From Clostridiales bacterium (lineage in GTDB: Bacteria; Bacillota; Clostridia; Saccharofermentanales; Saccharofermentanaceae): DNA of 64,000 bases. The notes beneath the pieces were generated by a model. That model worked only from the letters and a program-made list of their open reading frames with translations. It was not told the origin of the DNA and did no database searches. The translations under genes and the position numbers were made by a program. Positions 1 through 64,000 of this stretch are shown one piece after another. Each line of letters begins with the position of its first letter. The stretch's first letter is position 1. Location: assembly GCA_017552455.1 (NCBI GenBank), contig JAFZPX010000046.1, forward strand, positions 1 through 64,000. The letters run 5' to 3'.

Positions 1-2
1 AT

Positions 3-137
3 AAGGTTCCGAGATATGTTGATTTTGTTGATTCTTTCCCGATGAATGCAGCAGGAAAGATCCTGAAATATAAGATGAGACAAGAGGCTGTAGCAAGACA
101 CGGTCTTGAGAATGCAAGCAAGATTGTAACTGCTTAA
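3..137 (+). CDS. C-terminal end of an AMP-binding acyl-CoA synthetase (partial)
   Basis: An open frame enters from the left edge and ends at TAA 135-137, giving 44 residues. They contain the pattern P-x-N-x-x-G-K-I-L-K, the conserved C-terminal segment of the adenylate-forming (ANL) superfamily, whose lysine takes part in acyl-adenylate formation. The enzyme probably activates a fatty or other carboxylic acid to its CoA thioester, but the substrate-binding region lies outside the window. No hairpin terminator follows it; the tRNA promoter starts 9 nt after the stop. Confidence 0.7.
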   Translation, partial: KVPRYVDFVDSFPMNAAGKILKYKMRQEAVARHGLENASKIVTA

Positions 138-146
138 AAATAACTC

Positions 147-175
147 TTGACTTAGGGAATAACTATTTATATACT
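147..175 (+). promoter_or_regulatory. sigma-A promoter of the tRNA(CAT)-tRNA-Tyr pair
   Basis: TTGACT (147-152), a 17-bp spacer and TATACT (170-175) lie 33 bp before the first tRNA. The tRNA operon promoter at 22295 has the same layout and the same -10 box, which supports both calls. Confidence 0.8.
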
Positions 176-208
176 TACTAAGCGTTTGAACCGCGAAGGT
201 GATGATGT

Positions 209-285
209 GGGCCTTTAGCTCAGTTGGTTAGAGCTCCCGGCTCATAACCGGTAGGTCCCGGGTTCGAGTCCCTGAAGGCCCACCA
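209..285 (+). tRNA. tRNA with CAT anticodon (elongator Met, or Ile2 read with lysidine)
   Basis: A full cloverleaf can be drawn: acceptor stem GGGCCTT/AAGGCCC, D arm GCTC/GAGC, anticodon loop CTCATAA, T arm with GGTTCGAGTCC, encoded CCA at 283-285. G1:C72 pairing argues against the initiator tRNA. The loop context GGCTCATAACCG resembles Firmicute tRNA-Ile2, whose C34 is modified by TilS, more than typical elongator Met, so the amino acid identity is unsettled. Confidence 0.9.
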
Positions 286-319
286 CTTTCACCGGCGCAT
301 GTTTGACAAAAGTATATAT

Positions 320-404
320 GGGAAGATTCCCGAGTGGCTAAAGGGAGCAGACTGTAAATCTGCCGTCTACGACTTCGGTGGTTCGAATCCACCTCTTCCC
401 ACCA
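320..404 (+). tRNA. tRNA-Tyr (GTA)
   Basis: Acceptor stem GGGAAGA/TCTTCCC, anticodon stem CAGA/TCTG around loop CTGTAAA (anticodon GTA), a long class II variable arm as expected for bacterial tRNA-Tyr, a T loop GTTCGAATC, and encoded CCA at 402-404. It lies 34 bp after the preceding tRNA and shares its promoter and terminator. Confidence 0.95.
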
Positions 405-406
405 AT

Positions 407-442
407 AAGGGTTTGCAGGAAACTGCAGACCCTTTTGTTTTG
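407..442 (+). terminator. Rho-independent terminator of the tRNA pair
   Basis: A 12-bp stem (407-418 with 423-434, one G-T pair) closes a GAAA loop and is followed by TTTTGTTTTG. It starts two bases after the CCA of tRNA-Tyr. Confidence 0.85.
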
Positions 443-715
443 TCTGGAAAAGCCCGTGTTTACTGGGCTGACGCAGATTTACCAGCAAAAAAGACAAATC
501 TCAAACTCTGTATAAACCTGTATATAAACCGAATAAATTGGTTTAAATTTAGGTTTAAGCTTTGAAATCACATCGCCGGCTTCTCAAAATGATACAATGA
601 TCAGTCTTTTCTTCTTTTGAGTTTTCATTTCATTAATAAAAGCCCCCTTGAAATTCCAATACCTCGTGATATGATGTATAACGTAAGAAGCAGTATTACG
701 GAACGGGAGGTATAT
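443..715 (+). other. Intergenic stretch with an AT-rich inverted repeat
   Basis: I see no gene here. An imperfect inverted repeat spans about 513-557, with arms built on AAACCT...AAACC and GGTTT...AGGTTT and a loop near 531-539. A TACAAT box sits at 593-598, but no -35 box lies at normal spacing, so a promoter for the following hydrolase gene is likely but not defined. Confidence 0.4.
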
Positions 716-1678
716 ATGAAGAAGATATTTAGAGTTATCGGGAAAGTCTTACTGATCCTGCTGGCAGCGTTCGCGGCTTTTCTGCTGGTTATGTTTGTCT
801 ACAATCAAATCATGCTTAAGAAAGAGGCGGTGATCTTTGAAAATCCGCCTGTAGGTCAGTTCGTTGAGGTCGACGGGCACAACATGTGCATCTATACAGA
901 AGGTGAGGGGGACCATACATTGGTATTCTTGTCAGGTTCCGGAATTTCCTCGCCCATATACGATTTCAAGTCTCTGTACTCGTTGCTGTCTGACGACTAC
1001 CGTATAGTTGTTGTAGAGAAATTCGGTTACGGCTTCAGTGACGTTGTCGAGGGTGAGAGGTCGATCAGCACTATCTTAAGACAGGACAGAGAAGCGCTTG
1101 CACTGAGCGGAATCGAAGGACCTTTTATTCTGTGTCCCCACTCATTCTCGGCACTTGAGGCTTTGATGTGGGCACAGCAGTACCCGGATGAGATCGAGGC
1201 TATCGTGGGACTTGATATGGCTGTCCCGCAGACTTATGAGAACTATGACCCCAATAATCATTCTTATGATGCGCAATACCTGCTCATCAAGGCTTTGCGC
1301 CTGTCCGGCATATGCAGACTGTTTCCCGATGACGTGCTCCTGTATACGGAAGGATTGACGGAAGAAGATATTCAGACTTTCAGACAGATCATGTATGCGA
1401 GACTGCTGAATGAGACCGTTATGAATGAAGGTAATGATATCCCGGAAGTCAGTGAGCAGATCATGAATGCTCCGCAGCCTGATATTCCGATGCTGCTTTT
1501 CGTTGCGGACGGAGGCGAGGCGGATGTGGACCTGTGGCACAGACAGACAAATGATTTCGTGCAGGAGCAGGTAAACGCAAGAGTAGTAGAACTCGACTGC
1601 GGTCACTTGGTTTATGACTTCGAGCAGGAAAGGATCGCCGCCGACATGAGAGTATTCATCGAAAACCTGGACGCATGA
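716..1678 (+). CDS. Membrane-anchored alpha/beta hydrolase
   Basis: A protein of 320 residues. Residues 5-29 form one membrane segment after a short basic N-terminus, so the enzyme is anchored with its domain probably outside. The alpha/beta-hydrolase fold follows: an oxyanion-type SGSG at 73-76, the nucleophile elbow P-H-S-F-S with Ser143 in place of the usual G-H-S-x-G, and a C-terminal G-H at 296-297 as the likely catalytic histidine. The start chosen has GGGAGG five bases upstream; an upstream in-frame ATG at 617 lacks a ribosome binding site and would hide the membrane segment. The substrate cannot be told. It is followed 13 bp later by another anchored protein, probably co-transcribed. 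Confidence 0.8.
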   Translation: MKKIFRVIGKVLLILLAAFAAFLLVMFVYNQIMLKKEAVIFENPPVGQFVEVDGHNMCIYTEGEGDHTLVFLSGSGISSPIYDFKSLYSLLSDDYRIVVVEKFGYGFSDVVEGERSISTILRQDREALALSGIEGPFILCPHSFSALEALMWAQQYPDEIEAIVGLDMAVPQTYENYDPNNHSYDAQYLLIKALRLSGICRLFPDDVLLYTEGLTEEDIQTFRQIMYARLLNETVMNEGNDIPEVSEQIMNAPQPDIPMLLFVADGGEADVDLWHRQTNDFVQEQVNARVVELDCGHLVYDFEQERIAADMRVFIENLDA

Positions 1679-1691
1679 GGGAGGATATTAA

Positions 1692-2471
1692 ATGAAAAAG
1701 AAAATCTTAACAGCAATCTGTGTGTTACTCGTTTTATGTATCGGGTTCGCGGCGTTCTGGTATTTTACGTACCTGTATAAATACAATCAGATCGTTGAAT
1801 TCAGGAATGACAGAGATCAGGATATTTACATGCTGGGTACATACCATTCACAGCATTTCAACAAGAGTATGGGCTATTCCATGGCGGATATCGTGAACTG
1901 CATTAATAATGTGGATCCCGATGTTGTGCTGATCGAAGCGAGGGAAGAAACATTCGATGCATACGGTGCCATTGACGGACCGATCGATATGATCCTCGCG
2001 TACAGCTACTGTGTTGAGGCGGGAATAGATGTCGGTATGATCGATTACTGGAAGATCGATGATGATACAAGACCTAATACTACCGATGAGTACAGAGATG
2101 ATATGATCCATGCCAACATCCTGGAGAAACTGGATTCGTTTGATGAGGGAAGCCGCGTAATGATCATCTGCGGTGATACGCATCTTCATGAGCAGACAAA
2201 AAGATTCAAGGCTGACGGTTACGAGTGGGTGAGTATTCAGAACAGAAGAAGCCTTTTCGAGGGGGAGGGAGAGTTCGAATATCCCGAGATTATGTCCGAA
2301 GTTATCGAGGGCAAGATCGCATATCTGACGGTGTTCGCGGATGATGAGATAAACAATAATGTTGAAGACGAGCGCATACGTCAGGAGTGGTTTAGTGCTA
2401 CTTCCAATCTTGCCGATACCTTACAAAGACAGCTTGTGTTGGTTGAGAATAACGAGTTATATTACTCATGA
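1692..2471 (+). CDS. Membrane-anchored TraB/GumN-like protein
   Basis: A protein of 259 residues with an N-terminal membrane segment at about 5-27. The mature part starts with G-T-Y-H (49-52), then D-V-V-L-I-E-A-R-E-E (77-86) and a later D-T-H-L-H. This order (GTxH near the start, then a conserved E-x-R) recalls the TraB/PrgY/GumN group, proposed to be metal-dependent hydrolases, but the match is partial. AGGGAGG stands just before the ATG. It follows the alpha/beta hydrolase by 13 bp; both are single-span exported proteins. Function unknown. Confidence 0.6.
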   Translation: MKKKILTAICVLLVLCIGFAAFWYFTYLYKYNQIVEFRNDRDQDIYMLGTYHSQHFNKSMGYSMADIVNCINNVDPDVVLIEAREETFDAYGAIDGPIDMILAYSYCVEAGIDVGMIDYWKIDDDTRPNTTDEYRDDMIHANILEKLDSFDEGSRVMIICGDTHLHEQTKRFKADGYEWVSIQNRRSLFEGEGEFEYPEIMSEVIEGKIAYLTVFADDEINNNVEDERIRQEWFSATSNLADTLQRQLVLVENNELYYS

Positions 2472-2472
2472 T

Positions 2473-3012
2473 ATGTCCATAGGATTAAAGAAAAATTTAG
2501 TTAAACTTGAAGTTCATCAGGATACTTGGGATATTGAAGGTGTTAACATCTGTAAGAAACTCAAGGATATCCTTGGTGATGATATAGTAGATGCTCAGCA
2601 TGTCGGAAGTACATCAATCCGATGTATTTGTGCTAAGCCGATCATAGATATTGCGGTCGCTGTAAGAGATTTTCAGGACATTATGAAGCATAATGAAGAG
2701 CTTGCAGAAAACGGAATTGTATACAGAAGACAGGATGTTCCGGGACAGCATCTTTACCGCTGCGGCGATCTTGATCATGAAATAGTTACTCATTTTATAC
2801 ATGTGGTTATCGCTGATTCGGAAGACTGGCATAATTACATTAATTTCAGAGATTATCTGAATGCACATCCGGAGGGTGCAAAAGCATATGAACGACTAAA
2901 GGAAGATTTGTGTTCAAAATACCCTGAAGATAGGAATTCGTATGTTGACGGTAAAAAAGAACTTGTTGCCGAATTACTTGTCAAAGCAAAAAGATGGAGG
3001 GAAGTACAATAG
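2473..3012 (+). CDS. GrpB family protein (nucleotidyltransferase-like fold)
   Basis: A protein of 179 residues with the GrpB/UPF0157 signature Q-H-V-G-S-T-S-I near residue 40 and P-I-I-D-I-A-V around 55-61, resembling the G-S and D-x-D region of the nucleotidyltransferase fold. The biochemical role of the family is not settled. The ATG lies one base past the stop of the preceding gene and has no clear ribosome binding site, so translation may be coupled. A longer frame starting at 2359 overlaps the upstream gene heavily and is not preferred. It opens a run of small stand-alone genes reaching 5380. Confidence 0.8.
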   Translation: MSIGLKKNLVKLEVHQDTWDIEGVNICKKLKDILGDDIVDAQHVGSTSIRCICAKPIIDIAVAVRDFQDIMKHNEELAENGIVYRRQDVPGQHLYRCGDLDHEIVTHFIHVVIADSEDWHNYINFRDYLNAHPEGAKAYERLKEDLCSKYPEDRNSYVDGKKELVAELLVKAKRWREVQ

Positions 3013-3016
3013 CTAT

Positions 3017-3436
3017 ATGAGCGATCTGAAAATAAGACATAATGAATTAACGGCAGAAGAGTTTATTCAATTGTGGAATTCTGTATGGGGCGAAGGTCCA
3101 TCTTTGGAACAGACAGAGCTTGCTATGAATAATACTTTATTTAGAGTTTCTATATTTGATGGCGATGAGATTGTTGCTATGGCAAGAGTTATCGGAGATA
3201 TGGGGCTTTGTTACTATATTAAAGACGTTATTGTGCTGCCTGAATACCAGGGACGAGGTATTGGCAGAATGCTGATTGATGAGCTGTTTAAGTTTATTAA
3301 TGAGCATGGTGTTCCTGATACGCAGATATTTGTTGAACTATGTGCTATGCCGGATAAGATACCGTTCTATGAAAAGTTCGGATTCTCTGCCAATGAGGCG
3401 CAGAGGCTGAGGATTATGTATTATGTAGATAAATAA
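3017..3436 (+). CDS. GNAT family N-acetyltransferase
   Basis: A protein of 139 residues. The acetyl-CoA pyrophosphate loop is seen as Q-G-R-G-I-G (Q/R-x-x-G-x-G/A), preceded by the motif A strand D-V-I-V-L-P-E-Y. The C-terminal F-Y-E-K-F-G-F is the usual end of the fold. The start at 3017 is set by GGAGGG 15-20 bases upstream, overlapping the end of the GrpB gene. The substrate is unknown. The protein at 53205 has the same F-Y-E-K-F-G-F end and similar layout and may be a paralogue. Confidence 0.85.
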   Translation: MSDLKIRHNELTAEEFIQLWNSVWGEGPSLEQTELAMNNTLFRVSIFDGDEIVAMARVIGDMGLCYYIKDVIVLPEYQGRGIGRMLIDELFKFINEHGVPDTQIFVELCAMPDKIPFYEKFGFSANEAQRLRIMYYVDK

Positions 3437-3501
3437 TCCATGGAATGCACGATTATGATGAGTACATGCTTTCGGCGGGCAGAGGGTTAAAGGAGATTAA
3501 T

Positions 3502-4128
3502 ATGGCTAATCCTTGGGAAGAGATAAAGCTTGATGATTATGAGAATCATATGAGTCTGGATTCTGTTAAGCAGCTTCAGACAATGAATATGATCATGAAG
3601 TCACAGTTTAGTGATTATCCTGTCGATTCGGCGATTGTGTTTGGAATTGCAGGCGGTAACGGTTTGGAGCATGTTGAACGAAAAAAGTATCGCACGGTTT
3701 ACGGAGTTGATATTAACGAAGAATATTTGCGCGTAGTGGAGCGGAGATATGCCGATATATCAGATGTACTCAGATGTTTGAAGATTGATCTGATTAATGA
3801 ATCTGACAAGCTGCCGCACGCAGGTTTGGTAATAGCCAATCTTCTTATCGAGTATATCGGCTATGAGGTCTTTAAGAATGCATTAGTTAATGTTGATCCT
3901 GACTATGTATCCTGCGTAATACAAATCAATACGGATACAAAGCAATGGGTCTCAGATTCGCCGTATCTTCATTCGTTCGACAGATTGGATGAAGTGCACC
4001 ATCAGATGGAAGAGTCTGCATTGGATGCAGCAATGAATGAGATTAAATATACGAAGATACTTTCTCATAAAGAGCCGTTGCCCAACGGAAAAGCTCTGTT
4101 GAGATTAGATTATAATAAAAAGCGATAA
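3502..4128 (+). CDS. Class I SAM-dependent methyltransferase
   Basis: A protein of 208 residues. Motif I appears as F-G-I-A-G-G-N-G-L near residues 45-55, followed by V-Y-G-V-D-I-N, where the aspartate would bind the ribose of S-adenosylmethionine. A motif IV-like stretch G-L-V-I-A-N-L-L follows. The ATG at 3502 has AAAGGAG nine bases upstream; upstream in-frame ATGs lack this. The methyl acceptor cannot be inferred. It sits among unrelated single-domain enzymes. Confidence 0.75.
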   Translation: MANPWEEIKLDDYENHMSLDSVKQLQTMNMIMKSQFSDYPVDSAIVFGIAGGNGLEHVERKKYRTVYGVDINEEYLRVVERRYADISDVLRCLKIDLINESDKLPHAGLVIANLLIEYIGYEVFKNALVNVDPDYVSCVIQINTDTKQWVSDSPYLHSFDRLDEVHHQMEESALDAAMNEIKYTKILSHKEPLPNGKALLRLDYNKKR

Positions 4129-4146
4129 GTATGAGGGATAGTCAAA

Positions 4147-4461
4147 ATGAATGAATTTAACGAATATGTACGAGAGTGTTTTTCTGCAGTAGGGGATGTT
4201 GTCATCAAATCCATGATGGGCGGTTACCTAGTCTACTTCAATGGTAAGCTGATAGGTGACATTTGCGGTAACGAACTGTTTTTAAAGAGAACGACGACAT
4301 CGGACAGACTTCTTGCGGATTCTGAACTTCGTTATCCTTATGAAGGTTCAAAAACACTGATGCATGTATTCGACAGATTTGAGGATACTGACATGATTGA
4401 AGAATTGCTTGTAGGCATGTACGCGGAACTGCCAGAGAAGAAAGCAAAGAAATCCAAATAA
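4147..4461 (+). CDS. TfoX/Sxy N-terminal domain protein
   Basis: A protein of 104 residues consisting only of the TfoX N-terminal domain: the pattern S-M-M-G-G-Y-L-V-Y-F-N-G-K-L-I-G-D near residues 22-38 and Y-P-Y-E-G-S-K later. In gamma-proteobacteria TfoX regulates competence, but lone N-terminal domains are widespread and of unknown role, so no competence function is claimed. A GAGGG element lies upstream, and the neighbours on both sides are small enzymes on the same strand. Confidence 0.75.
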   Translation: MNEFNEYVRECFSAVGDVVIKSMMGGYLVYFNGKLIGDICGNELFLKRTTTSDRLLADSELRYPYEGSKTLMHVFDRFEDTDMIEELLVGMYAELPEKKAKKSK

Positions 4462-4473
4462 GACGGATTAATT

Positions 4474-4929
4474 ATGAAAATAGAGTATAAACAAGCGTCC
4501 ATAGAAGACGCAGCACTATTGGTAGATATCTATAACGCTTCATTCTATGATGATTATGTGCGATTCGGTTCGTGTCCTGGATATGGACAAACAATAGAAA
4601 TGATGGAAGCATCTATCGGTAATCATCTGAAGCACATCATACTATGTGATGATGAACCTGTCGGTTGTATATCGTGTATAAGCATGGGTGATGGAGTATA
4701 TGAGGTCGGTTGTTTGTGTGTGATCCCCGAGTATCAGGGCAAGGGAATAGGGACGCAGGCAATTCGATTTGTTAAGTCTTTCTATGAGGACTGGAATAGG
4801 CTCACTTTGGTAACACCGATAGACAAGAAAGAGAATGTGAAGTTTTATACTGAGAAATGCGGATTCCGAATAGAATCGACCGAAAGAGACGGTAACGTAG
4901 ATCTTTACCGATTTGTAGCTGAAAGATAA
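4474..4929 (+). CDS. GNAT family N-acetyltransferase
   Basis: A protein of 151 residues with motif A V-G-C-L-C-V-I-P-E-Y-Q-G-K-G-I-G-T, which contains the acetyl-CoA loop Q-G-K-G-I-G, and the typical C-terminal F-Y-T-E-K-C-G-F. Substrate unknown. It begins 12 bp after the TfoX-like gene and ends 16 bp before the HIT gene, which has its own AAGGAG. Confidence 0.85.
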   Translation: MKIEYKQASIEDAALLVDIYNASFYDDYVRFGSCPGYGQTIEMMEASIGNHLKHIILCDDEPVGCISCISMGDGVYEVGCLCVIPEYQGKGIGTQAIRFVKSFYEDWNRLTLVTPIDKKENVKFYTEKCGFRIESTERDGNVDLYRFVAER

Positions 4930-4945
4930 ATAAAGGAGAAGAAGT

Positions 4946-5380
4946 ATGTGCCTATTTTGCGACATAGCCAACCATAAGATGACTGAAGCTCATATTGTAA
5001 ATGAGACTGAGATGACCATATCATTTCTGGATATTGCCCCGGCTAATGAAGGTCACGTCCTGATTATTCCGAAGATGCATGTGGATTCTATCGTGGACCT
5101 TCCCGATGAATATGTTTTGGATATAACCGATGTTTCCAGAAAGATCATAAAAGCTTTCGGTAAAGTCTACGGGGCAAAAGGCTACGGTGTTATGCAGAAC
5201 GGCGGCGCTAACTGTGAGTTCGGTCATTTCCACTTTCATGTATTTCCGAGACTTGAGAACGACGGTTACGACTGGATATATCCTGAGGGAGAAAAAGAAG
5301 TTTCCGAGAATGTTGCTGCTAAGCTTCGAGAAGCCATGATTTTCGGAAATGAAAACAAATACAAACAAATGATTGACTAA
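4946..5380 (+). CDS. HIT family nucleotide hydrolase/transferase
   Basis: A protein of 144 residues. The histidine triad H-F-H-F-H-V-F occupies residues 94-100, with the middle histidine as the expected nucleophile. An N-terminal C-L-F-C (2-5) recalls the zinc-type CxxC start of many HIT proteins, and G-H-V-L-I-I-P-K (36-43) is the usual nucleotide-binding strand. Family members hydrolyse adenosine 5'-phosphoramidates or dinucleoside polyphosphates. AAGGAG precedes the ATG. Its stop codon overlaps the -35 box of the next gene's promoter. Confidence 0.9.
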   Translation: MCLFCDIANHKMTEAHIVNETEMTISFLDIAPANEGHVLIIPKMHVDSIVDLPDEYVLDITDVSRKIIKAFGKVYGAKGYGVMQNGGANCEFGHFHFHVFPRLENDGYDWIYPEGEKEVSENVAAKLREAMIFGNENKYKQMID

Positions 5381-5401
5381 GAAAATACGCCTTGCTAATA
5401 T
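5373..5401 (+). promoter_or_regulatory. Promoter of the DeoR-folate operon, apparently leaderless
   Basis: TTGACT (5373-5378), a 17-bp spacer and TAATAT (5396-5401). The ATG of the regulator begins at 5408, six bases after the -10 box, where transcription itself should start. The six bases between contain no ribosome binding site. Confidence 0.7.
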
Positions 5402-5407
5402 ATCTTC

Positions 5408-6193
5408 ATGATTAATCTTGAAAGACGTAAACAGATACTTGATATCCTCGAATCTGAGGGTTCCATCAACACAAATGATCTATCGGTAAGACTTGGCGTT
5501 ACAGGTGCTACTATAAGGACCGATCTTAGGGATCTCGCGAGGGAGGGCGCGATCGTAAGATACCACGGCGGAGTAAGGCTTCCTGAGAGACAAAGAGATG
5601 AAGTGAGCGAGAACTATATGGTCCGCTCAGTAACCAATATCGATCTTAAGAAGCAGATAGGTAAGAGAGCTGCTCTCCTGGTAGGGAACGGCGATACGAT
5701 TTTCATGGATGCAAGTTCAACTGCTTTTCATATGATCCCTTTCCTTGAGAATACGATCGATGTAACGGTTATCACTAACGGTATAAATACAGCTATAGAG
5801 CTTCAAAGATATAATAATTTCAAATCTATTATTCTTATTGGAGGTATGCTCAGACCTCATTCAGGTACTATCGAGGGCGTAATGAGCCGTGAGATGATCA
5901 GCAGACTTTCAGCTGAATACTATTTTGTTTCAGGTAACGGTTTTTCAGCTGATGCAGGTCTTTCAGGTAATAACTTCTTCGAGCTTGAGCTTAAGAGAAT
6001 ATGTGTTGAAAGAAGCAAGAATATCGTTGCACTTGTAGATTCTACTAAGATCGGCGATGACTCAGCTTCGGTTTTCATTACACCTAATAAGATCGATTAT
6101 CTGATTACTGATGATCAGATATCCCAGCAGACAGCTGATTACATAAGATCCAAGAAGATCAATCTTGTTATAGCAGGGGAGGACAGAAGGTGA
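5408..6193 (+). CDS. DeoR/GlpR family transcriptional regulator
   Basis: A protein of 261 residues. The N-terminus E-R-R-K-Q-I-L-D-I-L starts the DeoR winged helix, with the recognition helix around G-V-T-G-A-T-I-R-T-D-L (residues 30-40). The DeoR sensor domain follows, with D-A-S-S-T-A-F and the later G-N-G-F-S-A-D-A-G-L and D-S-T-K-I-G segments; such domains bind phosphorylated sugars. The start matches the family N-terminus exactly but has no ribosome binding site and seems leaderless. The stop overlaps the GTG start of the next gene, so the two are probably translationally coupled and the regulator may control its own operon. Confidence 0.9.
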   Translation: MINLERRKQILDILESEGSINTNDLSVRLGVTGATIRTDLRDLAREGAIVRYHGGVRLPERQRDEVSENYMVRSVTNIDLKKQIGKRAALLVGNGDTIFMDASSTAFHMIPFLENTIDVTVITNGINTAIELQRYNNFKSIILIGGMLRPHSGTIEGVMSREMISRLSAEYYFVSGNGFSADAGLSGNNFFELELKRICVERSKNIVALVDSTKIGDDSASVFITPNKIDYLITDDQISQQTADYIRSKKINLVIAGEDRR

Positions 6194-8457
6194 TCCAAGT
6201 CAATGCTATAACTCTTCCAAGCTGGATAGGTAATAAGGCTGTATTCCAGCAGAACGTTCCGTTTGTGATCGAAGGTACGGCTGCACCTTCAGCTACTATC
6301 ACACTCGAGATCTCGAAGGATCCTACGGACGGCCGTAAAGTCTCTAAGCTCGATACCGATTACGGTGTCATCTTAAGCCTTGAGACAACGACTTCTGATA
6401 AGGGTCATTTCCGTTTTAGTATTCCTGCTTATAAAGCTTCTACTGATACATATACTTTTGTATTTAAGTGTTTTTCAAATGTAGTCAGCTTTAACGATAT
6501 CCGATGCGGCGATGTATGGGTGTTCTTAGGTAATGATTATCTTTGCATTCCCATGAAGAATGCTAATGCTCCCAAGACTCCTCTTAAGCGTCATGTAATG
6601 ACTAACTTGAGATTCTTTACGCCTTCAAGAAGCGGACTTGAGTCTGAAGAGGAAGACATCGAGTTTGAACCTAAGACGCACTTTAAGGACGCAAACTGGA
6701 TTAAGATAACAGATACTAAGAAACTTGCGGATGTTTCTTCATCAGCATTTTCATTTGCTTATACAATTGCAGATCAGGTCAACTATCCTATCGGTGTCGT
6801 TGATCTGTCGACCCCCGGATCTACTATCCTTAACTGGATTTCTGATGAAGTTATCGAGAATCAGACCGCTCTGCGTGATTACCTTACAGAATTAGGTCTT
6901 ACCACTGACGAGGAAAGATACAAGGCTCTCATCAAGAGAGACCGTCAGATTCGTCGTGAAGAGCAGCTTAAGTCCGATGTCTCCAAGGGCAGAGAGAATC
7001 TTGATTTTGACCTCGATAAGGAAAAAGAGTATTCGGAGATTCTCGGAGAGAAAACTGCAGCCGAGAATATTGAAGCTGCCGCAGAACTCGATTTCCCGTC
7101 ATCTAGCAGTTCATCTTTCAACAAGAAGATCGTACCCGAACAGGGAAGTCAGTCTTCTGCTAAGGCACTCGACTTTAACATGGTATCGAGCATGCAGGAG
7201 AAGACAGGAAAAGTTGCTAACATTGATGATTCACAGTTCATCAAGAAGAAGTTCCGTCTTTCCACTTTGTACAGATGTAAGCTTGCAGCTTTGTCCGGTC
7301 TGTCGGTAAGAGGTATGTGTTTCTCTCCTGAAGCTGAAGAGCAGTTGTTCGGAAGATATGATCTGCTTCTTATGGGACTTCTCGGTACATTGTCACAGAC
7401 ATTCGAGCCTAAGGAAGTTTACGATGACAGCCTTATGCCGTCGATCCTGTTTGTAACTATGCATCCTAAGTGCGTAGACAGGGATTTCCCTTATAAGGTC
7501 CTTGAGTTCAATGAGAACCTTCGTGAATTCACAGGTAAGCTTAATATGCCCAGCGGCCTTATCAGCTTGCACGATCTGTTGCTGCCTGATAAGACAAAGT
7601 CATTTACGCTTGGTATCAGACTTGCGGTTATCGCATTGGGACTTCACGTTACTCCCAAGATGCCTAAGTCTTGCCCTGAGTGTATCGGCGTTGAGAAAGC
7701 CGGTAATAAGCTCATTCTCGAGTTCGAGAATCTTGCAGACGGCTTAAGACTCGCAGAAGGAAAGTGTGAGCTTCGTGGCTTTGCAGTATGCGGTGAGGAT
7801 AGAATCTTCTATCCTGCACAGGCGCGTATCCTGCACGGCGTAAGAGTTATGGTCTGGAGAGATGATATCGAAGAGCCTGTAAGTGTAACTTACGGATTCT
7901 CTCCGTTCCCTCATGATGCGACATTCAAGAATCTTAATGACCTTCCTGTTATGCCTTTCAGATTTGACAGGCTTCCTGCATACTATGCTCCGGATCTCTA
8001 CTTCTCAAGCTGTGATGATCTCGAGCTTATCGGTATGAAGGAGTGGGGAGAAGACTTCGAAGTCCTTAAGGTTTTCAGAACCTTTAAGGGTAACGGCGTA
8101 ATCTCTACAGACAATATGAATAAGTCTGAAGGAAGCTCATCACTTCATATCAGATATGAGACAGAGAATTCACTTTATGGCTTCGAGCCTAATCTCGACT
8201 ATGCATCCCTGATGGGACCTTTGATCATCAGAAATAAGCGTAAGATGGTCATCGACGTCTTCAATCCGGATGCCGTAAAGAAAGAACTTCGCGTCTCAGG
8301 CTTCGTTACCAAGGAGATCCGTCAGTCTTTGAACTGGCAGAGGCTTGAGATAGAATGGAACAAGGACGAAGACATCGTTCTTGAACATTTGAGGTTCACT
8401 ATTGTAGATGCTTCCAAGAATGGTGAGATCTACATCGATAATATTAGATTTATGTAA
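6190..8457 (+). CDS. Sialate O-acetylesterase-like protein with a degenerate active site
   Basis: A protein of 755 residues, GTG start with GGGGAGG upstream, overlapping the DeoR stop. The layout follows the SGNH sialate O-acetylesterase family: an opening F-Q-Q-N-V-P...I-E-G-T-A segment (19-31), block I at G-D-V-W-V-F-L-G-N-D-Y-L (107-118), a P-I-G-V-V-D...I-L-N-W segment, L-H-D...D-K...L-G-I-R-L-A (460 onward) and an F-R-F-D end of the core. The family's G-Q-S-N-M reads G-N-D-Y-L here, so the catalytic serine is Asp116, and the Asp partner of the retained His461 is missing. A charged, serine-rich insert lies at about 230-310 and a beta-rich, carbohydrate-binding-like domain at the C-terminus. 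There is no signal peptide. It looks like a cytosolic non-catalytic relative, perhaps a sensor or binder. Confidence 0.65.
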   Translation: MIQVNAITLPSWIGNKAVFQQNVPFVIEGTAAPSATITLEISKDPTDGRKVSKLDTDYGVILSLETTTSDKGHFRFSIPAYKASTDTYTFVFKCFSNVVSFNDIRCGDVWVFLGNDYLCIPMKNANAPKTPLKRHVMTNLRFFTPSRSGLESEEEDIEFEPKTHFKDANWIKITDTKKLADVSSSAFSFAYTIADQVNYPIGVVDLSTPGSTILNWISDEVIENQTALRDYLTELGLTTDEERYKALIKRDRQIRREEQLKSDVSKGRENLDFDLDKEKEYSEILGEKTAAENIEAAAELDFPSSSSSSFNKKIVPEQGSQSSAKALDFNMVSSMQEKTGKVANIDDSQFIKKKFRLSTLYRCKLAALSGLSVRGMCFSPEAEEQLFGRYDLLLMGLLGTLSQTFEPKEVYDDSLMPSILFVTMHPKCVDRDFPYKVLEFNENLREFTGKLNMPSGLISLHDLLLPDKTKSFTLGIRLAVIALGLHVTPKMPKSCPECIGVEKAGNKLILEFENLADGLRLAEGKCELRGFAVCGEDRIFYPAQARILHGVRVMVWRDDIEEPVSVTYGFSPFPHDATFKNLNDLPVMPFRFDRLPAYYAPDLYFSSCDDLELIGMKEWGEDFEVLKVFRTFKGNGVISTDNMNKSEGSSSLHIRYETENSLYGFEPNLDYASLMGPLIIRNKRKMVIDVFNPDAVKKELRVSGFVTKEIRQSLNWQRLEIEWNKDEDIVLEHLRFTIVDASKNGEIYIDNIRFM

Positions 8458-8468
8458 GGAAACAATAT

Positions 8469-9389
8469 ATGTTTGATAAGCTTCTGCCAGTGCTCGAAGA
8501 AAGTATGAAGAACGACAGCGGTTCTATGCCCGTTGTTTTCGAAGGACTCGAGCAGATAAGAGAGAAGAAGGAAGTAAACGCTGAGATGAGCGTGCATCCT
8601 TTCCATGAACTCTTTTACTTAAGAAGCGGTAAGGTCGAGTTCATCTTCGAGAATACAAGTCTCGTGATCGAACCCGGTACAACTCTTATCATCAAGCCTC
8701 ACACGGCGCATAAGATCCGCGTTATTTCAAAGGTCGCAGACACGATCGGACTTTACTTCGGTTTCAGCAAGCCTAATAACCCGGGTACAGCGCAGCCCTC
8801 GCTAGAGAGCTTCCTTGAGTTCGCGGGTAGCGAAGAGGCTAGTGTTCAGAGTGATTACGGTAATCATTCTTTCATTACTTTGTCCGGTACTTATAAGAAG
8901 ACTATCGGCAGCCTTCTCGATCGTATTGTTGATGAGAAGAAGGAAGACGCTTTCAACAAGGACCTCATGATGGAAGTCCTTACTGTAGAGCTTATGCTTA
9001 CTTTGTCCCGCGCCATGAAGAAGGAGTGGGAGGCTTCGCTCAAGGTTCGTAACGGAAAGGCTCGTGAGCTTGTGCTCATTGCCTGCGATTATATTGATCA
9101 GAACTATGAGAGAGGTATCACTGTCGCAGAGGCAGCTTCGTATGTTTTCCTAAGCCAGGGATACTTTACGAGAGCTTTTCGAGATGAGATAGGCGTAAGC
9201 CCCATGACGTACCTTATGAAGAAGAGGATAGATAAGGCGTGCGAGCTTCTGGAGAACGATGAGATCAAAGTGTCCGGTATCGCTTCGCAGGCAGGTTTCT
9301 CGAGCCCTCAAAGATTTAATGTTGCCTTTAAGAAACTTATGGGCATGACTCCGCTCGAGTACAGAAAATCAAGAATAGGAAGAGGGTGA
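8469..9389 (+). CDS. AraC family transcriptional regulator with cupin sensor
   Basis: A protein of 306 residues. The N-terminal half is a cupin-like ligand domain (H-P-F-H-E-L-F-Y-L at 42-50, then [14 protein letters not shown]), typical of sugar-sensing AraC proteins. The C-terminal 100 residues hold two helix-turn-helix units, with the signature [17 protein letters not shown] near the end. It lies 11 bp after the esterase-like gene and 4 bp before folE, so two regulators flank the esterase-like protein in one transcription unit. The ligand is unknown; a carbohydrate is likely. Confidence 0.9.
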
Positions 9390-9393
9390 GCTC

Positions 9394-10014
9394 TTGTACG
9401 ACTATAAGAATGATGACGGTATTCCGGCAGAGAGCCGCGAGAATATGGATCTGCCTGCTATCGAGGATGCGGTAAGAACTATCCTTAAGGCTGTTGGCGA
9501 GGATCCTGACAGGGAAGGTATTCAGGAGACACCTCAGAGAGTTGCAAGAATGTATGCCGAGATCTTCTCGGGTCTTCACCGTGACATCAACAAGGACATA
9601 AAGGTTTTCACGGAAGAGGGCAACGACGAGATGATCCTTATCGGCGACATCCCGTTCTACTCCATGTGTGAGCATCATCTGCTGCCTTTCCACGGAAAGT
9701 GCCACGTTGTATACATCCCTAAGGACGGAAAAATCCTTGGCCTGTCGAAAGTAGCACGTATCGTGGATACACTCTCTCGTAAGCCGCAGATTCAGGAGCG
9801 CCTTACAAGCCAGATCGCAGACACCATCGAAAAGGCGGTGGACGCCCGCGCAGTATGCGTTGTAATTGAGGCCGAGCATCTTTGCATGACCATGAGAGGT
9901 ATAAGAAAGCCCGGCTCTAAGACAGTTACTTCTGCTATGAGAGGCGGCTGCCGTTCTGACCTCCGTACACGTAATGAGGCATTAGCTCTTATCAACCGCC
10001 AGAGGAACGGCTGA
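9394..10014 (+). CDS. folE: GTP cyclohydrolase I
   Basis: A protein of 206 residues that would convert GTP to 7,8-dihydroneopterin triphosphate, the first step of folate synthesis. Zinc ligands are recognisable in M-C-E-H-H (Cys92, His95) and E-H-L-C (Cys164), with the family segments L-S-K-V-A-R-I and R-K-P-Q-I-Q-E-R-L. The start is TTG, 4 bp after the AraC stop, preceded by AGAGGG; an in-frame ATG 51 bp downstream is the alternative. The stop overlaps the folP start, so translation is coupled. Confidence 0.95.
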
Positions 10015-10787
10015 TGAATGATGTCATAATTTACGGAATACTTAATGTAACTCCGGACTCTTTCTCTGACGGCGGAAAGTTCTTTGATCCGTCTGTTGCC
10101 TGCGAACATGCACTCGCGATGAAGGCTGACGGCGCAGATGTAATCGACATCGGCGGAATGTCAACGCGTCCCGGATTCGAAGATGTTCCCGAGGAAGAGG
10201 AGATAAGAAGAGTAGTCCCTGTCATTAAGGCTATCAAGGAGAAAGATCCTTCCTGCGTGATATCTGTAGATACTTTCAGAGCAGGCACAGCTGAGGCTTC
10301 TTTGAAGGCCGGTGCAGATATAATCAACGACATTACAGGCCTTATGGGCGATCCTGATATGGGAAAGGTTATCACGAAGTATAAGGCAAAGGCAGTTCTT
10401 ATGAGAGACGGATTCGGAGATCTCGATGAAGGATGGGAAGTTATGCTTCAAAGAACTGTTGATGCGGCAAAGACAGCTGGAATCGATGACAGCCTTATCG
10501 TGCTTGATCCCGGCGTCGGATTTACAAAGACTCGCGAGCAGGATTTAGAGCTTATTAATGCGATCCCCGATATGAAAGCCAAGTGGGGTTACCCCATATT
10601 CTTAGGCGTATCCCGTAAGAGAGTTACGGCTGATTTCTATAAGGGGGACACTAAGGCTGACGAGAGACTCGGCGCATCGCTTGCACTCGCACTTTACGGT
10701 GTGGAGAAGGGCGCGACAGAGATTAGAGTTCATGATGTTAAGGACACATATGCCGCTGTGAAAGCATGGGAGAGAATGCATGGATAA
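10014..10787 (+). CDS. folP: Dihydropteroate synthase
   Basis: A protein of 257 residues, usual family length. It condenses 6-hydroxymethyl-7,8-dihydropterin pyrophosphate with p-aminobenzoate. The N-terminal G-I-L-N-V-T-P-D-S-F-S-D-G-G signature is intact, as are D-I-G-G-M-S-T-R-P-G and the later D-P-G-V-G-F-T-K. It overlaps folE by one base (TGATG) and the folB-folK gene by 8 bp, so the three folate genes form a tight operon. The family is the target of sulfonamides; nothing in the sequence suggests a resistant form. Confidence 0.95.
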   Translation: MNDVIIYGILNVTPDSFSDGGKFFDPSVACEHALAMKADGADVIDIGGMSTRPGFEDVPEEEEIRRVVPVIKAIKEKDPSCVISVDTFRAGTAEASLKAGADIINDITGLMGDPDMGKVITKYKAKAVLMRDGFGDLDEGWEVMLQRTVDAAKTAGIDDSLIVLDPGVGFTKTREQDLELINAIPDMKAKWGYPIFLGVSRKRVTADFYKGDTKADERLGASLALALYGVEKGATEIRVHDVKDTYAAVKAWERMHG

Positions 10788-11595
10788 GATAAGTCTCAAG
10801 GAGATGAAGCTTTACGGGTTTACAGGCTGTCTTCCCGAAGAGAAGAAGAACGGTCAGTATTTCTATGTGAGTATTGACATGATGTTCCGCGAGCTTAAAG
10901 GTGCAGTTACGGACGAGCTTTCAGATACGGTTAATTATGCTGAAGTATACAGCATTGCCGAATCAATCGTTAAGGATTCAAGCTTTGATCTGATTGAGCA
11001 TCTGGCTTATGAGATCGGAAGAAAGGTTATCTCCTCCTGTGAGATGATCGACGCGGTTAAGGTCCTCGTAAGAAAGCCTGATGCGCCTGTTGACGGTATC
11101 TTTGAATCCATGGAGACCGAGATCACGGTCAGAAGAAGTGAAGCAGTTATTAGCTTTGGCAGCAACATGGGAGACAGTGAGCAGACTATAAGACTTGCCA
11201 TCGATGCTATTAAGCAGATTGAAGGCGTTGAGGTGAAGAGATGTTCTTCGCTTTATTGGACAGAGCCTGTCGGTTACGAGAATCAGGATGATTTCCTTAA
11301 CGGCTGCCTTGTAATCAGTACCTATCTTAAGCCTACGGAGCTTCTTCATGAATTGCAGAGGATAGAGCTCGACTTGGGACGCGTAAGGACCATAAAGAAC
11401 GGACCGAGAACCATAGATCTTGATATCTTGCTCATGTCAGGGGTAAGACTTGATACAGAAGAACTCACTATTCCTCATCCGAGAATGTATGAGAGAGCTT
11501 TTGTGCTGGTTCCGTTGAAGGAATTAGGCCTTTATAACGGCACGATACCTGATGATAAGGCTGTAAGACCTTCAGGCATTAAGTTTGAAGTTTAA
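10780..11595 (+). CDS. folBK: Bifunctional dihydroneopterin aldolase / HPPK
   Basis: A protein of 271 residues. Residues 1 to about 117 are FolB (dihydroneopterin aldolase: L-Y-G-F-T-G-C-L-P-E-E-K near 11-22). Residues from about 121 are FolK (hydroxymethyl-dihydropterin pyrophosphokinase: S-F-G-S-N-M-G-D, then the R-T-I-K-N-G-P-R-T-I-D-L-D-I-L signature). The two enzymes act in succession and are fused in many clostridia. The 8-bp overlap with folP supports coupling. The -35 box of the next promoter lies inside the last codons. Confidence 0.95.
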   Translation: MDKISLKEMKLYGFTGCLPEEKKNGQYFYVSIDMMFRELKGAVTDELSDTVNYAEVYSIAESIVKDSSFDLIEHLAYEIGRKVISSCEMIDAVKVLVRKPDAPVDGIFESMETEITVRRSEAVISFGSNMGDSEQTIRLAIDAIKQIEGVEVKRCSSLYWTEPVGYENQDDFLNGCLVISTYLKPTELLHELQRIELDLGRVRTIKNGPRTIDLDILLMSGVRLDTEELTIPHPRMYERAFVLVPLKELGLYNGTIPDDKAVRPSGIKFEV

Positions 11596-11613
11596 GGGAT
11601 AACAATATATAAT
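11585..11613 (+). promoter_or_regulatory. Promoter of the tmk-holB-yaaT operon
   Basis: TTGAAG (11585-11590, inside the folB-folK end), a 17-bp spacer and TATAAT (11608-11613). The next ATG is at 11645 with AAGGAG before it, giving a leader of about 25 nt. Confidence 0.65.
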
Positions 11614-11644
11614 TCACGGGTAATATCGAATAAGGAGAGATCTG

Positions 11645-12067
11645 ATGGCGGAAGAGAATTTGGCACCGGCACCTTCTGATAACAACAGAAACAGCTCTAA
11701 CGGACAGAACCGCGGACAGAATAACAGGAACCGTAACAGGAACCGTAACCGTAACAGGAATAATCCTAACAGAGAGAACGGCAATCGTCAGGAAAGAGGC
11801 GAGAACCGTGGTAATAATGAGAATCGCGGAAACAACGAGAACAGAAAGCCTCGTGAGAACAAGCCCAGGAAAGAGGGCTTTGAGAACCGCGAGAACAGAG
11901 ATAATCGCGATAACAGAAACAGAAAGCAGCACAGGAGAAGCATCGAGCCTGTGAAGCCTATTAAGCCTGCTGAAGAGACAGTGGCTGATATTAAGGCTGA
12001 TAACGATAGAATTGAGAAAGAGATTTGGATCGAGATCGCTGAGATCCATACGATTAAGCTTGAATGA
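11645..12067 (+). CDS. Asn/Arg-rich, probably disordered basic protein
   Basis: A protein of 140 residues with strong initiation signals (AAGGAG before ATG). Residues about 13-100 are almost only Asn, Arg, Gly, Glu and Lys, including alternating N-R dipeptides and E-N-R-G-N-N repeats. The last 40 residues are more ordered and acidic, with a P-V-K-P-I-K-P linker and an E-K-E-I-W-I-E-I-A-E segment. The composition recalls disordered RNA- or membrane-associated tails, but I recognise no family. The stop overlaps the tmk start (ATGA), so it is part of the replication operon. The repetitive codons could be prone to slippage. No function is claimed. Confidence 0.7.
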   Translation: MAEENLAPAPSDNNRNSSNGQNRGQNNRNRNRNRNRNRNNPNRENGNRQERGENRGNNENRGNNENRKPRENKPRKEGFENRENRDNRDNRNRKQHRRSIEPVKPIKPAEETVADIKADNDRIEKEIWIEIAEIHTIKLE

Positions 12068-12684
12068 GCAAGGGACTTTTCATTACATTTGAAGGAATAG
12101 ACGGCTGCGGCAAGAGCACGCAGCTTAATCTTCTTAAGGAAGAATTCACTAAGCAGGGTATTGAGTTTATCGAAGTTCGTGAGCCGGGCGGAACCAGAGT
12201 CGGTGAGAAGATCAGAACGATCCTTCTTGACCGTAAGAATGATTCCATGACAAGAATGGCTGAACTGCTCCTGTTTGAGGCTGCAAGAGCACAGATTACA
12301 GAGGAAGTTATTATTCCTGCTCTCGAGAAGGGCGTTAACGTAATCTGCGACAGATTCTACGATTCAACTACTGCATATCAGGGATATGCCAATAAGATGG
12401 GAAGAGATCTTACGGATTTCCTTAATCTTAAGGCTACTAACGAGACATACCCTGATATAACACTTCTTCTTGATATCGACCCTGAGACCGCGTGCAGGAG
12501 ACGTTCCGAGAGGGGCGAGGCTGACCGCATTGAAGCTCTGGGACTTGCATATCAGGAGGCAGTAAGAGAAGGATATCTCGAACTTGCCAAGAGTGAGGAG
12601 CGTATCAAGGTTCTTGATGCAGACCGCACTCCTGAAGCTATCTACGAGGAAATACATAATCTCATATGGGATTTGATCAGCTGA
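12064..12684 (+). CDS. tmk: Thymidylate kinase
   Basis: A protein of 206 residues that phosphorylates dTMP to dTDP. The P-loop reads E-G-I-D-G-C-G-K-S-T-Q (10-20), D-R-F-Y-D-S-T-T-A-Y-Q-G is the DR[FY] signature, and the lid R-R-R-S-E-R-G-E-A-D-R holds the arginines. It overlaps the preceding disordered-protein gene by 4 bp and the holB gene by 19 bp. The tmk-holB-yaaT order is conserved in Firmicutes. Confidence 0.97.
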   Translation: MSKGLFITFEGIDGCGKSTQLNLLKEEFTKQGIEFIEVREPGGTRVGEKIRTILLDRKNDSMTRMAELLLFEAARAQITEEVIIPALEKGVNVICDRFYDSTTAYQGYANKMGRDLTDFLNLKATNETYPDITLLLDIDPETACRRRSERGEADRIEALGLAYQEAVREGYLELAKSEERIKVLDADRTPEAIYEEIHNLIWDLIS

Positions 12685-13688
12685 CAGGGCAGGAGGCAGT
12701 AAAAGCCAGACTCAAGGACATCACGTCCGCGCCTTCAGCATGCTCTCTTCTTTTCTCAGGACCTGAGGGTATAGGAAAACACCTCTACGCACGCGAGACG
12801 GCGAAAGCTGTTCTTTGCATGGACAGAAAGCCGGAAGGCGCCTGCGGAAAGTGCGCTTCGTGTAAGTATATCGAGGCGGGAACGCATCCTGACCTGGTTG
12901 AGGTGGAACCCACAGAGGGAAGAAAGAATATAAGGATCGCGGACCTTCGCGAGGTTGTAAGAGATGCGCAGGTAAAGCCGCAGATCTCCGCTAAGAAAGT
13001 CATTATTGTAAATGCCGATAAGACGATGAGCGATTGTCAGAATCTAATGCTCAAGTCTTTGGAAGAGCCTGATGAGCACTTAGTTTACATCTTACTGTGC
13101 TCTGATACATCTAAGCTTCTAAGGACAATTCTGTCGAGAGTAACGGAGCTTAACTTCCGTGAGTATAACGATGAGCAGATGAGAAGCATCCTTAAGCAGA
13201 ACGGAGCTTCTGATCTTGATGAGGATAAGATATCTTTCTTGATTACGTTCTCATCCGGTATCCCGGGCAAGGCGCTCTCGCTTATTAACGATCCTGACTT
13301 TATGGAGGAGCGCGATTACATCTTCGATATGATGATGAGGATGCCCAGAATGGGGTATACCGATATTCTTTATGATGAATTTTCTTACTTTGATAAGAAT
13401 CGTGATAAGATGGATGAGTTGTTGCTGCTGATGGTGTGGACTTTGGGTGATATGGCTGCTGCCATAGCGACTCCCGATCCCGCCGGTATCAAGAATGCCG
13501 ACAAGAAAACGCAGATCAAGAGATTTGTGTCTGATAATCCGGCAGTTACTTTGATCAACATCAGCAATGCTGAGAAAGCTATAACCGATTATATTGACGG
13601 TTCACGTGTTAATACGAGCTTCGAGACAGCATGCTGCAATATGCTCTTACGCATACATAAGGAGCTTTGTTATGAAAAAGATCGTTAA
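12666..13688 (+). CDS. holB: DNA polymerase III delta' subunit
   Basis: A protein of 340 residues, an AAA+ clamp-loader subunit. It has the Walker A-like G-P-E-G-I-G-K-H, the zinc module C-G-K-C-A-S-C with an earlier cysteine, and L-K-S-L-E-E-P-D around the sensor region. The GI-K loop is followed by His rather than T/S, and in this subunit ATP is usually not hydrolysed. The start overlaps the last 19 bp of tmk, and the end overlaps the start of yaaT. Confidence 0.92.
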   Translation: MGFDQLTGQEAVKARLKDITSAPSACSLLFSGPEGIGKHLYARETAKAVLCMDRKPEGACGKCASCKYIEAGTHPDLVEVEPTEGRKNIRIADLREVVRDAQVKPQISAKKVIIVNADKTMSDCQNLMLKSLEEPDEHLVYILLCSDTSKLLRTILSRVTELNFREYNDEQMRSILKQNGASDLDEDKISFLITFSSGIPGKALSLINDPDFMEERDYIFDMMMRMPRMGYTDILYDEFSYFDKNRDKMDELLLLMVWTLGDMAAAIATPDPAGIKNADKKTQIKRFVSDNPAVTLINISNAEKAITDYIDGSRVNTSFETACCNMLLRIHKELCYEKDR

Positions 13689-14556
13689 CTTGAGTTTCCG
13701 TGAAGGCGGAAAGACAACGAAATATACATGCGACGGGATGGATCTTAAGCCCGGCGATTATGTAATGGCTCAGAATATGGGCACGCTTGATCTTGGAAGA
13801 GTCATCGGAGTACCCATGGAGCTTGAAGATAGACTTCTTGGCGATGATATCGAGCCTGTTATGAGACTTGCTACATCCAAGGAAATCGAGCGCGGTGAGC
13901 TTAAGAAGACAAAGGAGAAGGAAGCTTATGATCTCTGCCTTGAACTCATAGGCAAGCATAATCTCGATATGAACCTCCTCGATGCCGTATTTACATTCGA
14001 CGGCAAGAAGGTAACGTTCTTCTTTACATCAGACAATAGAGTAGACTTCAGGGAGCTCGTTAAGGATCTCGTTTCCTCGTTCCGCGCAAGGATCGAGCTT
14101 CGCCAGATCGGTTCAAGAGATCAGGCTAAGCTTGTCGGCGGTATCGGCATGTGCGGAAGAGAACTTTGCTGCTGCACATTCCTTAATAAGTTCGCGCCTG
14201 TAACGCTTCGTACAGCCCGTGATCAGGGTATGTCCCTTAACCCCGGTAAGCTTAACGGCGCCTGCGGAAGACTTATGTGCTGCCTCCAGTTCGAGAAGGA
14301 AGCATATGCGGATGCAAGAAAGCGTCTTCCCAAGCAGGGAAAGAAGATCAGAACGCCTGATGGCATGGGTGTAGTAGCAGACGTTAACTACATTGCAGAG
14401 AAGGTAACTGTTAAGTTCGTTGAGGATGATACATATACACTCGAGACTTACGATTGGGAAGGACTTGCACCTTTGAATCACGATATGAATGCAGGCTGCC
14501 CAAATTGTCCCCGTAAAGCTGCTGAGTCTGAAGAAGACGAAAGTACAGAAGAATAA
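13672..14556 (+). CDS. yaaT: PSP1/YaaT (RicT) family protein
   Basis: A protein of 294 residues with the PSP1 C-terminal domain. The cysteine-rich segments G-R-E-L-C-C-C-T-F and G-A-C-G-R-L-M-C-C-L are diagnostic; in Bacillus subtilis YaaT (RicT) carries Fe-S clusters with RicA and RicF and helps RNase Y-dependent RNA processing and development. The last 20 residues add C-P-N-C-P. The start has AAGGAG eight bases upstream and overlaps holB. Genes for the partners RicA and RicF are not in this window. Confidence 0.92.
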   Translation: MKKIVNLSFREGGKTTKYTCDGMDLKPGDYVMAQNMGTLDLGRVIGVPMELEDRLLGDDIEPVMRLATSKEIERGELKKTKEKEAYDLCLELIGKHNLDMNLLDAVFTFDGKKVTFFFTSDNRVDFRELVKDLVSSFRARIELRQIGSRDQAKLVGGIGMCGRELCCCTFLNKFAPVTLRTARDQGMSLNPGKLNGACGRLMCCLQFEKEAYADARKRLPKQGKKIRTPDGMGVVADVNYIAEKVTVKFVEDDTYTLETYDWEGLAPLNHDMNAGCPNCPRKAAESEEDESTEE

Positions 14557-14596
14557 TTATCGTTTTTGAATTCTTTGTAAATGAGGGTTCAGTCTT

Positions 14597-14625
14597 TTGA
14601 TATTTTCGCTCAGTTTGTGTAAAAT
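14597..14625 (+). promoter_or_regulatory. Promoter of the ferredoxin gene
   Basis: TTGATA (14597-14602), a 17-bp spacer and TAAAAT (14620-14625), 33 bp before the ferredoxin ATG, which has AGGAGG at its ribosome binding site. Confidence 0.7.
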
Positions 14626-14658
14626 TATCGCGTAGAATAAAACAGGAGGTTAGCAAAC

Positions 14659-14829
14659 ATGGCATATGTGATTTCAGATTCTTGCATCTCTTGCGGAACA
14701 TGCGCTGACGGTTGCCCCGTTGCAGCTATTTCATCCGGTGATGCACAGTACACGATCGACGCTGAGACTTGCATTTCTTGCGGCGCATGCGCGGGTGTTT
14801 GCCCCGTATCTGCGATTTCCGAGGAATAA
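14659..14829 (+). CDS. Small 2[4Fe-4S] ferredoxin
   Basis: A protein of 56 residues with two matching cluster motifs, C-I-S-C-G-T-C-A-D-G-C-P (9-20) and C-I-S-C-G-A-C-A-G-V-C-P (38-49), the classical clostridial ferredoxin pattern. It would carry electrons at low potential in the cytoplasm. It has its own promoter, an AGGAGG site and a terminator, so it is a single-gene unit. It lies between yaaT and trmN6, the position held by yabA in Bacillus. Confidence 0.95.
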   Translation: MAYVISDSCISCGTCADGCPVAAISSGDAQYTIDAETCISCGACAGVCPVSAISEE

Positions 14830-14857
14830 GAGTTATCTACCAAAAGAGATCAAAGAT

Positions 14858-14885
14858 GAGCTGTCCCGTCTGGGGCAGCTCTTTT
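14858..14885 (+). terminator. Terminator of the ferredoxin gene
   Basis: A stem GAGCTGTCCC (14858-14867) with GGGGCAGCTC (14872-14881), a 4-nt loop and TTTT, 28 bp after the ferredoxin stop. Confidence 0.85.
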
Positions 14886-14894
14886 AACGTAATG

Positions 14895-14900
14895 TATAAT
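14895..14900 (+). promoter_or_regulatory. -10 box of trmN6, apparently leaderless
   Basis: A perfect TATAAT ends seven bases before the ATG at 14908. No convincing -35 box was found; the expected position lies in the preceding terminator stem. The in-frame ATG at 14899 is inside this box and would not be transcribed from it. Confidence 0.5.
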
Positions 14901-14907
14901 GAGAGCG

Positions 14908-15648
14908 ATGGATTCGAATAATCTTACATTAGAAGACTTGGGTCGTAAGGGGTACAAGATGTATCAGTTAAAGGACGGGTTCCGGTTTGGGACGGACACC
15001 GTGCTTTTGGCGTGGTTCACGGCTTCTTTTGTAAAAGGATCGGCTCCGGTAAAAATGCTTGAGCTTGGCGCTAACTGCGGCGCTGCTACGCTTCTTATTT
15101 CTGCTCGAAAAGAGTCTGTAAGCATAGACGCACTCGAGATAGACGCGGACGCTTGTGAAGTTCTTAGGAAGAACATAGAGCTTAACGGGCTTAATGAAAG
15201 TGTAGAAGCATACGAGGGGGATGTTCGTGAACTCCCGCAGAACGTTAGGCAAAAGCAGTATGACTTGGTATTCATGAATCCTCCGTTCTTTAAGGAGACT
15301 ACGGGACCTTCTTCCGCTAAGGTGGGACGATGTGAGCTTAACGGATGTCTTGAGGATTTTATTAAAGCCGGGGCATCACGTCTTATTCCGTCTTCCGGAA
15401 TAATGACAGTTGTTATGACAGCCTCAAGAGCTGATGAAGTAATGAAGTTTATGTCTGACAACGGAGTTAAGTCTTTCAGGTTTATGTCGGTTCATCCCGC
15501 TCATGATAAGAAAGCCGAGATGGTGCTTATCGCCGGTAAGAAGACGAATGCTGATACACAGCTTGAGATAATGGCTCCTTTGATATTAAATGATAAGGAC
15601 AGAATGAAAGATATCTACGATAAGGAGCATACAGATTGCTTTATCTAG
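14908..15648 (+). CDS. trmN6: tRNA1(Val) (adenine-37-N6)-methyltransferase family protein
   Basis: A protein of 246 residues of the TrmN6/YabB family. Features are the N-terminal Q-L-K-D-G-F-R-F-G-T-D-T-V-L-L-A, the SAM motif L-E-L-G-A-N-C-G (an unusual Asn-Cys in the glycine loop) and the catalytic N-P-P-F, typical of N6-adenine methylation. It sits directly before rsmI, as yabB before yabC in Bacillus. The start at 14908 is chosen because the upstream ATG (14899) overlaps the -10 box. No ribosome binding site is seen. It overlaps the rsmI gene by 13 bp. Confidence 0.88.
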   Translation: MDSNNLTLEDLGRKGYKMYQLKDGFRFGTDTVLLAWFTASFVKGSAPVKMLELGANCGAATLLISARKESVSIDALEIDADACEVLRKNIELNGLNESVEAYEGDVRELPQNVRQKQYDLVFMNPPFFKETTGPSSAKVGRCELNGCLEDFIKAGASRLIPSSGIMTVVMTASRADEVMKFMSDNGVKSFRFMSVHPAHDKKAEMVLIAGKKTNADTQLEIMAPLILNDKDRMKDIYDKEHTDCFI

Positions 15649-16463
15649 TTGGTACACCTATAGGTAACATGGGAGATATAACAAGCCGCGCTGTTGAGAT
15701 TCTAAGCGAGGTTGACTATATCGCATGTGAAGATACGAGAGTTACAGGAATTCTTCTTAAGAATCTTGAGATCGAAGGTAAGAAGCTTATCTCTTACCAT
15801 GAGCATAACAAGGTGTCCAAAGGACAGGATATCGTTCAGTTACTTAAGCAGGGCCTTAATGTGGCACAGGTCTCTGATGCAGGAATGCCTGCTGTAAGTG
15901 ATCCGGGAGAAGACCTTGTTAAGCTGTGTATAGAAGAAGGACTGGAGTTTACAGTAGTTCCCGGTCCCGTTGCAGCTATAACAGCACTTGTTATGAGCGG
16001 GCTTTCGACGAGGTATTACCATTTCGAAGGGTTTCTGCCTAACGCGGGTTCTGACAGGAAGAAGAGACTTAAGAAGCTTGACGAGTACGAGGAGACCATA
16101 GTTCTCTATGAGGCTCCGCACAGGCTTAAGAAACTTGTGTCTGAATTGAAGGCAGAAGGCTTTGGTGCCTCGAAGGCTTCTTTTTGCAGGGAACTTACGA
16201 AGAAGTATGAAGAAGTGCTCAGGATGACCATTGATGAGGCTTGTGAATACTATGAGAGTAATGAGCCCCGCGGAGAATACGTTGTGTGCCTTGAGCCTAT
16301 CGTGCATGAGAAGAAAGTTCTCGATGATGCGGATATTGAGCAGCAGGTAAGGCAGATGAGGGATTCAGGTATGCCTGTTAAGAAGATCGCGGAAGTTTTG
16401 TCGGCTGATACCGGTGTTTCCAAAAAAGAAATGTACTCGAGGGCCCTCAATCTGTTAAAATAA
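15636..16463 (+). CDS. rsmI: 16S rRNA (cytidine-1402-2'-O)-methyltransferase
   Basis: A protein of 275 residues. It opens with L-V-G-T-P-I-G-N-M-G-D-I-T and C-E-D-T-R, the tetrapyrrole-methylase fold signatures of RsmI, and has V-S-D-A-G-M-P-A-V-S-D-P-G and the P-G-P-V-A-A-I-T-A-L loop. It 2'-O-methylates C1402 in the decoding centre. The start is TTG with AAGGAG nine bases upstream, inside the trmN6 reading frame; the two are translationally coupled. The stop lies one base before an intergenic hairpin. Confidence 0.95.
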   Translation: MLYLVGTPIGNMGDITSRAVEILSEVDYIACEDTRVTGILLKNLEIEGKKLISYHEHNKVSKGQDIVQLLKQGLNVAQVSDAGMPAVSDPGEDLVKLCIEEGLEFTVVPGPVAAITALVMSGLSTRYYHFEGFLPNAGSDRKKRLKKLDEYEETIVLYEAPHRLKKLVSELKAEGFGASKASFCRELTKKYEEVLRMTIDEACEYYESNEPRGEYVVCLEPIVHEKKVLDDADIEQQVRQMRDSGMPVKKIAEVLSADTGVSKKEMYSRALNLLK

Positions 16464-16464
16464 T

Positions 16465-16487
16465 AAGGTAACCTCGGAGGATACCTT
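16465..16487 (+). promoter_or_regulatory. Hairpin enclosing the ribosome binding site of the EAL gene
   Basis: AAGGTA (16465-16470) pairs with TACCTT (16482-16487), and CCT (16472-16474) with AGG (16478-16480) across a CGG loop, with one A-A mismatch. The ribosome binding site GGAGG (16476-16480) lies inside, and the ATG follows at once. The hairpin fills the intergenic space and could restrict translation. Confidence 0.5.
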
Positions 16488-18947
16488 ATGAATGATTCCA
16501 ACGGAGAGAAGCTCAGCAGAGAGGTACTGATCTCTTACGCTAAGGACTTGTCACTGAAGAAGTACATCCCTTTGGTTGAGGGCGCTTTTCTCGCGGTCGC
16601 GGTTATAGATCCATGGGAGAAAGAGATATGTTTCTCGGACGGGATGGGTAACATCCTGGGCCTTGCAGCGGGTTCTTTCATGTATCTGTCGCAGTTTTAT
16701 CAGTATATTCCCAGTTCTGAACGTGCACCTATTACTGCTAGGTATGAGTCTGTAATCAGTGAGTTGATGGAGAGGGATACTCCTACTATTACCATCGCAC
16801 ACAAGCTTACAGGAGTTAACTCGGCTTTGTATGATATCGAGATCACGATGAGAGTGGATACCCTTGATAAGTCGCGTTTTATTCTGGCTGTGATCAAGGA
16901 TACGACTCCTGATATGAAGCTGACGGCCTTCAAGGAATTGTTCGGACCTGATATCAAGTCTTATCTGTTCGTGTACGATACGCAGAGGGATGTCTGCTAT
17001 CTTAGCGATAAGTTCGTTAAGGAGTTTGACTTAAGTTCCCCCGAGATGCATAAGTTCACGGAGAAGTACCGTAAATACGTTCATCCTGACGACTCAGAGA
17101 TATTGCACGAAGCAATCCTCAGATATCTTGAGGATAATACATACGATGTAAGCTTGCAGGTAAGATTCCTGGCTCCGGGAAGAGGCGAGATATACCTTCG
17201 TACTGACGGTTTCTCTGATTACGGCAGTGAAGGCAGATACATCTCAGGTATCTTCTCTGATGTAACCTCGTTCATTAATGATGATTTCCTTTGGGATAAC
17301 ATGATCGATGGTCTTAATGCGGCGATCTTCAATACAGATCTTAATCGTAACGTAACTACGATATCTAAGAATATTCATGCTATTTTCCCGGATTTTCCTT
17401 TGATGGTAGCTGGCGACTTTATTGAGACTCTGATTCCGTATGTGGTTCAGACTGACAGACAGCGCCTGAGAAATATTCTTAACCGTTCTGTTCAGGAGAA
17501 CGGAACAAGATTTGCTATCGAAGTCCGTATAAGAAACGAAGAAGGTAAATCATCGTGGGTAGCAATAAGAGGTAAATCCTTCGAGAATAAGAATACGATG
17601 ACCAGGATGCTTACAGGAAGTATCCTTGACCTGTCAGCTATGAATGAGGTTAAGGAGAGCTTCGAGAAGGCAGGATCCTCGCATCAGATAACAGGTCTTC
17701 CTACAGGACAGAGACTGTCGCGTGATGTTGAGATTGTTATCCGTGATGCCAATGTGAGCTGTGCAGCGGTCATTATGTTTGATATCAATGACTTCCATGA
17801 GTTCACGGATCGTTATGGAAAAGATGCGGGAGATAAGATACTGCGTAAGTTAGCGGACCTTATCAACGAGAGTCTTCCTGACAGAGCTAAGCTTTATCAC
17901 ATCGGAACGGATAACTTCGCGGTATTGTGGCCTGATTCATCTCAGATCAAAGCAGGGAATTACATGAGAGATGTTATCGCTCAGTCTGAAGAACCTTTCT
18001 CAATAGACGGAGCCAAGCTGTTTATCAATCTCATTGCTTCTGCTGCATTCTATCCTGAGGGCAGGACGCCTGAAGAACTCTTAAGCCAGGCGGAGATTAC
18101 TCTGCATAAGGTAAAGGAAGACAAGACTTTAAGGTATGCTGTATTCTCTCCTGCGGATAAGAATGAGCTTCGTGAGAAGCTTGATTTCCAGACTACTATA
18201 TCTTCGAATATCATCAACGGTTTCGAGAACTTCATGCTTTATTATCAGCCGCTGACTGATGCCAAGACAGGTAAGCTTAAGGGCGCTGAAGCACTGCTTC
18301 GATGGATCAAGCCTAACGGTAATCCTGAGAATCCTGAAAGAGTCGTAGCAGCTCTTGAGGCCATTAATCAGATGGAAGCTGTAGGACACTGGATCCTTGA
18401 AGAAGCGATCAAGCAGTGCAGTGAATGGATATCCAAGGGTGCTCCCAAGGACTTCTATGTTCACGTTAATGCGACGGCAGACGATCTTATAACTGAAGAC
18501 TATGTTCCGCGTCTTATAGGTCTGCTTAAGAAGTATAACCTTAAGCCACAGAACATTCTTGTTGAGCTTACTGAGACTTCTTTGATGCAGAATATGGCCT
18601 TGTGCAGGGATAATCTTGATCTTTTGCATAAGAATGAGATCAGAACCGCACTCGATGACTTCGGTTCCGGTTATTCTTCGTTCAATTATCTTAAGGAATT
18701 GCCTGTCGATGAGATCAAGATCGACAAGACCTTCGTAGAAGATATGCTCTCTAATAAGTTCGATAATACTTTCATCTCCGCTATGACAATGCTCGCACAC
18801 TCCATAGGTAAGGGCGTTGTAGTCGAAGGCGTAGAGACTGAGGAGCAGTATAAGCTGCTCAGGGACATGGATGCAGACCTAATTCAGGGCTATTACTTCG
18901 GTAAGCCGATGTCCGTATTTGCTTTCTGGAATAAATACTTCATTTGA
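16488..18947 (+). CDS. GGDEF-EAL protein, probable c-di-GMP phosphodiesterase
   Basis: A protein of 819 residues. The first about 390 form PAS-like sensor units without membrane segments, so it is cytosolic. The GGDEF domain (about 400-560) is degenerate: the signature reads G-T-D-N-F (about 474-478), so cyclase activity is unlikely. The EAL domain (about 575-815) keeps its key residues: E-A-L-L-R-W near 599, E-L-T-E-T, D-D-F-G-S-G-Y-S-S near 722, K-I-D-K, E-G-V-E-T near 779 and Q-G-Y-Y-F. It should hydrolyse c-di-GMP to pGpG under control of the sensor part. It occupies the rsmI-metG interval, where Bacillus has abrB. Its ribosome binding site lies in a hairpin. Confidence 0.9.
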   Translation: MNDSNGEKLSREVLISYAKDLSLKKYIPLVEGAFLAVAVIDPWEKEICFSDGMGNILGLAAGSFMYLSQFYQYIPSSERAPITARYESVISELMERDTPTITIAHKLTGVNSALYDIEITMRVDTLDKSRFILAVIKDTTPDMKLTAFKELFGPDIKSYLFVYDTQRDVCYLSDKFVKEFDLSSPEMHKFTEKYRKYVHPDDSEILHEAILRYLEDNTYDVSLQVRFLAPGRGEIYLRTDGFSDYGSEGRYISGIFSDVTSFINDDFLWDNMIDGLNAAIFNTDLNRNVTTISKNIHAIFPDFPLMVAGDFIETLIPYVVQTDRQRLRNILNRSVQENGTRFAIEVRIRNEEGKSSWVAIRGKSFENKNTMTRMLTGSILDLSAMNEVKESFEKAGSSHQITGLPTGQRLSRDVEIVIRDANVSCAAVIMFDINDFHEFTDRYGKDAGDKILRKLADLINESLPDRAKLYHIGTDNFAVLWPDSSQIKAGNYMRDVIAQSEEPFSIDGAKLFINLIASAAFYPEGRTPEELLSQAEITLHKVKEDKTLRYAVFSPADKNELREKLDFQTTISSNIINGFENFMLYYQPLTDAKTGKLKGAEALLRWIKPNGNPENPERVVAALEAINQMEAVGHWILEEAIKQCSEWISKGAPKDFYVHVNATADDLITEDYVPRLIGLLKKYNLKPQNILVELTETSLMQNMALCRDNLDLLHKNEIRTALDDFGSGYSSFNYLKELPVDEIKIDKTFVEDMLSNKFDNTFISAMTMLAHSIGKGVVVEGVETEEQYKLLRDMDADLIQGYYFGKPMSVFAFWNKYFI

Positions 18948-18993
18948 TGTATAGTAGATAAGTTAATTATCTATCAGGAGGGGTTATTGCTCT

Positions 18994-20928
18994 ATGTCAG
19001 AGAAAACACCGTTTTACATTACTACGCCCATTTATTATCCTTCGGGCAACCCGCACATCGGTCATTGTTATTCCACCATCGCCTGCGATGTTGTTGCAAG
19101 AATGAAGCGAATGCAGGGCTACGATGTAATGTTCCTGACAGGAACTGACGAGCATGGTCAGAAGATCGAGAAGAAGGCTCAGGAGCTCGGCACAACACCT
19201 AAGGCTTATGTTGACGAGATCGTTGCTAACTTTAAGAAGCTTTGGGGCACACTCGGTATCACATACGACAGATTCATCAGAACTACTGATGATTATCATA
19301 TCGAATCCGTACAGAAGATCTTCAAGAAGCTTTACGATACAGGCTATATCTACAAGAGTGAGTATAAGGGTAAGTACTGCACACCCTGTGAGTCTTTCTG
19401 GACTGAATCTCAGCTTGTTGACGGCAAGTGCCCTGACTGTGGCCGTGAGGTAACAGATGCATCTGAAGAAGCTTACTTCTTCAAGCTTTCACAGTTCGCT
19501 CCTAAGCTCAAGGAGCTTCTCCTTGATGAGCAGAAGGACTTCCTTAACCCTAAGTCCAGAGTTAATGAGATGATCAACAACTTCATCGAGCCCGGACTTC
19601 AGGATCTTTGTGTATCCAGAACAAGCTTTACATGGGGTATTCCCGTAGACTTTGATGAGGGTCATATCGTTTATGTATGGATCGACGCTCTATCAAACTA
19701 TATCACTGCATTGGGATACCTTAACGACACATATAACGATTACGATAAGTACTGGCCTGCAGATATGCATGTAATGGCTAAGGAGATCGTAAGATTCCAT
19801 TCGCTTATCTGGCCTGCAATCCTTATGGCACTTGATCTGCCGCTTCCTAAGAAGGTTTACGGTCACGGCTGGATCACATTCGGTGACGGCGGAAAGATGA
19901 GTAAGTCTAAGGGTAACGTTATCGATCCTTTCGTGTTGAGCGAGAGATACGGTGTTGATTCACTCCGTTATCATCTGCTCCGCGAGATGGTGTTCGGATC
20001 TGACTGCCCGTACTCCAACGAGCAGATGTTCAACAGATATAACAGTGATCTTGCTAACGACTTGGGTAATCTCGTTTCAAGAACAGTTGCAATGGCTGAG
20101 AAGTACTTCGGTGGTACTCTCCCCGAGGACAAGGAGTTCAACGAGTCTGATGAGGAGCTTCTGTCCATGACAGATGAGCTTCCTGCATTTGTTGATGATG
20201 CATTCACAACATTGAGATTCTCAGAAGGCCTCGAGAAGATCTTCCGTGTAATCGCACGTGCAAATAAGTACATCGATGAGAATGAGCCTTGGATCCTTGC
20301 TAAGGATGAGGCTAAGAAGCCGAGACTTGCTGCAGTTCTTTACAATCTGCTTGATACAGTAAGACGCTGCTCCATTCTGCTTACACCCGTTATGCCTCAT
20401 ATCTGCCCCGAGATCTTCGAGCAGATCGGTGCTGACGAGTCCGTAACAACATGGGATGCTGCTAAGTCACGTCATCTTCTTCCTGCTGCAGTTACAGTTA
20501 AGAAGGGAAGAGTGCTTTTCCCTCGTATCGATGTAGAGAAGGAAATTGAAGAGCTTGATGCTATGAACAAGCCCGCACGTGAGCTTCCGGCTGAGCCTGC
20601 AAAGGAAATCACAAATTTCGATAATTTCGCTGCTTTGGATTTAAGAGCAGTAAAGGTTCTTTCCTGCGAGCGCGTACCTAAGTCCGATAAGCTTTTGAAG
20701 TTCATCGTAGACGACGGCTTCGGCGAGAGACAGGTTCTGTCCGGCATCGCGAAATACTATGAGCCCGATCAGCTTGTAGGCAAGACTTTGGCTATGATCA
20801 TCAACCTCGCTCCGAGAAAGATGATGGGACTTGAAAGTAACGGTATGATCATGTCTGTCCGTGACGGCGATAAGTTCAGAGTAGTCGAGTTCGGTGACGA
20901 CATTAAGCCCGGAGCTGATATCTCCTGA
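18994..20928 (+). CDS. metG: Methionyl-tRNA synthetase
   Basis: A protein of 644 residues. Class I signatures are H-I-G-H (21-24) and K-M-S-K-S (about 301-305); a zinc knuckle is formed by C-T-P-C...C-P-D-C around 130-150. From about residue 545 a C-terminal tRNA-binding (EMAPII-like) domain follows, as in the long bacterial form. AGGAGGGG precedes the ATG by 14 bases, a longer gap than usual, and a small inverted repeat TAGATAA/TTATCTA (18955-18973) lies just upstream. No T-box leader is present. The stop overlaps the tatD start. Confidence 0.97.
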   Translation: MSEKTPFYITTPIYYPSGNPHIGHCYSTIACDVVARMKRMQGYDVMFLTGTDEHGQKIEKKAQELGTTPKAYVDEIVANFKKLWGTLGITYDRFIRTTDDYHIESVQKIFKKLYDTGYIYKSEYKGKYCTPCESFWTESQLVDGKCPDCGREVTDASEEAYFFKLSQFAPKLKELLLDEQKDFLNPKSRVNEMINNFIEPGLQDLCVSRTSFTWGIPVDFDEGHIVYVWIDALSNYITALGYLNDTYNDYDKYWPADMHVMAKEIVRFHSLIWPAILMALDLPLPKKVYGHGWITFGDGGKMSKSKGNVIDPFVLSERYGVDSLRYHLLREMVFGSDCPYSNEQMFNRYNSDLANDLGNLVSRTVAMAEKYFGGTLPEDKEFNESDEELLSMTDELPAFVDDAFTTLRFSEGLEKIFRVIARANKYIDENEPWILAKDEAKKPRLAAVLYNLLDTVRRCSILLTPVMPHICPEIFEQIGADESVTTWDAAKSRHLLPAAVTVKKGRVLFPRIDVEKEIEELDAMNKPARELPAEPAKEITNFDNFAALDLRAVKVLSCERVPKSDKLLKFIVDDGFGERQVLSGIAKYYEPDQLVGKTLAMIINLAPRKMMGLESNGMIMSVRDGDKFRVVEFGDDIKPGADIS

Positions 20929-21776
20929 TGTCTCACAAGCATCGAGATACAGAATATCCTAAGGGACTTACAGAAGTATTTGATACACACGCGCATCTTT
21001 ATGATGCGCGTATTTTTGATGATGCCGAGGGTGTGCTTGAACGTGCGCTTGAGTGCGGCGTAGATACAATACTCATTCCTGCCGATAACGAAGCCACAAG
21101 CCGTCTTGCTGTGGAATATGTGCAGAAGTGGGACGGGTATAAAGGGATCGACATTCATTGCTCTGTAGGCGTGCATCCACATGAGGCATCGTCCTATACC
21201 GAAGACACGGAAGCATTCCTTCGCGACATGCTTTCTAAGCGCGATCGGTACAAGATAAAGGCGATAGGTGAGATAGGACTAGATTACTATTACGATCTGT
21301 CGCCCCGTGAGGTTCAGCGTGAGGTGTTTAAGAAGCAGTTAAAGCTTGCCTATGAGCTCGATATTCCGTTTATACTGCACGAGCGTGATGCGGCGCAGGA
21401 TTGCCTTGATATCCTGCTTGAAGCGAAGAAGGAGGGCATACTCCTAGAGACTCCCGGTGTGTGTCACTGCTGCACTTGTTCAGCTGAGATCGCTAAGCAG
21501 CTTATCAAGCTTGGATTCTATATAGGTTTTGACGGACCTCTTACTTTTAAGAATAACAAGAAGACTCCAAGGACATTGGAAGTTTGTCCATTAGAGCGTA
21601 TAGTAGTTGAGACGGATTCTCCTTATCTTGCTCCGGAACCTAACAGAGGCAAGAATAATGAGCCGGCATTTGTGCCGTTTGTGGTGGAGAAGGTCGCGCA
21701 GCTTAAGGGAATGACTTCTCAAGAAGTTGCACGCATAACAAAAGACAACGGAAAGCAATTATTCCGAATCATATGA
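20928..21776 (+). CDS. tatD: TatD family metal-dependent DNase
   Basis: A protein of 282 residues. The TIM-barrel metal ligands are visible as D-T-H-A-H near the N-terminus, then G-V-H-P-H, G-E-I-G-L-D-Y-Y, an H-E-R segment and V-E-T-D-S-P-Y-L-A-P at the end. Members show 3'-5' exonuclease activity and may act in DNA repair. The N-terminus has about 16 extra residues before the first motif. The ATG shares a base with the metG stop (TGATG); metG-tatD adjacency is conserved in Firmicutes. Confidence 0.93.
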   Translation: MSHKHRDTEYPKGLTEVFDTHAHLYDARIFDDAEGVLERALECGVDTILIPADNEATSRLAVEYVQKWDGYKGIDIHCSVGVHPHEASSYTEDTEAFLRDMLSKRDRYKIKAIGEIGLDYYYDLSPREVQREVFKKQLKLAYELDIPFILHERDAAQDCLDILLEAKKEGILLETPGVCHCCTCSAEIAKQLIKLGFYIGFDGPLTFKNNKKTPRTLEVCPLERIVVETDSPYLAPEPNRGKNNEPAFVPFVVEKVAQLKGMTSQEVARITKDNGKQLFRII

Positions 21777-21785
21777 GGTGAGATG

Positions 21786-22253
21786 ATGGAGAAGAAAGAG
21801 AAGATTCTGGTAGCCGTAACAATCCTGATGGTGGCAATCCTTGCAGCGTGTTTCTACTATGACAGAAATTCTGCTTTGATTCATAGAACGCTCCCTTATA
21901 AGCTTCCTGATGATGTTAAGCTCGTAGATATCGATAAGCATGGTTTCCTGTTCTACAGAGTTAGCTATGAGGCTAAGTATGAGATCAATGCTTACAATCC
22001 GGAAGAGATTCTCACATTCTTTGTACAGGCTTACGGTGATTCAGGACAGATGCTTTCTAATTCTGATTATCAGACTATGTCTGCTTATATGTTCGAGAAC
22101 TATTATTCATATGTAGACCTCAAGCCTAATCCTGCTCCGGGCTCCGGTGTATGGATGCAGGAGGCCGATCTTGTGGACGGTCATCATGTATTAAACTTCA
22201 TCGTTCTCGAGCCTAACGAGCACGCTTATCTTTACGTTTATTACACAAGGTAA
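21786..22253 (+). CDS. Small membrane-anchored protein, unknown
   Basis: A protein of 155 residues with one N-terminal membrane segment (about 7-24), possibly a lipoprotein-like A-A-C, followed by an acidic, aromatic-rich exported domain with many Tyr and Asp. No family recognised. The start at 21786 is chosen for its spacing to GAGGTG; an ATG three bases earlier is in frame. It lies 9 bp after tatD and ends the operon. No hairpin terminator is visible before the tRNA promoter. Confidence 0.6.
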   Translation: MEKKEKILVAVTILMVAILAACFYYDRNSALIHRTLPYKLPDDVKLVDIDKHGFLFYRVSYEAKYEINAYNPEEILTFFVQAYGDSGQMLSNSDYQTMSAYMFENYYSYVDLKPNPAPGSGVWMQEADLVDGHHVLNFIVLEPNEHAYLYVYYTR

Positions 22254-22294
22254 ATAGAGGAAAAAATAAATACAAAAAATAGTTGAAAAATAAG

Positions 22295-22323
22295 TTGACA
22301 TCCATAGTGACTTTCGATATACT
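22295..22323 (+). promoter_or_regulatory. Promoter of the Val-Asp-Phe tRNA operon
   Basis: A consensus TTGACA (22295-22300), a 17-bp spacer and TATACT (22318-22323), 42 bp before tRNA-Val. Confidence 0.85.
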
Positions 22324-22365
22324 TCTTTTGCGCTTCGAAGAGGAGCGCACACCAGCAACTAGTAT

Positions 22366-22441
22366 GGAAGCTTAGCTCAGCTGGGAGAGCATCTGCCTTA
22401 CAAGCAGAGGGTCACAGGTTCGAGCCCTGTAGTTTCCACCA
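22366..22441 (+). tRNA. tRNA-Val (TAC)
   Basis: Acceptor stem GGAAGCT/AGTTTCC (one G-T pair), anticodon stem CTGC/GCAG around loop CTTACAA (TAC), T loop GTTCGAGCC, encoded CCA at 22439-22441. First gene of a three-tRNA operon; a second tRNA-Val with GAC lies at 55933. Confidence 0.95.
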
Positions 22442-22444
22442 AAT

Positions 22445-22521
22445 GGCGCAGTAGTTCAGCTGGTTAGAATGCCAGCCTGTCACGCTGGAGGTCGAGGGTT
22501 CGAGCCCCTTCTGCGTCGCCA
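22445..22521 (+). tRNA. tRNA-Asp (GTC)
   Basis: Acceptor stem GGCGCAG/CTGCGTC, anticodon stem CCAGC/GCTGG around CTGTCAC (GTC), T loop GTTCGAGCC, discriminator G, encoded CCA at 22519-22521. It follows tRNA-Val after three bases. Confidence 0.95.
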
Positions 22522-22522
22522 A

Positions 22523-22552
22523 TTATCACCGGTTCTACGGAACCGGTAATAA
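22523..22552 (+). repeat. Inverted repeat between tRNA-Asp and tRNA-Phe
   Basis: A 13-bp arm with one mismatch (core ACCGGTTC/GAACCGGT) around a TACG tetraloop fills the spacer between the two tRNAs. There is no T-run, so it is not a terminator; an RNA processing site is one possibility. Confidence 0.6.
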
Positions 22553-22555
22553 TTT

Positions 22556-22631
22556 GCTCAGATAGCTCAGTCGGTAGAGCAGGGGACTGAAAATCCCCGT
22601 GTCGGCAGTTCGATTCTGTCTCTGAGCACCA
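22556..22631 (+). tRNA. tRNA-Phe (GAA)
   Basis: Acceptor stem GCTCAGA/TCTGAGC, anticodon stem GGGGA/TCCCC around CTGAAAA (GAA), T loop GTTCGATTC, encoded CCA at 22629-22631. Last gene of the tRNA operon, followed directly by the terminator. Confidence 0.95.
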
Positions 22632-22633
22632 AT

Positions 22634-22666
22634 AAAGCTCCGCATCTGCGGAGCTTTTTGTTTTGC
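22634..22666 (+). terminator. Terminator of the Val-Asp-Phe tRNA operon
   Basis: AAAGCTCCGC (22634-22643) and GCGGAGCTTT (22648-22657) around an ATCT loop, followed by TTGTTTTG. It also faces the convergent minus-strand gene ending at 22689. Confidence 0.88.
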
Positions 22667-22688
22667 TTATTTTGGCCAAGCGCCTCTG

Positions 22689-23912
22689 TTAATATCTCAT
22701 TCCGGAGATCTGCCACTCACCATCAATTCTTGTAAGGTAGATATGAGTTGTTGTAGGTACAATCTCAGGATCAGGCCACATCTGCATCTCCTGCTCGACG
22801 TAAACCTGCATATAGACTGTATCCTCATTATATGCAATGAATTCCTGTACTTCCTCATTCTGCATCGTTACTGCACCGTGTCCCGTAAAGTAACGAAGAG
22901 CAGTACTTCTGCTTATATAGTTATAAGCAAGGCTGTCCGGAGGGAAGAACGGATCAAGTGCTGTAAGGTCAGCATCCATCGAGATTACGTTAGCGAACGT
23001 TGTTGTGAAATCTATACCAAACTGTTCGAGAGTTTCTCTCTCAGGATGGTTCGATGAATAATTCGCGTTATAACGGTCGAGTTCGGCGTTATATTCAACA
23101 GGACTGTCAGCGCCGGAATAATCCTTAACTTCAACCGTAGGCTCGTAATACAGGCCGGAGATCGCGTATGTGGTGAATCCCGGGATAGAACCGCCATACG
23201 GCTCAACATACTGCAGCTCATCCTCATCTACGGGCAGCTGCTCTGTGATATAAGTATCATCAAGTTGAATACCGTTTATATAAACAGTGGAGTTTGAAGG
23301 GATTGTTATCATAGCGCCTTCAAGAGGGAGAACAGGGAAGGAGATATCAGCCAAAGCCCATACAGGGTTGCCGTATTCTTTCTGTCCTACTCTTTGCAAT
23401 GCTACAGTACCGACAACAAAGCCATCTGCTTCTATCGCGTATGTAGGCCTGTCAGCTGTGTATTCGCCGGACTCAACATATGTAAGTGTCTTTCCCTCGA
23501 TCATGGAAAGCATATACGTCTTTATCGCGTCTTCAGATTCAAACTGGGATACCGTAGGATGCTCAGGCATGTTCTGCCAGATGTATTCGATATCGTAAGA
23601 CTGGAAATGAGTGAAGATCTCATCCATTACCAGAACCGGCTGGGATGACTGATAGGATGCCTCATACTCGATGAGGAAGTTTGTAAACTTGTTATATCCG
23701 TAGAGGATCGCACCAGTCACACCTATGAGCCATACACAGAGTATCGCTACATAGACATGGAATTTCTTCTTACCGTTTTTCTTCTTTGCTTTCTGCTTAG
23801 GCCTTTCAGATGAATCACCATTAACGAAAGGTGATGATTCTGATCTGACTACAGGTGTGCTCATGCGAGCGGATTCTGAGGAGTAACTCTTATTCTGATC
23901 ATGCTTCTTCAT
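22689..23912 (-). CDS. Single-span membrane protein with large exported domain, unknown
   Basis: A protein of 407 residues. A polar, Ser- and Lys-rich cytosolic tail (about 1-55) leads into a membrane segment (about 57-76), then a long acidic, Tyr-rich exported domain. No catalytic signature is seen. The ATG at 23912 has AGGAGGTG upstream; the start lies 14 bp inside the end of the preceding phosphodiester-glycosidase gene. The two genes form an operon and probably act together at the cell envelope. Layout (cytosolic tail, one span, beta-rich exterior) is that of cell-wall associated proteins, but I recognise no family. Confidence 0.65.
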   Translation of the reverse strand: MKKHDQNKSYSSESARMSTPVVRSESSPFVNGDSSERPKQKAKKKNGKKKFHVYVAILCVWLIGVTGAILYGYNKFTNFLIEYEASYQSSQPVLVMDEIFTHFQSYDIEYIWQNMPEHPTVSQFESEDAIKTYMLSMIEGKTLTYVESGEYTADRPTYAIEADGFVVGTVALQRVGQKEYGNPVWALADISFPVLPLEGAMITIPSNSTVYINGIQLDDTYITEQLPVDEDELQYVEPYGGSIPGFTTYAISGLYYEPTVEVKDYSGADSPVEYNAELDRYNANYSSNHPERETLEQFGIDFTTTFANVISMDADLTALDPFFPPDSLAYNYISRSTALRYFTGHGAVTMQNEEVQEFIAYNEDTVYMQVYVEQEMQMWPDPEIVPTTTHIYLTRIDGEWQISGMRY

Positions 23913-25038
23913 TGGACACCTCCTCAGAAGCAGCAGATTCATTAAGAGGGAGTACTACCCACGCTGTAGGTATCGCTCTGTCTCCTCTGATGTTAGCATT
24001 ATCAACGATCTCTTCGCCGTTGTAGATCATTGACGAAGACATTCCTCCGTCAAGATTGAATGCATTAACAGCGCCGTACTCGACCATGATGTCGATAAGG
24101 TCAGCCATTGTTGCGCCCATTGATGTAGATCTTCTTCCTTCGATAGCAAGCATGAGTACAGCACCGTCTGCTCTCTGTCCGATTGCAGTACGGGGGTTAA
24201 GACCTCCGCCAACACCGCTGTAGTTAGCTGCAACACCGTTTACGATGAGCGCCGGTCCGAAAGAAACAGCATCGCGAAGACCGATACTCTCGGCATAGCT
24301 TCCGCCGAAGGTTCCTACTACAAGAATGTCATCCTGCGTGAAACCTACAGTAGGGAGGCTTGTTCTAGTCTGATAGATGGGGTTGCCGTTCTCGTCAGTA
24401 CCTGCTTCGTAGTATTCGTCAACATGATCTGCACGAAGAACGCCCTGGCTCATTACAACACCTACAGGCCAGCCGCCGATACCAAGACCGCTCTCGTCCT
24501 CATACTGGCCACCGTTGATTCCTGCGACAGCACCATACTTGTCAATAAGCTCCTGAAGCGTCATGCCGGCTCCGGAATGAGTGTAATTGTCGATCGTAGC
24601 GCAGATAACACGGGAAGGATCGTATACGATCATCATCTGTCCGTGATACATAGGGCCTGATATCTCGTGGATCTCGATTCCGTCTCCGTCAGGATCAAGG
24701 TTGGTCTCAGCCTCGATTCCTGCCTGAGCAGCAGCGGCAGCTGCGGCTTCAGCCTCGTCTCTCATAACGCTGACGAGTGCAGGGTCAGTTATCTGGTCAA
24801 ACTCGATTGTCTTATTGTTAGCCAGAATCTCATTAATCTGTTCGTCAGTAAGAACCATTCTTGCTGCGATAGGGCCTGCAGATGATTCCATAAGGGAAGT
24901 AACGAATATCTGTCTGAAATGATCTGAAGGACCGTCTACAGCTATCCTTAATCCGCCGTAAAGACCGACAAACAGGATAGCCAGCGTGGTAATCAGATAC
25001 AGGAAAAAACCGCCGATTATCTTAAGAAATGTCTTCAT
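23899..25038 (-). CDS. Membrane-anchored phosphodiester glycosidase (NAGPA domain)
   Basis: A protein of 379 residues. An N-terminal membrane segment (about 7-29) is followed by an Ala-rich region and the NAGPA/DUF2233 domain, with the typical G-I-N-G-G, N-P-R-T-A-I-G and N-L-D-G-G-M-S-S-S-M motifs in order. Human NAGPA removes GlcNAc from GlcNAc-1-phosphate diesters; bacterial members are thought to act on cell wall glycans or teichoic-acid-like polymers. The ATG at 25038 has GAGGAG before it; an upstream TTG at 25050 overlaps that site. It leads a two-gene minus-strand operon, divergent from the Ca-type ATPase gene. Confidence 0.85.
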   Translation of the reverse strand: MKTFLKIIGGFFLYLITTLAILFVGLYGGLRIAVDGPSDHFRQIFVTSLMESSAGPIAARMVLTDEQINEILANNKTIEFDQITDPALVSVMRDEAEAAAAAAAQAGIEAETNLDPDGDGIEIHEISGPMYHGQMMIVYDPSRVICATIDNYTHSGAGMTLQELIDKYGAVAGINGGQYEDESGLGIGGWPVGVVMSQGVLRADHVDEYYEAGTDENGNPIYQTRTSLPTVGFTQDDILVVGTFGGSYAESIGLRDAVSFGPALIVNGVAANYSGVGGGLNPRTAIGQRADGAVLMLAIEGRRSTSMGATMADLIDIMVEYGAVNAFNLDGGMSSSMIYNGEEIVDNANIRGDRAIPTAWVVLPLNESAASEEVSNEEA

Positions 25039-25093
25039 AATTCTCCTCAAAAAGTCAAATCTATATTATTTTTAATATTATTTTACAGAAAAC

Positions 25094-25121
25094 TTGTAAA
25101 AAACAACACGTAAATTATAAT
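25094..25121 (+). promoter_or_regulatory. Probable promoter of the P-type ATPase gene
   Basis: TTGTAA (25094-25099), a 16-bp spacer and TATAAT (25116-25121), 36 bp before the GTG start. It lies in a 118-bp AT-rich divergent intergenic region. Confidence 0.55.
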
Positions 25122-25156
25122 ATATTTCGTTGCTCATAAAATGGGAGGGGATATTT

Positions 25157-27916
25157 GTGGATAAATCATTCTCAAGAAGCACTGATGAAGTAATTAAAGA
25201 ACTTAAAACCGAACCTGCGGTTGGCCTTACGAAGCAGGAAGCTGAAGAAAGGCTTGCGAAGTTCGGTCCTAATTCGCTTGGTGAAGAGCAGAAAGTACCT
25301 CTTTGGAAGAGATTCCTTGCTCAGTTTGCCGATGCGATGGTAATTATCCTGATCGCGGCAGCTATTCTGTCTGCGTTTATGGCAATCAAGAATAATGAGG
25401 GCTTAGAAGGCTGGATCGATGTATTTGTAATCCTCGCCATCGTTATCCTTAATGCGATCCTCGGCGTTTATCAGGAAGGTAAGGCTGACCAGGCTTTGGC
25501 AGCTTTGAAGAAGATGAGTTCACCTCAGACTAAGGTCGTAAGAGACGGTGAAGTCGTAATGGTAGATTCTGAGAATATCGTAGAGGGTGATATCATCTCG
25601 ATCGATGCCGGAGATGCTATCTCCGCTGATATCAGACTTCTTTCTTCCAATTCTCTTAAGGCAGAGGAGGCTTCACTTACAGGTGAGTCTGTAGCTGTTG
25701 ATAAGGACGCAGATCTGATCCTCGGTGAGGATTGTTCTCTCGGTGACCGTAAGAACATGCTGTTCATGGGCACTTCCGTTACATATGGAAGAGCAACAGG
25801 TGTTGTAGTAGGAACGGGAAAGAATACTGAGCTTGGTAAGATCGCCAATAAGCTTTCGAATATGGAAGATGAGGTTACACCTCTGCAGAAGAACCTCAAT
25901 CACTTGGGTAAGATCCTGGCAGTTGTATGCATCATCGTATGTATCATTGTATTCGTAGTGGATGTTTTCGTTCAGAAGGAGACAGTAGCGGAAGCACTTA
26001 TGACAGCTGTATCCCTTGCTGTTGCTGCTATACCTGAAGGTCTTGCTGCCGTAGTTACTATCGTACTTTCCATAGGTATGACGAAGATGGCGGAGAACAA
26101 TGCTATCGTAAAGAGACTTCTGGCTGTAGAGACGCTCGGCTGCGTAGATGTTATCTGCTCTGATAAGACAGGTACACTTACACAGAATCAGATGACGGTT
26201 AAGGTTCTCTACGACGGTGAGAGAATTGTTGACGTTGACGGTAACGGATATGCTCCTGAAGGAAAGCTTCGTAACAAGGATGATTCCGAAGTAAAGCCTG
26301 AAGGCAAGATCGAGACTTTGATCAGGGCTGCAGTTCTTTGTAACGATGCAAGTATCGTTAAGAACGAGTCCGGTGAATACACATGTATCGGTGATCCTAC
26401 TGAAGGTGCTCTTACAACGCTCGGCATGAAGACGGGTATGGAGCGCGTTAAGACAATGGATAAGTTTCAAAGAATCACGGAGCTTCCGTTCGATTCTGAC
26501 AGAAAGATGATGACCACCTACCATACAGGTGTTCAGGAGGGAAAGCTCGTTTCTTATACAAAGGGCGGTCCCGATATCGTTATCAGCAGGTGTGCTTTCT
26601 ATGAGACTTCTGACGGTCCTGTCCCTATGACAGACGAGATCAGAAAGAAGATCGAGAAGCAGAATCACGACTTTGCATGCCAGGCTATCAGAGTTCTTGC
26701 ATTCGCATACAGAGTTCACAACAAGGGAACTACAGCTGATTTTGATCATGAGAAAGACATGATTTTCATCGGTCTTGTCGGTATGATCGACCCTGAACGT
26801 AAAGAGGCTAAGGATGCTATCGCTGTATGTAAGGAAGCAGGCATCAGAACCGTTATGATCACGGGCGACTATAAGGATTCAGCTGTTGCAATCGCTAATA
26901 ACCTTGAGATGATGAGTGAGGACTCCATGGCCTTGTCAGGTTCCGAGCTCGACAAGATCTCCGACGAGGAGCTCCTCAAGGCTTGTGAGAATACAAATGT
27001 ATATGCAAGAGTTTCACCTGAGCATAAGGTTCGTATTGTAACTGCATTGAAGAAGAACGATCACATCGCTTCTATGACAGGTGACGGTGTTAACGACGCC
27101 ATGGCATTGAAGTCCGCTGATATCGGCGTTGCAATGGGTATCACAGGTACTGACGTTGCTAAGAATTCCGCTGATATGATCCTCATGGATGACAACTTCG
27201 CGACTATCGTAAAGGCAGTCGAGGAGGGAAGAATAATCTACTCGAACATCAGAAAGTTCGTTGGTTTCCTTCTGTCCTGTAACGTAGGTGAGATCCTTGT
27301 TATCTTCCTGCTGTCGCTTATACCTAACACTTTCATTCCGGGTATCGCGGCTCCTCTTACAGCAATTCAGCTTTTGTGGCTCAATCTCGTTACGGATTCA
27401 TTCCCGGCTCTTGCCCTCGGTCGCGAAAAGGGTGAGCCCGGCATCATGAAGCTTCCTCCCAGACCTAAGGGAGAGCCTATCATCAACAAGAGCATGCTTG
27501 TGCAGATCTTCGTTCAGGCTACAGCTATCTTTGCCTGCGTTGCAGCTGCATTCCTCATTCCTCTTACAAGAAACAACGGTTTCTTCTTCTCCACGGATAT
27601 TGTGGCTCTTACAGGTGCAAGAACGGTTGCTTTCGCCACTTTGATCCTCGCTGAGCTGCTTCGTGCTTTCGCAGCAAGATCTGAGAGAATGTCGGTATTT
27701 AAGCTCGGACTGTTTACAAACAAGATGATGAATACGGCTGTAGCGGTTTCACTTGTAATGCTTCTGGCTGTTATTTATATTCCGGGAGTAAACAAGATAT
27801 TTGATAATATCGCATTGAATCCGTCCGCATGGCTTGTTATCGTGCCTTTGTCTCTCGTGCCTTTCACGGTAAGTGAGGTATTCAAGGCAATAAAGGCTAA
27901 AGTAACTGCAAAATAA
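25157..27916 (+). CDS. P2-type (SERCA/PMR1-like) calcium-transporting ATPase
   Basis: A protein of 919 residues with a GTG start and GGGAGGGG seven bases upstream. Domains in order: cation-ATPase N-terminus, four N-terminal membrane spans, actuator domain with T-G-E-S, the P-E-G-L ion-site segment, the phosphorylation site D-K-T-G-T-L-T near residue 335, the nucleotide domain with K-G-G-P, the hinge M-T-G-D-G-V-N-D, and six C-terminal spans with the N-x-x-x-D ion-binding pattern (N-L-V-T-D). These are the marks of Ca2+ or Ca2+/Mn2+ pumps that export the ion. No regulator lies next to it. Confidence 0.93.
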   Translation: MDKSFSRSTDEVIKELKTEPAVGLTKQEAEERLAKFGPNSLGEEQKVPLWKRFLAQFADAMVIILIAAAILSAFMAIKNNEGLEGWIDVFVILAIVILNAILGVYQEGKADQALAALKKMSSPQTKVVRDGEVVMVDSENIVEGDIISIDAGDAISADIRLLSSNSLKAEEASLTGESVAVDKDADLILGEDCSLGDRKNMLFMGTSVTYGRATGVVVGTGKNTELGKIANKLSNMEDEVTPLQKNLNHLGKILAVVCIIVCIIVFVVDVFVQKETVAEALMTAVSLAVAAIPEGLAAVVTIVLSIGMTKMAENNAIVKRLLAVETLGCVDVICSDKTGTLTQNQMTVKVLYDGERIVDVDGNGYAPEGKLRNKDDSEVKPEGKIETLIRAAVLCNDASIVKNESGEYTCIGDPTEGALTTLGMKTGMERVKTMDKFQRITELPFDSDRKMMTTYHTGVQEGKLVSYTKGGPDIVISRCAFYETSDGPVPMTDEIRKKIEKQNHDFACQAIRVLAFAYRVHNKGTTADFDHEKDMIFIGLVGMIDPERKEAKDAIAVCKEAGIRTVMITGDYKDSAVAIANNLEMMSEDSMALSGSELDKISDEELLKACENTNVYARVSPEHKVRIVTALKKNDHIASMTGDGVNDAMALKSADIGVAMGITGTDVAKNSADMILMDDNFATIVKAVEEGRIIYSNIRKFVGFLLSCNVGEILVIFLLSLIPNTFIPGIAAPLTAIQLLWLNLVTDSFPALALGREKGEPGIMKLPPRPKGEPIINKSMLVQIFVQATAIFACVAAAFLIPLTRNNGFFFSTDIVALTGARTVAFATLILAELLRAFAARSERMSVFKLGLFTNKMMNTAVAVSLVMLLAVIYIPGVNKIFDNIALNPSAWLVIVPLSLVPFTVSEVFKAIKAKVTAK

Positions 27917-27918
27917 GG

Positions 27919-27948
27919 TTTGCACATTAATTATACGTATGATATTAT
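27919..27948 (+). promoter_or_regulatory. Possible secG promoter
   Basis: TTGCAC (27919-27924), an 18-bp spacer and TATTAT (27943-27948), 32 bp before the secG ATG. Confidence 0.45.
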
Positions 27949-27979
27949 CTTACGGCTGAAAGTATAAGGAGGCTTATAA

Positions 27980-28231
27980 ATGAGCGCACTTGACGTTATT
28001 TTATCTATACTTGATATAGTGTTGGGATTAACAATGGTTATTCTTTTCCTCGTTCAGGAAGGTAATGACCAGGGTATGGGTGCCATCACAGGTGCTTCCA
28101 ACGACTCTTATTACAGCAAGTCAAAGGGTCAGACACTTGAGGAGAGACTGAAGCAGGCAACTAAGGTTGTAGCTGTTCTGTTCGCTTTCATGTCTATTGT
28201 TTTGTACATTGCAGTAACAAAGGGTTTCTGA
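27980..28231 (+). CDS. secG: Preprotein translocase subunit SecG
   Basis: A protein of 83 residues with two membrane segments (about 5-23 and 58-78) and the conserved linker F-L-V-Q-E-G-N-D-Q-G-M-G-A-I-T-G between them. It joins SecY and SecE in the translocon. AAGGAGG precedes the ATG. A terminator follows, then rnr, the usual secG-rnr order of Firmicutes. Confidence 0.93.
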   Translation: MSALDVILSILDIVLGLTMVILFLVQEGNDQGMGAITGASNDSYYSKSKGQTLEERLKQATKVVAVLFAFMSIVLYIAVTKGF

Positions 28232-28254
28232 TAAAGGTTACAATTTGATCGAAG

Positions 28255-28288
28255 TGCGGCTGTACCGTATGGTACGGCCGTCTTTTTT
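28255..28288 (+). terminator. Terminator after secG
   Basis: A stem GCGGCTGTACC / GGTACGGCCGT with a GTAT loop, then TCTTTTTT. The extended -10 box of rnr starts in its T-run. Confidence 0.85.
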
Positions 28289-28296
28289 GTTATAAT
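28288..28296 (+). promoter_or_regulatory. Extended -10 promoter of rnr
   Basis: TGTTATAAT matches the extended -10 consensus TGnTATAAT. No -35 box is evident. The rnr ATG is at 28329 with ACGGAGG upstream. Confidence 0.6.
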
Positions 28297-28328
28297 TTTT
28301 GAGTAAGGGATAAACGGAGGAATTATTA

Positions 28329-30290
28329 ATGGCATGGGGTAAGAAGAGCAGTTATGCTTTGAATATGAGCCTGAAACAGCAGGCGAGAAGAGCTGCAGCA
28401 GAAGGCGTTAGCAGCGAAGCCCCGAAGAATTTTGCTGATTTGGCTCCCAGAGGACCTTTGCAGGTTAAGAATCAGGTGATTGGCCGCCTTGTCCAGAACG
28501 GTGAGGGCGGAGATGTTTATCCCGATCAGGCTTTCAGAGAGACTAACTTCGGCGTTATTCATATTGATAAGAACAACCTTAACGGTGCTCCGTTCAAGAT
28601 GACGGTAGTCTGTGAGGTCTTAAATCCCGACAATACGAACAAGGATTTCCGCGGTAAGATCGTTGAAGTTCTTGGCGATATGGGCAATAACGATGTAAGA
28701 ATGCTGTCTGTATTAAGGCAGTACGGATTGTCGCAGACTTTCCCTGATCAGGTTAATGATGAGATAAAGGATCTTCCTGTTAATCCTGAACCTCAGATGA
28801 TCGATGAGCAGATAGAGCTTGGAAGAAGGGACCTTCGTGACCTTCTGACCATAACAATCGACGGTGAGGATGCCAAGGATCTTGATGATGCCATCTCGAT
28901 CAAGAAACTTCAGAACGGTAATTACAAGTTATATGTTCATATAGCCGATGTCTCGAATTATGTAAGAGAGAATACGGCTCTTGATGATGAAGCCAGACTT
29001 CGCGGTACTTCAGTTTATCTTGTCGACAGAGTCATTCCGATGCTTCCGCCTAAGCTGTCTAACGGCCTTTGCAGCCTTAATCCTAATGTTGACCGCCTCA
29101 CTATGACAGCTGAGATGTATGTCGGTCCTGACGGTATTACTTATGACGGTGATGTATATGAGAGTGTCATCAGATCTGACAGGAGAATGAGTTATAACGA
29201 GGTTTACCGCATTCTCACTGAAGAGAAAGAATCCGATGAAGAAGAGTACGGCGATATCGTGCCGATGCTCTATGAGATGAAGATCCTTGCGGAAACCCTG
29301 AAGAGAATGAGAGACGGCAGGGGAGCTATTAACTTTGATTTCCCTGAGACGGATGTCATCCTTGATAATGACGGTAATCCCACTGAGATAATGGCTCATC
29401 CTATCACATTCGCGAACGGTATCATCGAACAGTTTATGATCTGTGCCAATGAGTTCGTGGCGGAGAAGTTCTGCAGAATGAACTGGCCCTTCGTTTACAG
29501 AATTCACGAGGATCCGGATCCTATTAAACTTGCCAGATTTACACGTATCGCGAGATCGTTCGGTGCTTCAGGCAAGCTGTCTGGTAATGTAAGCCCTATG
29601 GATATCGTTATCTTCATGGACGGAGTAAGTGACGATACGGCTAAGCCCATGCTCGATCAGGTGCTCTTAAGATCCATGGCAAAGGCTTGTTACAGCGAGA
29701 GAAACCTCGGTCACTTCGGCCTTGCATCCCAGTATTATTGCCATTTCACGAGCCCTATCAGAAGATACCCCGATCTTTATATACACAGGATAATCAAGAG
29801 TTACCTTCACAGAGAAGAAAAGAAAAAACACTTTGGCGGTCTTGTTGCCGCTGTGGCTGATCACAGTTCTGATATGGAGCGTAACAGCGTTGATGCGGAA
29901 AGAGCATCGAAGAATATCAAGATCTGTGAGTATATGAGCAAGCATCTCGGAGAGCATTACGAGGGATTGATAACTTCGATCATCCCGTCAGGTATTTTTG
30001 TTATGCTCGACAGCACGGCCGAGGGATTTGTTCCCTTCAGAACCATGTCCGATCACTACATTTTTGATGAGCGTATGTACCGCGCTATCGGTGCAAGAGG
30101 CGGCATGAAGCTTACCATCGGAATGAAGGTGAAGGTGGTCGTAGCTGCTGTCGACATGGATGCAGCCAAGATAGACTTCGCTTTCGAGGAGGGCTTCGAG
30201 AGAGGAAACTCTAAGAACTCCAATAAAAATGCCGGGGATAAAGGTCCCGGCAGAAGAAAGATCAAGAGAAATCGTAAGGGAAGACGCTGA
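28329..30290 (+). CDS. rnr: Ribonuclease R-like exoribonuclease (RNB family)
   Basis: A protein of 653 residues. Cold-shock-like domains are followed by the RNB catalytic domain (about 175-510): D-G-E-D-A-K-D-L-D-D-A-I-S with the Mg2+-binding aspartates, and Y-C-H-F-T-S-P-I-R-R-Y-P-D-L. An S1 RNA-binding domain (about 545-620) and a short basic tail R-R-K-I-K-R-N-R-K-G-R-R end the protein. It is somewhat shorter than typical RNase R; the N-terminal helix-turn-helix is reduced. It degrades structured RNA 3' to 5'. smpB, which often follows, is not present here. Confidence 0.92.
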   Translation: MAWGKKSSYALNMSLKQQARRAAAEGVSSEAPKNFADLAPRGPLQVKNQVIGRLVQNGEGGDVYPDQAFRETNFGVIHIDKNNLNGAPFKMTVVCEVLNPDNTNKDFRGKIVEVLGDMGNNDVRMLSVLRQYGLSQTFPDQVNDEIKDLPVNPEPQMIDEQIELGRRDLRDLLTITIDGEDAKDLDDAISIKKLQNGNYKLYVHIADVSNYVRENTALDDEARLRGTSVYLVDRVIPMLPPKLSNGLCSLNPNVDRLTMTAEMYVGPDGITYDGDVYESVIRSDRRMSYNEVYRILTEEKESDEEEYGDIVPMLYEMKILAETLKRMRDGRGAINFDFPETDVILDNDGNPTEIMAHPITFANGIIEQFMICANEFVAEKFCRMNWPFVYRIHEDPDPIKLARFTRIARSFGASGKLSGNVSPMDIVIFMDGVSDDTAKPMLDQVLLRSMAKACYSERNLGHFGLASQYYCHFTSPIRRYPDLYIHRIIKSYLHREEKKKHFGGLVAAVADHSSDMERNSVDAERASKNIKICEYMSKHLGEHYEGLITSIIPSGIFVMLDSTAEGFVPFRTMSDHYIFDERMYRAIGARGGMKLTIGMKVKVVVAAVDMDAAKIDFAFEEGFERGNSKNSNKNAGDKGPGRRKIKRNRKGRR

Positions 30291-30303
30291 GCTTCCCTTT
30301 TTA
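30277..30303 (+). terminator. Terminator of rnr, overlapping its last codons
   Basis: AAGGGAAG (30277-30284) pairs with CTTCCCTT (30293-30300) across an 8-nt loop and runs into TTTTT. The upstream arm codes for the last residues of RNase R. Confidence 0.75.
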
Positions 30304-30304
30304 A

Positions 30305-30535
30305 TTACTTAACGATGAATGCGTCGATTGCCTTAAGGAAGTCATCGCAGTCATCAGAAAAAATCTGGCACTCGAGCTTCTCGGAAGGAACGATACTGAA
30401 GATGCCCATGAGGCTCTTAGCGTCTACATTGTATCTTCCTGATATGAGATCGATGTCGTAGCTGCAGTAATTAGCTGCCGTAACAAAGTCCTTTACATCG
30501 TTGATGGTCATAAGTCTTACATTAATCTTCTTCAT
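30305..30535 (-). CDS. HPr-like protein lacking the phosphorylated histidine
   Basis: A protein of 76 residues with the HPr fold pattern: an amphipathic start I-N-V-R-L, a helix F-V-T-A-A near residue 17, the central D-A-K-S-L-M-G-I segment with a serine at the position of Ser46, and a C-terminal D-F-L-K-A-I-D-A-F helix. The G-L-H-A-R-P active site is absent and no histidine occurs at all, so PTS phosphotransfer is ruled out. AAGGAGG precedes the ATG, which overlaps the glycosyltransferase end by 14 bp. It may be regulatory. Confidence 0.7.
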   Translation of the reverse strand: MKKINVRLMTINDVKDFVTAANYCSYDIDLISGRYNVDAKSLMGIFSIVPSEKLECQIFSDDCDDFLKAIDAFIVK

Positions 30536-31721
30536 TTGAAACCTCCTTGAAGAAACTTGTGAATTTGTTAGTTATAACATCCCAAGTGAAACGCTCAAGC
30601 ACATAATCTCTTCCTGTCTTGCCCATGGTATCGGCAGTCTCAGGGTTCTCGATATAGTACTTAACCGCACCCTCGAAGTCATAGAAATCTTTGAAATACA
30701 GTCCGGAGTTGGACTCCTGCGCGAAAGCACAGGTTACATCGCAGTTCTCGTGAACGAGTACAGGCCTTCCGCAAAGCCAGCTCTCCATGATAACTATCGA
30801 GAAACTCTCGTGCGTAGAAGGCTGGCACATACAAAGGGAAGCGGCACAAGCATCGTACTTGTCTGCTCTGTCTACAAATCCCAGGTCAATGATCTGTGAA
30901 GCGTAGTCCTTAGGAATCTCGATGTCTCCACCGCCTATGAGTATGAGCTTTAAGCTGTCACAGGAAGGGTTACGTTTCTTGAACTCGCAGAAATACTGAA
31001 TGAGGATATCAACATTCTTTCCTGCATCCTTGCGTCCTGCATAGAGAATGAAAGGATCGTTGATTTTGTACTTCTCTCTGAATCTTGATGCTACCGGATC
31101 AAAATCAGAATCTACGCCGGCTCCGAGTACAGCCTGCTTAACGGAAGAAAGGTCATAAAGCTCGTTAGCAAGCTTCATCTCAGGCGTCGACAGGTAGATC
31201 ATGCCGGCAAGCTTGCTGAATACATCATTCCAAAGCGTCATGTGAGCATAAGCTTCTTCGTGCAGGCAGGGGATGAGAACAGACTTCTCAGGAGCTGCCT
31301 TTATGCCGTAGTAAGCAGTGCCGAACATATACGGAATATGAACGAAGAGTGCGTAATCGTCTTTATGCTCTTCGATATACTCATAAAGCTTTGGAGAATT
31401 AACCATCTCCTGCATAAAGATCTGCTCTTCCTCGGGTGAGACGGGAGAACCCTTGATAAACTTGAGATTAACCTGATCAAAAGCCGCAGTATCTCTCTTA
31501 CGGGCAGGGAAGCGGATGACTTTAATGCCGCCTTCGTCTGCTTCGCCCGGCTTATAGAAGTTAACAGACCAGTCTGAAGAGAACTCTTTGACGCATGTTG
31601 TCAGTATCTCAAGTTCAACCCCGGAAGCTGCAAGATGCTTAGCGATACCGCGCAGTTCAGTCTCTGCGCCGCCTCTGACTTTGTCGCTGTACCAGGGGAT
31701 AACAAAACCTATCTTTTTCAT
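30522..31721 (-). CDS. Glycosyltransferase family 4 protein
   Basis: A protein of 399 residues, a GT-B retaining enzyme. The N-terminal R-G-G-A-E-T-E-L resembles the family's G-G-x-E start, the central Y-A-G-R-K-D-A-G-K-N begins the donor domain, and H-E-S-F-S-I-V-I-M-E-S-W is the E-x7-E motif that binds the nucleotide-sugar. The acceptor is unknown. The ATG at 31721 is preceded at six bases by a TATAAT box and by no ribosome binding site, so the mRNA looks leaderless; an upstream in-frame TTG at 31757 overlaps the -35 box. The HPr-like gene follows in the same unit. Confidence 0.88.
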   Translation of the reverse strand: MKKIGFVIPWYSDKVRGGAETELRGIAKHLAASGVELEILTTCVKEFSSDWSVNFYKPGEADEGGIKVIRFPARKRDTAAFDQVNLKFIKGSPVSPEEEQIFMQEMVNSPKLYEYIEEHKDDYALFVHIPYMFGTAYYGIKAAPEKSVLIPCLHEEAYAHMTLWNDVFSKLAGMIYLSTPEMKLANELYDLSSVKQAVLGAGVDSDFDPVASRFREKYKINDPFILYAGRKDAGKNVDILIQYFCEFKKRNPSCDSLKLILIGGGDIEIPKDYASQIIDLGFVDRADKYDACAASLCMCQPSTHESFSIVIMESWLCGRPVLVHENCDVTCAFAQESNSGLYFKDFYDFEGAVKYYIENPETADTMGKTGRDYVLERFTWDVITNKFTSFFKEVSNEED

Positions 31722-31727
31722 GGCGCT

Positions 31728-31757
31728 ATTATAATAAAATATAGTGTTGTTTGACAA
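31728..31757 (-). promoter_or_regulatory. Minus-strand promoter of the glycosyltransferase, leaderless
   Basis: On the minus strand TTGTCA (31757-31752), an 18-bp spacer and TATAAT (31733-31728), six bases before the ATG at 31721. The -35 box overlaps, on the other strand, the -35 box of aspS. Confidence 0.7.
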
Positions 31758-31779
31758 CCCGAGTGTTATGTAATAACAT
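31751..31779 (+). promoter_or_regulatory. Plus-strand promoter of aspS
   Basis: TTGACA (31751-31756), a 17-bp spacer and TAACAT (31774-31779), about 47 bp before the aspS start. Its -35 box and that of the opposite promoter share the sequence TTGACAA. Confidence 0.65.
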
Positions 31780-31826
31780 CTTCGAGTATTTTTCTTAATA
31801 TAAAAAGTCTAATGGGGTTATTTACT

Positions 31827-33575
31827 ATGTCAAACATCTACAGAGACAAGGTAATAAACGAGATTTCCGAGAAGGACGTTGGTTCCACTATCCGTGCATG
31901 CGGATGGATCGAGAATATCCGTGATCACGGCGGTGTTTCATTCATCGATCTTCGCGATCAGTATGGTGTTCTTCAGGTCGTTATGAGAGATACGGCTCTT
32001 CTGGACGGACTCGTTAAGGAAGAGTGTATCTCAGTTGAGGGTGTCATTGAGCACAGAGATGAAGAGACTTATAATCCCAAGATCGAGACAGGTACGATCG
32101 AGCTCGACTGCAAGAAGGTCGATGTCTTGGGTAAGATCTACTCACAGCTCCCTTTCGAAGTTCAGACAAGCAAGGAGATCCGTGAGGACGTAAGACTTAA
32201 GTACCGTTATCTCGATCTTCGTAATAAGAAGGTTAAGGAGAATATCCTTTTCAGATCAAAGGTTATCTCTTTCTTGAGATCTACAATGGAAGAGATGGGA
32301 TTCGTAGAGTTCCAGACACCTATCCTTACTTCATCTTCACCTGAGGGTGCACGTGACTATATCGTACCTTCAAGAAAGTACAAGGGTAAGTTCTATGCTC
32401 TTCCGCAGGCTCCTCAGCAGTTCAAGCAGCTTCTGATGGTATCCGGTTTTGATAAGTACTATCAGATCGCACCTTGCTTCAGAGATGAGGATGCAAGAGC
32501 AGACAGATCTCCCGGAGAGTTCTACCAGCTCGACTTCGAGATGAGCTTTGCAACTCAGGAGGACGTATTCGCTGCAGGTGAGGAAGTACTTACAAAGGTA
32601 TTCAAGAAGTTCGCACCCGAGGGCGCAGTTGTTACTGAGGCACCTTACCCGATCATCCCTTACAAGCAGGCTATGCTCGAGTTCGGATGCGATAAGCCTG
32701 ACTTGAGAAACCCTCTTAGAATTATCGACGTTACTGAGTTCTTCTCACGTTGTACATTCAAGGCTTTCATCGGCAAGACAGTACGTGCTATCAATGTTCA
32801 TGCCAAGCTTTCCAAGGGTCAGCATGAGAAGATGCTCAAGTTTGCTCAGGACGAGCTCGGTATGGGCGGTCTTGGCTACCTTGAGGTTCTCGAGGATATG
32901 TCTTACAAGGGACCTATCGATAAGTTCATTCCTGACGATATGAAGAAGGACCTTGCAGATCTTGCAGGCCTTCAGGCTGGTGATACTATCTTCTTCATCG
33001 CTGATACAGAAGCTAAGGCTAACGAGTGCGCTGGTAAGATCAGAAATGAGCTCGGTGCAAGACTCGACCTTATCGAGAAGAATGCTTACCGTTTCTGCTA
33101 TGTAAACGATTTCCCGATGTATGAGTATGACAAGGAGACAAAGAAGTACATCTTCACACACAATCCTTTCTCCATGCCTCAGGGCGGTCTCGAGGCTCTT
33201 AACACAAAGCAGCCTGAGGAGATCCTTGCTTACCAGTACGATATCGTATGTAACGGTGTAGAGCTTTCTTCCGGTGCTGTAAGAAACCACGACGTCGAGA
33301 TCATGAAGAAGGCTTTCGAGATTGCAGGCTACACAGAGGAAGACCTGAAGCAGAGATTCGGTGCTCTCTACAATGCATTCCAGTATGGTGCACCTCCGCA
33401 TGCAGGTATGGCTCCCGGCGTTGACCGTATGATCATGCTCATGAGAAATGAGGAGTCCATCCGTGAAGTTATCGCATTCCCTATGAACGGTAATGCTCAG
33501 GATCTCCTGTGCGGAGCTCCCGGTGACGTTACAGAGCAGCAGCTTCGTGAGGTTCACATAAAGGTTAGACAGTGA
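31827..33575 (+). CDS. aspS: Aspartyl-tRNA synthetase
   Basis: A protein of 582 residues. An OB-fold anticodon-binding domain (about 1-100) leads into the class II core: motif 1-like P-I-L-T-S-S-S-P-E-G-A-R-D, motif 2 around F-R-D-E-D-A-R-A-D-R, motif 3 with P-G-V-D-R-M. The GAD insert lies between motifs 2 and 3, which is the bacterial type. The ATG at 31827 begins the usual N-terminus; an in-frame ATG 15 bp earlier is possible. No T-box is present. Whether it is discriminating or also charges tRNA-Asn cannot be read here. The stop overlaps mtaB. Confidence 0.97.
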   Translation: MSNIYRDKVINEISEKDVGSTIRACGWIENIRDHGGVSFIDLRDQYGVLQVVMRDTALLDGLVKEECISVEGVIEHRDEETYNPKIETGTIELDCKKVDVLGKIYSQLPFEVQTSKEIREDVRLKYRYLDLRNKKVKENILFRSKVISFLRSTMEEMGFVEFQTPILTSSSPEGARDYIVPSRKYKGKFYALPQAPQQFKQLLMVSGFDKYYQIAPCFRDEDARADRSPGEFYQLDFEMSFATQEDVFAAGEEVLTKVFKKFAPEGAVVTEAPYPIIPYKQAMLEFGCDKPDLRNPLRIIDVTEFFSRCTFKAFIGKTVRAINVHAKLSKGQHEKMLKFAQDELGMGGLGYLEVLEDMSYKGPIDKFIPDDMKKDLADLAGLQAGDTIFFIADTEAKANECAGKIRNELGARLDLIEKNAYRFCYVNDFPMYEYDKETKKYIFTHNPFSMPQGGLEALNTKQPEEILAYQYDIVCNGVELSSGAVRNHDVEIMKKAFEIAGYTEEDLKQRFGALYNAFQYGAPPHAGMAPGVDRMIMLMRNEESIREVIAFPMNGNAQDLLCGAPGDVTEQQLREVHIKVRQ

Positions 33576-34885
33576 TGTCTTCCAAAGGCAAAGTTTATTT
33601 TTACACGCTCGGGTGTCGCGTCAATCAGTATGAGACTGATGCGGCACGCGAGCTGTTTTTATCCGCAGGATACGAGTGCACGACAGATGTTACCGAGGCG
33701 GATATCTGCGTTATCAACACATGCACTGTAACGGGAGAGGCAGACCGTAAGTCCAGGCAGAACCTAAGGGGAGCTGCAAGGCTTAACCCCGATGCGGTAA
33801 TAGTTGCGATGGGCTGCGCATCTGAGATGGCAGACGGCCAGATCGATGCAGATGTAGTTCTCGGCACACGCGACAAGAATGAGATCGTAACCCGCGTAGA
33901 AGAGTTCCTTTCCGCTCGAAAAGCTATAACACACAAAACTTCACACGAGCGTCCTACTTTGACAAAGCATGATGATTACCACGACTTCGGTACCATCATC
34001 TCGCCCGAGGGAAGCCGCGCTTTCATGAAGATCGAAGACGGCTGTAACAACTTCTGCACATACTGCATTATTCCCTTCGCGCGCGGCAGAGTGGCGTCAC
34101 GTTCCCGCGAGAGTATAAGGGAAGAAGCCCGTAATCTGGCTTCTTTGGGTTATAAAGAAATCATTGTTTCCGGCATAGAGGTCTGCTCTTACGGTTCAGA
34201 CAGAGGAGAGGGAATTGAGTCTTTTCTTGGAGTTTTGCAGGATGTAGCTGCAATCGAAGGTGTTAAGAGACTTCGCATAGGATCTCTTGAACCCTCGAGT
34301 CTTACAGAAGAGTTTATTGAAGGAATAGGTAAGATAGATAAGCTGTGCCCGCACTTTCATCTGTCTTTGCAAAGCGGAAGTGATACGGTCCTTAAGAGGA
34401 TGAACAGGAAGTACGACACAGCGTTATACCTTGAGAAAGCAAGGCTTCTTCGTGAACAGTTCCCGACTTTGAAACTTACTACCGATATTATCGTAGGCTT
34501 CCCGGGCGAGACTGACGAGGAGTTTAACGAGACGGTCGAGTTTGTTAAGACGTGCGGCATTGATAAGGTGCATGTATTCCCGTATTCCATAAGGAAAGGC
34601 ACAAAAGCTGCAAGTATGCCGCAGGTTGACGGTACTTTAAAGAAGAACAGGTGTGAGGTATTACGCAAACTTTCGGACGAGCAGGAGAGCCTTTTCGCGC
34701 AGGGGCAGAAGGGCAAAGTGCAGGAAGTTCTGATCGAAGCGGACCACGGAGACATGTATGTGGGCTATACACGCGAATATATAAAGGCGCACATCAATAA
34801 TGACAGACCGCTTGAGATAGGTTCTATCGTAAAGGTGCAGGCTGTCGACACGCTGTATTCTTCACTGATTTGTAAAGTTTTTTAA
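33575..34885 (+). CDS. mtaB: tRNA t6A37 methylthiotransferase
   Basis: A protein of 436 residues. Layout of the MiaB/MtaB family: the UPF0004 domain with T-L-G-C-R-V-N-Q-Y-E and further cysteines (I-N-T-C-T-V-T, M-G-C), the radical SAM motif C-N-N-F-C-T-Y-C-I-I-P (CxxxCxxC), and a C-terminal TRAM domain. C-R-V-N-Q-Y-E is the MtaB form. It converts t6A37 to ms2t6A37 in tRNA. ATG at 33575 shares a base with the aspS stop; a GTG three bases upstream is also in frame. Confidence 0.93.
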   Translation: MSSKGKVYFYTLGCRVNQYETDAARELFLSAGYECTTDVTEADICVINTCTVTGEADRKSRQNLRGAARLNPDAVIVAMGCASEMADGQIDADVVLGTRDKNEIVTRVEEFLSARKAITHKTSHERPTLTKHDDYHDFGTIISPEGSRAFMKIEDGCNNFCTYCIIPFARGRVASRSRESIREEARNLASLGYKEIIVSGIEVCSYGSDRGEGIESFLGVLQDVAAIEGVKRLRIGSLEPSSLTEEFIEGIGKIDKLCPHFHLSLQSGSDTVLKRMNRKYDTALYLEKARLLREQFPTLKLTTDIIVGFPGETDEEFNETVEFVKTCGIDKVHVFPYSIRKGTKAASMPQVDGTLKKNRCEVLRKLSDEQESLFAQGQKGKVQEVLIEADHGDMYVGYTREYIKAHINNDRPLEIGSIVKVQAVDTLYSSLICKVF

Positions 34886-34961
34886 AAGATAAAAAATACT
34901 TATATTTTTTAGTTTTAATGTGTTAGAATGAATCTATAGTAATGGATGCGGAGGCATTGAG

Positions 34962-35210
34962 TTGGATACTGAGACAACCAAGTTTAATTTTTCCGTTGAT
35001 AAGTCTGCAAATGCCAGAGAGCTTATGACTTATGTGCTTTATGCACTCAAGGAGAAGGGATATAACCCGATCAATCAGTTGGTCGGTTACTTTATCTCGG
35101 GAGATCCTACTTATATCACGAGTTATAAGGGCGCTAGAGGCGTTATTAAGAGGATCGACAGAGACGAGCTTCTTGAGGTTATTATCTCAGAGTACTGCAG
35201 CAAGCTTTAA
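34962..35210 (+). CDS. ireB: IreB family regulatory phosphoprotein
   Basis: A protein of 82 residues of the UPF0297/IreB family: the highly conserved G-Y-N-P-I-N-Q-L-V-G-Y and S-G-D-P-T-Y-I-T blocks are present. In Enterococcus faecalis IreB is phosphorylated by the PASTA kinase IreK and affects cephalosporin resistance. The start is TTG, with GGAGG seven bases upstream. The ireB-ruvX-DUF1292 order that follows is conserved in Firmicutes (yrzL-yrrK-yrzB in Bacillus). Confidence 0.93.
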   Translation: MDTETTKFNFSVDKSANARELMTYVLYALKEKGYNPINQLVGYFISGDPTYITSYKGARGVIKRIDRDELLEVIISEYCSKL

Positions 35211-35233
35211 TGGAAGATACATAAGATATATAC

Positions 35234-35264
35234 GCGGCACTGGGCTTTATGGTGCCGCTTTTTT
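35234..35264 (+). terminator. Hairpin terminator between ireB and ruvX
   Basis: GCGGCAC (35234-35240) and GTGCCGC (35252-35258) with an 11-nt loop, followed by TTTTTT. Confidence 0.82.
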
Positions 35265-35293
35265 ATTAAGTTTGATATAAGCGAGGAGTGTTT

Positions 35294-35719
35294 ATGGGTA
35301 AAGGAAGATGGATGGGTATCGACTTCGGAATGAAGCATATCGGTGTTGCTCTGTCTGACGAGTTATGGATAACAGCATCCGGATTTGAGACCGTTAACTG
35401 GAACGGACAGGATGATAGTTGGGCGGTAAACAGGATTGCCGAGATTGTTAAAGAGAAGAATGTAACGGGTATAGTGCTTGGAAAGCCTGCGAGAACGGAC
35501 GGTTCTGTATCACATACAGAAGAAGTTGCGATCGAGTTCGGCAAGAAGGTAGAAGAGGCGACAGGAATCACGCCTGTTATGAAGGACGAAAGATACACGA
35601 CAGTACTTGCTTCCCAGTTTATGAGAGAAGTCGGGAAGTCTGCCAAGAAACAAAGACCGGTTATCGATCAGGTCGCTGCCGAGATAATACTGTCTGATTA
35701 TCTTGAGACCCTGCGATAA
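35294..35719 (+). CDS. ruvX: RuvX/YqgF family putative Holliday junction resolvase
   Basis: A protein of 141 residues with the RNase H-like fold: G-I-D-F-G-M-K-H-I-G-V-A near the start (first catalytic Asp), I-V-L-G-K-P in the middle, K-D-E-R-Y-T-T and the C-terminal D-Q-V-A-A-E-I-I-L. Members are implicated in 16S rRNA 5' processing and Holliday junction resolution. ATG at 35294 is chosen because GAGGAG lies five bases upstream and overlaps an in-frame GTG at 35288. Confidence 0.93.
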   Translation: MGKGRWMGIDFGMKHIGVALSDELWITASGFETVNWNGQDDSWAVNRIAEIVKEKNVTGIVLGKPARTDGSVSHTEEVAIEFGKKVEEATGITPVMKDERYTTVLASQFMREVGKSAKKQRPVIDQVAAEIILSDYLETLR

Positions 35720-35769
35720 GCGAATCATTATGCTATACTTTTAAATAATATAAAGAACGGAGAATTACT

Positions 35770-36042
35770 ATGGACGAAGATATCATCACAATGGTTAACG
35801 AAGAAACAGGTGAGGAGATCGAACTTCGCATTATCGATAACTTCGATATGGAAGACAGAACATTCGGCGTTTTCCTTACACTTACTGAAGATGAGGATGA
35901 GGCAGAGATCGTTATCCTCGAGATAATCGAAGAGGGTGAGGATACACTCCTTCAGTCTCTCGACGAGAGCGAAGAGGACGCTGTTTATGATTACTACGAC
36001 AGCCTTTGCGACGCTGAAGAGAACGAAGAACCTGAGCAGTAA
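35770..36042 (+). CDS. DUF1292 (YrzB-like) protein
   Basis: A protein of 90 residues, very acidic, with the family pattern D-E-D-I-I-T-M-V-N-E-E-T-G-E near the start and a later V-I-L-E-I-I-E. Function unknown. Its position after ruvX is conserved. The next gene begins at the very next base and encodes a divergent relative. Upstream is a TATACT box at 35735-35740 without a clear -35 box. Confidence 0.85.
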   Translation: MDEDIITMVNEETGEEIELRIIDNFDMEDRTFGVFLTLTEDEDEAEIVILEIIEEGEDTLLQSLDESEEDAVYDYYDSLCDAEENEEPEQ

Positions 36043-36432
36043 ATGAAGACTAACCAGAGAACAGGTTTTTTCAAGAGTCTGTTCGGGTTAAGGGATAAGT
36101 CTCCCGTTATTACCCGTAAGAAGACAGGAGCTGAAGACGAGCTGATCGTTATTCGTGATGTCTCAACGAATAAGGATTACTTCCTGTCAGTTATCGACGA
36201 CTTCTTCTATAAAGAGAAGGAGTACATCGTTATGTATAACTATGCTCCTGATAACGGTAATCACGATAATCCCGAATTGGTCATCATGGAGACTAAGTTC
36301 AATGAGAAGGGTGATCAGATATTCATCTCCATAAGAGATAAGAATGAACTTGAAGTGGCCTTCTCGTTGTTTATGAGACGCTATTATGATTCGGATGTTC
36401 CGGACAGACAGGACAGAGTCGGAGTCAGATAA
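36043..36432 (+). CDS. Divergent second DUF1292-like protein
   Basis: A protein of 129 residues. After a basic N-terminal extension (about 1-30) comes a domain resembling the preceding gene: E-D-E-L-I-V-I-R-D-V-S-T-N-K-D-Y, a D-D-F-F segment and P-E-L-V-I-M-E. Probably a tandem duplication that diverged. The ATG follows the preceding TAA directly. Function unknown. Confidence 0.7.
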   Translation: MKTNQRTGFFKSLFGLRDKSPVITRKKTGAEDELIVIRDVSTNKDYFLSVIDDFFYKEKEYIVMYNYAPDNGNHDNPELVIMETKFNEKGDQIFISIRDKNELEVAFSLFMRRYYDSDVPDRQDRVGVR

Positions 36433-36438
36433 AGTCTT

Positions 36439-37332
36439 ATGAATAAGGCTATCGATTATATCGGCGTGTTCTTCAGAGTCTTGATCGCGGTACTGATCTT
36501 CCTTGTAGTTCAGATTGCCGTGATCGAGGCTTTTACATTCTTGGGAATTGACTTAAAGATCTACAAGGGACTGTTTACAGCGGTCTATTCCATCGTATGT
36601 ATCTTGGCTTTTGTTTTTTACGATAAGGTCAGATCATATAAGCGAGAGAAACTGATCCGTACTGATAAAGTAGGTGCTCATAAGTTCATCGCTGCAGTGG
36701 TTCTTGCTTTCGGTCTTCTGGGGATCGTTACTGTTTATATGTACATAGCAACATGGCTGTCCGCTTTATTTGCTCCTGTTGCCGAGCATATGAATGAGTA
36801 TTCAGACCGTATGGACAGATTCTCTGATGTTGATACAGCCATCGTTCCTTATTGGGATTCATTGATTGGGTTTATTGCTTCTTTCATGTTAGTTCCGTTA
36901 GCAGAAGAGCTTACATTCCGAGGAGCTATATTCGGCGAGTTCATGTGCAAATTCAATGCGATCATTTCAGCTTTGTTATCCTCGCTGGTGTTCGCACTTT
37001 TGCATGGTATATCAGTTCAGATCGGATATGCTCTGATATGCGGTGTGATAATGGCACTTGCTTACCACTATACCGGTTCGATATGGATTACATATATCAT
37101 TCATGCATCATTTAATCTGTTTGGTTCTGCGCTGTTCACACTCCTGGACAGCGGTATATTCGGGCAGATGGAGGTCGCAGCGAATATTGCTGCATTCCAT
37201 GCTTCGATAATTGAGGTTATCTGTATCGTGCCTGCTGCAGCTGCTTTTATCCTTCTGTATAAGGACTATAAAGATGAGCAGAAAACTGCCACACCGATTG
37301 AAGCCGTTGCTGAGCCGGAGGTTGCAGTATGA
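36439..37332 (+). CDS. CPBP family intramembrane metalloprotease
   Basis: A protein of 297 residues with about eight membrane segments. The CPBP (Abi) signature is present: P-L-A-E-E-L-T-F-R-G (E-E-x-x-x-R), F-A-L-L-H-G in the next helix and H-A-S-F-N near the end, giving the Glu, Glu and His metal ligands. Some members process membrane-anchored proteins or give bacteriocin immunity; the substrate is unknown. It overlaps the following 957-residue gene by 4 bp. Confidence 0.85.
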   Translation: MNKAIDYIGVFFRVLIAVLIFLVVQIAVIEAFTFLGIDLKIYKGLFTAVYSIVCILAFVFYDKVRSYKREKLIRTDKVGAHKFIAAVVLAFGLLGIVTVYMYIATWLSALFAPVAEHMNEYSDRMDRFSDVDTAIVPYWDSLIGFIASFMLVPLAEELTFRGAIFGEFMCKFNAIISALLSSLVFALLHGISVQIGYALICGVIMALAYHYTGSIWITYIIHASFNLFGSALFTLLDSGIFGQMEVAANIAAFHASIIEVICIVPAAAAFILLYKDYKDEQKTATPIEAVAEPEVAV

Positions 37333-40202
37333 ATCAGCTGTCCAGATTCAGATTCGGTAATCTTCATAAGAGAAGGATCCTCGTAGTTATAAGCATGATC
37401 CTGCTGATGATATTTACATCAGTGCTTTTCCTGACTTTTATCGGATTCTTCGGCAGCCGTGCTGAACTTGTAAGAGTAAGGGCAACTGCTGAGCTGACGG
37501 CAGGAAGATCTGACGGTGTCGGTATCAATGTTCTTGAGATACCTGATACGAATATCATTGATGATCCGTTCTTCGGTAAGAACGATAACTGCATATCCGC
37601 CCAGGTATCAGAGACACAGGGATATTACATCTACTTCGATCCTGATGAAGCAGCTTCACTGTCAGGCGTCACAGCAGGTAACAGTGTAGATATCCTTTCT
37701 ATCGACGGTACCGGAAAGATGGGATTAAGGTATAGCGGCCAAGTAATGGGTTATACAGATACAGTGTTCGGCGTGCCTGTAGCGATCGAAGATCAGTCAG
37801 CTATGTGGCTTAATGATCCTGTCGTTAAGTGTATGGAGTCATCAGGATCTTTGTATCTTATTACTCAAAGCGGAAAGCTGATCAGTGATGCCGCAGTTTC
37901 TCCTTCTGTGATTGAATCTGAGGATCCTTTTGTTGATATGTGTGCAGAAGGTATCTCAGTATATGCACTTACACTTCACGGAAACATTTATATCTCTACT
38001 GATGCAGGTCAATTCACTCTCCTTGGAACATGCACACAGCAGGAGGGTAAAGAGTCGCAGTATATTACGGTTTCTAACGGTAATATCAATATTCTGTTTA
38101 CTGATGGCACAATCGCTGCATTTGCTCCTACTGGGCCTCAGACTGTGGGAGATATACAAACCGATAAAGCTGCATCAGGTGATGGCTTTATGATAGTCTG
38201 CTCCGGCAATGAGGTGTATGTCAGCCGTAATGGTCTGTTCATGGAGTTAGTTGACGGTGTCAGCGATTTTATGCGTGAAGGGGATCAGGTCGTTGATCTT
38301 GAAGCTAATGATAATGCTGCATTTATCCTCACATCATACGGTAAGCTCATTAAGGTTGATATGTCTTATGACGAACCTTTGGTAACGTCCAGAGATATCT
38401 CGTCGGTCGAGCCTGTAAGCATCTGCCCGTCAGGTAGTAATGCTGTTATTGTCGCAGCATCAGATAATCAGGCTTATTATGTATCACTGTCCAGCGGCAA
38501 TCCCAGATCTCTTGGTATGACTGGCGTTTCTGTAGATGACGTCTTCCAGTATGGTGAGGATTCATACATTGTCAGAAGCGGTAATATCCTTTATGAAGTA
38601 TCGCTGATGTCTGCAGTAGAAGTAGATCTTCCTATTGCTGACGATCTTGTCCTTGAAGGCGATATCTGCATGATAAAGAACTCCACTGCGGATACACATG
38701 CGTGGGATCTTTACGGCTCTACAGAGCTTGTTACTCAGACAAGCGGCGTGAGCCTGATCGGAACGGGCAACGGACAGCACGCGATGTCGAGACTGCTGGA
38801 AGAGCCTTCTTCTGCGCTTTTCGAGAAAAATCTGTTCTACAGGGTAGAGGTTACGCTGTCTTCGTCAACGCCGGACGCTTCCTGCTATGTATGGCTTGAG
38901 GGAGATACATTCGGCAACGAGGGCCTGCACATCACTGATATCGGTGATCAGCCAAGATCTTATTCATATGTATTTGTAGTTACTGAGAATATGCTTTCTG
39001 ATGAGTCGCTGAGATTTAATATCTCATTCGAAGGCGATGCTGTTGTTAACGTTCATAACGTCTATGTTGGTCTGGACAGATACGATATCAATTCTGTTCC
39101 TACAGAGTTTACTGATAACGTTATCGCATGTGCGCCTTCTGCCTTAAGATTCCCGTCGATAGTACCGGGAAGCGACGATTATTGTGAAGAGACATTCTAT
39201 GGTGTAAGCGCAGCCTCTTTGGAGCGAGCTATGATCCTCAGTAAGGATTCGGGTGCTAACCCTTGGCTTGTTATGGGACCTTATGTCACACAGAGCGATG
39301 TTGATGCGTTCTTAGGTTATGTCTGCGGTTCTGTCTCGGATGAATACGGTCGCCGCAGAATAGATAACGGAACTGCTTTGCCGTGGAGCAGACAGTTCGA
39401 GACTATCTATGTTGAGATCAATGACAGCGATAATGTTTTCCCCACTGATTCACAACGAGGTGCTTACGTTTCTTATGTCATAAGCCTCTTTGCCAAGTCT
39501 GAGTTCTATATTGCTATCAAGGATAGGATCGTCTTTATTGACGGCATGAACTATGAGGGAGGAGTAATGCTCTCTGATGCGGACCGTCATGCGACCGGTA
39601 TAGTGCTTGATGCGGTTGAGAATGAAGGCGTTGAGCTTTCCTTTGTAGACTCAGTATATGCATCGATAGATAATGCGATTTATCAAGCTCCGAGAATGGG
39701 TGGAAACGGCACAAACAGCGGTGAATATGTTTCCTCAGTAAGAATAGGTTCTTCCATTGTTGCGGGTAACTACAGTGCTGCCGATATAGTCTCGGCAATT
39801 ATCAGAGCTGAATCCATGTATTCGGATATCATCATGATTGATTCTGATATGTCTTCTTGCGGATTGATATCGACGCTGAGACCTTTGATCAATGGTGATC
39901 TTATGTACTGCGAGATAATGGAGCCGCTTGATCCGTCTTCGAGATTCTCTGCAGAGAGCTTTAATGAAGCTTGCGAGACCATTCTTATCGATAAGCCTGA
40001 TAGTATAGTTATGGTTGTAGCAAACCATTCGGATACTTTGCAGCAGTTCGTTGTATTAAGCGATGCTTATGATACTTCGGATGGTTTTTACCGAAGGTAT
40101 TCCTCGCAGGGTGCACTTCTAATGGAAAGGGACCTCAACAGACTTGGTCTCCGCCTCGTTCTTCAGGCAGGCGAGTACATGGTCATCGAGATCCCCAAAT
40201 AA
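37329..40202 (+). CDS. Large membrane-anchored protein: propeller-like half plus GH-like half
   Basis: A protein of 957 residues. A membrane segment at about 15-38 follows a basic start, so the rest is exported. Residues about 150-460 hold repeating short beta-rich units of the form x-G-x-L/I-Y-x-x-T...G (for example S-G-S-L-Y-L-I-T, H-G-N-I-Y-I-S-T, S-G-N-I-L-Y), suggesting a beta-propeller. After a beta-sandwich-like part, residues about 640-955 contain G-A-N-P-W-L-V-M-G-P, D-E-Y-G, an I-Y-V-E-I-N-D strand and A-G-E-Y-M-V-I-E at the end, recalling TIM-barrel glycosidases such as the GH51 group. The glycosidase match is weak. It starts 4 bp inside the CPBP gene, which suggests linked function. 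Confidence 0.6.
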   Translation: MNQLSRFRFGNLHKRRILVVISMILLMIFTSVLFLTFIGFFGSRAELVRVRATAELTAGRSDGVGINVLEIPDTNIIDDPFFGKNDNCISAQVSETQGYYIYFDPDEAASLSGVTAGNSVDILSIDGTGKMGLRYSGQVMGYTDTVFGVPVAIEDQSAMWLNDPVVKCMESSGSLYLITQSGKLISDAAVSPSVIESEDPFVDMCAEGISVYALTLHGNIYISTDAGQFTLLGTCTQQEGKESQYITVSNGNINILFTDGTIAAFAPTGPQTVGDIQTDKAASGDGFMIVCSGNEVYVSRNGLFMELVDGVSDFMREGDQVVDLEANDNAAFILTSYGKLIKVDMSYDEPLVTSRDISSVEPVSICPSGSNAVIVAASDNQAYYVSLSSGNPRSLGMTGVSVDDVFQYGEDSYIVRSGNILYEVSLMSAVEVDLPIADDLVLEGDICMIKNSTADTHAWDLYGSTELVTQTSGVSLIGTGNGQHAMSRLLEEPSSALFEKNLFYRVEVTLSSSTPDASCYVWLEGDTFGNEGLHITDIGDQPRSYSYVFVVTENMLSDESLRFNISFEGDAVVNVHNVYVGLDRYDINSVPTEFTDNVIACAPSALRFPSIVPGSDDYCEETFYGVSAASLERAMILSKDSGANPWLVMGPYVTQSDVDAFLGYVCGSVSDEYGRRRIDNGTALPWSRQFETIYVEINDSDNVFPTDSQRGAYVSYVISLFAKSEFYIAIKDRIVFIDGMNYEGGVMLSDADRHATGIVLDAVENEGVELSFVDSVYASIDNAIYQAPRMGGNGTNSGEYVSSVRIGSSIVAGNYSAADIVSAIIRAESMYSDIIMIDSDMSSCGLISTLRPLINGDLMYCEIMEPLDPSSRFSAESFNEACETILIDKPDSIVMVVANHSDTLQQFVVLSDAYDTSDGFYRRYSSQGALLMERDLNRLGLRLVLQAGEYMVIEIPK

Positions 40203-40415
40203 TCAGTTAATACCTGTAACTGTGTAATCGAGATCAGTAATTGTCTTAGTAAGCATCTCGTCGGTAACGTCGCCGTCGAGCTCTACTGTTGCTGTACCTG
40301 CTTCGTGAGAAGCTTTAGCTGTTACTACACCGGGTATATCCATAAGTGCGTTTCTTACAGCCTTCTCGCAGTGCTTGCACATCATGCCTTCGATGCTTAT
40401 TGTCTTTGTTGCCAT
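40203..40415 (-). CDS. copZ: Possible internally initiated CopZ-like copper chaperone
   Basis: Within copA and in the same frame, an ATG at 40415 has a perfect AGGAGG (40428-40423) seven bases upstream, with a second AGGAGA a little further. Translation from it would give a free 70-residue HMA protein with the copper motif G-M-M-C-K-H-C, the size of known CopZ chaperones. Sequence shows the signal; production of the short form is inference. Escherichia coli makes a similar free CopA N-terminal domain, by frameshifting. Confidence 0.45.
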
Positions 40416-42563
40416 AGTGGTTCCTCCTGTTATCTCCTGCGGTAATTCCGCCTGTGCGTTTCTTCTATCATACTTGTCTTTGCCCGGCTCGAAAAGGTTA
40501 ATCCTCAAAGCATTCATACATACGGTAAAGCTTGAGATGCTCATGGCCGCTGCACCCAGTACGGGGCTCATGTTGATGCCGAACCCTGAAAGGGCACCTG
40601 CAGCGATAGGGATGAGCAGGATGTTATAGATAAAGGCCCAGAATAGATTCTCGTGGATGTTCTTAACGGTCTTGTGAGAAAGTCTTATCGCAGCGGGTAC
40701 ATCCGTAAGGATGGATCTCACAAGCACAATATCTGCAGCATCTATTGCTACATCAGTACCTGCACCAATAGCAATTCCGATATCCGCACTCGTAAGAGCG
40801 GGAGCGTCGTTGATTCCGTCTCCGACCATCGCAACTTTGCCGTAGTTCTTAAGCTCATTGATTACTCTGTTCTTACCCTCGGGAAGAACGCCTGCAACTA
40901 CTCTGTCGACACCCGCTTTCTTGGCTATCGCATTTGCGGTACGCTCATTGTCTCCTGTCAGCATAACAGTCGTGATGCCCATGTTATGAATCTGTCTGAT
41001 GGCTTCCTGAGATTCTTCCTTGATCGTATCGGCTACCGCTATGATTCCTAAGAATCTGTCTTCCTGTGCGAAGAAGAGGGGAGTCTTGCCCTCGTTAGAA
41101 ATATTAACTGATTCTAAGATTGCCTCATCGGGTACTTTAATAACGCTAATTATATAGTCTTTGTTTCCGCCGAAGGTTTTCTTGCCGTTGACTGTACCGG
41201 TAAGACCCTTGCCGGGAACGGCCGTAAAATCCTTACATTCATATGTATCTTCAGAATAGGCGACAACAGCCTTTGCCAGAGGGTGCTCTGACTTGCTCTC
41301 GAGACTTGCAGCAAGCTTTAGCAATTCAGACTTTTCGAGGCCTGAAGCAGGGACGATGTCTGTTACTGAAGGTTCGCCGCACGTTATGGTTCCTGTCTTG
41401 TCGAGAGCCACGATCTGTATCTTCTCGGTCTGTTCAAGAGCAGTTGCAGTCTTGAAGAGGATGCTGTTCTTGGCTCCTACGCCGTTTCCTGCCATGATCG
41501 CAACGGGTGTGGCAAGTCCCAATGCGCATGGACAGCTTACAACGAGCACTGCGATACCGTGTGTAAGCGCAGTGGAGAAAGACTCTCCTATGATAAGCCA
41601 GATGATGGTAACCAAGAGGGCAACTCCTAATACTGCAGGAACGAATATACCTGATATCTTATCGGCAATTCTTGCTATAGGAGCTTTGCTCGAGGCACTG
41701 TCGCTTACCATCTTTATTATCTGTGATATGGTCGTATCTTCGCCGACCCTTGTGGCACGGCACTTGATAAAGCCTGTCTGATTGATTGTGGCAGCGGAGA
41801 CTTTGTCGCCTGTGAATTTATCTACAGGTATTGATTCGCCTGTAAGAGCTGATTCGTTTACTGTACTTGTGCCTTCTTCTATGATGCCGTCGACAGGGAT
41901 GCTCTCGCCGGGTCTGACCACGAAGATATCATTTACCTTAACATCTTCGATGCCTACCGTTGTCTCCTGACCGTCCTTGATGACAACGGCTGTCTTGGGA
42001 GCGAGATCCATCAGGCTCTTAAGAGCATTTGTGGTGCGACCCTTGGATATGGATTCCAGAAGTTTACCAACCGTAATAAGTGTGACGATCATTGCAGCTG
42101 AATCGTAGTAACCGTAAAGGAATGATACGGCAGAACCCATTGCAACGAGTGTATCCATATTAGGTGCTCGATGTATAGCTGATTTGAAACCGCTTATGAA
42201 GAACTTGTTGTTAATTATGAGAATGGCAAGAGCTAAGACCATCTGTATGATTGGTCTGTCCATTCCTGCGATCATTAGTATGATGAGAAGTATAACAGAT
42301 GCGATGAGACGCTTTATAAGAACAGGTTTCTCCTTGTTCTCGAGTGACTTGCTGTCCTCTTTGCCGGTACTGAGGCGCGCTCCATAACCGGCATTCTCTA
42401 CAGCGCTGATTATATCTTCATGAGATGCCGTGCCTTCAACTGTCATTGAGTTGGTAAGAAGGGAGACGGTGCAGGAATCTACTCCGGGAACGCTGTTCAC
42501 GGCCTTTTCGACATGTGCCTGACATGCGGCACAACTCATTCCTGTTACATCGTACTTCGCCAT
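40203..42563 (-). CDS. copA: Copper-exporting P1B-type ATPase with fused C-terminal CopZ-like domain
   Basis: A protein of 786 residues. In order: an HMA domain with G-M-S-C-A-A-C (8-14), eight membrane spans with the C-P-C ion site (S-C-P-C-A-L-G), the phosphorylation site D-K-T-G-T, the S-E-H-P-L nucleotide-domain motif and the [10 protein letters not shown] hinge. After the last span and a polar linker, residues 717-786 form a second HMA domain with G-M-M-C-K-H-C. CPC and HMA features indicate Cu(I) export. It starts one base after csoR, in an operon under CsoR control. The extra domain has its own internal ribosome binding site. Confidence 0.95.
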
Positions 42564-42564
42564 A

Positions 42565-42870
42565 TTACTTCATCATCTTCTGCAGAAGCTCTACGAGCTC
42601 GTCTATCTTCTCGTCGGAACCGTTCTTAACGTCATCCTTTACGCACGACTTTATGTGGCTTCCAAGCAGTACCTTCGAAAAGGAGTTGAGCGAGCATCTT
42701 GCAGCATTAACCTGGGTTAAGATGTCTACGCAGTAAGCGCCTTCATCGACCATCTTATGTATGCCTCTGATCTGACCTTCGATCCTGTTAAGACGGCTTA
42801 TAAGATCCTTGATCTCATCTTCGCTTCTGTCTTTGTGTTCGCAGTGAGGACATTTTTTACCGTTGCTCAT
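42565..42870 (-). CDS. csoR: CsoR family copper-sensing repressor
   Basis: A protein of 101 residues, all-helical. The copper-binding triad is intact: Y-C-V-D near residue 47, then H and C in G-S-H-I-K-S-C-V near 71-75. The N-terminus carries an extra C-P-H-C-E-H segment. CsoR binds its operator without copper and lets go when Cu(I) binds. GGAGG precedes the ATG. It leads the operon csoR-copA, and a matching operator lies in its leader. Confidence 0.95.
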
Positions 42871-42884
42871 ATACTGCCTCCGAT

Positions 42885-42901
42885 ATACCCCTAGGGGGTA
42901 T
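42885..42901 (-). promoter_or_regulatory. CsoR operator
   Basis: ATACCCC-TAG-GGGGTAT, a GC-rich pseudo-palindrome that fits the known CsoR operator pattern, lies between the -10 box and the csoR start, where a bound repressor would block early transcription. Confidence 0.8.
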
Positions 42902-42912
42902 GTTATATACGG

Positions 42913-42941
42913 ATATTAATCTTTGCCCAAAGAGATGTCAA
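42913..42941 (-). promoter_or_regulatory. Promoter of csoR-copA
   Basis: On the minus strand TTGACA (42941-42936), a 17-bp spacer and TAATAT (42918-42913). The CsoR operator begins 12 bp downstream of the -10 box. Confidence 0.8.
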
Positions 42942-42952
42942 TCAATTATAAT
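42923..42952 (+). promoter_or_regulatory. Possible promoter of the radical SAM gene
   Basis: TTGCCC (42923-42928), an 18-bp spacer and TATAAT (42947-42952). It overlaps the csoR promoter on the other strand. An ATG starts six bases after the -10 box. Confidence 0.5.
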
Positions 42953-42958
42953 TGTCAT

Positions 42959-43000
42959 ATGGACGGCAGAGCGGAGCATTCGATATTCAGGCTTATATGA
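42959..43000 (+). CDS. Putative leaderless 13-codon mini-ORF before the radical SAM gene
   Basis: ATG at 42959, six bases after a TATAAT box, opens 13 codons (MDGRAEHSIFRLI) whose TGA stop (42998-43000) overlaps the ATG (42997) of the radical SAM gene as ATGA. The radical SAM start itself has no ribosome binding site, so translation could depend on this mini-ORF. Confidence 0.35.
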   Translation: MDGRAEHSIFRLI

Positions 43001-44061
43001 CGCGCGGAGTGGAGCGTGTTGTTGCCGATGCGGTTCGTGCAACGCTTAAAAATCCCAAGGAAAGCATCTTTATGGCTAAGTTTGCCGCAGCGTCCCGCCG
43101 TGCATCCGCAAGACGCAGGGAGGCTGAGGAGAAAGGTGAACATATACCGGCTTTTCTTATCGCGAGCATTACTTCCCAGTGCAATCTTCACTGCGCCGGC
43201 TGCTATTCAAGGTGTAATAATGCGACCTCGGATGAGACTCCGGTTAATCTTCTGACCCAAGATGACTGGAATAAGATATTCGCTGAAGCAAATTATATCG
43301 GTATCAGCTTTATTCTTCTTGCAGGCGGTGAGCCTATGCTCAGACGTGATGTTATAGAAGCGGCAGGGAACATCCCTGATATCCTTTTTCCGGTCTTTAC
43401 CAACGGAACATTCATGAACGACCGGTACCTTGATCTTCTCGATGAACACAGGAATCTTATCCCGATTATCAGCCTGGAAGGAGACAGGGAAGTTACGGAC
43501 AGGCGAAGGGGAGACGGGGTCTACGATAAGCTTGTAACTGCTATGGACAGACTTAATGGCAGAGGAATTATCTTCGGGGCTTCGGTTACGGTTACTGCTG
43601 AGAATCTTAATGATGTTCTGTCGGATAGATTTGTAAGCGATCTGTCGGCGCGCGGCTGTAAAGCTGTTATATATGTGGAGTATGTTCCGGTCGAAGAAGA
43701 AAGCATTGATCTTGCACCCGGCGATAAAGAACGTGAGGTTATTGAAGGAAGGATATCGGATCTTCGCCGCGATTATCAGCAGATGCTGTTTATCTCGTTC
43801 CCGGGTGATGAGAAAAGCTCAGGCGGCTGCGTGGCTGCGGGCAGAGGTTTCTTCCATATAAATGCATACGGTGGCGCAGAACCTTGTCCTTTTTCTCCGT
43901 ATTCTGATATCTATGTGAAAGATACATCCCTTAAAGATGCAATCGATTCAGTTTTTTTCCGTAAACTACGTGCCGGCGGATATCTTTTGGATGAACATAT
44001 CGGCGGATGTACTCTTGCTGCGAAAAAAGACGAAGTACAGCGTTTGCTACAAGAAAAGTAA
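42997..44061 (+). CDS. Radical SAM protein with C-terminal cysteine-rich region
   Basis: A protein of 354 residues. The radical SAM cluster motif S-Q-C-N-L-H-C-A-G-C (CxxxCxxC) lies near residue 55, followed by F-I-L-L-A-G-G-E-P-M as the G-G-E motif that binds SAM. The C-terminal part has G-G-C-V-A-A-G-R-G, then E-P-C-P-F-S-P and I-G-G-C-T, suggesting a SPASM or Twitch-type second cluster. Such enzymes modify peptides or cofactors; no precursor peptide is recognised unless the adjoining 13-codon mini-ORF is one. The start at 42997 is preferred because an in-frame TTG at 42952 lies in the -10 box. Confidence 0.85.
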   Translation: MTRGVERVVADAVRATLKNPKESIFMAKFAAASRRASARRREAEEKGEHIPAFLIASITSQCNLHCAGCYSRCNNATSDETPVNLLTQDDWNKIFAEANYIGISFILLAGGEPMLRRDVIEAAGNIPDILFPVFTNGTFMNDRYLDLLDEHRNLIPIISLEGDREVTDRRRGDGVYDKLVTAMDRLNGRGIIFGASVTVTAENLNDVLSDRFVSDLSARGCKAVIYVEYVPVEEESIDLAPGDKEREVIEGRISDLRRDYQQMLFISFPGDEKSSGGCVAAGRGFFHINAYGGAEPCPFSPYSDIYVKDTSLKDAIDSVFFRKLRAGGYLLDEHIGGCTLAAKKDEVQRLLQEK

Positions 44062-44154
44062 AATCTTACTGACAATTAACAAATTGTTGATACAATTTTA
44101 CATCTATACGGGTAAACTCTTATCGATAACTTTTAAATTATAGGAGGAGTCCTA

Positions 44155-44742
44155 ATGCTTTTTGATGCGGTAATCAAGATCAGACGCTCATCTATTCTTG
44201 CCGCGATCTTACTGGCATGTCTGGGTGTGGTACTGCTCATGTGTCCCGAGCAGTACATCGAGACACTCGTAATGTTCGCAGGTTATGTCATGATCGTTTT
44301 TTCGTTGGAACAGAGCTTGGAGTTTCTTAACAGCAAGCGGTCGATAATGAGTTATATCTCGTTCACGCTGGCGCTGGTAGTGGGACTTGTGGGACTTGCG
44401 GTGCTCGTGTTTAACCAGGATGTCTTGTATACGCTTTGCTGGGCGTTCGGCGTGTTGCTTATAGTGGACGGCGGCAACACCTGTTACTACGCTCTGACCT
44501 TCGCCAAGAGGGCGAGCCGTCCGGGTTGGTCCATACTTGTAATCCTCTCGACGATCCTTATCATCTTCGGACTTTTGCTGATCGTCGGAATCATCTATTT
44601 CAATCATTCGGTACTGGCATCACCTTTGTTCCTCATGAAGATAATCGGAATCTCTGTTTTATTCTGTGCGATCGTAAGTGCGGTAAGGCTTCTGTGGATC
44701 CTGCCGGTTAAGGAAGGAGGCGAAGCTAATGAAGAAGCATGA
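44155..44742 (+). CDS. DUF308 family membrane protein
   Basis: A protein of 195 residues with six membrane segments and short loops, the DUF308/HdeD layout (paired spans, each with a G-x-x-L/M pattern). The HdeD relative in Escherichia coli belongs to acid resistance, but most members are uncharacterised. AGGAGGAG precedes the ATG. It overlaps the UbiB-like gene by 14 bp. From here to 47667 the genes use more G- and C-ending codons than the surroundings. Confidence 0.8.
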   Translation: MLFDAVIKIRRSSILAAILLACLGVVLLMCPEQYIETLVMFAGYVMIVFSLEQSLEFLNSKRSIMSYISFTLALVVGLVGLAVLVFNQDVLYTLCWAFGVLLIVDGGNTCYYALTFAKRASRPGWSILVILSTILIIFGLLLIVGIIYFNHSVLASPLFLMKIIGISVLFCAIVSAVRLLWILPVKEGGEANEEA

Positions 44743-46519
44743 GCAGCCTAAGAACAAACTGGAGCAGACAAAGGAGCTTATAGCCGGCAAAAGAGCTCAG
44801 AACCGCGAGAATGCGAGACTGCGCTACAACGCCACCAAGATGAAGATTGAAGACCGTAAGGCGCATCTGCAGGCGGCATCGCAGGAGATGAGCGATGACT
44901 TGAGAAGACTTCTGTCGAAGGAGCTCGAAGATAAGGAAAAGAACGAGAAGACCCGCGGGTCCGAGATGCTCAGTATTTTCGCCGCGCATAACTACTATGC
45001 AGACGGTCTTACTCCCGTAGAGCTTCGAACGACACTCGAGGACTTGGGTCCCACTTACGTTAAGATCGGACAGATCATGTCGAGCCGTGTCGACTTGCTG
45101 CCGGAGGAGTACTGCAAGGAACTCGAGAAGCTTCGTTCCAACGTAAAGCCGCTTGATGCCGAGGTCGTCCGCGCGATGATCGAGCAGGAGACAGGCAAGA
45201 AGATCGATGAGATCTACAGCGAGTTCTCGGATAAGCCTCTGGGTTCCGCTTCGATCGGACAGGTTCATTTCGGTGTGTTAAAGGACGGTACCAAGGTCGT
45301 AACCAAGGTACAGCGTCCGCTCATCGCAGACATGGTAGTAAAGGACTTTGAACTTCTTAAGAAGCTCGGAGGCGTCGCGAATGTCGTTACCGAGGGCAGC
45401 GGCTCCAAGACCTTGGATCTTGTCTCCGTTCTCGAGGAGCTTGAGAAGGTTACTTACGAAGAGCTCGACTTCCGCGTAGAGGCGGAGAGAACGAAGTTCT
45501 TCAAGGAGCACTGTGTCGAGGACGAGAATGTAATTGCGTGTCCTACGGTTATCGACGAGCTCACCACGTCGCGCATCTTCACGATGACTTTTGTAGACGG
45601 CGTTACGCTCGCAAAAAAGGATGTTCTCATCGAGAAGGGCTATGACCTCAATGCCATCGGTCAGGCTGTAGTAAGCAACTTCGTTCATCAGGTAATGGAT
45701 GTCGGATTCTTCCACGCAGACCCGCACCAGGGCAATATCATGGTAAGTGAGGGCATACCTTACTGGATCGACTTCGGCATGATCGGTCAGGTCACCGAGC
45801 AGGATATGAACTTCATCATCAGCATGATCACATCACTGCTTAAGGGTGACGCGGAGGAGCTCGTAAAGGGTGTTGAGTCCATCGGTGCGACCTCACCCGA
45901 CACGGATCACGATAAGATCCTGGAAGGTGCGGAGAAGCTTCTTAGTAAGTATTCCGACGTTACGAGTGTCAACGACCTCGATGTAATGGTCCTCTTTAAT
46001 GAGGTCACGGATCTTGCCAAGGAGAATAATGTCGAGCTTCCCGGGCGTTTCACGATGCTCGGCAGGTCGGTCATCACGATCGAGGGAGTTATCGAGGACA
46101 TCTGTCCCGAGCTTAATCTGCTTGAGCTTCTGACGGCGAAGATCTCCGACAGGATCAAGAAGAGCTTCGACCTTAAGAAGACTGCTATCGACTTCGGCAA
46201 GGGCGTGCTCGATGTAGGCAGTAAGACGGTAAAGATTCCGGCACAGATCTCGGATATGCTGGGTAACATTAACCGCGGCAAGCTCAAGGTCAACATGGAG
46301 GTTACGGGACTCGATGAGCCTCTCGACAGGATCGGTGAGTTCCTGCGCTATTCACTGCTTCTTATCGTGGCATGCGTGGTGTTCCTCGGAAGCTGCGTAC
46401 TGTGTCTTGCGAAGATCGAGCCCATGGCTGCGGGTAACGTGCCGATCCTGGCGCTCGCGGGAATCCTGTTCTCGATAGCACTCGGCATCTTCTCTGTAAA
46501 GAAGCTGTGGAAGAAGTGA
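44729..46519 (+). CDS. UbiB/ABC1 (AarF) family atypical kinase
   Basis: A protein of 596 residues. A charged N-terminal region (about 1-75) precedes the ADCK core: Y-V-K-I-G-Q-I-M-S-S-R (the K-x-G-Q motif), A-S-I-G-Q-V-H (the Ala-rich nucleotide loop), F-H-A-D-P-H-Q-G-N-I-M and I-D-F-G-M-I-G as catalytic and metal-binding motifs. Two C-terminal membrane segments (about 535-590) anchor it. The family supports ubiquinone synthesis in respiring bacteria. No quinone genes are seen here, so another lipid-related role is likely. AAGGAGG precedes the ATG; a LURP-like gene follows after one base. Confidence 0.9.
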   Translation: MKKHEQPKNKLEQTKELIAGKRAQNRENARLRYNATKMKIEDRKAHLQAASQEMSDDLRRLLSKELEDKEKNEKTRGSEMLSIFAAHNYYADGLTPVELRTTLEDLGPTYVKIGQIMSSRVDLLPEEYCKELEKLRSNVKPLDAEVVRAMIEQETGKKIDEIYSEFSDKPLGSASIGQVHFGVLKDGTKVVTKVQRPLIADMVVKDFELLKKLGGVANVVTEGSGSKTLDLVSVLEELEKVTYEELDFRVEAERTKFFKEHCVEDENVIACPTVIDELTTSRIFTMTFVDGVTLAKKDVLIEKGYDLNAIGQAVVSNFVHQVMDVGFFHADPHQGNIMVSEGIPYWIDFGMIGQVTEQDMNFIISMITSLLKGDAEELVKGVESIGATSPDTDHDKILEGAEKLLSKYSDVTSVNDLDVMVLFNEVTDLAKENNVELPGRFTMLGRSVITIEGVIEDICPELNLLELLTAKISDRIKKSFDLKKTAIDFGKGVLDVGSKTVKIPAQISDMLGNINRGKLKVNMEVTGLDEPLDRIGEFLRYSLLLIVACVVFLGSCVLCLAKIEPMAAGNVPILALAGILFSIALGIFSVKKLWKK

Positions 46520-46520
46520 T

Positions 46521-47126
46521 ATGAGCAGGAACTCTAAGATCGAGCGCTACCACGGTCAGGGCGAGGGCGTAAACGAGAAGAACATAGAGCGTTACGGCTA
46601 TCCCAAGTATTCGCTGTATTCGACTCGCAGGATCCTGTCGAGAAAGCAGCAGATCGAGGTCACGGACGAAGACGGCAACGTGCTTTACATGTCGGAATCC
46701 GAGCCTATGATCCTGCTCGACAAGACTCTGATCACGGACGCGGACGGCAACGAGGTGGCGCGCTTCGAGAGAAGACCCAACGTCATACGCGAGAAGCATG
46801 TCCTCACCATGAGTTCCGGCATGGAGCTCCTGCTCGAAAAGGAGCCGCTCCACATTATCAAAGAGATAACCAATATAAAGAAGCTCGACTGGCAGCTTAA
46901 AGGCAACGTGGGAAGGCTTAACTTCGAGATAGTGGATATATTCGGGCAGGTCGTCGCGGTCATCGGCCAGAAGAGGGTGTCAAAGGACGATAAGTACAGC
47001 ATCGACATCTATCAGGATGAGTGTGCGGATGTTGTGGCCTGCATACTTATCATCCTCATGCATATAGTGCGTGACCGTAACATCAAGGGCGCGGCCAAGG
47101 CTCTGAAGAAGGCGGGTCCCAAATAA
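46521..47126 (+). CDS. LURP-one-related (YxjI-like) protein
   Basis: A protein of 201 residues. The middle has the beta-rich LURP/Tubby-like pattern: Y-S-L-Y-S-T-R-R-I-L-S-R-K-Q-Q-I-E-V-T-D-E-D-G-N, then I-T-D-A-D-G-N-E-V-A-R and F-E-I-V-D-I-F-G-Q-V-V. Tubby and scramblase relatives bind phosphoinositides or membranes; bacterial members are uncharacterised. The C-terminus has a hydrophobic D-V-V-A-C-I-L-I-I-L-M-H helix. It follows the kinase-like gene by one base and is likely co-translated. Confidence 0.7.
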   Translation: MSRNSKIERYHGQGEGVNEKNIERYGYPKYSLYSTRRILSRKQQIEVTDEDGNVLYMSESEPMILLDKTLITDADGNEVARFERRPNVIREKHVLTMSSGMELLLEKEPLHIIKEITNIKKLDWQLKGNVGRLNFEIVDIFGQVVAVIGQKRVSKDDKYSIDIYQDECADVVACILIILMHIVRDRNIKGAAKALKKAGPK

Positions 47127-47229
47127 CAATTGTAAAAGAAACTTGTTAATAATTTGGTAATACGGAGTTCAATAGCAGGCAACAATCATTTGTTAAATTA
47201 TTTTTATACATTTACGGAGGTAAATCATT

Positions 47230-47667
47230 ATGGCAATTAAAGCACGCATGGAACAGGCCCAGGCCAGGATCAAGGAGACAAAGGCCAAGGTAAAGGATGC
47301 AGGTGAGACAGCAGCGATCGCTGCCATGCTTACCAAGGACGAGATCGACAAGAAGATCGCTGACTCCAAGGGCGAGCTCGTCGCAGCTCAGGAGAATGTA
47401 CGTATCGCTTCCGAACGCCGTAAGAGCAAGCTCAGCTCCGAGCTTATCAAGGCTCAGATGACGATCGCAGCTGCCAAGCAGGCTATCACCGACAAGAAGG
47501 AAGCTGTCGACAAGGAGAAGAGGATCGCACGTATCGACGATCTCATCAGCTACTCCGAGTGCTGTGAAGCCATGGCTGTACAGATTCTTCTCGAGGCAGA
47601 CCTCGCTATGCTTACTGCTGCTGCAGAAGCTGCCGAGTACATCGAGAAGTATGGTGACGACGCTTAA
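47230..47667 (+). CDS. Small Ala/Lys/Glu-rich coiled-coil protein, unknown
   Basis: A protein of 145 residues, nearly all predicted helix: alternating Ala, Lys, Glu and Ile with heptad-like spacing from about residue 5 to 100, and a C-terminal Ala-rich helix with adjacent cysteines (S-E-C-C-E). No signal peptide or membrane segment. It recalls PspA-like coiled coils in composition, but is shorter and no family is claimed. ACGGAGG lies upstream. It ends with a strong terminator that closes the group starting at 44155. Confidence 0.65.
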   Translation: MAIKARMEQAQARIKETKAKVKDAGETAAIAAMLTKDEIDKKIADSKGELVAAQENVRIASERRKSKLSSELIKAQMTIAAAKQAITDKKEAVDKEKRIARIDDLISYSECCEAMAVQILLEADLAMLTAAAEAAEYIEKYGDDA

Positions 47668-47699
47668 GTAATATCCTCTAAAGCTTTATTACAGTTCAT

Positions 47700-47732
47700 A
47701 ACGATCCCGGGCATTGTTTCGGGATCGTTTTT
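47700..47732 (+). terminator. Terminator closing the DUF308/UbiB-like/LURP-like group
   Basis: AACGATCCCG (47700-47709) pairs with CGGGATCGTT (47720-47729), a 10-nt loop between, followed by TTT. Confidence 0.85.
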
Positions 47733-47778
47733 GTATGTGTTATAGTGATATAAGATTGTTTTAAGGGAGAAGAAAGAA

Positions 47779-48570
47779 ATGGCAGAGTATCAGTATAATG
47801 AACAGAATCAGTCTCAAGGCAACAACGGTCTGTGTATCGCGGGTTTTGTTGTTTCCTTGGTTTCACTTCTGTGCTGCGGACTTACGAGCATCATCGGACT
47901 TATCCTGTCCATCATCGGTGTAGCTACATCCAAGGGCAGAAAGAAGGGGCTTGGTATCGCAGGTATCATAATCTCTTCGATAATGACAGTGTTACTTATT
48001 GGAGGAATGATCGTTAATTATTCAGATTTGATTAACCAAGACTATTCCGATATCGAGGAGCTTGAAGAATGGCTTGATTCTCTTGAGGAAGAATCCGGAA
48101 GCGGCTCCAGCAGAAGAAGCAGTAGTAATGATGAGATCTCAGACAGCGATATTACGAGTGTTGATTGGATCGATGAAGAAGACGGATCTTATCTCGTATT
48201 CCAGCGCGGTCATACTTTCAGATATTACATGACGGCTGACGACCTCGATGACAACTACTATGAAGGCTCTTATGAGCTGTATGTAGGCGATGAGGCTATC
48301 GAATTCATCTCAGAAGACCTTGAGGAGTTCGGTGTTACAGAAGATGAGATTGAAGATCTTATCGAGATGAACGACGAGTATACGGAAGAGAATGTAGTTC
48401 TTCTTTATCTGCACTACGATTGCCGTATGCAGAATGGTGTTGATACATTAAGTGGCTTGAGAGATGCTCCTTACTGTGGTTTTGCAATTACAGATGACGG
48501 AGAGCTTAATCTTGATCTCGTAAACATGAATAGTGCTAACTACTATTACTTCATTCCTTACGAGGACTGA
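47779..48570 (+). CDS. DUF4190 membrane protein with acidic exported domain
   Basis: A protein of 263 residues. A Gln/Asn-rich start leads into the two-span DUF4190 domain (about 17-78: I-A-G-F-V-V-S-L-V-S, G-L-I-L-S-I-I-G and G-L-G-I-A-G-I). A Ser/Glu-rich linker and an acidic, Tyr-rich domain follow. Role unknown; members are common in Gram-positive bacteria. AAGGGAG precedes the ATG. It converges with the acyltransferase gene, whose stop is 8 bp away. Confidence 0.75.
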   Translation: MAEYQYNEQNQSQGNNGLCIAGFVVSLVSLLCCGLTSIIGLILSIIGVATSKGRKKGLGIAGIIISSIMTVLLIGGMIVNYSDLINQDYSDIEELEEWLDSLEEESGSGSSRRSSSNDEISDSDITSVDWIDEEDGSYLVFQRGHTFRYYMTADDLDDNYYEGSYELYVGDEAIEFISEDLEEFGVTEDEIEDLIEMNDEYTEENVVLLYLHYDCRMQNGVDTLSGLRDAPYCGFAITDDGELNLDLVNMNSANYYYFIPYED

Positions 48571-48577
48571 TAGTAGC

Positions 48578-49741
48578 TTAAGTTACTTTACCGTCGAACA
48601 GGCCTGACTTTCTTTCAAGAACTAAGTTCTTAATAATATAGACTGCAGAGCTGATTATAATAGTGCTGACTATCACTGCCGGCAGATAAACTGAGATTCC
48701 GAATCTACTAGACAGGAAGAACAGTGTGCCGATCATCAGATAGTTCAGCATTATTATTTCGAGAGAAATCTTGCCGAGGAACTTGAGAACAGGGTTGCTG
48801 AACTTTAACTTGGACATGATAGTGACGATAAGGATCAGGAAGACAATCTCAAATACAGTTTCCTGACCAAGTCCCTTGAGCTTATCCAGAAGAGGATTAG
48901 GAACGTCGTCGTATTCTGTCCAGTAGATAGATAAATCCATCAGATGTCTGTGGATGATATCAAGTACAACAAACAGTACGGAAGAAACGATAAGGATAGG
49001 TAAGAAAGCCTTCTTTATTGCTTTATTTATGCTTTCTTCCTTGTATGCATAGAACATACCGAGAGGGAACATAAGGATAGTGTTATACCACCATTCGCCC
49101 TTGAACCAGTAGGACATGGTCTGTGAATCAGAGTGTCCGGCAAGTAGGCCGATGACCATCATTATGACAACAGCGCCTGTCATGATGAGAATACCGGTAA
49201 GCGGCTTCTTTACCTTGGCAAATACTATCCTGAATATGATGTACAGAAGCATAATCTCGACCGCGAACCACATCTGATTGTTTACGAGGAAAATGCCGAA
49301 GAAACTGCAAACAACAGCGCCGAATCCGAAGTGTGCTCCAATCCTGATATTGCTCAGGAGTGCCGCTGTCAGATAGATATAATTGCAGATAAAGAACGGT
49401 ACCAGTACAGTAAATATTCTTCTTCGCATAAAGCCTTTGATGTAGTTCTTATCTGTCATCCATCTCTTTATGAGTCCGAATCCGGAACAGAAGAAGAAGA
49501 AAGCTACCGCGAGTATTCCGTAATAGTAGAAGTTCATGAGCTCGCCTATATTAATACCTGCGAATCTGAGAATAACAACAGTCTGGTGAAGCATTATAAA
49601 CACTGCCAGGAAGCCCTGGAACTCTTTTGTTGATTCACGGTCGAAGAAAGATATCTCATTATGTGATCTTCGGGATGCTCCTATGAGCAGGAGTGCACCG
49701 AGAAAAGCTATGCAGATATAAAATGTTACCGTCAATTCCAC
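48578..49741 (-). CDS. Acyltransferase-3 family membrane protein
   Basis: A protein of 387 residues with about ten membrane segments and the acyltransferase-3 pattern: S-T-K-E-F-Q-G-F-L-A-V-F-I-M-L-H near the start, F-F-F-F-C-S-G-F-G-L, R-R-R-I-F-T-V-L-V-P-F-F and N-P-V-L-K-F-L-G-K-I-S-L-E later. The catalytic-type His in the first helix is kept. Such proteins acylate cell-surface polysaccharide or lipids. Start is GTG with AAAGGA about ten bases upstream. The first half of the protein at 50147-52351 is a clear paralogue (shared N-P-V-L-K-F-L-G and G-E-W-W-Y-N). Confidence 0.85.
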   Translation of the reverse strand: MELTVTFYICIAFLGALLLIGASRRSHNEISFFDRESTKEFQGFLAVFIMLHQTVVILRFAGINIGELMNFYYYGILAVAFFFFCSGFGLIKRWMTDKNYIKGFMRRRIFTVLVPFFICNYIYLTAALLSNIRIGAHFGFGAVVCSFFGIFLVNNQMWFAVEIMLLYIIFRIVFAKVKKPLTGILIMTGAVVIMMVIGLLAGHSDSQTMSYWFKGEWWYNTILMFPLGMFYAYKEESINKAIKKAFLPILIVSSVLFVVLDIIHRHLMDLSIYWTEYDDVPNPLLDKLKGLGQETVFEIVFLILIVTIMSKLKFSNPVLKFLGKISLEIIMLNYLMIGTLFFLSSRFGISVYLPAVIVSTIIISSAVYIIKNLVLERKSGLFDGKVT

Positions 49742-49757
49742 CTGTTGTTTTCCTTTC

Positions 49758-50147
49758 TTATCTTAATAAGCTGATAATGTTCAGCGTAAGCGATATCAGA
49801 AGCAGCGTTATCACCACAAGAATAATGATTATTAATTTGCTGATTTCTTTTCTGTGTTTAATCTCTTCGTCGCCAAGCTCTACTGAAGCATTAATTAGTT
49901 CCTGAGCTTCCTCGCGTGTCAGAGTATCATTCTTGTCTTGCCGTTCGCCCGCGAGAATCTCCATGATCGATATGTCAAGTAGCTCGGAGATTGGTTCAAG
50001 CATAGAGATATCGGGAAAACTGAGACCACGTTCCCATTTGGAAACCGCCTTGTCCGTAACGTTCAAGGCATCGGCAAGCTGTTTCTGGGTAAGCCCCTTC
50101 TCCTTGCGCAGTGTGGTGATCAGTTGTCCCGTTTTCTCTTTGTCCAT
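49758..50147 (-). CDS. XRE-type regulator with C-terminal membrane anchor
   Basis: A protein of 129 residues. Residues 6-60 are a helix-turn-helix of the XRE type: L-R-K-E-K-G-L-T-Q-K-Q-L-A, then D-K-A-V-S-K-W-E-R-G. The C-terminus is one membrane segment (about 103-126), so the DNA-binding part would be tied to the membrane. It starts on the last base of the double acyltransferase gene and ends 17 bp before the single one, between two related enzymes in one operon. Confidence 0.8.
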   Translation of the reverse strand: MDKEKTGQLITTLRKEKGLTQKQLADALNVTDKAVSKWERGLSFPDISMLEPISELLDISIMEILAGERQDKNDTLTREEAQELINASVELGDEEIKHRKEISKLIIIILVVITLLLISLTLNIISLLR

Positions 50148-52351
50148 TAAGTCGTAACGACCTCTGTTTTACCTCTATTAACTGTAATAATAACCGACTT
50201 GATTTTGAAATACAAAGAAGCGATTGCAGCGGTTAATGCGAAAGTTGTTAGAGCGCCGTAATTAGCAATGAAACCGACGTTCTCAGGGAACATGATAAAG
50301 AGCATATACATAACTGCAATATGCATGATGTATATAGGAAGAGAGTAGTCGCGGCCAAGATTCTCAGCATTGGTTCCAGCCATGAAGTTAGGATACTTAA
50401 GGCAAAGAAGAACGACTACTACAGTAAGGATCTCACAGCTTACGAAGGGAACAGCAACGCCCTGCTTGTAACCGTTAAGTTCGAAGATAGCTGTAGTAGC
50501 GCAGATCACAAGCAAAGCCCAAAGTGCCGGTGCGAGGAACTTGATGCTCAAGATCTTCTTTTCGTATCTTCTTATAAGCATGCCCGTCATAGTGTAGGAA
50601 AGGCCTACGAGAATAGCATTTCGAAGCTGATAGCCTTCGCCGATACCGAGGTGTGAAAGTACTACGTATGCAGCAATGAGGGCAGGACCTGCGAACATCA
50701 CTTTCTTAAGAATGCCCACCTTGTTAAGAACAATCATGATAACGAGTGCATACAGAAGGGAACCTAAGAACCACAGATGCTCCGTAAATGGGGAGAGGTT
50801 ATAAAGCAGGAAATCAATTAAAGCTTTGCGCGTGAAGCATGCTGTGATTCCGTTAAGGTTACCCTCTGTGATGCGCTCGTAAAGCGTGAAGAAAGCAAAA
50901 TAGAACAGATTGGATGTAACGTAGAGAAGAAGCATTCTCTTGGTCTGCTTTATAAGGCGTGTCATCATCTCCTTGCTGTCATCGCGGAACAGGAAGTAAC
51001 CGCAGACCATGAAGAAGAAGGGGACAGCGACCTTACTGTAAGTGATGAAGACCTGACCTGCTTTGCCTGCGAAGGGGAAGTGGATGGTGACAACGAGGAA
51101 CGCCATTATAATTCTCATGAAATCAATAGAGTGTATGCGGCTGAGCTTTTCGCCGGGGGTGGCGGAAGCTCTTTCCTTGCCGTTAATGAGAGCGATAATG
51201 TGCTTGTCGAAACCGTGAAGTACTGTGGCAAAACCGATGGAACCCAGGATAGTAAGAACTACATACATTCCTGCAGAAGGAATGTGCGCAAGGCTTCCGT
51301 GGAGGCCATGCAGGAACATTGCGTGGATAAGGTAAAGCTCAAGTGAGATAGAACCTAAGAACTTAAGAACGGGGTTGCCGAATCTTACCTTCATCATGAT
51401 AAGCAGAACGAGGCAGACGAATACGAAGATCCAGGGAAGCTGGAATCCCAAGCAGCGTACCTTATCAAGGTAGCCGTTGTACTCGCCCGGGATCTCACTC
51501 CAGTAAGAATACATCTCGAGCATGTATCCTGTCTGAATGCGAAGGACTGCAACAAGGGCAACGATAACGGGAATGAGCACCCAGTATGCTTTGCGTGCGA
51601 ACTTGCGTAGACCCTCGGCATGCTTAGAGAAGATGATGCCCACTACGAAAAGGAAAGAAGCGTTATACCACCACTCACCCATGAACCAGCGGGAGCAGGA
51701 GTAGTCCTCGCCGTGGTTAAGCAGGAGACTTCCGGTCATCATTCCTGCTACGGCGAGAGCCATTACGACAGTTGCTGCCGTACGGTTCTTGATGAGACGG
51801 TAGATAGCGAAGAAGAGAAGGTAGAGTATCGCGATCTCTATGATGTACCACATATGTGAGTTAAGAAGGTACCAGCCGGACATGAGGATAGCAACATCTA
51901 TGGGAGCAAGCTTCGCACCCTCTACGCAGATTGAAGCTACGAACAGGCTGTTACATGTGAAGAAGGGGACGAGAACCGTAACAAGACGCTTCTTAAGAAA
52001 TCCTTTAAGATAGTTTTCTTTGGTTTTGAGGCTGGTATAAAGACCGTAACCCGAGAAAAAGAAGAATATGCCGACGAAGAGAACTCCCAAGTCCTCGAAG
52101 TCGCCAAGGGCGCCGGCCTTCTCGGCAAGTTCCTGCGACAGGTGGTGAAGGATTATGCAGATGGCTGCAAATCCCTGTACTGCTTTTGAAGTCTCAAGGG
52201 AGAACGGATTGTCCTGCCATTCTTTTCTCTTGGAGATTTTTACTCCCACAAGAAGGAGCAGCAACAATAACGGAAAAATGATGATCAGCGGAAAGTCGAG
52301 TGCTATAAACGACTTGTAAAGGGACTGTAGCTGGGTAGGCAAAGTGTCCAT
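50147..52351 (-). CDS. Tandem acyltransferase-3 membrane protein
   Basis: A protein of 734 residues, about twice the family length, with two complete acyltransferase-3 units and some twenty membrane segments. The first unit (about 1-385) matches the neighbour at 48578 (S-L-E-T-S-K-A-V-Q-G-F-A-A-I-C-I-I-L-H-H, G-E-W-W-Y-N, N-P-V-L-K-F-L-G). The second (about 410-725) begins I-D-F-M-R-I-I-M-A-F-L-V-V-T-I-H and is more distant. Both keep the first-helix histidine. ATG at 52351 is set by AGGAGG upstream. A palindrome precedes it. Confidence 0.82.
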   Translation of the reverse strand: MDTLPTQLQSLYKSFIALDFPLIIIFPLLLLLLLVGVKISKRKEWQDNPFSLETSKAVQGFAAICIILHHLSQELAEKAGALGDFEDLGVLFVGIFFFFSGYGLYTSLKTKENYLKGFLKKRLVTVLVPFFTCNSLFVASICVEGAKLAPIDVAILMSGWYLLNSHMWYIIEIAILYLLFFAIYRLIKNRTAATVVMALAVAGMMTGSLLLNHGEDYSCSRWFMGEWWYNASFLFVVGIIFSKHAEGLRKFARKAYWVLIPVIVALVAVLRIQTGYMLEMYSYWSEIPGEYNGYLDKVRCLGFQLPWIFVFVCLVLLIMMKVRFGNPVLKFLGSISLELYLIHAMFLHGLHGSLAHIPSAGMYVVLTILGSIGFATVLHGFDKHIIALINGKERASATPGEKLSRIHSIDFMRIIMAFLVVTIHFPFAGKAGQVFITYSKVAVPFFFMVCGYFLFRDDSKEMMTRLIKQTKRMLLLYVTSNLFYFAFFTLYERITEGNLNGITACFTRKALIDFLLYNLSPFTEHLWFLGSLLYALVIMIVLNKVGILKKVMFAGPALIAAYVVLSHLGIGEGYQLRNAILVGLSYTMTGMLIRRYEKKILSIKFLAPALWALLVICATTAIFELNGYKQGVAVPFVSCEILTVVVVLLCLKYPNFMAGTNAENLGRDYSLPIYIMHIAVMYMLFIMFPENVGFIANYGALTTFALTAAIASLYFKIKSVIITVNRGKTEVVTT

Positions 52352-52366
52352 GGTAAGCCTCCTGAT

Positions 52367-52384
52367 GGTTTGATGATTCAAACC
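52367..52384 (-). promoter_or_regulatory. Palindrome before the acyltransferase operon, possible operator
   Basis: GGTTTGA (52367-52373), TGAT, TCAAACC (52378-52384): a perfect 7-bp inverted repeat starting three bases beyond the ribosome binding site of the 52351 start. Candidate binding site for the XRE regulator of the same operon, or an RNA hairpin. Confidence 0.45.
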
Positions 52385-52656
52385 TATCAATCAGGGGACA
52401 GGCATACAACCGACTGTCGGTAGAATCCCGCGGATATAGCAAAAACAGGCATTCTACCTTTGGTTTACCTGGTGTATGCAAATAAGGATTACAATTGCTA
52501 TCGTGAATAAACGTGTTCAATAATATAAGAGAACATATGAATATGACTTCACGGACAGACTTTATCTGATACTGATCGTACTATGTGTAATATGTCTTAT
52601 AATGGAATTAGACTGACTCTGTTGGTACCGTTGGTTACGATTTTGAGGAGGGTTGT
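52385..52656 (+). other. Divergent intergenic region
   Basis: No gene is seen. A TATAAT box at 52598-52603 may serve the plus-strand acetyltransferase at 52657, but no good -35 box accompanies it. On the minus strand a TTGCAT / TAGAAT pair with a 19-bp spacer is a weak candidate for the acyltransferase operon. Confidence 0.35.
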
Positions 52657-53208
52657 ATGATTCGTCTTGAGACGGACAGGCTGGTTTTAAGGGATTATTG
52701 TGCGGATGATTTTGATGAATACTTCAGACTGATGTCTGATGAGAAGACCATGTACTATCTTCCGGAACTGAAGCAGACTGACATAGGTGCTGCTAAAGAA
52801 AACTTCGCTGAAGTGTTGAAGGACATAGAACGCGAGACACGGGAGTTCTGCTTTCTCTGCATGGAATCAAAGGGAACTCATGAGATTATAGGGAATGTCG
52901 GATATAACGTTACAGGACGCGCGCCGGAAGGAAAGACGGTGCACCTGGGTTATTTTTCTTATCCGAAGTTCTGGGGCAACGGATATATGCCCGAAGCGGT
53001 AAAGAGAGTTCTGGAATTCGCATTTACGGAGGATAATGTGTATAAAGTAACGACAGGCTGTCTTACCGAGAATGTCGGATCTGAACGCGTTATGCAGAAG
53101 AACGGAATGGTTAAGTATGCCGAATTAAAAGATCATGAATTGCATGACGGCAAGCTGAAGACCAGAGTAGAATACCGTTTGTTAAAGGATGAATGGAATA
53201 CAGTATGA
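52657..53208 (+). CDS. RimJ/RimL-type GNAT acetyltransferase
   Basis: A protein of 183 residues. It opens L-E-T-D-R-L-V-L-R-D-Y, the RimJ/RimL start, and has G-Y-F-S-Y-P-K-F-W-G-N-G-Y-M as the acetyl-CoA segment and K-V-T-T-G-C...N-V-G-S-E-R-V-M-Q-K-N-G-M at the end. Substrates of such enzymes include protein N-termini and antibiotics; none can be inferred. GAGGAGGG precedes the ATG. It overlaps the next GNAT gene by 4 bp. Confidence 0.88.
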   Translation: MIRLETDRLVLRDYCADDFDEYFRLMSDEKTMYYLPELKQTDIGAAKENFAEVLKDIERETREFCFLCMESKGTHEIIGNVGYNVTGRAPEGKTVHLGYFSYPKFWGNGYMPEAVKRVLEFAFTEDNVYKVTTGCLTENVGSERVMQKNGMVKYAELKDHELHDGKLKTRVEYRLLKDEWNTV

Positions 53209-53627
53209 CCACATATGAAGACAAGATTACTGCAGAAGAGTTTCTGGGATTAAGAGCTCATGTAGGCTGGGTAGAGCTGCCGCTTGAGGAGGCGCGCGTA
53301 TGCGTCGAAAAGGTGTACTTCATCGTATGCGCACGAGACGGCGAGAAAGCTATCGGTGTGGCGCGACTGATGTGGGACGGCGGCTACATGGCGTTCCTAT
53401 CGGATGTCATCGTTGATGAGAATTACAGGGGGCTCGGCATAGGGCGTCAACTCGTTGAGTCTTGTATCGAGAAACTGCAGTCGGATCTTAAGCCCGGCTT
53501 CAAGGTTAAGATGACGTTGAATTCAGCCCCGGGCAAAGAGCCTTTCTATGAGAAGTTCGGATTCGAGGTGCGTCCTAACGATCACGCCGGCTGCTCTCTT
53601 GATAAGTGGATAACGGCTGAGGAATAA
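53205..53627 (+). CDS. GNAT family N-acetyltransferase
   Basis: A protein of 140 residues with L-S-D-V-I-V-D-E-N-Y-R-G-L-G-I-G-R as motif A (loop R-G-L-G-I-G) and F-Y-E-K-F-G-F near the end, like the protein at 3017. The start at 53205 forms an ATGA overlap with the preceding stop; an ATG at 53193 is in frame with AAAGGA upstream and is the alternative. Confidence 0.85.
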   Translation: MTTYEDKITAEEFLGLRAHVGWVELPLEEARVCVEKVYFIVCARDGEKAIGVARLMWDGGYMAFLSDVIVDENYRGLGIGRQLVESCIEKLQSDLKPGFKVKMTLNSAPGKEPFYEKFGFEVRPNDHAGCSLDKWITAEE

Positions 53628-53645
53628 TTTGAGAAAGAGGTCTGT

Positions 53646-54545
53646 ATGAAGATATTGGTTTTGGGCGGGACGAGGTTCTTCGGTGTTCACATGGTAAACG
53701 ACCTTATTGAGAAAGGTCATGAGGTTACCATAGCAACAAGAGGGCAGACTCCGGATGATTTCGGCGATACAGTTATGAGGATACGTCTCGACAGAACGGA
53801 TGAGGACAGTATCAAAGCGATGATCTCCGACACGCACTATGACGTGATCATTGATAAGATAGCTTACTGCTCGAATGATGTCCGTAAGCTTCTGGATAAT
53901 GCCGACTGCGATAAGTATATCTATATGTCCAGCACTGCGGTTTACGATTCTCTTCATCCCGATACTAAGGAAGATGATTTTGACGGTAACGGAGGAGAGC
54001 TCATCTGGTGCGACAGACCGGACTACCCTTACGATGTGGTGAAGAGGCACGCAGAATATGCCCTGTGGCAGAAGTATTCTGATAAGAAGTTCGTTGCTGT
54101 CAGATACCCTTTCGTAATCGGTAAAGATGATTACACCAAGCGCCTGTATTTCTATGTTGAGCATGTGTTAAAGCAGTTGCCGATGAAGGTGGATAATCTT
54201 GATAATCAGATGTCTTTCATAAAGTCCGACGAAGCCGGAAAGTTCATTTCCTTCCTCGTTGATAAAGACTTCACAGGTGCGGTTAACGGCTGCTCACGCG
54301 GCACAATTTCGGTGAAGCAGATACTGGACTATCTTAAGCAGGAGACCGGAATGCGCGCAGTCTTAAGTGAGGATGGCGATCCCGCACCTTATAACGGTAC
54401 GCCGGAACACAGTGTAAATACTAACAAAGCTGAATCACTCGGATTCGAGTTTTCTGATATCAACGACTGGATCTTCGGCTTACTCGATTACTATATCGAC
54501 GTGGCTCACGAGGGTATGCTTGGACTTTACGGTTCAATAGATTAA
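53646..54545 (+). CDS. NAD-dependent epimerase/dehydratase family protein
   Basis: A protein of 299 residues, an extended short-chain dehydrogenase. The N-terminal L-V-L-G-G-T-R-F-F-G (4-13) is the nucleotide-binding glycine motif. Y-M-S-S-T-A-V-Y and a following Y-D-V-V-K-R-H (Y-x-x-x-K) supply the catalytic residues. Such proteins act on nucleotide-sugars or isoflavone-type substrates; the reaction is not known. GAAAGAGG precedes the ATG. It follows two acetyltransferase genes. Confidence 0.85.
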   Translation: MKILVLGGTRFFGVHMVNDLIEKGHEVTIATRGQTPDDFGDTVMRIRLDRTDEDSIKAMISDTHYDVIIDKIAYCSNDVRKLLDNADCDKYIYMSSTAVYDSLHPDTKEDDFDGNGGELIWCDRPDYPYDVVKRHAEYALWQKYSDKKFVAVRYPFVIGKDDYTKRLYFYVEHVLKQLPMKVDNLDNQMSFIKSDEAGKFISFLVDKDFTGAVNGCSRGTISVKQILDYLKQETGMRAVLSEDGDPAPYNGTPEHSVNTNKAESLGFEFSDINDWIFGLLDYYIDVAHEGMLGLYGSID

Positions 54546-54595
54546 TATATTGATGTTGCGCAGAAACGCTAGAATTGAATCAAAGGGATAATGGG

Positions 54596-55357
54596 ATGTT
54601 AGGGATATATTTCAGTGGGACGGGCAATTCGAAGTTTGCCGCCGAATGTTTTTGCAAGAATTACGATAAAGATTCAAAGGCATTATCTATAGAAGACCAG
54701 GATGCTATATCAGAAATCAAACGTTCTGATCTGCTAGTGTTTTCTTATCCGGTACAATACAGTACTGTTCCGAAGATTCTTAGAGACTTCATCACAAGAA
54801 ATAGTGAGCTATGGATGAATAAGAAAGTATTCATAATTGCAACTATGGGTTTGTTCAGTGGTGATGGTTCAGGAATACTGGGCCGGCTTTTGCATGGATT
54901 TGGAGCAGAAGTAATCGGTGGACTTCATCTGAAGATGCCTGACAGTATAGGTGATGAGAAGGCCCTTAAAAGACCGCTTGAGAAGAATAAAGAGTTAGTC
55001 ATAGCCGCTGAATCGAAGATAAAGGAATCCGTGAGACTTCTTAAGGAAGGGAAACCGACACGCGAAGGATTAGGTCCTCTTTATCAGATGGCAGGCCTCT
55101 TCGGACAAAGACTGTACTTTGGACATAAAACGAAGGAATACTCTTCTAAGCTTAAGATCAACGCTGATAAATGTGTAGGTTGTGGTTTGTGTGTGAAGTT
55201 GTGCCCGATGAATAATATAACTGTTGCTTCAGGGAAGGCTGTCTCCGGCAATCAATGTACCATGTGTTATAGATGTATCAACAAGTGTCCCAAGCAGGCG
55301 ATAACTCTTCTTGGCAAAAATATTGTTGAACAGAGTGTGATAGAGAAATATGTGTAA
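54596..55357 (+). CDS. EFR1-type flavodoxin-ferredoxin fusion
   Basis: A protein of 253 residues. Residues 1-160 form a flavodoxin-like domain (Y-F-S-G-T-G-N-S-K near 5-13 as the FMN phosphate loop). The C-terminus has two 4Fe-4S motifs, C-V-G-C-G-L-C-V-K-L-C-P and C-T-M-C-Y-R-C-I-N-K-C-P. This is the EFR1 layout; it would pass electrons between FMN and clusters. The ATG has AAAGGG eight bases upstream; a TTG at 54575 is less likely. Codons here are AT-richer than in neighbouring genes. It overlaps the phosphatase gene by 8 bp. Confidence 0.9.
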   Translation: MLGIYFSGTGNSKFAAECFCKNYDKDSKALSIEDQDAISEIKRSDLLVFSYPVQYSTVPKILRDFITRNSELWMNKKVFIIATMGLFSGDGSGILGRLLHGFGAEVIGGLHLKMPDSIGDEKALKRPLEKNKELVIAAESKIKESVRLLKEGKPTREGLGPLYQMAGLFGQRLYFGHKTKEYSSKLKINADKCVGCGLCVKLCPMNNITVASGKAVSGNQCTMCYRCINKCPKQAITLLGKNIVEQSVIEKYV

Positions 55358-55892
55358 GGTTTATATAGTTAGACACGGTAAAGTGGATTTCCACTGGCGG
55401 AACTGGTGTAATTCAACGGAATTTGACAGTGATGGACAAGAGTACGACAGATCACCTTTGACAGACGACAGATACTCAGTATCCGGATTAGCTGATGGCA
55501 AGATCTATATAAGTACTTTGCCAAGAACCAAAGATACAGCAGTTATGTTATTTGGGCAGAAAGAATTCATCATGTCTGAGTTGATACATGAGGTGCCGTT
55601 AAGATCCGGATTTGATAGCAAGCTTAAGCTCCCGCGTTGGTTTTGGTGTGTGCTCGGAAGGCTTCAATGGTATTTTAATCATTCCAGACAACCTGAATCC
55701 CGCAAGCTTTCCCATGAAAGAGCCAAGCGATTTGTTGAACTAATCTGCAATGATGATATCGACTGCACAGTAGTGACGCACGGCTTCTTTATGCATACGT
55801 TGTTATCTGAGTTGAAGAATTCAGGTTTCAACATTCCCAAAACTCATGCAAAGTATAATAACGGTGAGTGCATTATATCGGAACGGCAATAG
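55350..55892 (+). CDS. Histidine phosphatase family protein
   Basis: A protein of 180 residues. The phosphoglycerate-mutase-like start V-R-H-G (7-10) supplies the nucleophilic His, with S-T-L-P-R-T-K-D-T-A as the second arginine segment and V-V-T-H-G-F-F near the end as the second histidine. The substrate is unknown. It starts inside the end of the EFR1 gene, so the two are co-translated, and it shares that gene's AT-rich codon use. Confidence 0.82.
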   Translation: MCKVYIVRHGKVDFHWRNWCNSTEFDSDGQEYDRSPLTDDRYSVSGLADGKIYISTLPRTKDTAVMLFGQKEFIMSELIHEVPLRSGFDSKLKLPRWFWCVLGRLQWYFNHSRQPESRKLSHERAKRFVELICNDDIDCTVVTHGFFMHTLLSELKNSGFNIPKTHAKYNNGECIISERQ

Positions 55893-55895
55893 AGA

Positions 55896-55927
55896 ATAAA
55901 AAAGGAGTTGCCGTTATGACAACTCCT
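55896..55927 (-). terminator. Terminator of the tRNA-Val(GAC) gene
   Basis: Read on the minus strand: AGGAGTTG (55927-55920), a 9-nt loop, CAACTCCT (55910-55903), then TTTTTATT. It has no T-run in the plus direction. Confidence 0.82.
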
Positions 55928-55932
55928 ATTCA

Positions 55933-56009
55933 TGGTGGATGATACAGGACTCGAACCTGTGACCCCCTGCACGTCAAGCAGGTACTCTAGCCAGCTGAGC
56001 TAATCATCC
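55933..56009 (-). tRNA. tRNA-Val (GAC)
   Basis: On the minus strand: acceptor stem GGATGAT/ATCATCC, D arm GCTC, anticodon stem CCTGC/GCAGG around TTGACGT (GAC), T loop GTTCGAGTC, encoded CCA at 55935-55933. Its first ten bases are also the last codons of the FliB-like gene, so it is probably processed from that transcript or has a promoter inside the gene. Confidence 0.95.
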
Positions 56010-56815
56010 TCAGCTCGAGAATAATACCATTTATCTAAGGCTTTGTCTATATTTACGTCTGAGTACTCTATCTCTCCTGAGAACATTCTGGCGGCCTCGT
56101 GAATGTCGATGTTGCTAAGCACCAGATCTGCAAGAAGATACGTTGCTTCAACAGCAAAACCGGTCTCTTCCGGATACCTGTACAGAAAGTAAGCGCAGAA
56201 GTTGCTGAATGCTCGCGCGTTGCTGTCAATGCATTTCTTTTCCTGCTCGGCAGTCGGCTGTTCAGCGATTATCTTATTGATGATGACAGTCCACGAAGGA
56301 TCCAATACTTCCATTGTGTTTACGAATTCGGCACGTGACAGGGAAGTGCAAACATTTGGTTTCAATACAGCAAGTCTTTCAGTAAGCGGCTTGCTCGTAT
56401 CAAACACAATCTTGATGTCATCAGATAATTCGCGCTGCGGCACCAAGGAGAAATCGTCTTCTTTATCAAGTATGATCCTGCACGCTTCCTCACAGACAAG
56501 TCCTATACCGCCGTCCGTGTAGTCTTCGTATTCGTTATAGAATCTCGGATGCTCGGTGCAGATGTCGCACAGGAAGTCCTCGCCGTGCTTGAGAATCATG
56601 CTGCAAAGTCCGTCTTCACGAAGAAAAGGGCAGCGCTCGTTATCGCCGAGGATGATCGTGTTGCCATCAAGGTGAGAAGCTATATCAGGCTCTGCGCGAA
56701 AACGCTCTAAGGAAGTCTCGTCAACATCAATCTCCCATCCGGCGCAGCAGGTGTGCTTGCACTTATCTGCTATGCACTTGAAGTCATGATAGTAATCAGG
56801 AAAGTACGTGATCAT
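56000..56815 (-). CDS. FliB-type lysine-N-methylase-like protein
   Basis: A protein of 271 residues. The Fe-S type cysteine pattern opens it: F-K-C-I-A-D-K-C-K-H-T-C-C-A-G-W near residues 12-27, followed by C-P-F-L-R-E-D-G-L-C and C-D-I-C-T-E-H-P-R. This is the FliB family, named for flagellin lysine methylation. It is shorter than the usual near-400 residues and no flagellar gene is in the window. The ATG overlaps the nnrE end by 20 bp; its last codons lie in a tRNA gene. Confidence 0.75.
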   Translation of the reverse strand: MITYFPDYYHDFKCIADKCKHTCCAGWEIDVDETSLERFRAEPDIASHLDGNTIILGDNERCPFLREDGLCSMILKHGEDFLCDICTEHPRFYNEYEDYTDGGIGLVCEEACRIILDKEDDFSLVPQRELSDDIKIVFDTSKPLTERLAVLKPNVCTSLSRAEFVNTMEVLDPSWTVIINKIIAEQPTAEQEKKCIDSNARAFSNFCAYFLYRYPEETGFAVEATYLLADLVLSNIDIHEAARMFSGEIEYSDVNIDKALDKWYYSRAEDD

Positions 56816-57461
56816 AAGCCTCGTCCGGTATTCCGATATTTTCTACGATTACATTACCTGCGAATTCTTTGCCTTCGCCTGTGATAAGTCCCGTTTTGCT
56901 CCTGCCGAAAGTAATTGTTGTATTCGCGTGTATACCTGCGCCCATAAGTTCACCGGTATCAGAATTGATTCCTGATGGTACATCGACCGCGACGACATGA
57001 GGATAATGCATTCTGTCAGTACTCATAAGAAGGTCTTTCTTGTCTTCGCGAAGCTGTGACAGAAGTCCGATTCCGAACACTGCATCGACAAAAACATCTG
57101 AAGAGGGGAGTGCAACATCGCTTCTGTAGTACGTTACTTTGCCGCCGATGCGCTTGAACTGCGCGAGCTGATGAAGAAATTCCCAGCTTGCGTGCTCGAG
57201 ATTACCTGCGACCACAGATTGTACTGTTCCGGTAAAGGCAGGATCTTCGCACAGAAGTCGTGCGATGCAGATGCCGTCTGCACCGTTATTACCAGTGCCT
57301 GACAATACCAATACCGAAGAAGTCGGGAAGTTGCTGATAATGTGTGCGGCAACCTTAGATGAAGCCGTCTCCATTAACGTCAGAGAAGGGATACCGAGTA
57401 CGTCTATGGCGTAGCGGTCGGCTTTTTTCGAGACGGTGCCTGTTATTACGTCTGTGCTCAT
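56796..57461 (-). CDS. nnrE: NAD(P)H-hydrate epimerase
   Basis: A protein of 221 residues with the YjeF N-terminal fold: the S-G-T-G-N-N-G-A-D-G loop near 55-64, F-V-D-A-V-F-G-I-G-L and A-V-D-V-P-S-G-I-N-S-D-T-G. It interconverts the R and S forms of damaged hydrated NAD(P)H. The dehydratase partner (NnrD), often fused, is not present here. ATG at 57461 overlaps the TetR stop as ATGA, with GGAG upstream. Confidence 0.88.
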   Translation of the reverse strand: MSTDVITGTVSKKADRYAIDVLGIPSLTLMETASSKVAAHIISNFPTSSVLVLSGTGNNGADGICIARLLCEDPAFTGTVQSVVAGNLEHASWEFLHQLAQFKRIGGKVTYYRSDVALPSSDVFVDAVFGIGLLSQLREDKKDLLMSTDRMHYPHVVAVDVPSGINSDTGELMGAGIHANTTITFGRSKTGLITGEGKEFAGNVIVENIGIPDEAYDHVLS

Positions 57462-58081
57462 GCTTCGGACTCCGCGGCGAATACTTCGCATATCTTACGG
57501 ATACAGTCGAACATGTACGGCTTGTAGGAGTCGAGATCACAGGGGGTTCCTTCAAGCACGATCGTGTGTGCGGTGGAACTTATGAATTCGATAAGGGTGT
57601 AGAGCATTATGGGCTCATCCTTCCATTTCGCGCCGTTGCTGTGAAGGATGTTCTCGTATTCTTCACGTACATTAACGGAACTGATGAGGGTGTCGTCGGT
57701 GATCGCTTTCTGATAGAAGCCGAAGTTTAAGTTCCTGTTTAAGAAACGTACGAGCCTCGGATCCTTCGAAAGATCCGTAACGACTGAGTCGGCAATGACT
57801 ATTATCTGATCTACTGTTGGAAGATCTGGATTCTTCTTTTTCTTCTTATCGAGATTATTAACAGCATTAATGAGAATGGCTTCAGACTTACGGGCGATAA
57901 GATGGTCGATAATATCCTGCTTGTCCTTGAAGTAGAAGTAGAAGGTGCCCTTGGCTACTCCGGCGCTGTTTACGATGTCGGAGATGGAAGTATCGGTTAT
58001 GCCCTTGGTAGTGAACAGATCATAAGACTTGGACAGTAAAGTGTTACGCTTAAGTCTTTTGTTGTCTTCAGCTTTTCCCAT
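57458..58081 (-). CDS. TetR family transcriptional regulator
   Basis: A protein of 207 residues. The helix-turn-helix lies near 25-60: T-K-G-I-T-D-T-S-I-S-D-I-V-N-S-A-G-V-A-K-G-T-F-shaped, ending F-Y-F-Y-F-K-D-K. The C-terminal ligand domain is AT-neutral and unremarkable. ATG at 58081 is set by AAGGGGG upstream. It diverges from the MMPL exporter gene, and three similar palindromes lie between, so it should repress both itself and the exporter. Ligand unknown. Confidence 0.9.
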   Translation of the reverse strand: MGKAEDNKRLKRNTLLSKSYDLFTTKGITDTSISDIVNSAGVAKGTFYFYFKDKQDIIDHLIARKSEAILINAVNNLDKKKKKNPDLPTVDQIIVIADSVVTDLSKDPRLVRFLNRNLNFGFYQKAITDDTLISSVNVREEYENILHSNGAKWKDEPIMLYTLIEFISSTAHTIVLEGTPCDLDSYKPYMFDCIRKICEVFAAESEA

Positions 58082-58112
58082 ATTAACCCCCTTGTTAACG
58101 GGCTTTTTGGTG

Positions 58113-58141
58113 AGTTTACACAAAATTTGACCGGTGGTCAA
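58113..58141 (-). promoter_or_regulatory. Promoter of the TetR gene
   Basis: On the minus strand TTGACC (58141-58136), a 17-bp spacer and TAAACT (58118-58113). The -35 box is one arm of the first palindrome. Confidence 0.65.
58127..58141. promoter_or_regulatory. TetR operator candidate 1
   Basis: TTGACC-GGT-GGTCAA, a perfect 6-bp palindrome with a 3-bp centre, covering the -35 box of the tetR promoter. Confidence 0.7.
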
Positions 58142-58159
58142 GAAATTGCCTCAAAATTA

Positions 58160-58174
58160 TTGACCAATAGTCAA
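58160..58174. promoter_or_regulatory. TetR operator candidate 2
   Basis: TTGACCAATAGTCAA, an imperfect version of the same palindrome, over the -35 box of the exporter promoter. Its centre is 33 bp from that of site 1. Confidence 0.6.
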
Positions 58175-58187
58175 AAAGTGCTATCAT
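58160..58187 (+). promoter_or_regulatory. Promoter of the MMPL exporter operon
   Basis: TTGACC (58160-58165), a 16-bp spacer and TATCAT (58182-58187), 51 bp before the ATG at 58239, which has GAGGTG upstream. Confidence 0.55.
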
Positions 58188-58199
58188 AGGGTTCAGAAA

Positions 58200-58214
58200 A
58201 TGACCGATGGTCAA
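58200..58214. promoter_or_regulatory. TetR operator candidate 3
   Basis: ATGACC-GAT-GGTCAA, the third copy, downstream of the exporter -10 box where a bound repressor would block elongation. Its centre is 40 bp from that of site 2. Confidence 0.65.
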
Positions 58215-58238
58215 AAATGTAAGTGAGGTGAATCGATA

Positions 58239-60344
58239 ATGCTTAAGTTCGGAAAGCAGATAGTCAGATCAAGATTCGTGATACTGATCGTGGCTCTGTT
58301 GCTGCTCATTCCGTCCGTCATCGGATTCCTGAATACACGTATCAATTACGATATTCTGTATTATCTTCCGGATGACATCGAGACGATGCAGGGACAGGAT
58401 GTTCTGCTCAATGACTTCGGTAAGGGCGCATACGGTATATTCGTCTGCGACGGTCTTACCACAAGAGAGCAGATAGAGATGAGGGACAGCGTCATGGCCG
58501 TAGATCATGTAGCAGACGTTATCTCTTACAGTTCATTAACTGACGGACAGGTCCCGATCGAGATGATGCCGTCCGAAGTACAGGATGTGTTTATGTCGAA
58601 GGACGGCGACGGCTGTCTGATGTTTATCTTCTTTGATACAACGAGTTCCGCTGACGAGACGATGGAGGCGATAGGGCAGATCAGAAAGATTGCCGGTACA
58701 AAGTGTCTGCTGTCGAGCATGGCCGCAGTCGTAACGGATACCAAGGATCTGGTTGCCGAGCAGACTCCGATCTATACGGTGATTGCAGTCGCTCTCGCAC
58801 TTGTAGTCCTGTTCATTATGACGGATTCGTTTCTTGTTCCGATCATCTTCCTTATCGATATCGGTATATCGATCGTATATAACCTCGGAACCAATTTTGT
58901 TAAGGGCGAGATATCGTTCATCACAATGGCGCTTGTTGCCATCCTGCAACTTGCCGTAACGATGGACTACTCGATCTTCCTGTACAACAGCTACATGGAA
59001 CAGAAGACAAAGTTCTCCGATAACAAGGAGGCTATGGCAAATGCCATCGCGGCAACAATAACTTCGGTAACGGGTTCTTCTCTCACGACCATCGCAGGCT
59101 TCCTTGCAATGTGCTTCATGACGTTTACTCTTGGTCTTGATATGGGTGTCGTTATGGCAAAGGGTGTAGTGCTCGGCGTCATCTGCTGTGTAACCATCCT
59201 GCCTTCGCTCATACTTCTTTGCGACAAGGCTATACAGAAGACACGCCATAAGACTTTGAACTTCAAGGGCGATCTTCTGTCCGGATTCATTTCGAGAAGA
59301 TATGTTGTAACTGCAGTGCTCCTGCTTCTTCTGTGGATCCCTGCGATCTTCGGTTACACGAGACTTAATGTTTACTATAAGCTCGACTCGAGTCTTCCTT
59401 CTAGCCTCGGATCCGTGCAGGCGAATGAGGCACTCGAAGAGAACTACGATATCTCGTCCGTATCCATGATCCTTGTTGATTCCGATATGTCTTCAAGGGA
59501 TACCCGCGAGATGCTCGATGAGATCAAGAGTGTAGACGGAGTTAATTTCGCGCTCGGACTCGATTCTGTTGTAGGTTCGCTCGTGCCTGATGAGATCATT
59601 CCTGTCGATGCTGTATCAAAACTTCAGAGCGATAATTGGAAACTGATCGTAGTATCTTCTGCATATCAGGTCGCGACAGACGAGATCAACGCCCAGTGTG
59701 ATGAGATACAGACCATAATCAAGCGCTATGATTCGACTTCGATGTTCGTCGGTGAAGCTCCGGCTACCAAGGATCTTATCGAGATCACTGACCGCGACTT
59801 TAAGATCGTAAGCCTTGTAAGTATCGGCGCGATCTTCCTTCTGATCCTTTTCGTGCTTAAGTCGGGTACGCTGCCCGTGATCCTCGTGTCAGTAGTTGAG
59901 CTTGCGATCTACATCAACATGTCTATCTCGTACTACACGGGTTCCACACTGCCTTTCATCGCATCCATCTGCGTAGGGACGATACAGCTCGGCGCCACCA
60001 TAGACTACGCGATACTTCTTACTAACCGTTACAAGACGGAACGTATCGCAGGTGCCGATGCAAAAACAGCAGTTGCCAATGCCGTCAAGACTTCAATCCA
60101 TTCCGTATTCTCTTCGGCACTCGGTTTCTTCGCAGCTACGGTAGGCGTTGCATTCTACTCTGACATCGACCTTATAAGCTCGATCTGCCTGCTGCTTTCG
60201 AGAGGCGCGCTGCTTTCGATGGTTATCGTGCTTACTCTGCTGCCGTCGATGCTTCTTATCTTTGACGGATTGATCATAAGAACAACGTGGGACATGAAGT
60301 CCTGCATACCGCATAAGGAGGTGCATAAGAAATGTTATCAGTAA
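58239..60344 (+). CDS. MMPL/RND family exporter
   Basis: A protein of 701 residues, two similar halves of six membrane segments each, with a large extracytoplasmic loop after the first span of each half. Typical MMPL features are seen: T-M-D-Y-S-I-F-L-Y (half 1) and A-T-I-D-Y-A-I-L-L-T-N-R-Y (half 2) with the proton-relay Asp-Tyr pairs, and N-A-I-A-A-T-I...T-S-V-T-G-S-S-L-T-T. It would export a lipid, peptide or drug using the proton gradient. It overlaps the following repeat-protein gene by 13 bp and is divergent from a TetR gene, an arrangement common for such pumps in Firmicutes. Confidence 0.9.
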   Translation: MLKFGKQIVRSRFVILIVALLLLIPSVIGFLNTRINYDILYYLPDDIETMQGQDVLLNDFGKGAYGIFVCDGLTTREQIEMRDSVMAVDHVADVISYSSLTDGQVPIEMMPSEVQDVFMSKDGDGCLMFIFFDTTSSADETMEAIGQIRKIAGTKCLLSSMAAVVTDTKDLVAEQTPIYTVIAVALALVVLFIMTDSFLVPIIFLIDIGISIVYNLGTNFVKGEISFITMALVAILQLAVTMDYSIFLYNSYMEQKTKFSDNKEAMANAIAATITSVTGSSLTTIAGFLAMCFMTFTLGLDMGVVMAKGVVLGVICCVTILPSLILLCDKAIQKTRHKTLNFKGDLLSGFISRRYVVTAVLLLLLWIPAIFGYTRLNVYYKLDSSLPSSLGSVQANEALEENYDISSVSMILVDSDMSSRDTREMLDEIKSVDGVNFALGLDSVVGSLVPDEIIPVDAVSKLQSDNWKLIVVSSAYQVATDEINAQCDEIQTIIKRYDSTSMFVGEAPATKDLIEITDRDFKIVSLVSIGAIFLLILFVLKSGTLPVILVSVVELAIYINMSISYYTGSTLPFIASICVGTIQLGATIDYAILLTNRYKTERIAGADAKTAVANAVKTSIHSVFSSALGFFAATVGVAFYSDIDLISSICLLLSRGALLSMVIVLTLLPSMLLIFDGLIIRTTWDMKSCIPHKEVHKKCYQ

Positions 60345-62458
60345 CTTCGAAAAGGATTATCGCTTTATCAACAACTGCAGCAGTTGCTTTGGGCAGCTGC
60401 GGGGGCGTGATGATCTATAAGAATAATCAGAACAAAGTGCTCGCACAGGAACTTACTTTTGAGATTGCGGAAGCACAGGATCTGGCAGCAGCTTATCATT
60501 CGCTTACTTCAGGTAAGAACGAGACTGTATATGTAATTACTGCTGCTAATGGAGAGCGGACAACATATGTAAGTTCATGGCTTCATAATCCTGACGGAAG
60601 TTCTTCGCTTAATGATGTTTCAGACTTGAACGATATCGAAGTCGTAAGAGGAACTGCAGAGTTAGGTCAGGATGAAGGCGGACAGATCACTTGGGAAGCA
60701 AACGGTGAAGATGTTTATTATCAGGGTGTTTCTGTTGATGAACTTCCCGTGGATGTTAATGTCTCGTATACGCTGGACGGCGCTTCAATATCCGAGGCTG
60801 ATCTTGAAGGCAAAAGCGGTCATCTCGTAATGACTATCGATTATGTTAATAACTTAAGCGAAGAAGTAGAGGGAGAAGACGGTGAAGTCTATACGATCTA
60901 TATGCCGTTCGTCATGACGACGGGAATGCTTCTCGATAATGATACATACAGAAATATAGAAGTAACCAACGGTCAGTGCGTTAATGACGGTGAGAGGACT
61001 TATGTATTGGGTATCGGTTTTCCGGGGCTTTATGAGAGCTTAGGATTGTCCGAAGTTAATATCGAAGATCCCGAGATCGAGCAGAGCATAGAAGATATCA
61101 ATATCCCCGATGAGATAACAGTCGAGTGTGATGTCGTTAACTGTGGCGAGATTACTGCCATGACGGTTGCTTCTGTGCTTGATCTTAATGATATCGACAT
61201 CTCGCTTAATACTGACGGTATCGACGAGGATATGGATCAGATCACGGACGGCATGAGAAGTCTTGTTGACGGATCCGAGCGTCTTTATGACGGAGTATCT
61301 GCACTTAATGACGGAGCCGTTGCTTTAAATAACGGTGCAGGCGCAGTTGCCGACGGTGCTTCATCTCTTGCATCAGGTGCATCAGCATTAAGTAACGGAA
61401 CGAATGAACTTGCTAACGGCGCCGCATCTTTGCTGAACGGTATAAGTCAGGTTAATGACGGCGCAGCTGCTCTTAATAACGGCTTGGGTCAGGTACAGGC
61501 TAATATTCCTGCACTGCAGAACGGTGTAAATGATCTTACGAACGGCGCCAATGCTCTTTCTCAGGGGGCATCTTCATTGAACTCCGGCGTTAATACGCTT
61601 TACAGCCAGATGACTTCACAGGAAGCACAGGCTCAGATGTCTGCACTTGTTGCAGGATCCGCACAGTTCTCTCAGAGCTTATCCGCACTTAATACGGCGC
61701 TTAATTCCGGCGGAATGACACCCGAGCAGGCTGCTCAGTTACAGGGGGCTATTCAGTATCTTTCGGCATATGCCGCTCAGGCTGATGAGACAACAGCTGC
61801 CTCTATCAATGCATTAATTACGGCATATTCCTCGATGGCCGGAAGCATGAGTCAGGTTGCTTCTTCTGTAGCCGCACTTAACGAAGGATATGCGGGTATC
61901 GATGCGGGTATCAATGCATTAACGGGTAAGTTCGGTGAAGTTGCAAATGCAGTTGCACAGGTTCAGTCCGGAGCCTCTCAGGTTGCAAACGGTGCCGCAC
62001 AGGTATCCTACGGACTTAATACACTTAACAACAGTACAGGAGCACTTGCCAACGGTATCAACCAGCTGGCATCGGGTTCCGCATCATTAAACAACGGAAC
62101 ATCGCAGCTCGTTAACGGAGCGGCAGCTCTTCATGATGGTGTCGCCCAGGTTAACAACGGAGCACAGGCTCTTGCATCAGGTGCTGCTTCTTTGTCTGAC
62201 GGTGCGGATCAATTGGCTTCCGGTACAGAAGAATTGTCTGAAGGTGTAGCAGCGCTTCTTGAAGGTGCAGGTCAGCTTGAGGACGGACTTAATGAGTTCA
62301 ATGAAGAGGCTGTAGATAAGCTTACGGATATGATCAATGAATTGTCTCCCGTATCAGACAGGGTTGAAGCAATAAGAGAATATTCTGCAACTTACAATAC
62401 TTTCTCCGGTACACCTGACGGTGTTGAGGATTCCGTAGTATTCGTATTCAAGAGCTGA
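60332..62458 (+). CDS. Exported protein with long Ala/Asn/Gly-rich repeat region (YhgE/Pip-like)
   Basis: A protein of 708 residues. A membrane or signal segment (about 9-28) is followed by a beta-rich domain (about 40-300) and then some 330 residues (about 310-660) built of seven-residue units such as A-L-N-N-G-A, S-L-A-S-G-A and Q-L-V-N-G-A, mostly with Leu/Val, Asn and Gly at fixed places. Similar repeats occur in YhgE/Pip proteins associated with MMPL pumps in actinobacteria and Firmicutes. There is no C-terminal span. It starts inside the pump gene, so the two are co-translated; a role outside the membrane with the pump is inferred. Confidence 0.8.
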   Translation: MLSVTSKRIIALSTTAAVALGSCGGVMIYKNNQNKVLAQELTFEIAEAQDLAAAYHSLTSGKNETVYVITAANGERTTYVSSWLHNPDGSSSLNDVSDLNDIEVVRGTAELGQDEGGQITWEANGEDVYYQGVSVDELPVDVNVSYTLDGASISEADLEGKSGHLVMTIDYVNNLSEEVEGEDGEVYTIYMPFVMTTGMLLDNDTYRNIEVTNGQCVNDGERTYVLGIGFPGLYESLGLSEVNIEDPEIEQSIEDINIPDEITVECDVVNCGEITAMTVASVLDLNDIDISLNTDGIDEDMDQITDGMRSLVDGSERLYDGVSALNDGAVALNNGAGAVADGASSLASGASALSNGTNELANGAASLLNGISQVNDGAAALNNGLGQVQANIPALQNGVNDLTNGANALSQGASSLNSGVNTLYSQMTSQEAQAQMSALVAGSAQFSQSLSALNTALNSGGMTPEQAAQLQGAIQYLSAYAAQADETTAASINALITAYSSMAGSMSQVASSVAALNEGYAGIDAGINALTGKFGEVANAVAQVQSGASQVANGAAQVSYGLNTLNNSTGALANGINQLASGSASLNNGTSQLVNGAAALHDGVAQVNNGAQALASGAASLSDGADQLASGTEELSEGVAALLEGAGQLEDGLNEFNEEAVDKLTDMINELSPVSDRVEAIREYSATYNTFSGTPDGVEDSVVFVFKS

Positions 62459-62487
62459 AGTCGCGATTGATAATTAAATTTTGATAT

Positions 62488-62520
62488 AATGCCCGTGGAA
62501 TAAATTCACGGGCATTTTTG
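62488..62520 (+). terminator. Terminator of the MMPL operon
   Basis: AATGCCCGTG pairs with CACGGGCATT around a GAATAAATT-type loop, followed by TTTG. A TATAAT at 62485-62490 overlaps it. Confidence 0.85.
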
Positions 62521-62542
62521 CTTAAGGAATAGGGAGGACAAA

Positions 62543-63649
62543 TTGATACTGTTGGCTGTTGATATACAGAAGGGTATAACCGATGAGCGTTTATATGCTT
62601 ATGAGGAATTTTCCGGGAGTGTAAGACGCCTGATCGACGAGGCAAGAAAGGCCGGTGTCGAGGTAGTTCATGTAAGGCACGATGACGGTAAAGACTCCGG
62701 TTTTTCGGTAGGAGACGAAGCTTTCGAGATTGACGGCAGGTTCGCGCCGGTATCGGGAGAGAAGGTTTTCGATAAGGATGTTAATGATGCATTTATCTTC
62801 TACACGGGTCTTGAAGATTACCTTGAGACGAAGGGTGTAAGCAAAGTTATCATCGTCGGTCTTCAGACAGATTACTGCATCGATGCGACGGTTAAGGGCG
62901 GATTCTCGGCAGGTTTCGAGATGATTGTGCCTGCTTACTGCAATACTACCCGCAGTAACGACTATATGGATGGTGAGACCACATATAAGTTCTATAACGA
63001 GAATATGTGGCCCGGAAGATATGCGAAGTGTCTGTCTGTAGATGAAACTGTTGATCTTATCCGTTCATACCGTAAGAGCGGGCAGGCTCCTCTTATAAAT
63101 GACTGCGGTCCTGAGACGATAGAGACTGACAGGCTTATCTTGAGAGGGTTCAAAATTGATGATGCCGATTCTATGATGCGCAACTGGGTAAGCGATGACA
63201 ATATCCAGGGAATGTACGGCGAGCCTTCGTACAAGACTAAAGGAGAAGTCGAGGCTCTAATAAGCAAGTTTATTAAACGCTGTCAAGGCGGATATTCGTA
63301 CAGGTGGGCGATCATAGAGAAGGCTTCCGGCGAGTGCATCGGACAGGCAGCATATTTTCTCGTAAATTCGAGCGGTGCGTTCGGCGAGATCGAATACTGT
63401 ATAGGCACTGCATATCAGGGAAAGGGTTACGCCACGGAAGCGACAAAGGCTGTTATAGACTTCGGATTTAAGAAGGCAGGCTTCAACAAAGTTCAGATCT
63501 GCGTAAGACCTTCGAACACGCCTTCCAAGAGAGTCATCGAGAAGTGCGGATTTACTTATGAAGGTGCGCTCAGAGATTACTTTATGATCAACGGACAGTT
63601 CGAAGACAGGCTGTATTATTCGATCCTGAAGGAAGAGTGGAACGGATGA
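62543..63649 (+). CDS. Isochorismatase-GNAT fusion protein
   Basis: A protein of 368 residues, TTG start with GGGAGG five bases upstream. Residues 1 to about 175 are an isochorismatase-like hydrolase: L-L-A-V-D-I-Q-K-G (catalytic Asp), H-V-R-H-D-D-G, and I-I-V-G-L-Q-T-D-Y-C-I-D-A-T with the nucleophilic Cys. Residues about 188-368 are a RimJ/RimL-type GNAT (I-E-T-D-R-L-I-L-R-G-F, Q-G-K-G-Y-A-T-E-A-T, N-T-P-S-K-R-V-I-E-K-C-G-F). The two domains are joined in frame with no stop or internal start. The substrates are unknown. The stop overlaps the next gene. Confidence 0.88.
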   Translation: MILLAVDIQKGITDERLYAYEEFSGSVRRLIDEARKAGVEVVHVRHDDGKDSGFSVGDEAFEIDGRFAPVSGEKVFDKDVNDAFIFYTGLEDYLETKGVSKVIIVGLQTDYCIDATVKGGFSAGFEMIVPAYCNTTRSNDYMDGETTYKFYNENMWPGRYAKCLSVDETVDLIRSYRKSGQAPLINDCGPETIETDRLILRGFKIDDADSMMRNWVSDDNIQGMYGEPSYKTKGEVEALISKFIKRCQGGYSYRWAIIEKASGECIGQAAYFLVNSSGAFGEIEYCIGTAYQGKGYATEATKAVIDFGFKKAGFNKVQICVRPSNTPSKRVIEKCGFTYEGALRDYFMINGQFEDRLYYSILKEEWNG

Positions 63650-64000
63650 TGGGAAAGATTCTTTGGAATAAGAAATACAGCGGGTTCGTCTGGCATTTTA
63701 TCTTTACTCTGCCTTTTATCGGACTGTCGTTGCTGTTTATGCAGTTTGCTTCAGGCGCTGTGTGGTTCCTTATCAGTTCGTTGTTAAGGATCGTGTTCGG
63801 TCTCGGTATATTGTTTATTGCATGTAAACTTTTTGAGTTAAAACACGGAGAGATCCTGTCATTTAAGAACATGAAGTGTGCGCTGTTTGCAGGCACGGGA
63901 TTCTTCCTGTTCTTCTTGTTTTTTCTTATCCAGGTTATCTCGGGATTCGGCGGGATTACCGGACTTACGCTCGGTATCTTTCTTACAAGAGTTTTCCTAC
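63646..64000 (+). CDS. Membrane protein, partial, possibly CPBP family
   Basis: The frame starts at ATG 63646, overlapping the preceding stop as ATGA, and runs off the right edge (118 residues visible). At least three membrane segments are seen (about 15-34, 40-62, 80-102). The G-I-T-G-L-T-L-G stretch near the end resembles the N-terminal part of CPBP proteases, but the E-E-x-x-x-R motif is not reached, so the family is uncertain. An ATG three bases later is in frame. Confidence 0.6.
   Translation, partial: MMGKILWNKKYSGFVWHFIFTLPFIGLSLLFMQFASGAVWFLISSLLRIVFGLGILFIACKLFELKHGEILSFKNMKCALFAGTGFFLFFLFFLIQVISGFGGITGLTLGIFLTRVFL

Follow-up and report, generated by a model that had tools for sequence, protein, structure and literature searches.

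The 64,000-nucleotide stretch of a Clostridiales bacterium contig analyzed here (JAFZPX010000046.1, hereafter the window) carries a compact block of four genes. These encode a DUF308 membrane protein, a UbiB/ABC1 atypical kinase, a LURP-one-related (LOR) protein, and a coiled-coil protein (Table 1). All four open reading frames lie where a preliminary description of the sequence had placed them, and the first three overlap or abut as it had stated: the DUF308 and UbiB frames share 14 nt, and a single base separates the UbiB stop from the LOR start. A gap of 103 bases precedes the coiled-coil gene, and the block closes at the strong terminator that had also been described. A promoter-like site ahead of DUF308 is a possible promoter of the block, although it is weak evidence on its own because the consensus scan returned four such sites against a mean of 3.9 in shuffled sequence.

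Table 1. Features of the four-gene block, numbered from the first letter of the window
Feature	Position	Strand	Basis and remarks
Promoter-like site (possible promoter)	44069..44096	+	CTGACA-16-TACAAT, TG preceding second hexamer; consensus scan 10/12
DUF308 protein, 195 aa, six predicted membrane helices	44155..44742	+	PF03729; conserved UbiB partner
UbiB/ABC1 atypical kinase, 596 aa	44729..46519	+	Kinase-like core, preceded by a charged N-terminal extension and followed by two C-terminal spans
LURP-one-related (Tubby-like fold) protein, 201 aa; accessory	46521..47126	+	PF04525, profile match, Foldseek
Coiled-coil protein, 145 aa; accessory	47230..47667	+	Relatives adjoin DUF308-UbiB in 5/63 other loci
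Intrinsic terminator, end of block	47700..47729	+	12-pair stem, 6-base loop, T-rich tail

Protein families of the block

Family searches covered seven window genes. The first protein of the block matches Pfam PF03729 at 40.1 bits (cut-off, 25) and its structure prediction has six long helices (pLDDT, 82.6), which places it in the HdeD-like DUF308 family and is in keeping with its description as a six-span membrane protein. No solved relative was found by sequence; the best fold-search match, TMEM45A (E, 0.039), was set aside as unconvincing. We take Escherichia coli HdeD to belong to the same family and know of no UbiB partner for it. HdeD is encoded in the acid fitness island, sits in the inner membrane, and reportedly represses the production of flagella (PMC9769608). 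The likeness lies in the membrane family; HdeD differs in its island location and its reported flagellar role.

The second protein scores 203.4 bits against the Pfam ABC1 family (PF03109; cut-off, 22.9). Among NCBIfam models it matches the UbiB equivalog TIGR01982 best, albeit at 328.3 bits, below the cut-off of 487.55. The KxGQ motif, A-rich loop, catalytic Lys, HxDxHxxN, and DFG are all present. Across 55 aligned DUF308-linked UbiBs, K112, Q115, K193, E251, D331, N336, and D348 are invariant, as are G114, A174, and S175; S173 is kept in 53 of the 55. A simple hydropathy count finds two hydrophobic spans at the C-terminal end, which agrees with the anchored kinase first described. The kinase-like core, the motifs, and these spans are shared with the UbiB/COQ8/ABC1 family, and solved relatives include COQ8 proteins. 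Unlike UbiB proper, the window protein falls under the equivalog cut-off, is paired with DUF308, and has an N-terminal extension whose length varies among loci. The same genome holds a second ABC1-like match (C41, 23.9 bits).

The LOR protein scores 24.2 bits against PF04525, marginally below the cut-off of 24.5; the other LOR protein of its genome (L091) reaches 42.8 bits. A profile match to At5g01750 (1zxu, 4.6e-8) supports the family, as do the first two Foldseek matches, TULP1 (3c5n, 5.3e-4) and At5g01750 (7.6e-4), at TM-scores of 0.50-0.55 by query length. The model has 12 strands followed by a long helix, as in a Tubby-like barrel, at a mean pLDDT of only 74.3. Profile and fold thereby support the earlier assignment to LURP-like, Tubby-related proteins. 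Bacillus subtilis YxjI, which we take to be an LOR protein, and the plant LURP-one-related proteins share this fold. In contrast to them, the window LOR lies inside a UbiB operon, an arrangement that is not intact in 63 other loci. The coiled-coil protein has no convincing Pfam match.

DUF308 and UbiB form a conserved two-gene unit

We find that the conserved unit comprises two genes only, DUF308 and UbiB. Of the 58 other related loci with sequence ahead of UbiB, 56 have DUF308 immediately before it, and the two overlap in 33 of 57 loci including the window, with starts set mechanically. Distances of the two proteins correlate across 51 loci (r = 0.92; best of 500 label permutations, 0.18), and DUF308-linked UbiBs fall on one side of a branch with an SH-aLRT of 100. 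Dozens of related genomes, many of ruminant origin, retain the pair, and most of its neighbors are unrelated genes. Pfam neighbor tallies omit 16 of 91 downstream and 12 of 81 upstream ORFs, namely those judged spurious, five coiled-coil genes, and set-aside loci such as L159, L162, L167, and L170. The genome counts for UbiA, LOR, and coiled-coil genes cover 50 of the 53 carrier loci selected; L148, L154, and L166 were left out. No UbiB relative was found in the viral contigs searched.

The preliminary description had taken the four genes together as one system, a view that would fail if they occurred apart in most relatives. Judged in this way, the DUF308-UbiB linkage stands but a general four-gene system is not supported: among 63 other loci fetched, LOR lies beside UbiB in none and the coiled-coil gene in five. 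These counts, together with the presence of an LOR gene in 17 of 50 carrier genomes, favor a reading in which DUF308 and UbiB alone are functional and the last two genes are incidental in a transferred piece. The gap before the coiled-coil gene fits as well, as does its better codon adaptation, at 0.59 against 0.34-0.46 for the other three. We consider this reading unlikely, however. The nearest locus, L108, retains a short remnant of the LOR start at the same place after UbiB, and none of 20,000 shuffles and none of 608 sampled ATG starts is as good. This suggests that LOR has probably been in the operon for longer than the window lineage has existed. Coiled-coil relatives (35.8-43.9% identical in local alignments) are also found repeatedly next to the pair, at loci that form two further groups on the UbiB tree: L120/L165, and L113/L115/L116. 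The best coiled-coil matches in the 50 genomes adjoin the pair, largely by construction, as four of the five were in the search profile.

Codon use and origin of the block

The matching GC-rich codon use noted earlier is borne out. GC3 is 0.61 in DUF308, 0.69 in UbiB, 0.75 in LOR, and 0.64 in the coiled-coil gene, against a median of 0.47 for the 47 window ORFs of at least 150 amino acids (excluding DUF308 and UbiB; LOR is included and is the highest). In the sister genome G030 the site is empty and all four genes are missing. As to a mobile element with a recombinase of its own, only these four genes lie between the block ends, and inspection of the aligned ends by eye shows no target duplication. 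Common unusual codon use and joint absence argue for one block, as had been proposed, and recent gain of a lipid-handling cassette is the best explanation for it.

A purely foreign origin of the codon use is countered by UbiB itself, whose GC3 exceeds the local median in 44 of 51 other loci (median excess, 0.05); part of its high GC3 is therefore a family trait. High expression is not supported for DUF308, UbiB, and LOR, with codon adaptations of 0.34, 0.46, and 0.36, respectively, against a median of 0.43 over 53 window ORFs. The coiled-coil gene, at 0.59, is the exception. The str-operon genes rpsL, rpsG, and fusA of the same genome served as the reference because a search of this incomplete genome turned up no ribosomal protein L2. 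The Ala, Thr, Pro, and Arg codons favored by DUF308, UbiB, and LOR differ from those of the reference genes, and Lys, Ile, and Gln codons agree. The radical SAM gene next to the block is regarded as a mere neighbor because the same gene occupies the same place in G030 without the block.

A phasin-like UbiB partner in other Clostridia

Other Clostridia pair UbiB with a different protein. In 43 of 54 comparison loci, which represent the better-scoring UbiB hits rather than every hit, the gene immediately before UbiB is phasin-like (PF05597 type). This pair (PF05597 + PF03109) resembles that of the window in that UbiB is directly downstream of its partner gene, and its UbiBs neighbor the DUF308-linked clade on the tree. 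It differs in the partner, which is a six-span DUF308 protein in the window; none of the 54 comparison loci has DUF308. At an E-value of 1e-3, no phasin-like ORF was found in the window or its 63 related loci. No homologue of DUF308, LOR, or the coiled-coil protein was found near the distant UbiBs, either by phmmer or, in the 54 loci, by profile. Because the partner is phasin-like in other Clostridia, the DUF308-linked clade seems to have swapped its UbiB partner. In the open literature searched, we found no paper on UbiB together with DUF308 and none on UbiB with phasin in Clostridia; AarF with phasin returned nothing relevant, judged on titles and the starts of abstracts.

Quinones and other lipids

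Gene content speaks against a quinone role in most carriers and marks a difference from classic UbiB/COQ8 proteins: no match to the UbiA family (PF01040) was found in 41 of 50 carrier genomes, a set that covers genomes other than the window's own (69% complete). Eight have one above the cut-off and nine a match of some kind, including the nearest carrier, G440 (38.3 bits; cut-off, 34.2). Because most carriers have no UbiA-family gene, the ATPase would be expected to act on another membrane lipid, and the pair probably handles a lipid other than quinone.

Alternatively, UbiB may still act on an isoprenoid lipid, as classic UbiB/COQ8 proteins do, with DUF308 aiding access to an undecaprenyl carrier, another polyprenyl compound, or scavenged quinone. 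Walled bacteria use undecaprenyl phosphate, and the TIGR01982 best match, the COQ8 relatives, and the UbiA-family matches in nine carriers including G440 are compatible with such a substrate. The 41 carriers without a UbiA-family match make it quite unlikely, as does the lack of isoprenoid families among the 25 most frequent neighbor families listed, downstream (87 in total) or upstream (59 in total).

Cardiolipin-synthase-like genes, so named for their PLDc domains, lie near the pair in six of 63 loci. Some of these six are sister loci on the tree, and in three the gene is directly downstream on the same strand. PLDc domains occur in 3 of 75 downstream genes. No such neighbor occurs in the 54 comparison loci, which serve here as comparator in place of a genome-wide background. 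At the decayed locus L188, a coiled-coil gene, a DUF308 start, and the end of a cardiolipin-synthase-like gene (the last called by eye) are adjacent. These neighbors strengthen the lipid and envelope theme of the preliminary description, as does the listing of yxjI as a core sigma-W gene of B. subtilis (PMC3498285); the stress role that it also proposed would follow from the families present.

Yeast offers a parallel (PMC10214851). The gene for the UbiB protein Cqd1 interacts with the cardiolipin synthase gene CRD1 in a synthetic growth defect that is weak but reproducible, and loss of Cqd1 reduces phosphatidic acid and leaves cardiolipin itself unchanged. Cqd1 and Cqd2 are UbiB-type proteins tied to lipid placement; unlike the window UbiB, they are mitochondrial, with reported effects on coenzyme Q distribution and phosphatidic acid. 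The COQ8 fold reportedly gives ATPase activity and excludes protein substrates (PMC8346625), and the Coq8 ATPase may couple to the extraction of lipid precursors from the membrane.

A candidate lipid-moving module

We propose, with a probability of about 0.42, that the block encodes an ATP-driven module, anchored in the membrane, whose work under envelope stress is to move or redistribute a lipid other than quinone, probably an anionic phospholipid. Gene structure, intact motifs, and linkage are observed, and the biochemistry is inferred. The core would be a two-protein membrane machine of six-span DUF308 and the UbiB-type atypical kinase/ATPase, probably co-translated, which may join in a complex. 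UbiB, anchored via two C-terminal helices, would spend ATP to loosen, extract, or redistribute cardiolipin or its precursors. DUF308 would act as a membrane-side seat or gate that determines the site and substrate of UbiB action. The Tubby-fold protein may be an accessory that binds anionic lipid or attaches to the membrane, and the coiled-coil protein may be a soluble scaffold. Jointly, these two could protect the membrane in acid, short-chain-acid, or antimicrobial stress.

The two proteins could instead be a signalling pair, with DUF308 as a sensor of membrane state and a protein as the phosphorylation target of the atypical kinase. Such a pair would suit the intact kinase-like motifs and the flagellar repression ascribed to HdeD, a presumed family member, but is improbable given the invariant KxGQ of DUF308-linked UbiBs and the reported exclusion of protein substrates by the COQ8 fold.

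A broader form of the lipid-moving reading is more doubtful. UbiB of Clostridia might drive a lipid-moving machine that is independent of quinones, and a swappable partner would set the membrane or lipid target. Most lineages would use a phasin-like protein of lipid surfaces for this; polytopic DUF308 would have taken its place once, in a largely ruminant-gut clade, with cardiolipin synthase, Tubby-fold, and coiled-coil proteins added in some lineages. If true, UbiB outside quinone biology and DUF308 would gain a common molecular job. Both partners, DUF308 in one clade and the phasin-like protein in most of the other loci examined from Clostridia, are tightly linked to UbiB and testable, and the sister genome supplies a natural empty site. 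The pairing also gives a functional context to DUF308, whose very name marks it as a membrane family of unknown function.

DUF308 and UbiB form a conserved unit

ORF calling recovers all four open reading frames of the proposed group on the forward strand, and each family of the block is already known. A 12-pair stem downstream of the coiled-coil gene bears out the terminator described there. A promoter-like site lies 5' of the block; such sites are no commoner there than in shuffled sequence.

Genes of the block in the window
Gene	Position	Strand	Family match
DUF308	44155-44742	+	PF03729, 40.1 bits
UbiB (atypical kinase)	44729-46519	+	PF03109, 203.4 bits
LURP-one-related (LOR)	46521-47126	+	PF04525, 24.2 bits (0.3 below cut-off)
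Coiled-coil protein	47230-47667	+	No convincing family match

The LOR assignment holds on a profile match to 1zxu (4.6e-8) and on matches of the predicted fold (pLDDT 74.3) to TULP1 (5.3e-4) and At5g01750 (7.6e-4). Six long helices are seen in the predicted model of DUF308, for which fold and sequence searches returned no convincing solved relative.

By sequence comparison, the conserved unit is two genes, DUF308 and UbiB. A search of genomes, one per species, with patterns from the window's UbiB yielded 63 loci whose best segments are 35-84% identical to it; as these patterns derive from that same protein, the set is biased towards its relatives. Many of the record titles bear ruminant-gut names. 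DUF308 is present in 56 of the 63 loci, or 56/58 when loci with upstream sequence are counted. In five of the seven loci lacking it (L119, L158, L159, L162 and L168), the contig begins within UbiB; a sixth, L167 (35% identical), is placed outside the DUF308 clade, and L170 holds a UbiB fragment only. With starts set mechanically, the two ORFs overlap in 33/57 loci, the window included. Their distances co-vary (r 0.92 over 51 loci, against a maximum of 0.18 in 500 permutations). The pairing within the four-gene unit of the preliminary description is supported, whereas its extension to the other two genes as a general system is not: profile searches place LOR in 0/63 of the loci and the coiled-coil family in 5/63. 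We found no paper naming UbiB with DUF308 in the open library searched.

Most other clostridial UbiB loci fetched have a phasin-like neighbour

We fetched 54 UbiB loci of other Clostridia (L048-L107) with ~6 kb flanks where the contig allowed. In 43 of them, UbiB is immediately preceded by a small phasin-like gene; DUF308, LOR, the coiled-coil family and a cardiolipin-synthase-like gene were each found in 0/54. Both phasin-like genes tested match PF05597 above cut-off. The phasin-like profile had no match in 22/22 Clostridia without a UbiB match, nor in 46 of the 50 carrier genomes, which hold DUF308-linked UbiB. One of the four carrier matches is weak; the others (G466, G469 and G477) each have a second UbiB adjoining the phasin-like gene. 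G477 has a further phasin-like gene without UbiB within the 12 kb fetched.

In a UbiB tree built by a quick method, with some long branches and 14 rows belonging to neither group, the DUF308 labels and the phasin labels are each set apart by a branch with SH-aLRT 100, and the DUF308 set adjoins the phasin-linked rows. This grouping and the partner distribution suggest that DUF308 took the phasin-like partner's place once. The open library searched held nothing relevant on UbiB or AarF with phasin.

UbiB itself varies. N-terminal to its core it carries between ~15 and 260 residues, L138 and L128 being examples; this part has acidic repeats in L138, and charged stretches occur in other loci. In L111, a second, very divergent UbiB (1689-3479) lies upstream of the pair and is read in the opposite direction.

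The module may handle phospholipid

Known quinone routes use UbiA-family prenyltransferases. The family had no match in 41/50 carrier genomes, which are assemblies of unstated completeness, and scored above cut-off in 8/50, including G440, the genome of the nearest carrier; it was matched in all 14 control genomes. In most carriers UbiB thus probably has a role apart from quinones. UbiB itself was matched in 70 of 391 sampled Clostridia genomes.

Cardiolipin-synthase-like genes, so named for their PLDc domains, occur near the pair in 6/63 loci, a raw count in which some loci are sisters on the tree. They lie directly downstream in L120, L132 and L137, are divergent in L165, and stand elsewhere within the flanks in L133 and L169. 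PLDc is the commonest family among downstream neighbours (3/75); upstream, a CmpB-type membrane family is commonest (6/69). YxjI is a LOR family member, and sigma-W belongs to envelope stress. One report names yxjI as a core sigma-W gene (PMC3498285). A yeast study describes a weak synthetic growth defect of the UbiB protein Cqd1 with cardiolipin synthase CRD1, and a drop in phosphatidic acid, other phospholipids being unchanged, upon Cqd1 loss (PMC10214851). Based on these neighbours and the Cqd1 and yxjI facts, we favour a module that would handle phospholipid and may serve in envelope stress, its substrate and stress role being inferred.

The block was probably gained as one piece

UbiB had no match in 34/34 same-genus genomes, nor in a second set of ten listed same-genus genomes, four of which are shared with the 34; several of all these genomes are incomplete. 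The closest genomes by EF-G (272-residue stretch, 30 genomes) are G030 (99%), G440 (98%) and G012 (97%). G030 is 99% complete; in it, the radical SAM gene neighbours the counterpart of the window gene at 47779, and none of the four block genes is present between the two. This empty site (L217) aligns at 9101 and 9164 with window positions 44016 and 47737, and inspection of the alignment by eye showed no target duplication. G440 carries the pair in different surroundings, at L108, where UbiB is closest to the window's own (84% identical), and the similarity of G440 to window 36000-56000 is limited to 44129-46525. The codons of DUF308, UbiB and LOR do not appear adapted to the window's genome; UbiB is GC3-rich in 44/51 other loci as well. 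A gain in the window's lineage is the simpler explanation, loss elsewhere being less likely; between the window and G030, the block is present or absent as one piece.

A second stretch, 48573-55926, is also missing from G030, which passes from a 263-aa gene nearly straight to tRNA-Val (window 55933-56009); the tRNA surroundings thus look like a variable spot. By eye, the stretch holds two acyltransferase-like ORFs and one HTH-like ORF. On the other side of the block, at 40203-42870, an ordinary P-type ATPase, copper-exporter-like by eye, adjoins a metal-sensitive repressor (PF02583).

LOR and coiled-coil genes are variable companions

LOR is matched somewhere in 17/50 carrier genomes, and the window's genome has a second LOR (44% identity). 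In L108, an ORF begins directly after the UbiB stop, where LOR begins in the window. It resembles the first residues of the window LOR, beating 20000/20000 shuffles and 608/608 sampled ATG starts, and a terminator-like stretch follows it by eye. We read this ORF as a LOR remnant. Its position suggests that LOR probably followed UbiB in the common ancestor of the two loci.

The coiled-coil gene lies downstream of the pair in the window, is divergent to it in L113, L115 (where it is broken into two ORFs), L116 and L120, and precedes the pair in the same orientation in L165. These five loci give the strongest of the matches found in 9/50 carrier genomes. As the profile included four of them and the fifth is closely related, the ranking is weak evidence. 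This slightly raises the likelihood that LOR and the coiled-coil gene were merely caught in the same transferred piece, with only DUF308-UbiB working, an explanation we still consider rather unlikely.

One of the weaker coiled-coil matches, L188 (about 7700-8830), is a decayed locus from which UbiB is gone. It has a shortened coiled-coil gene facing a DUF308 gene start, and by eye this start continues into the final part of a cardiolipin-synthase-like gene.
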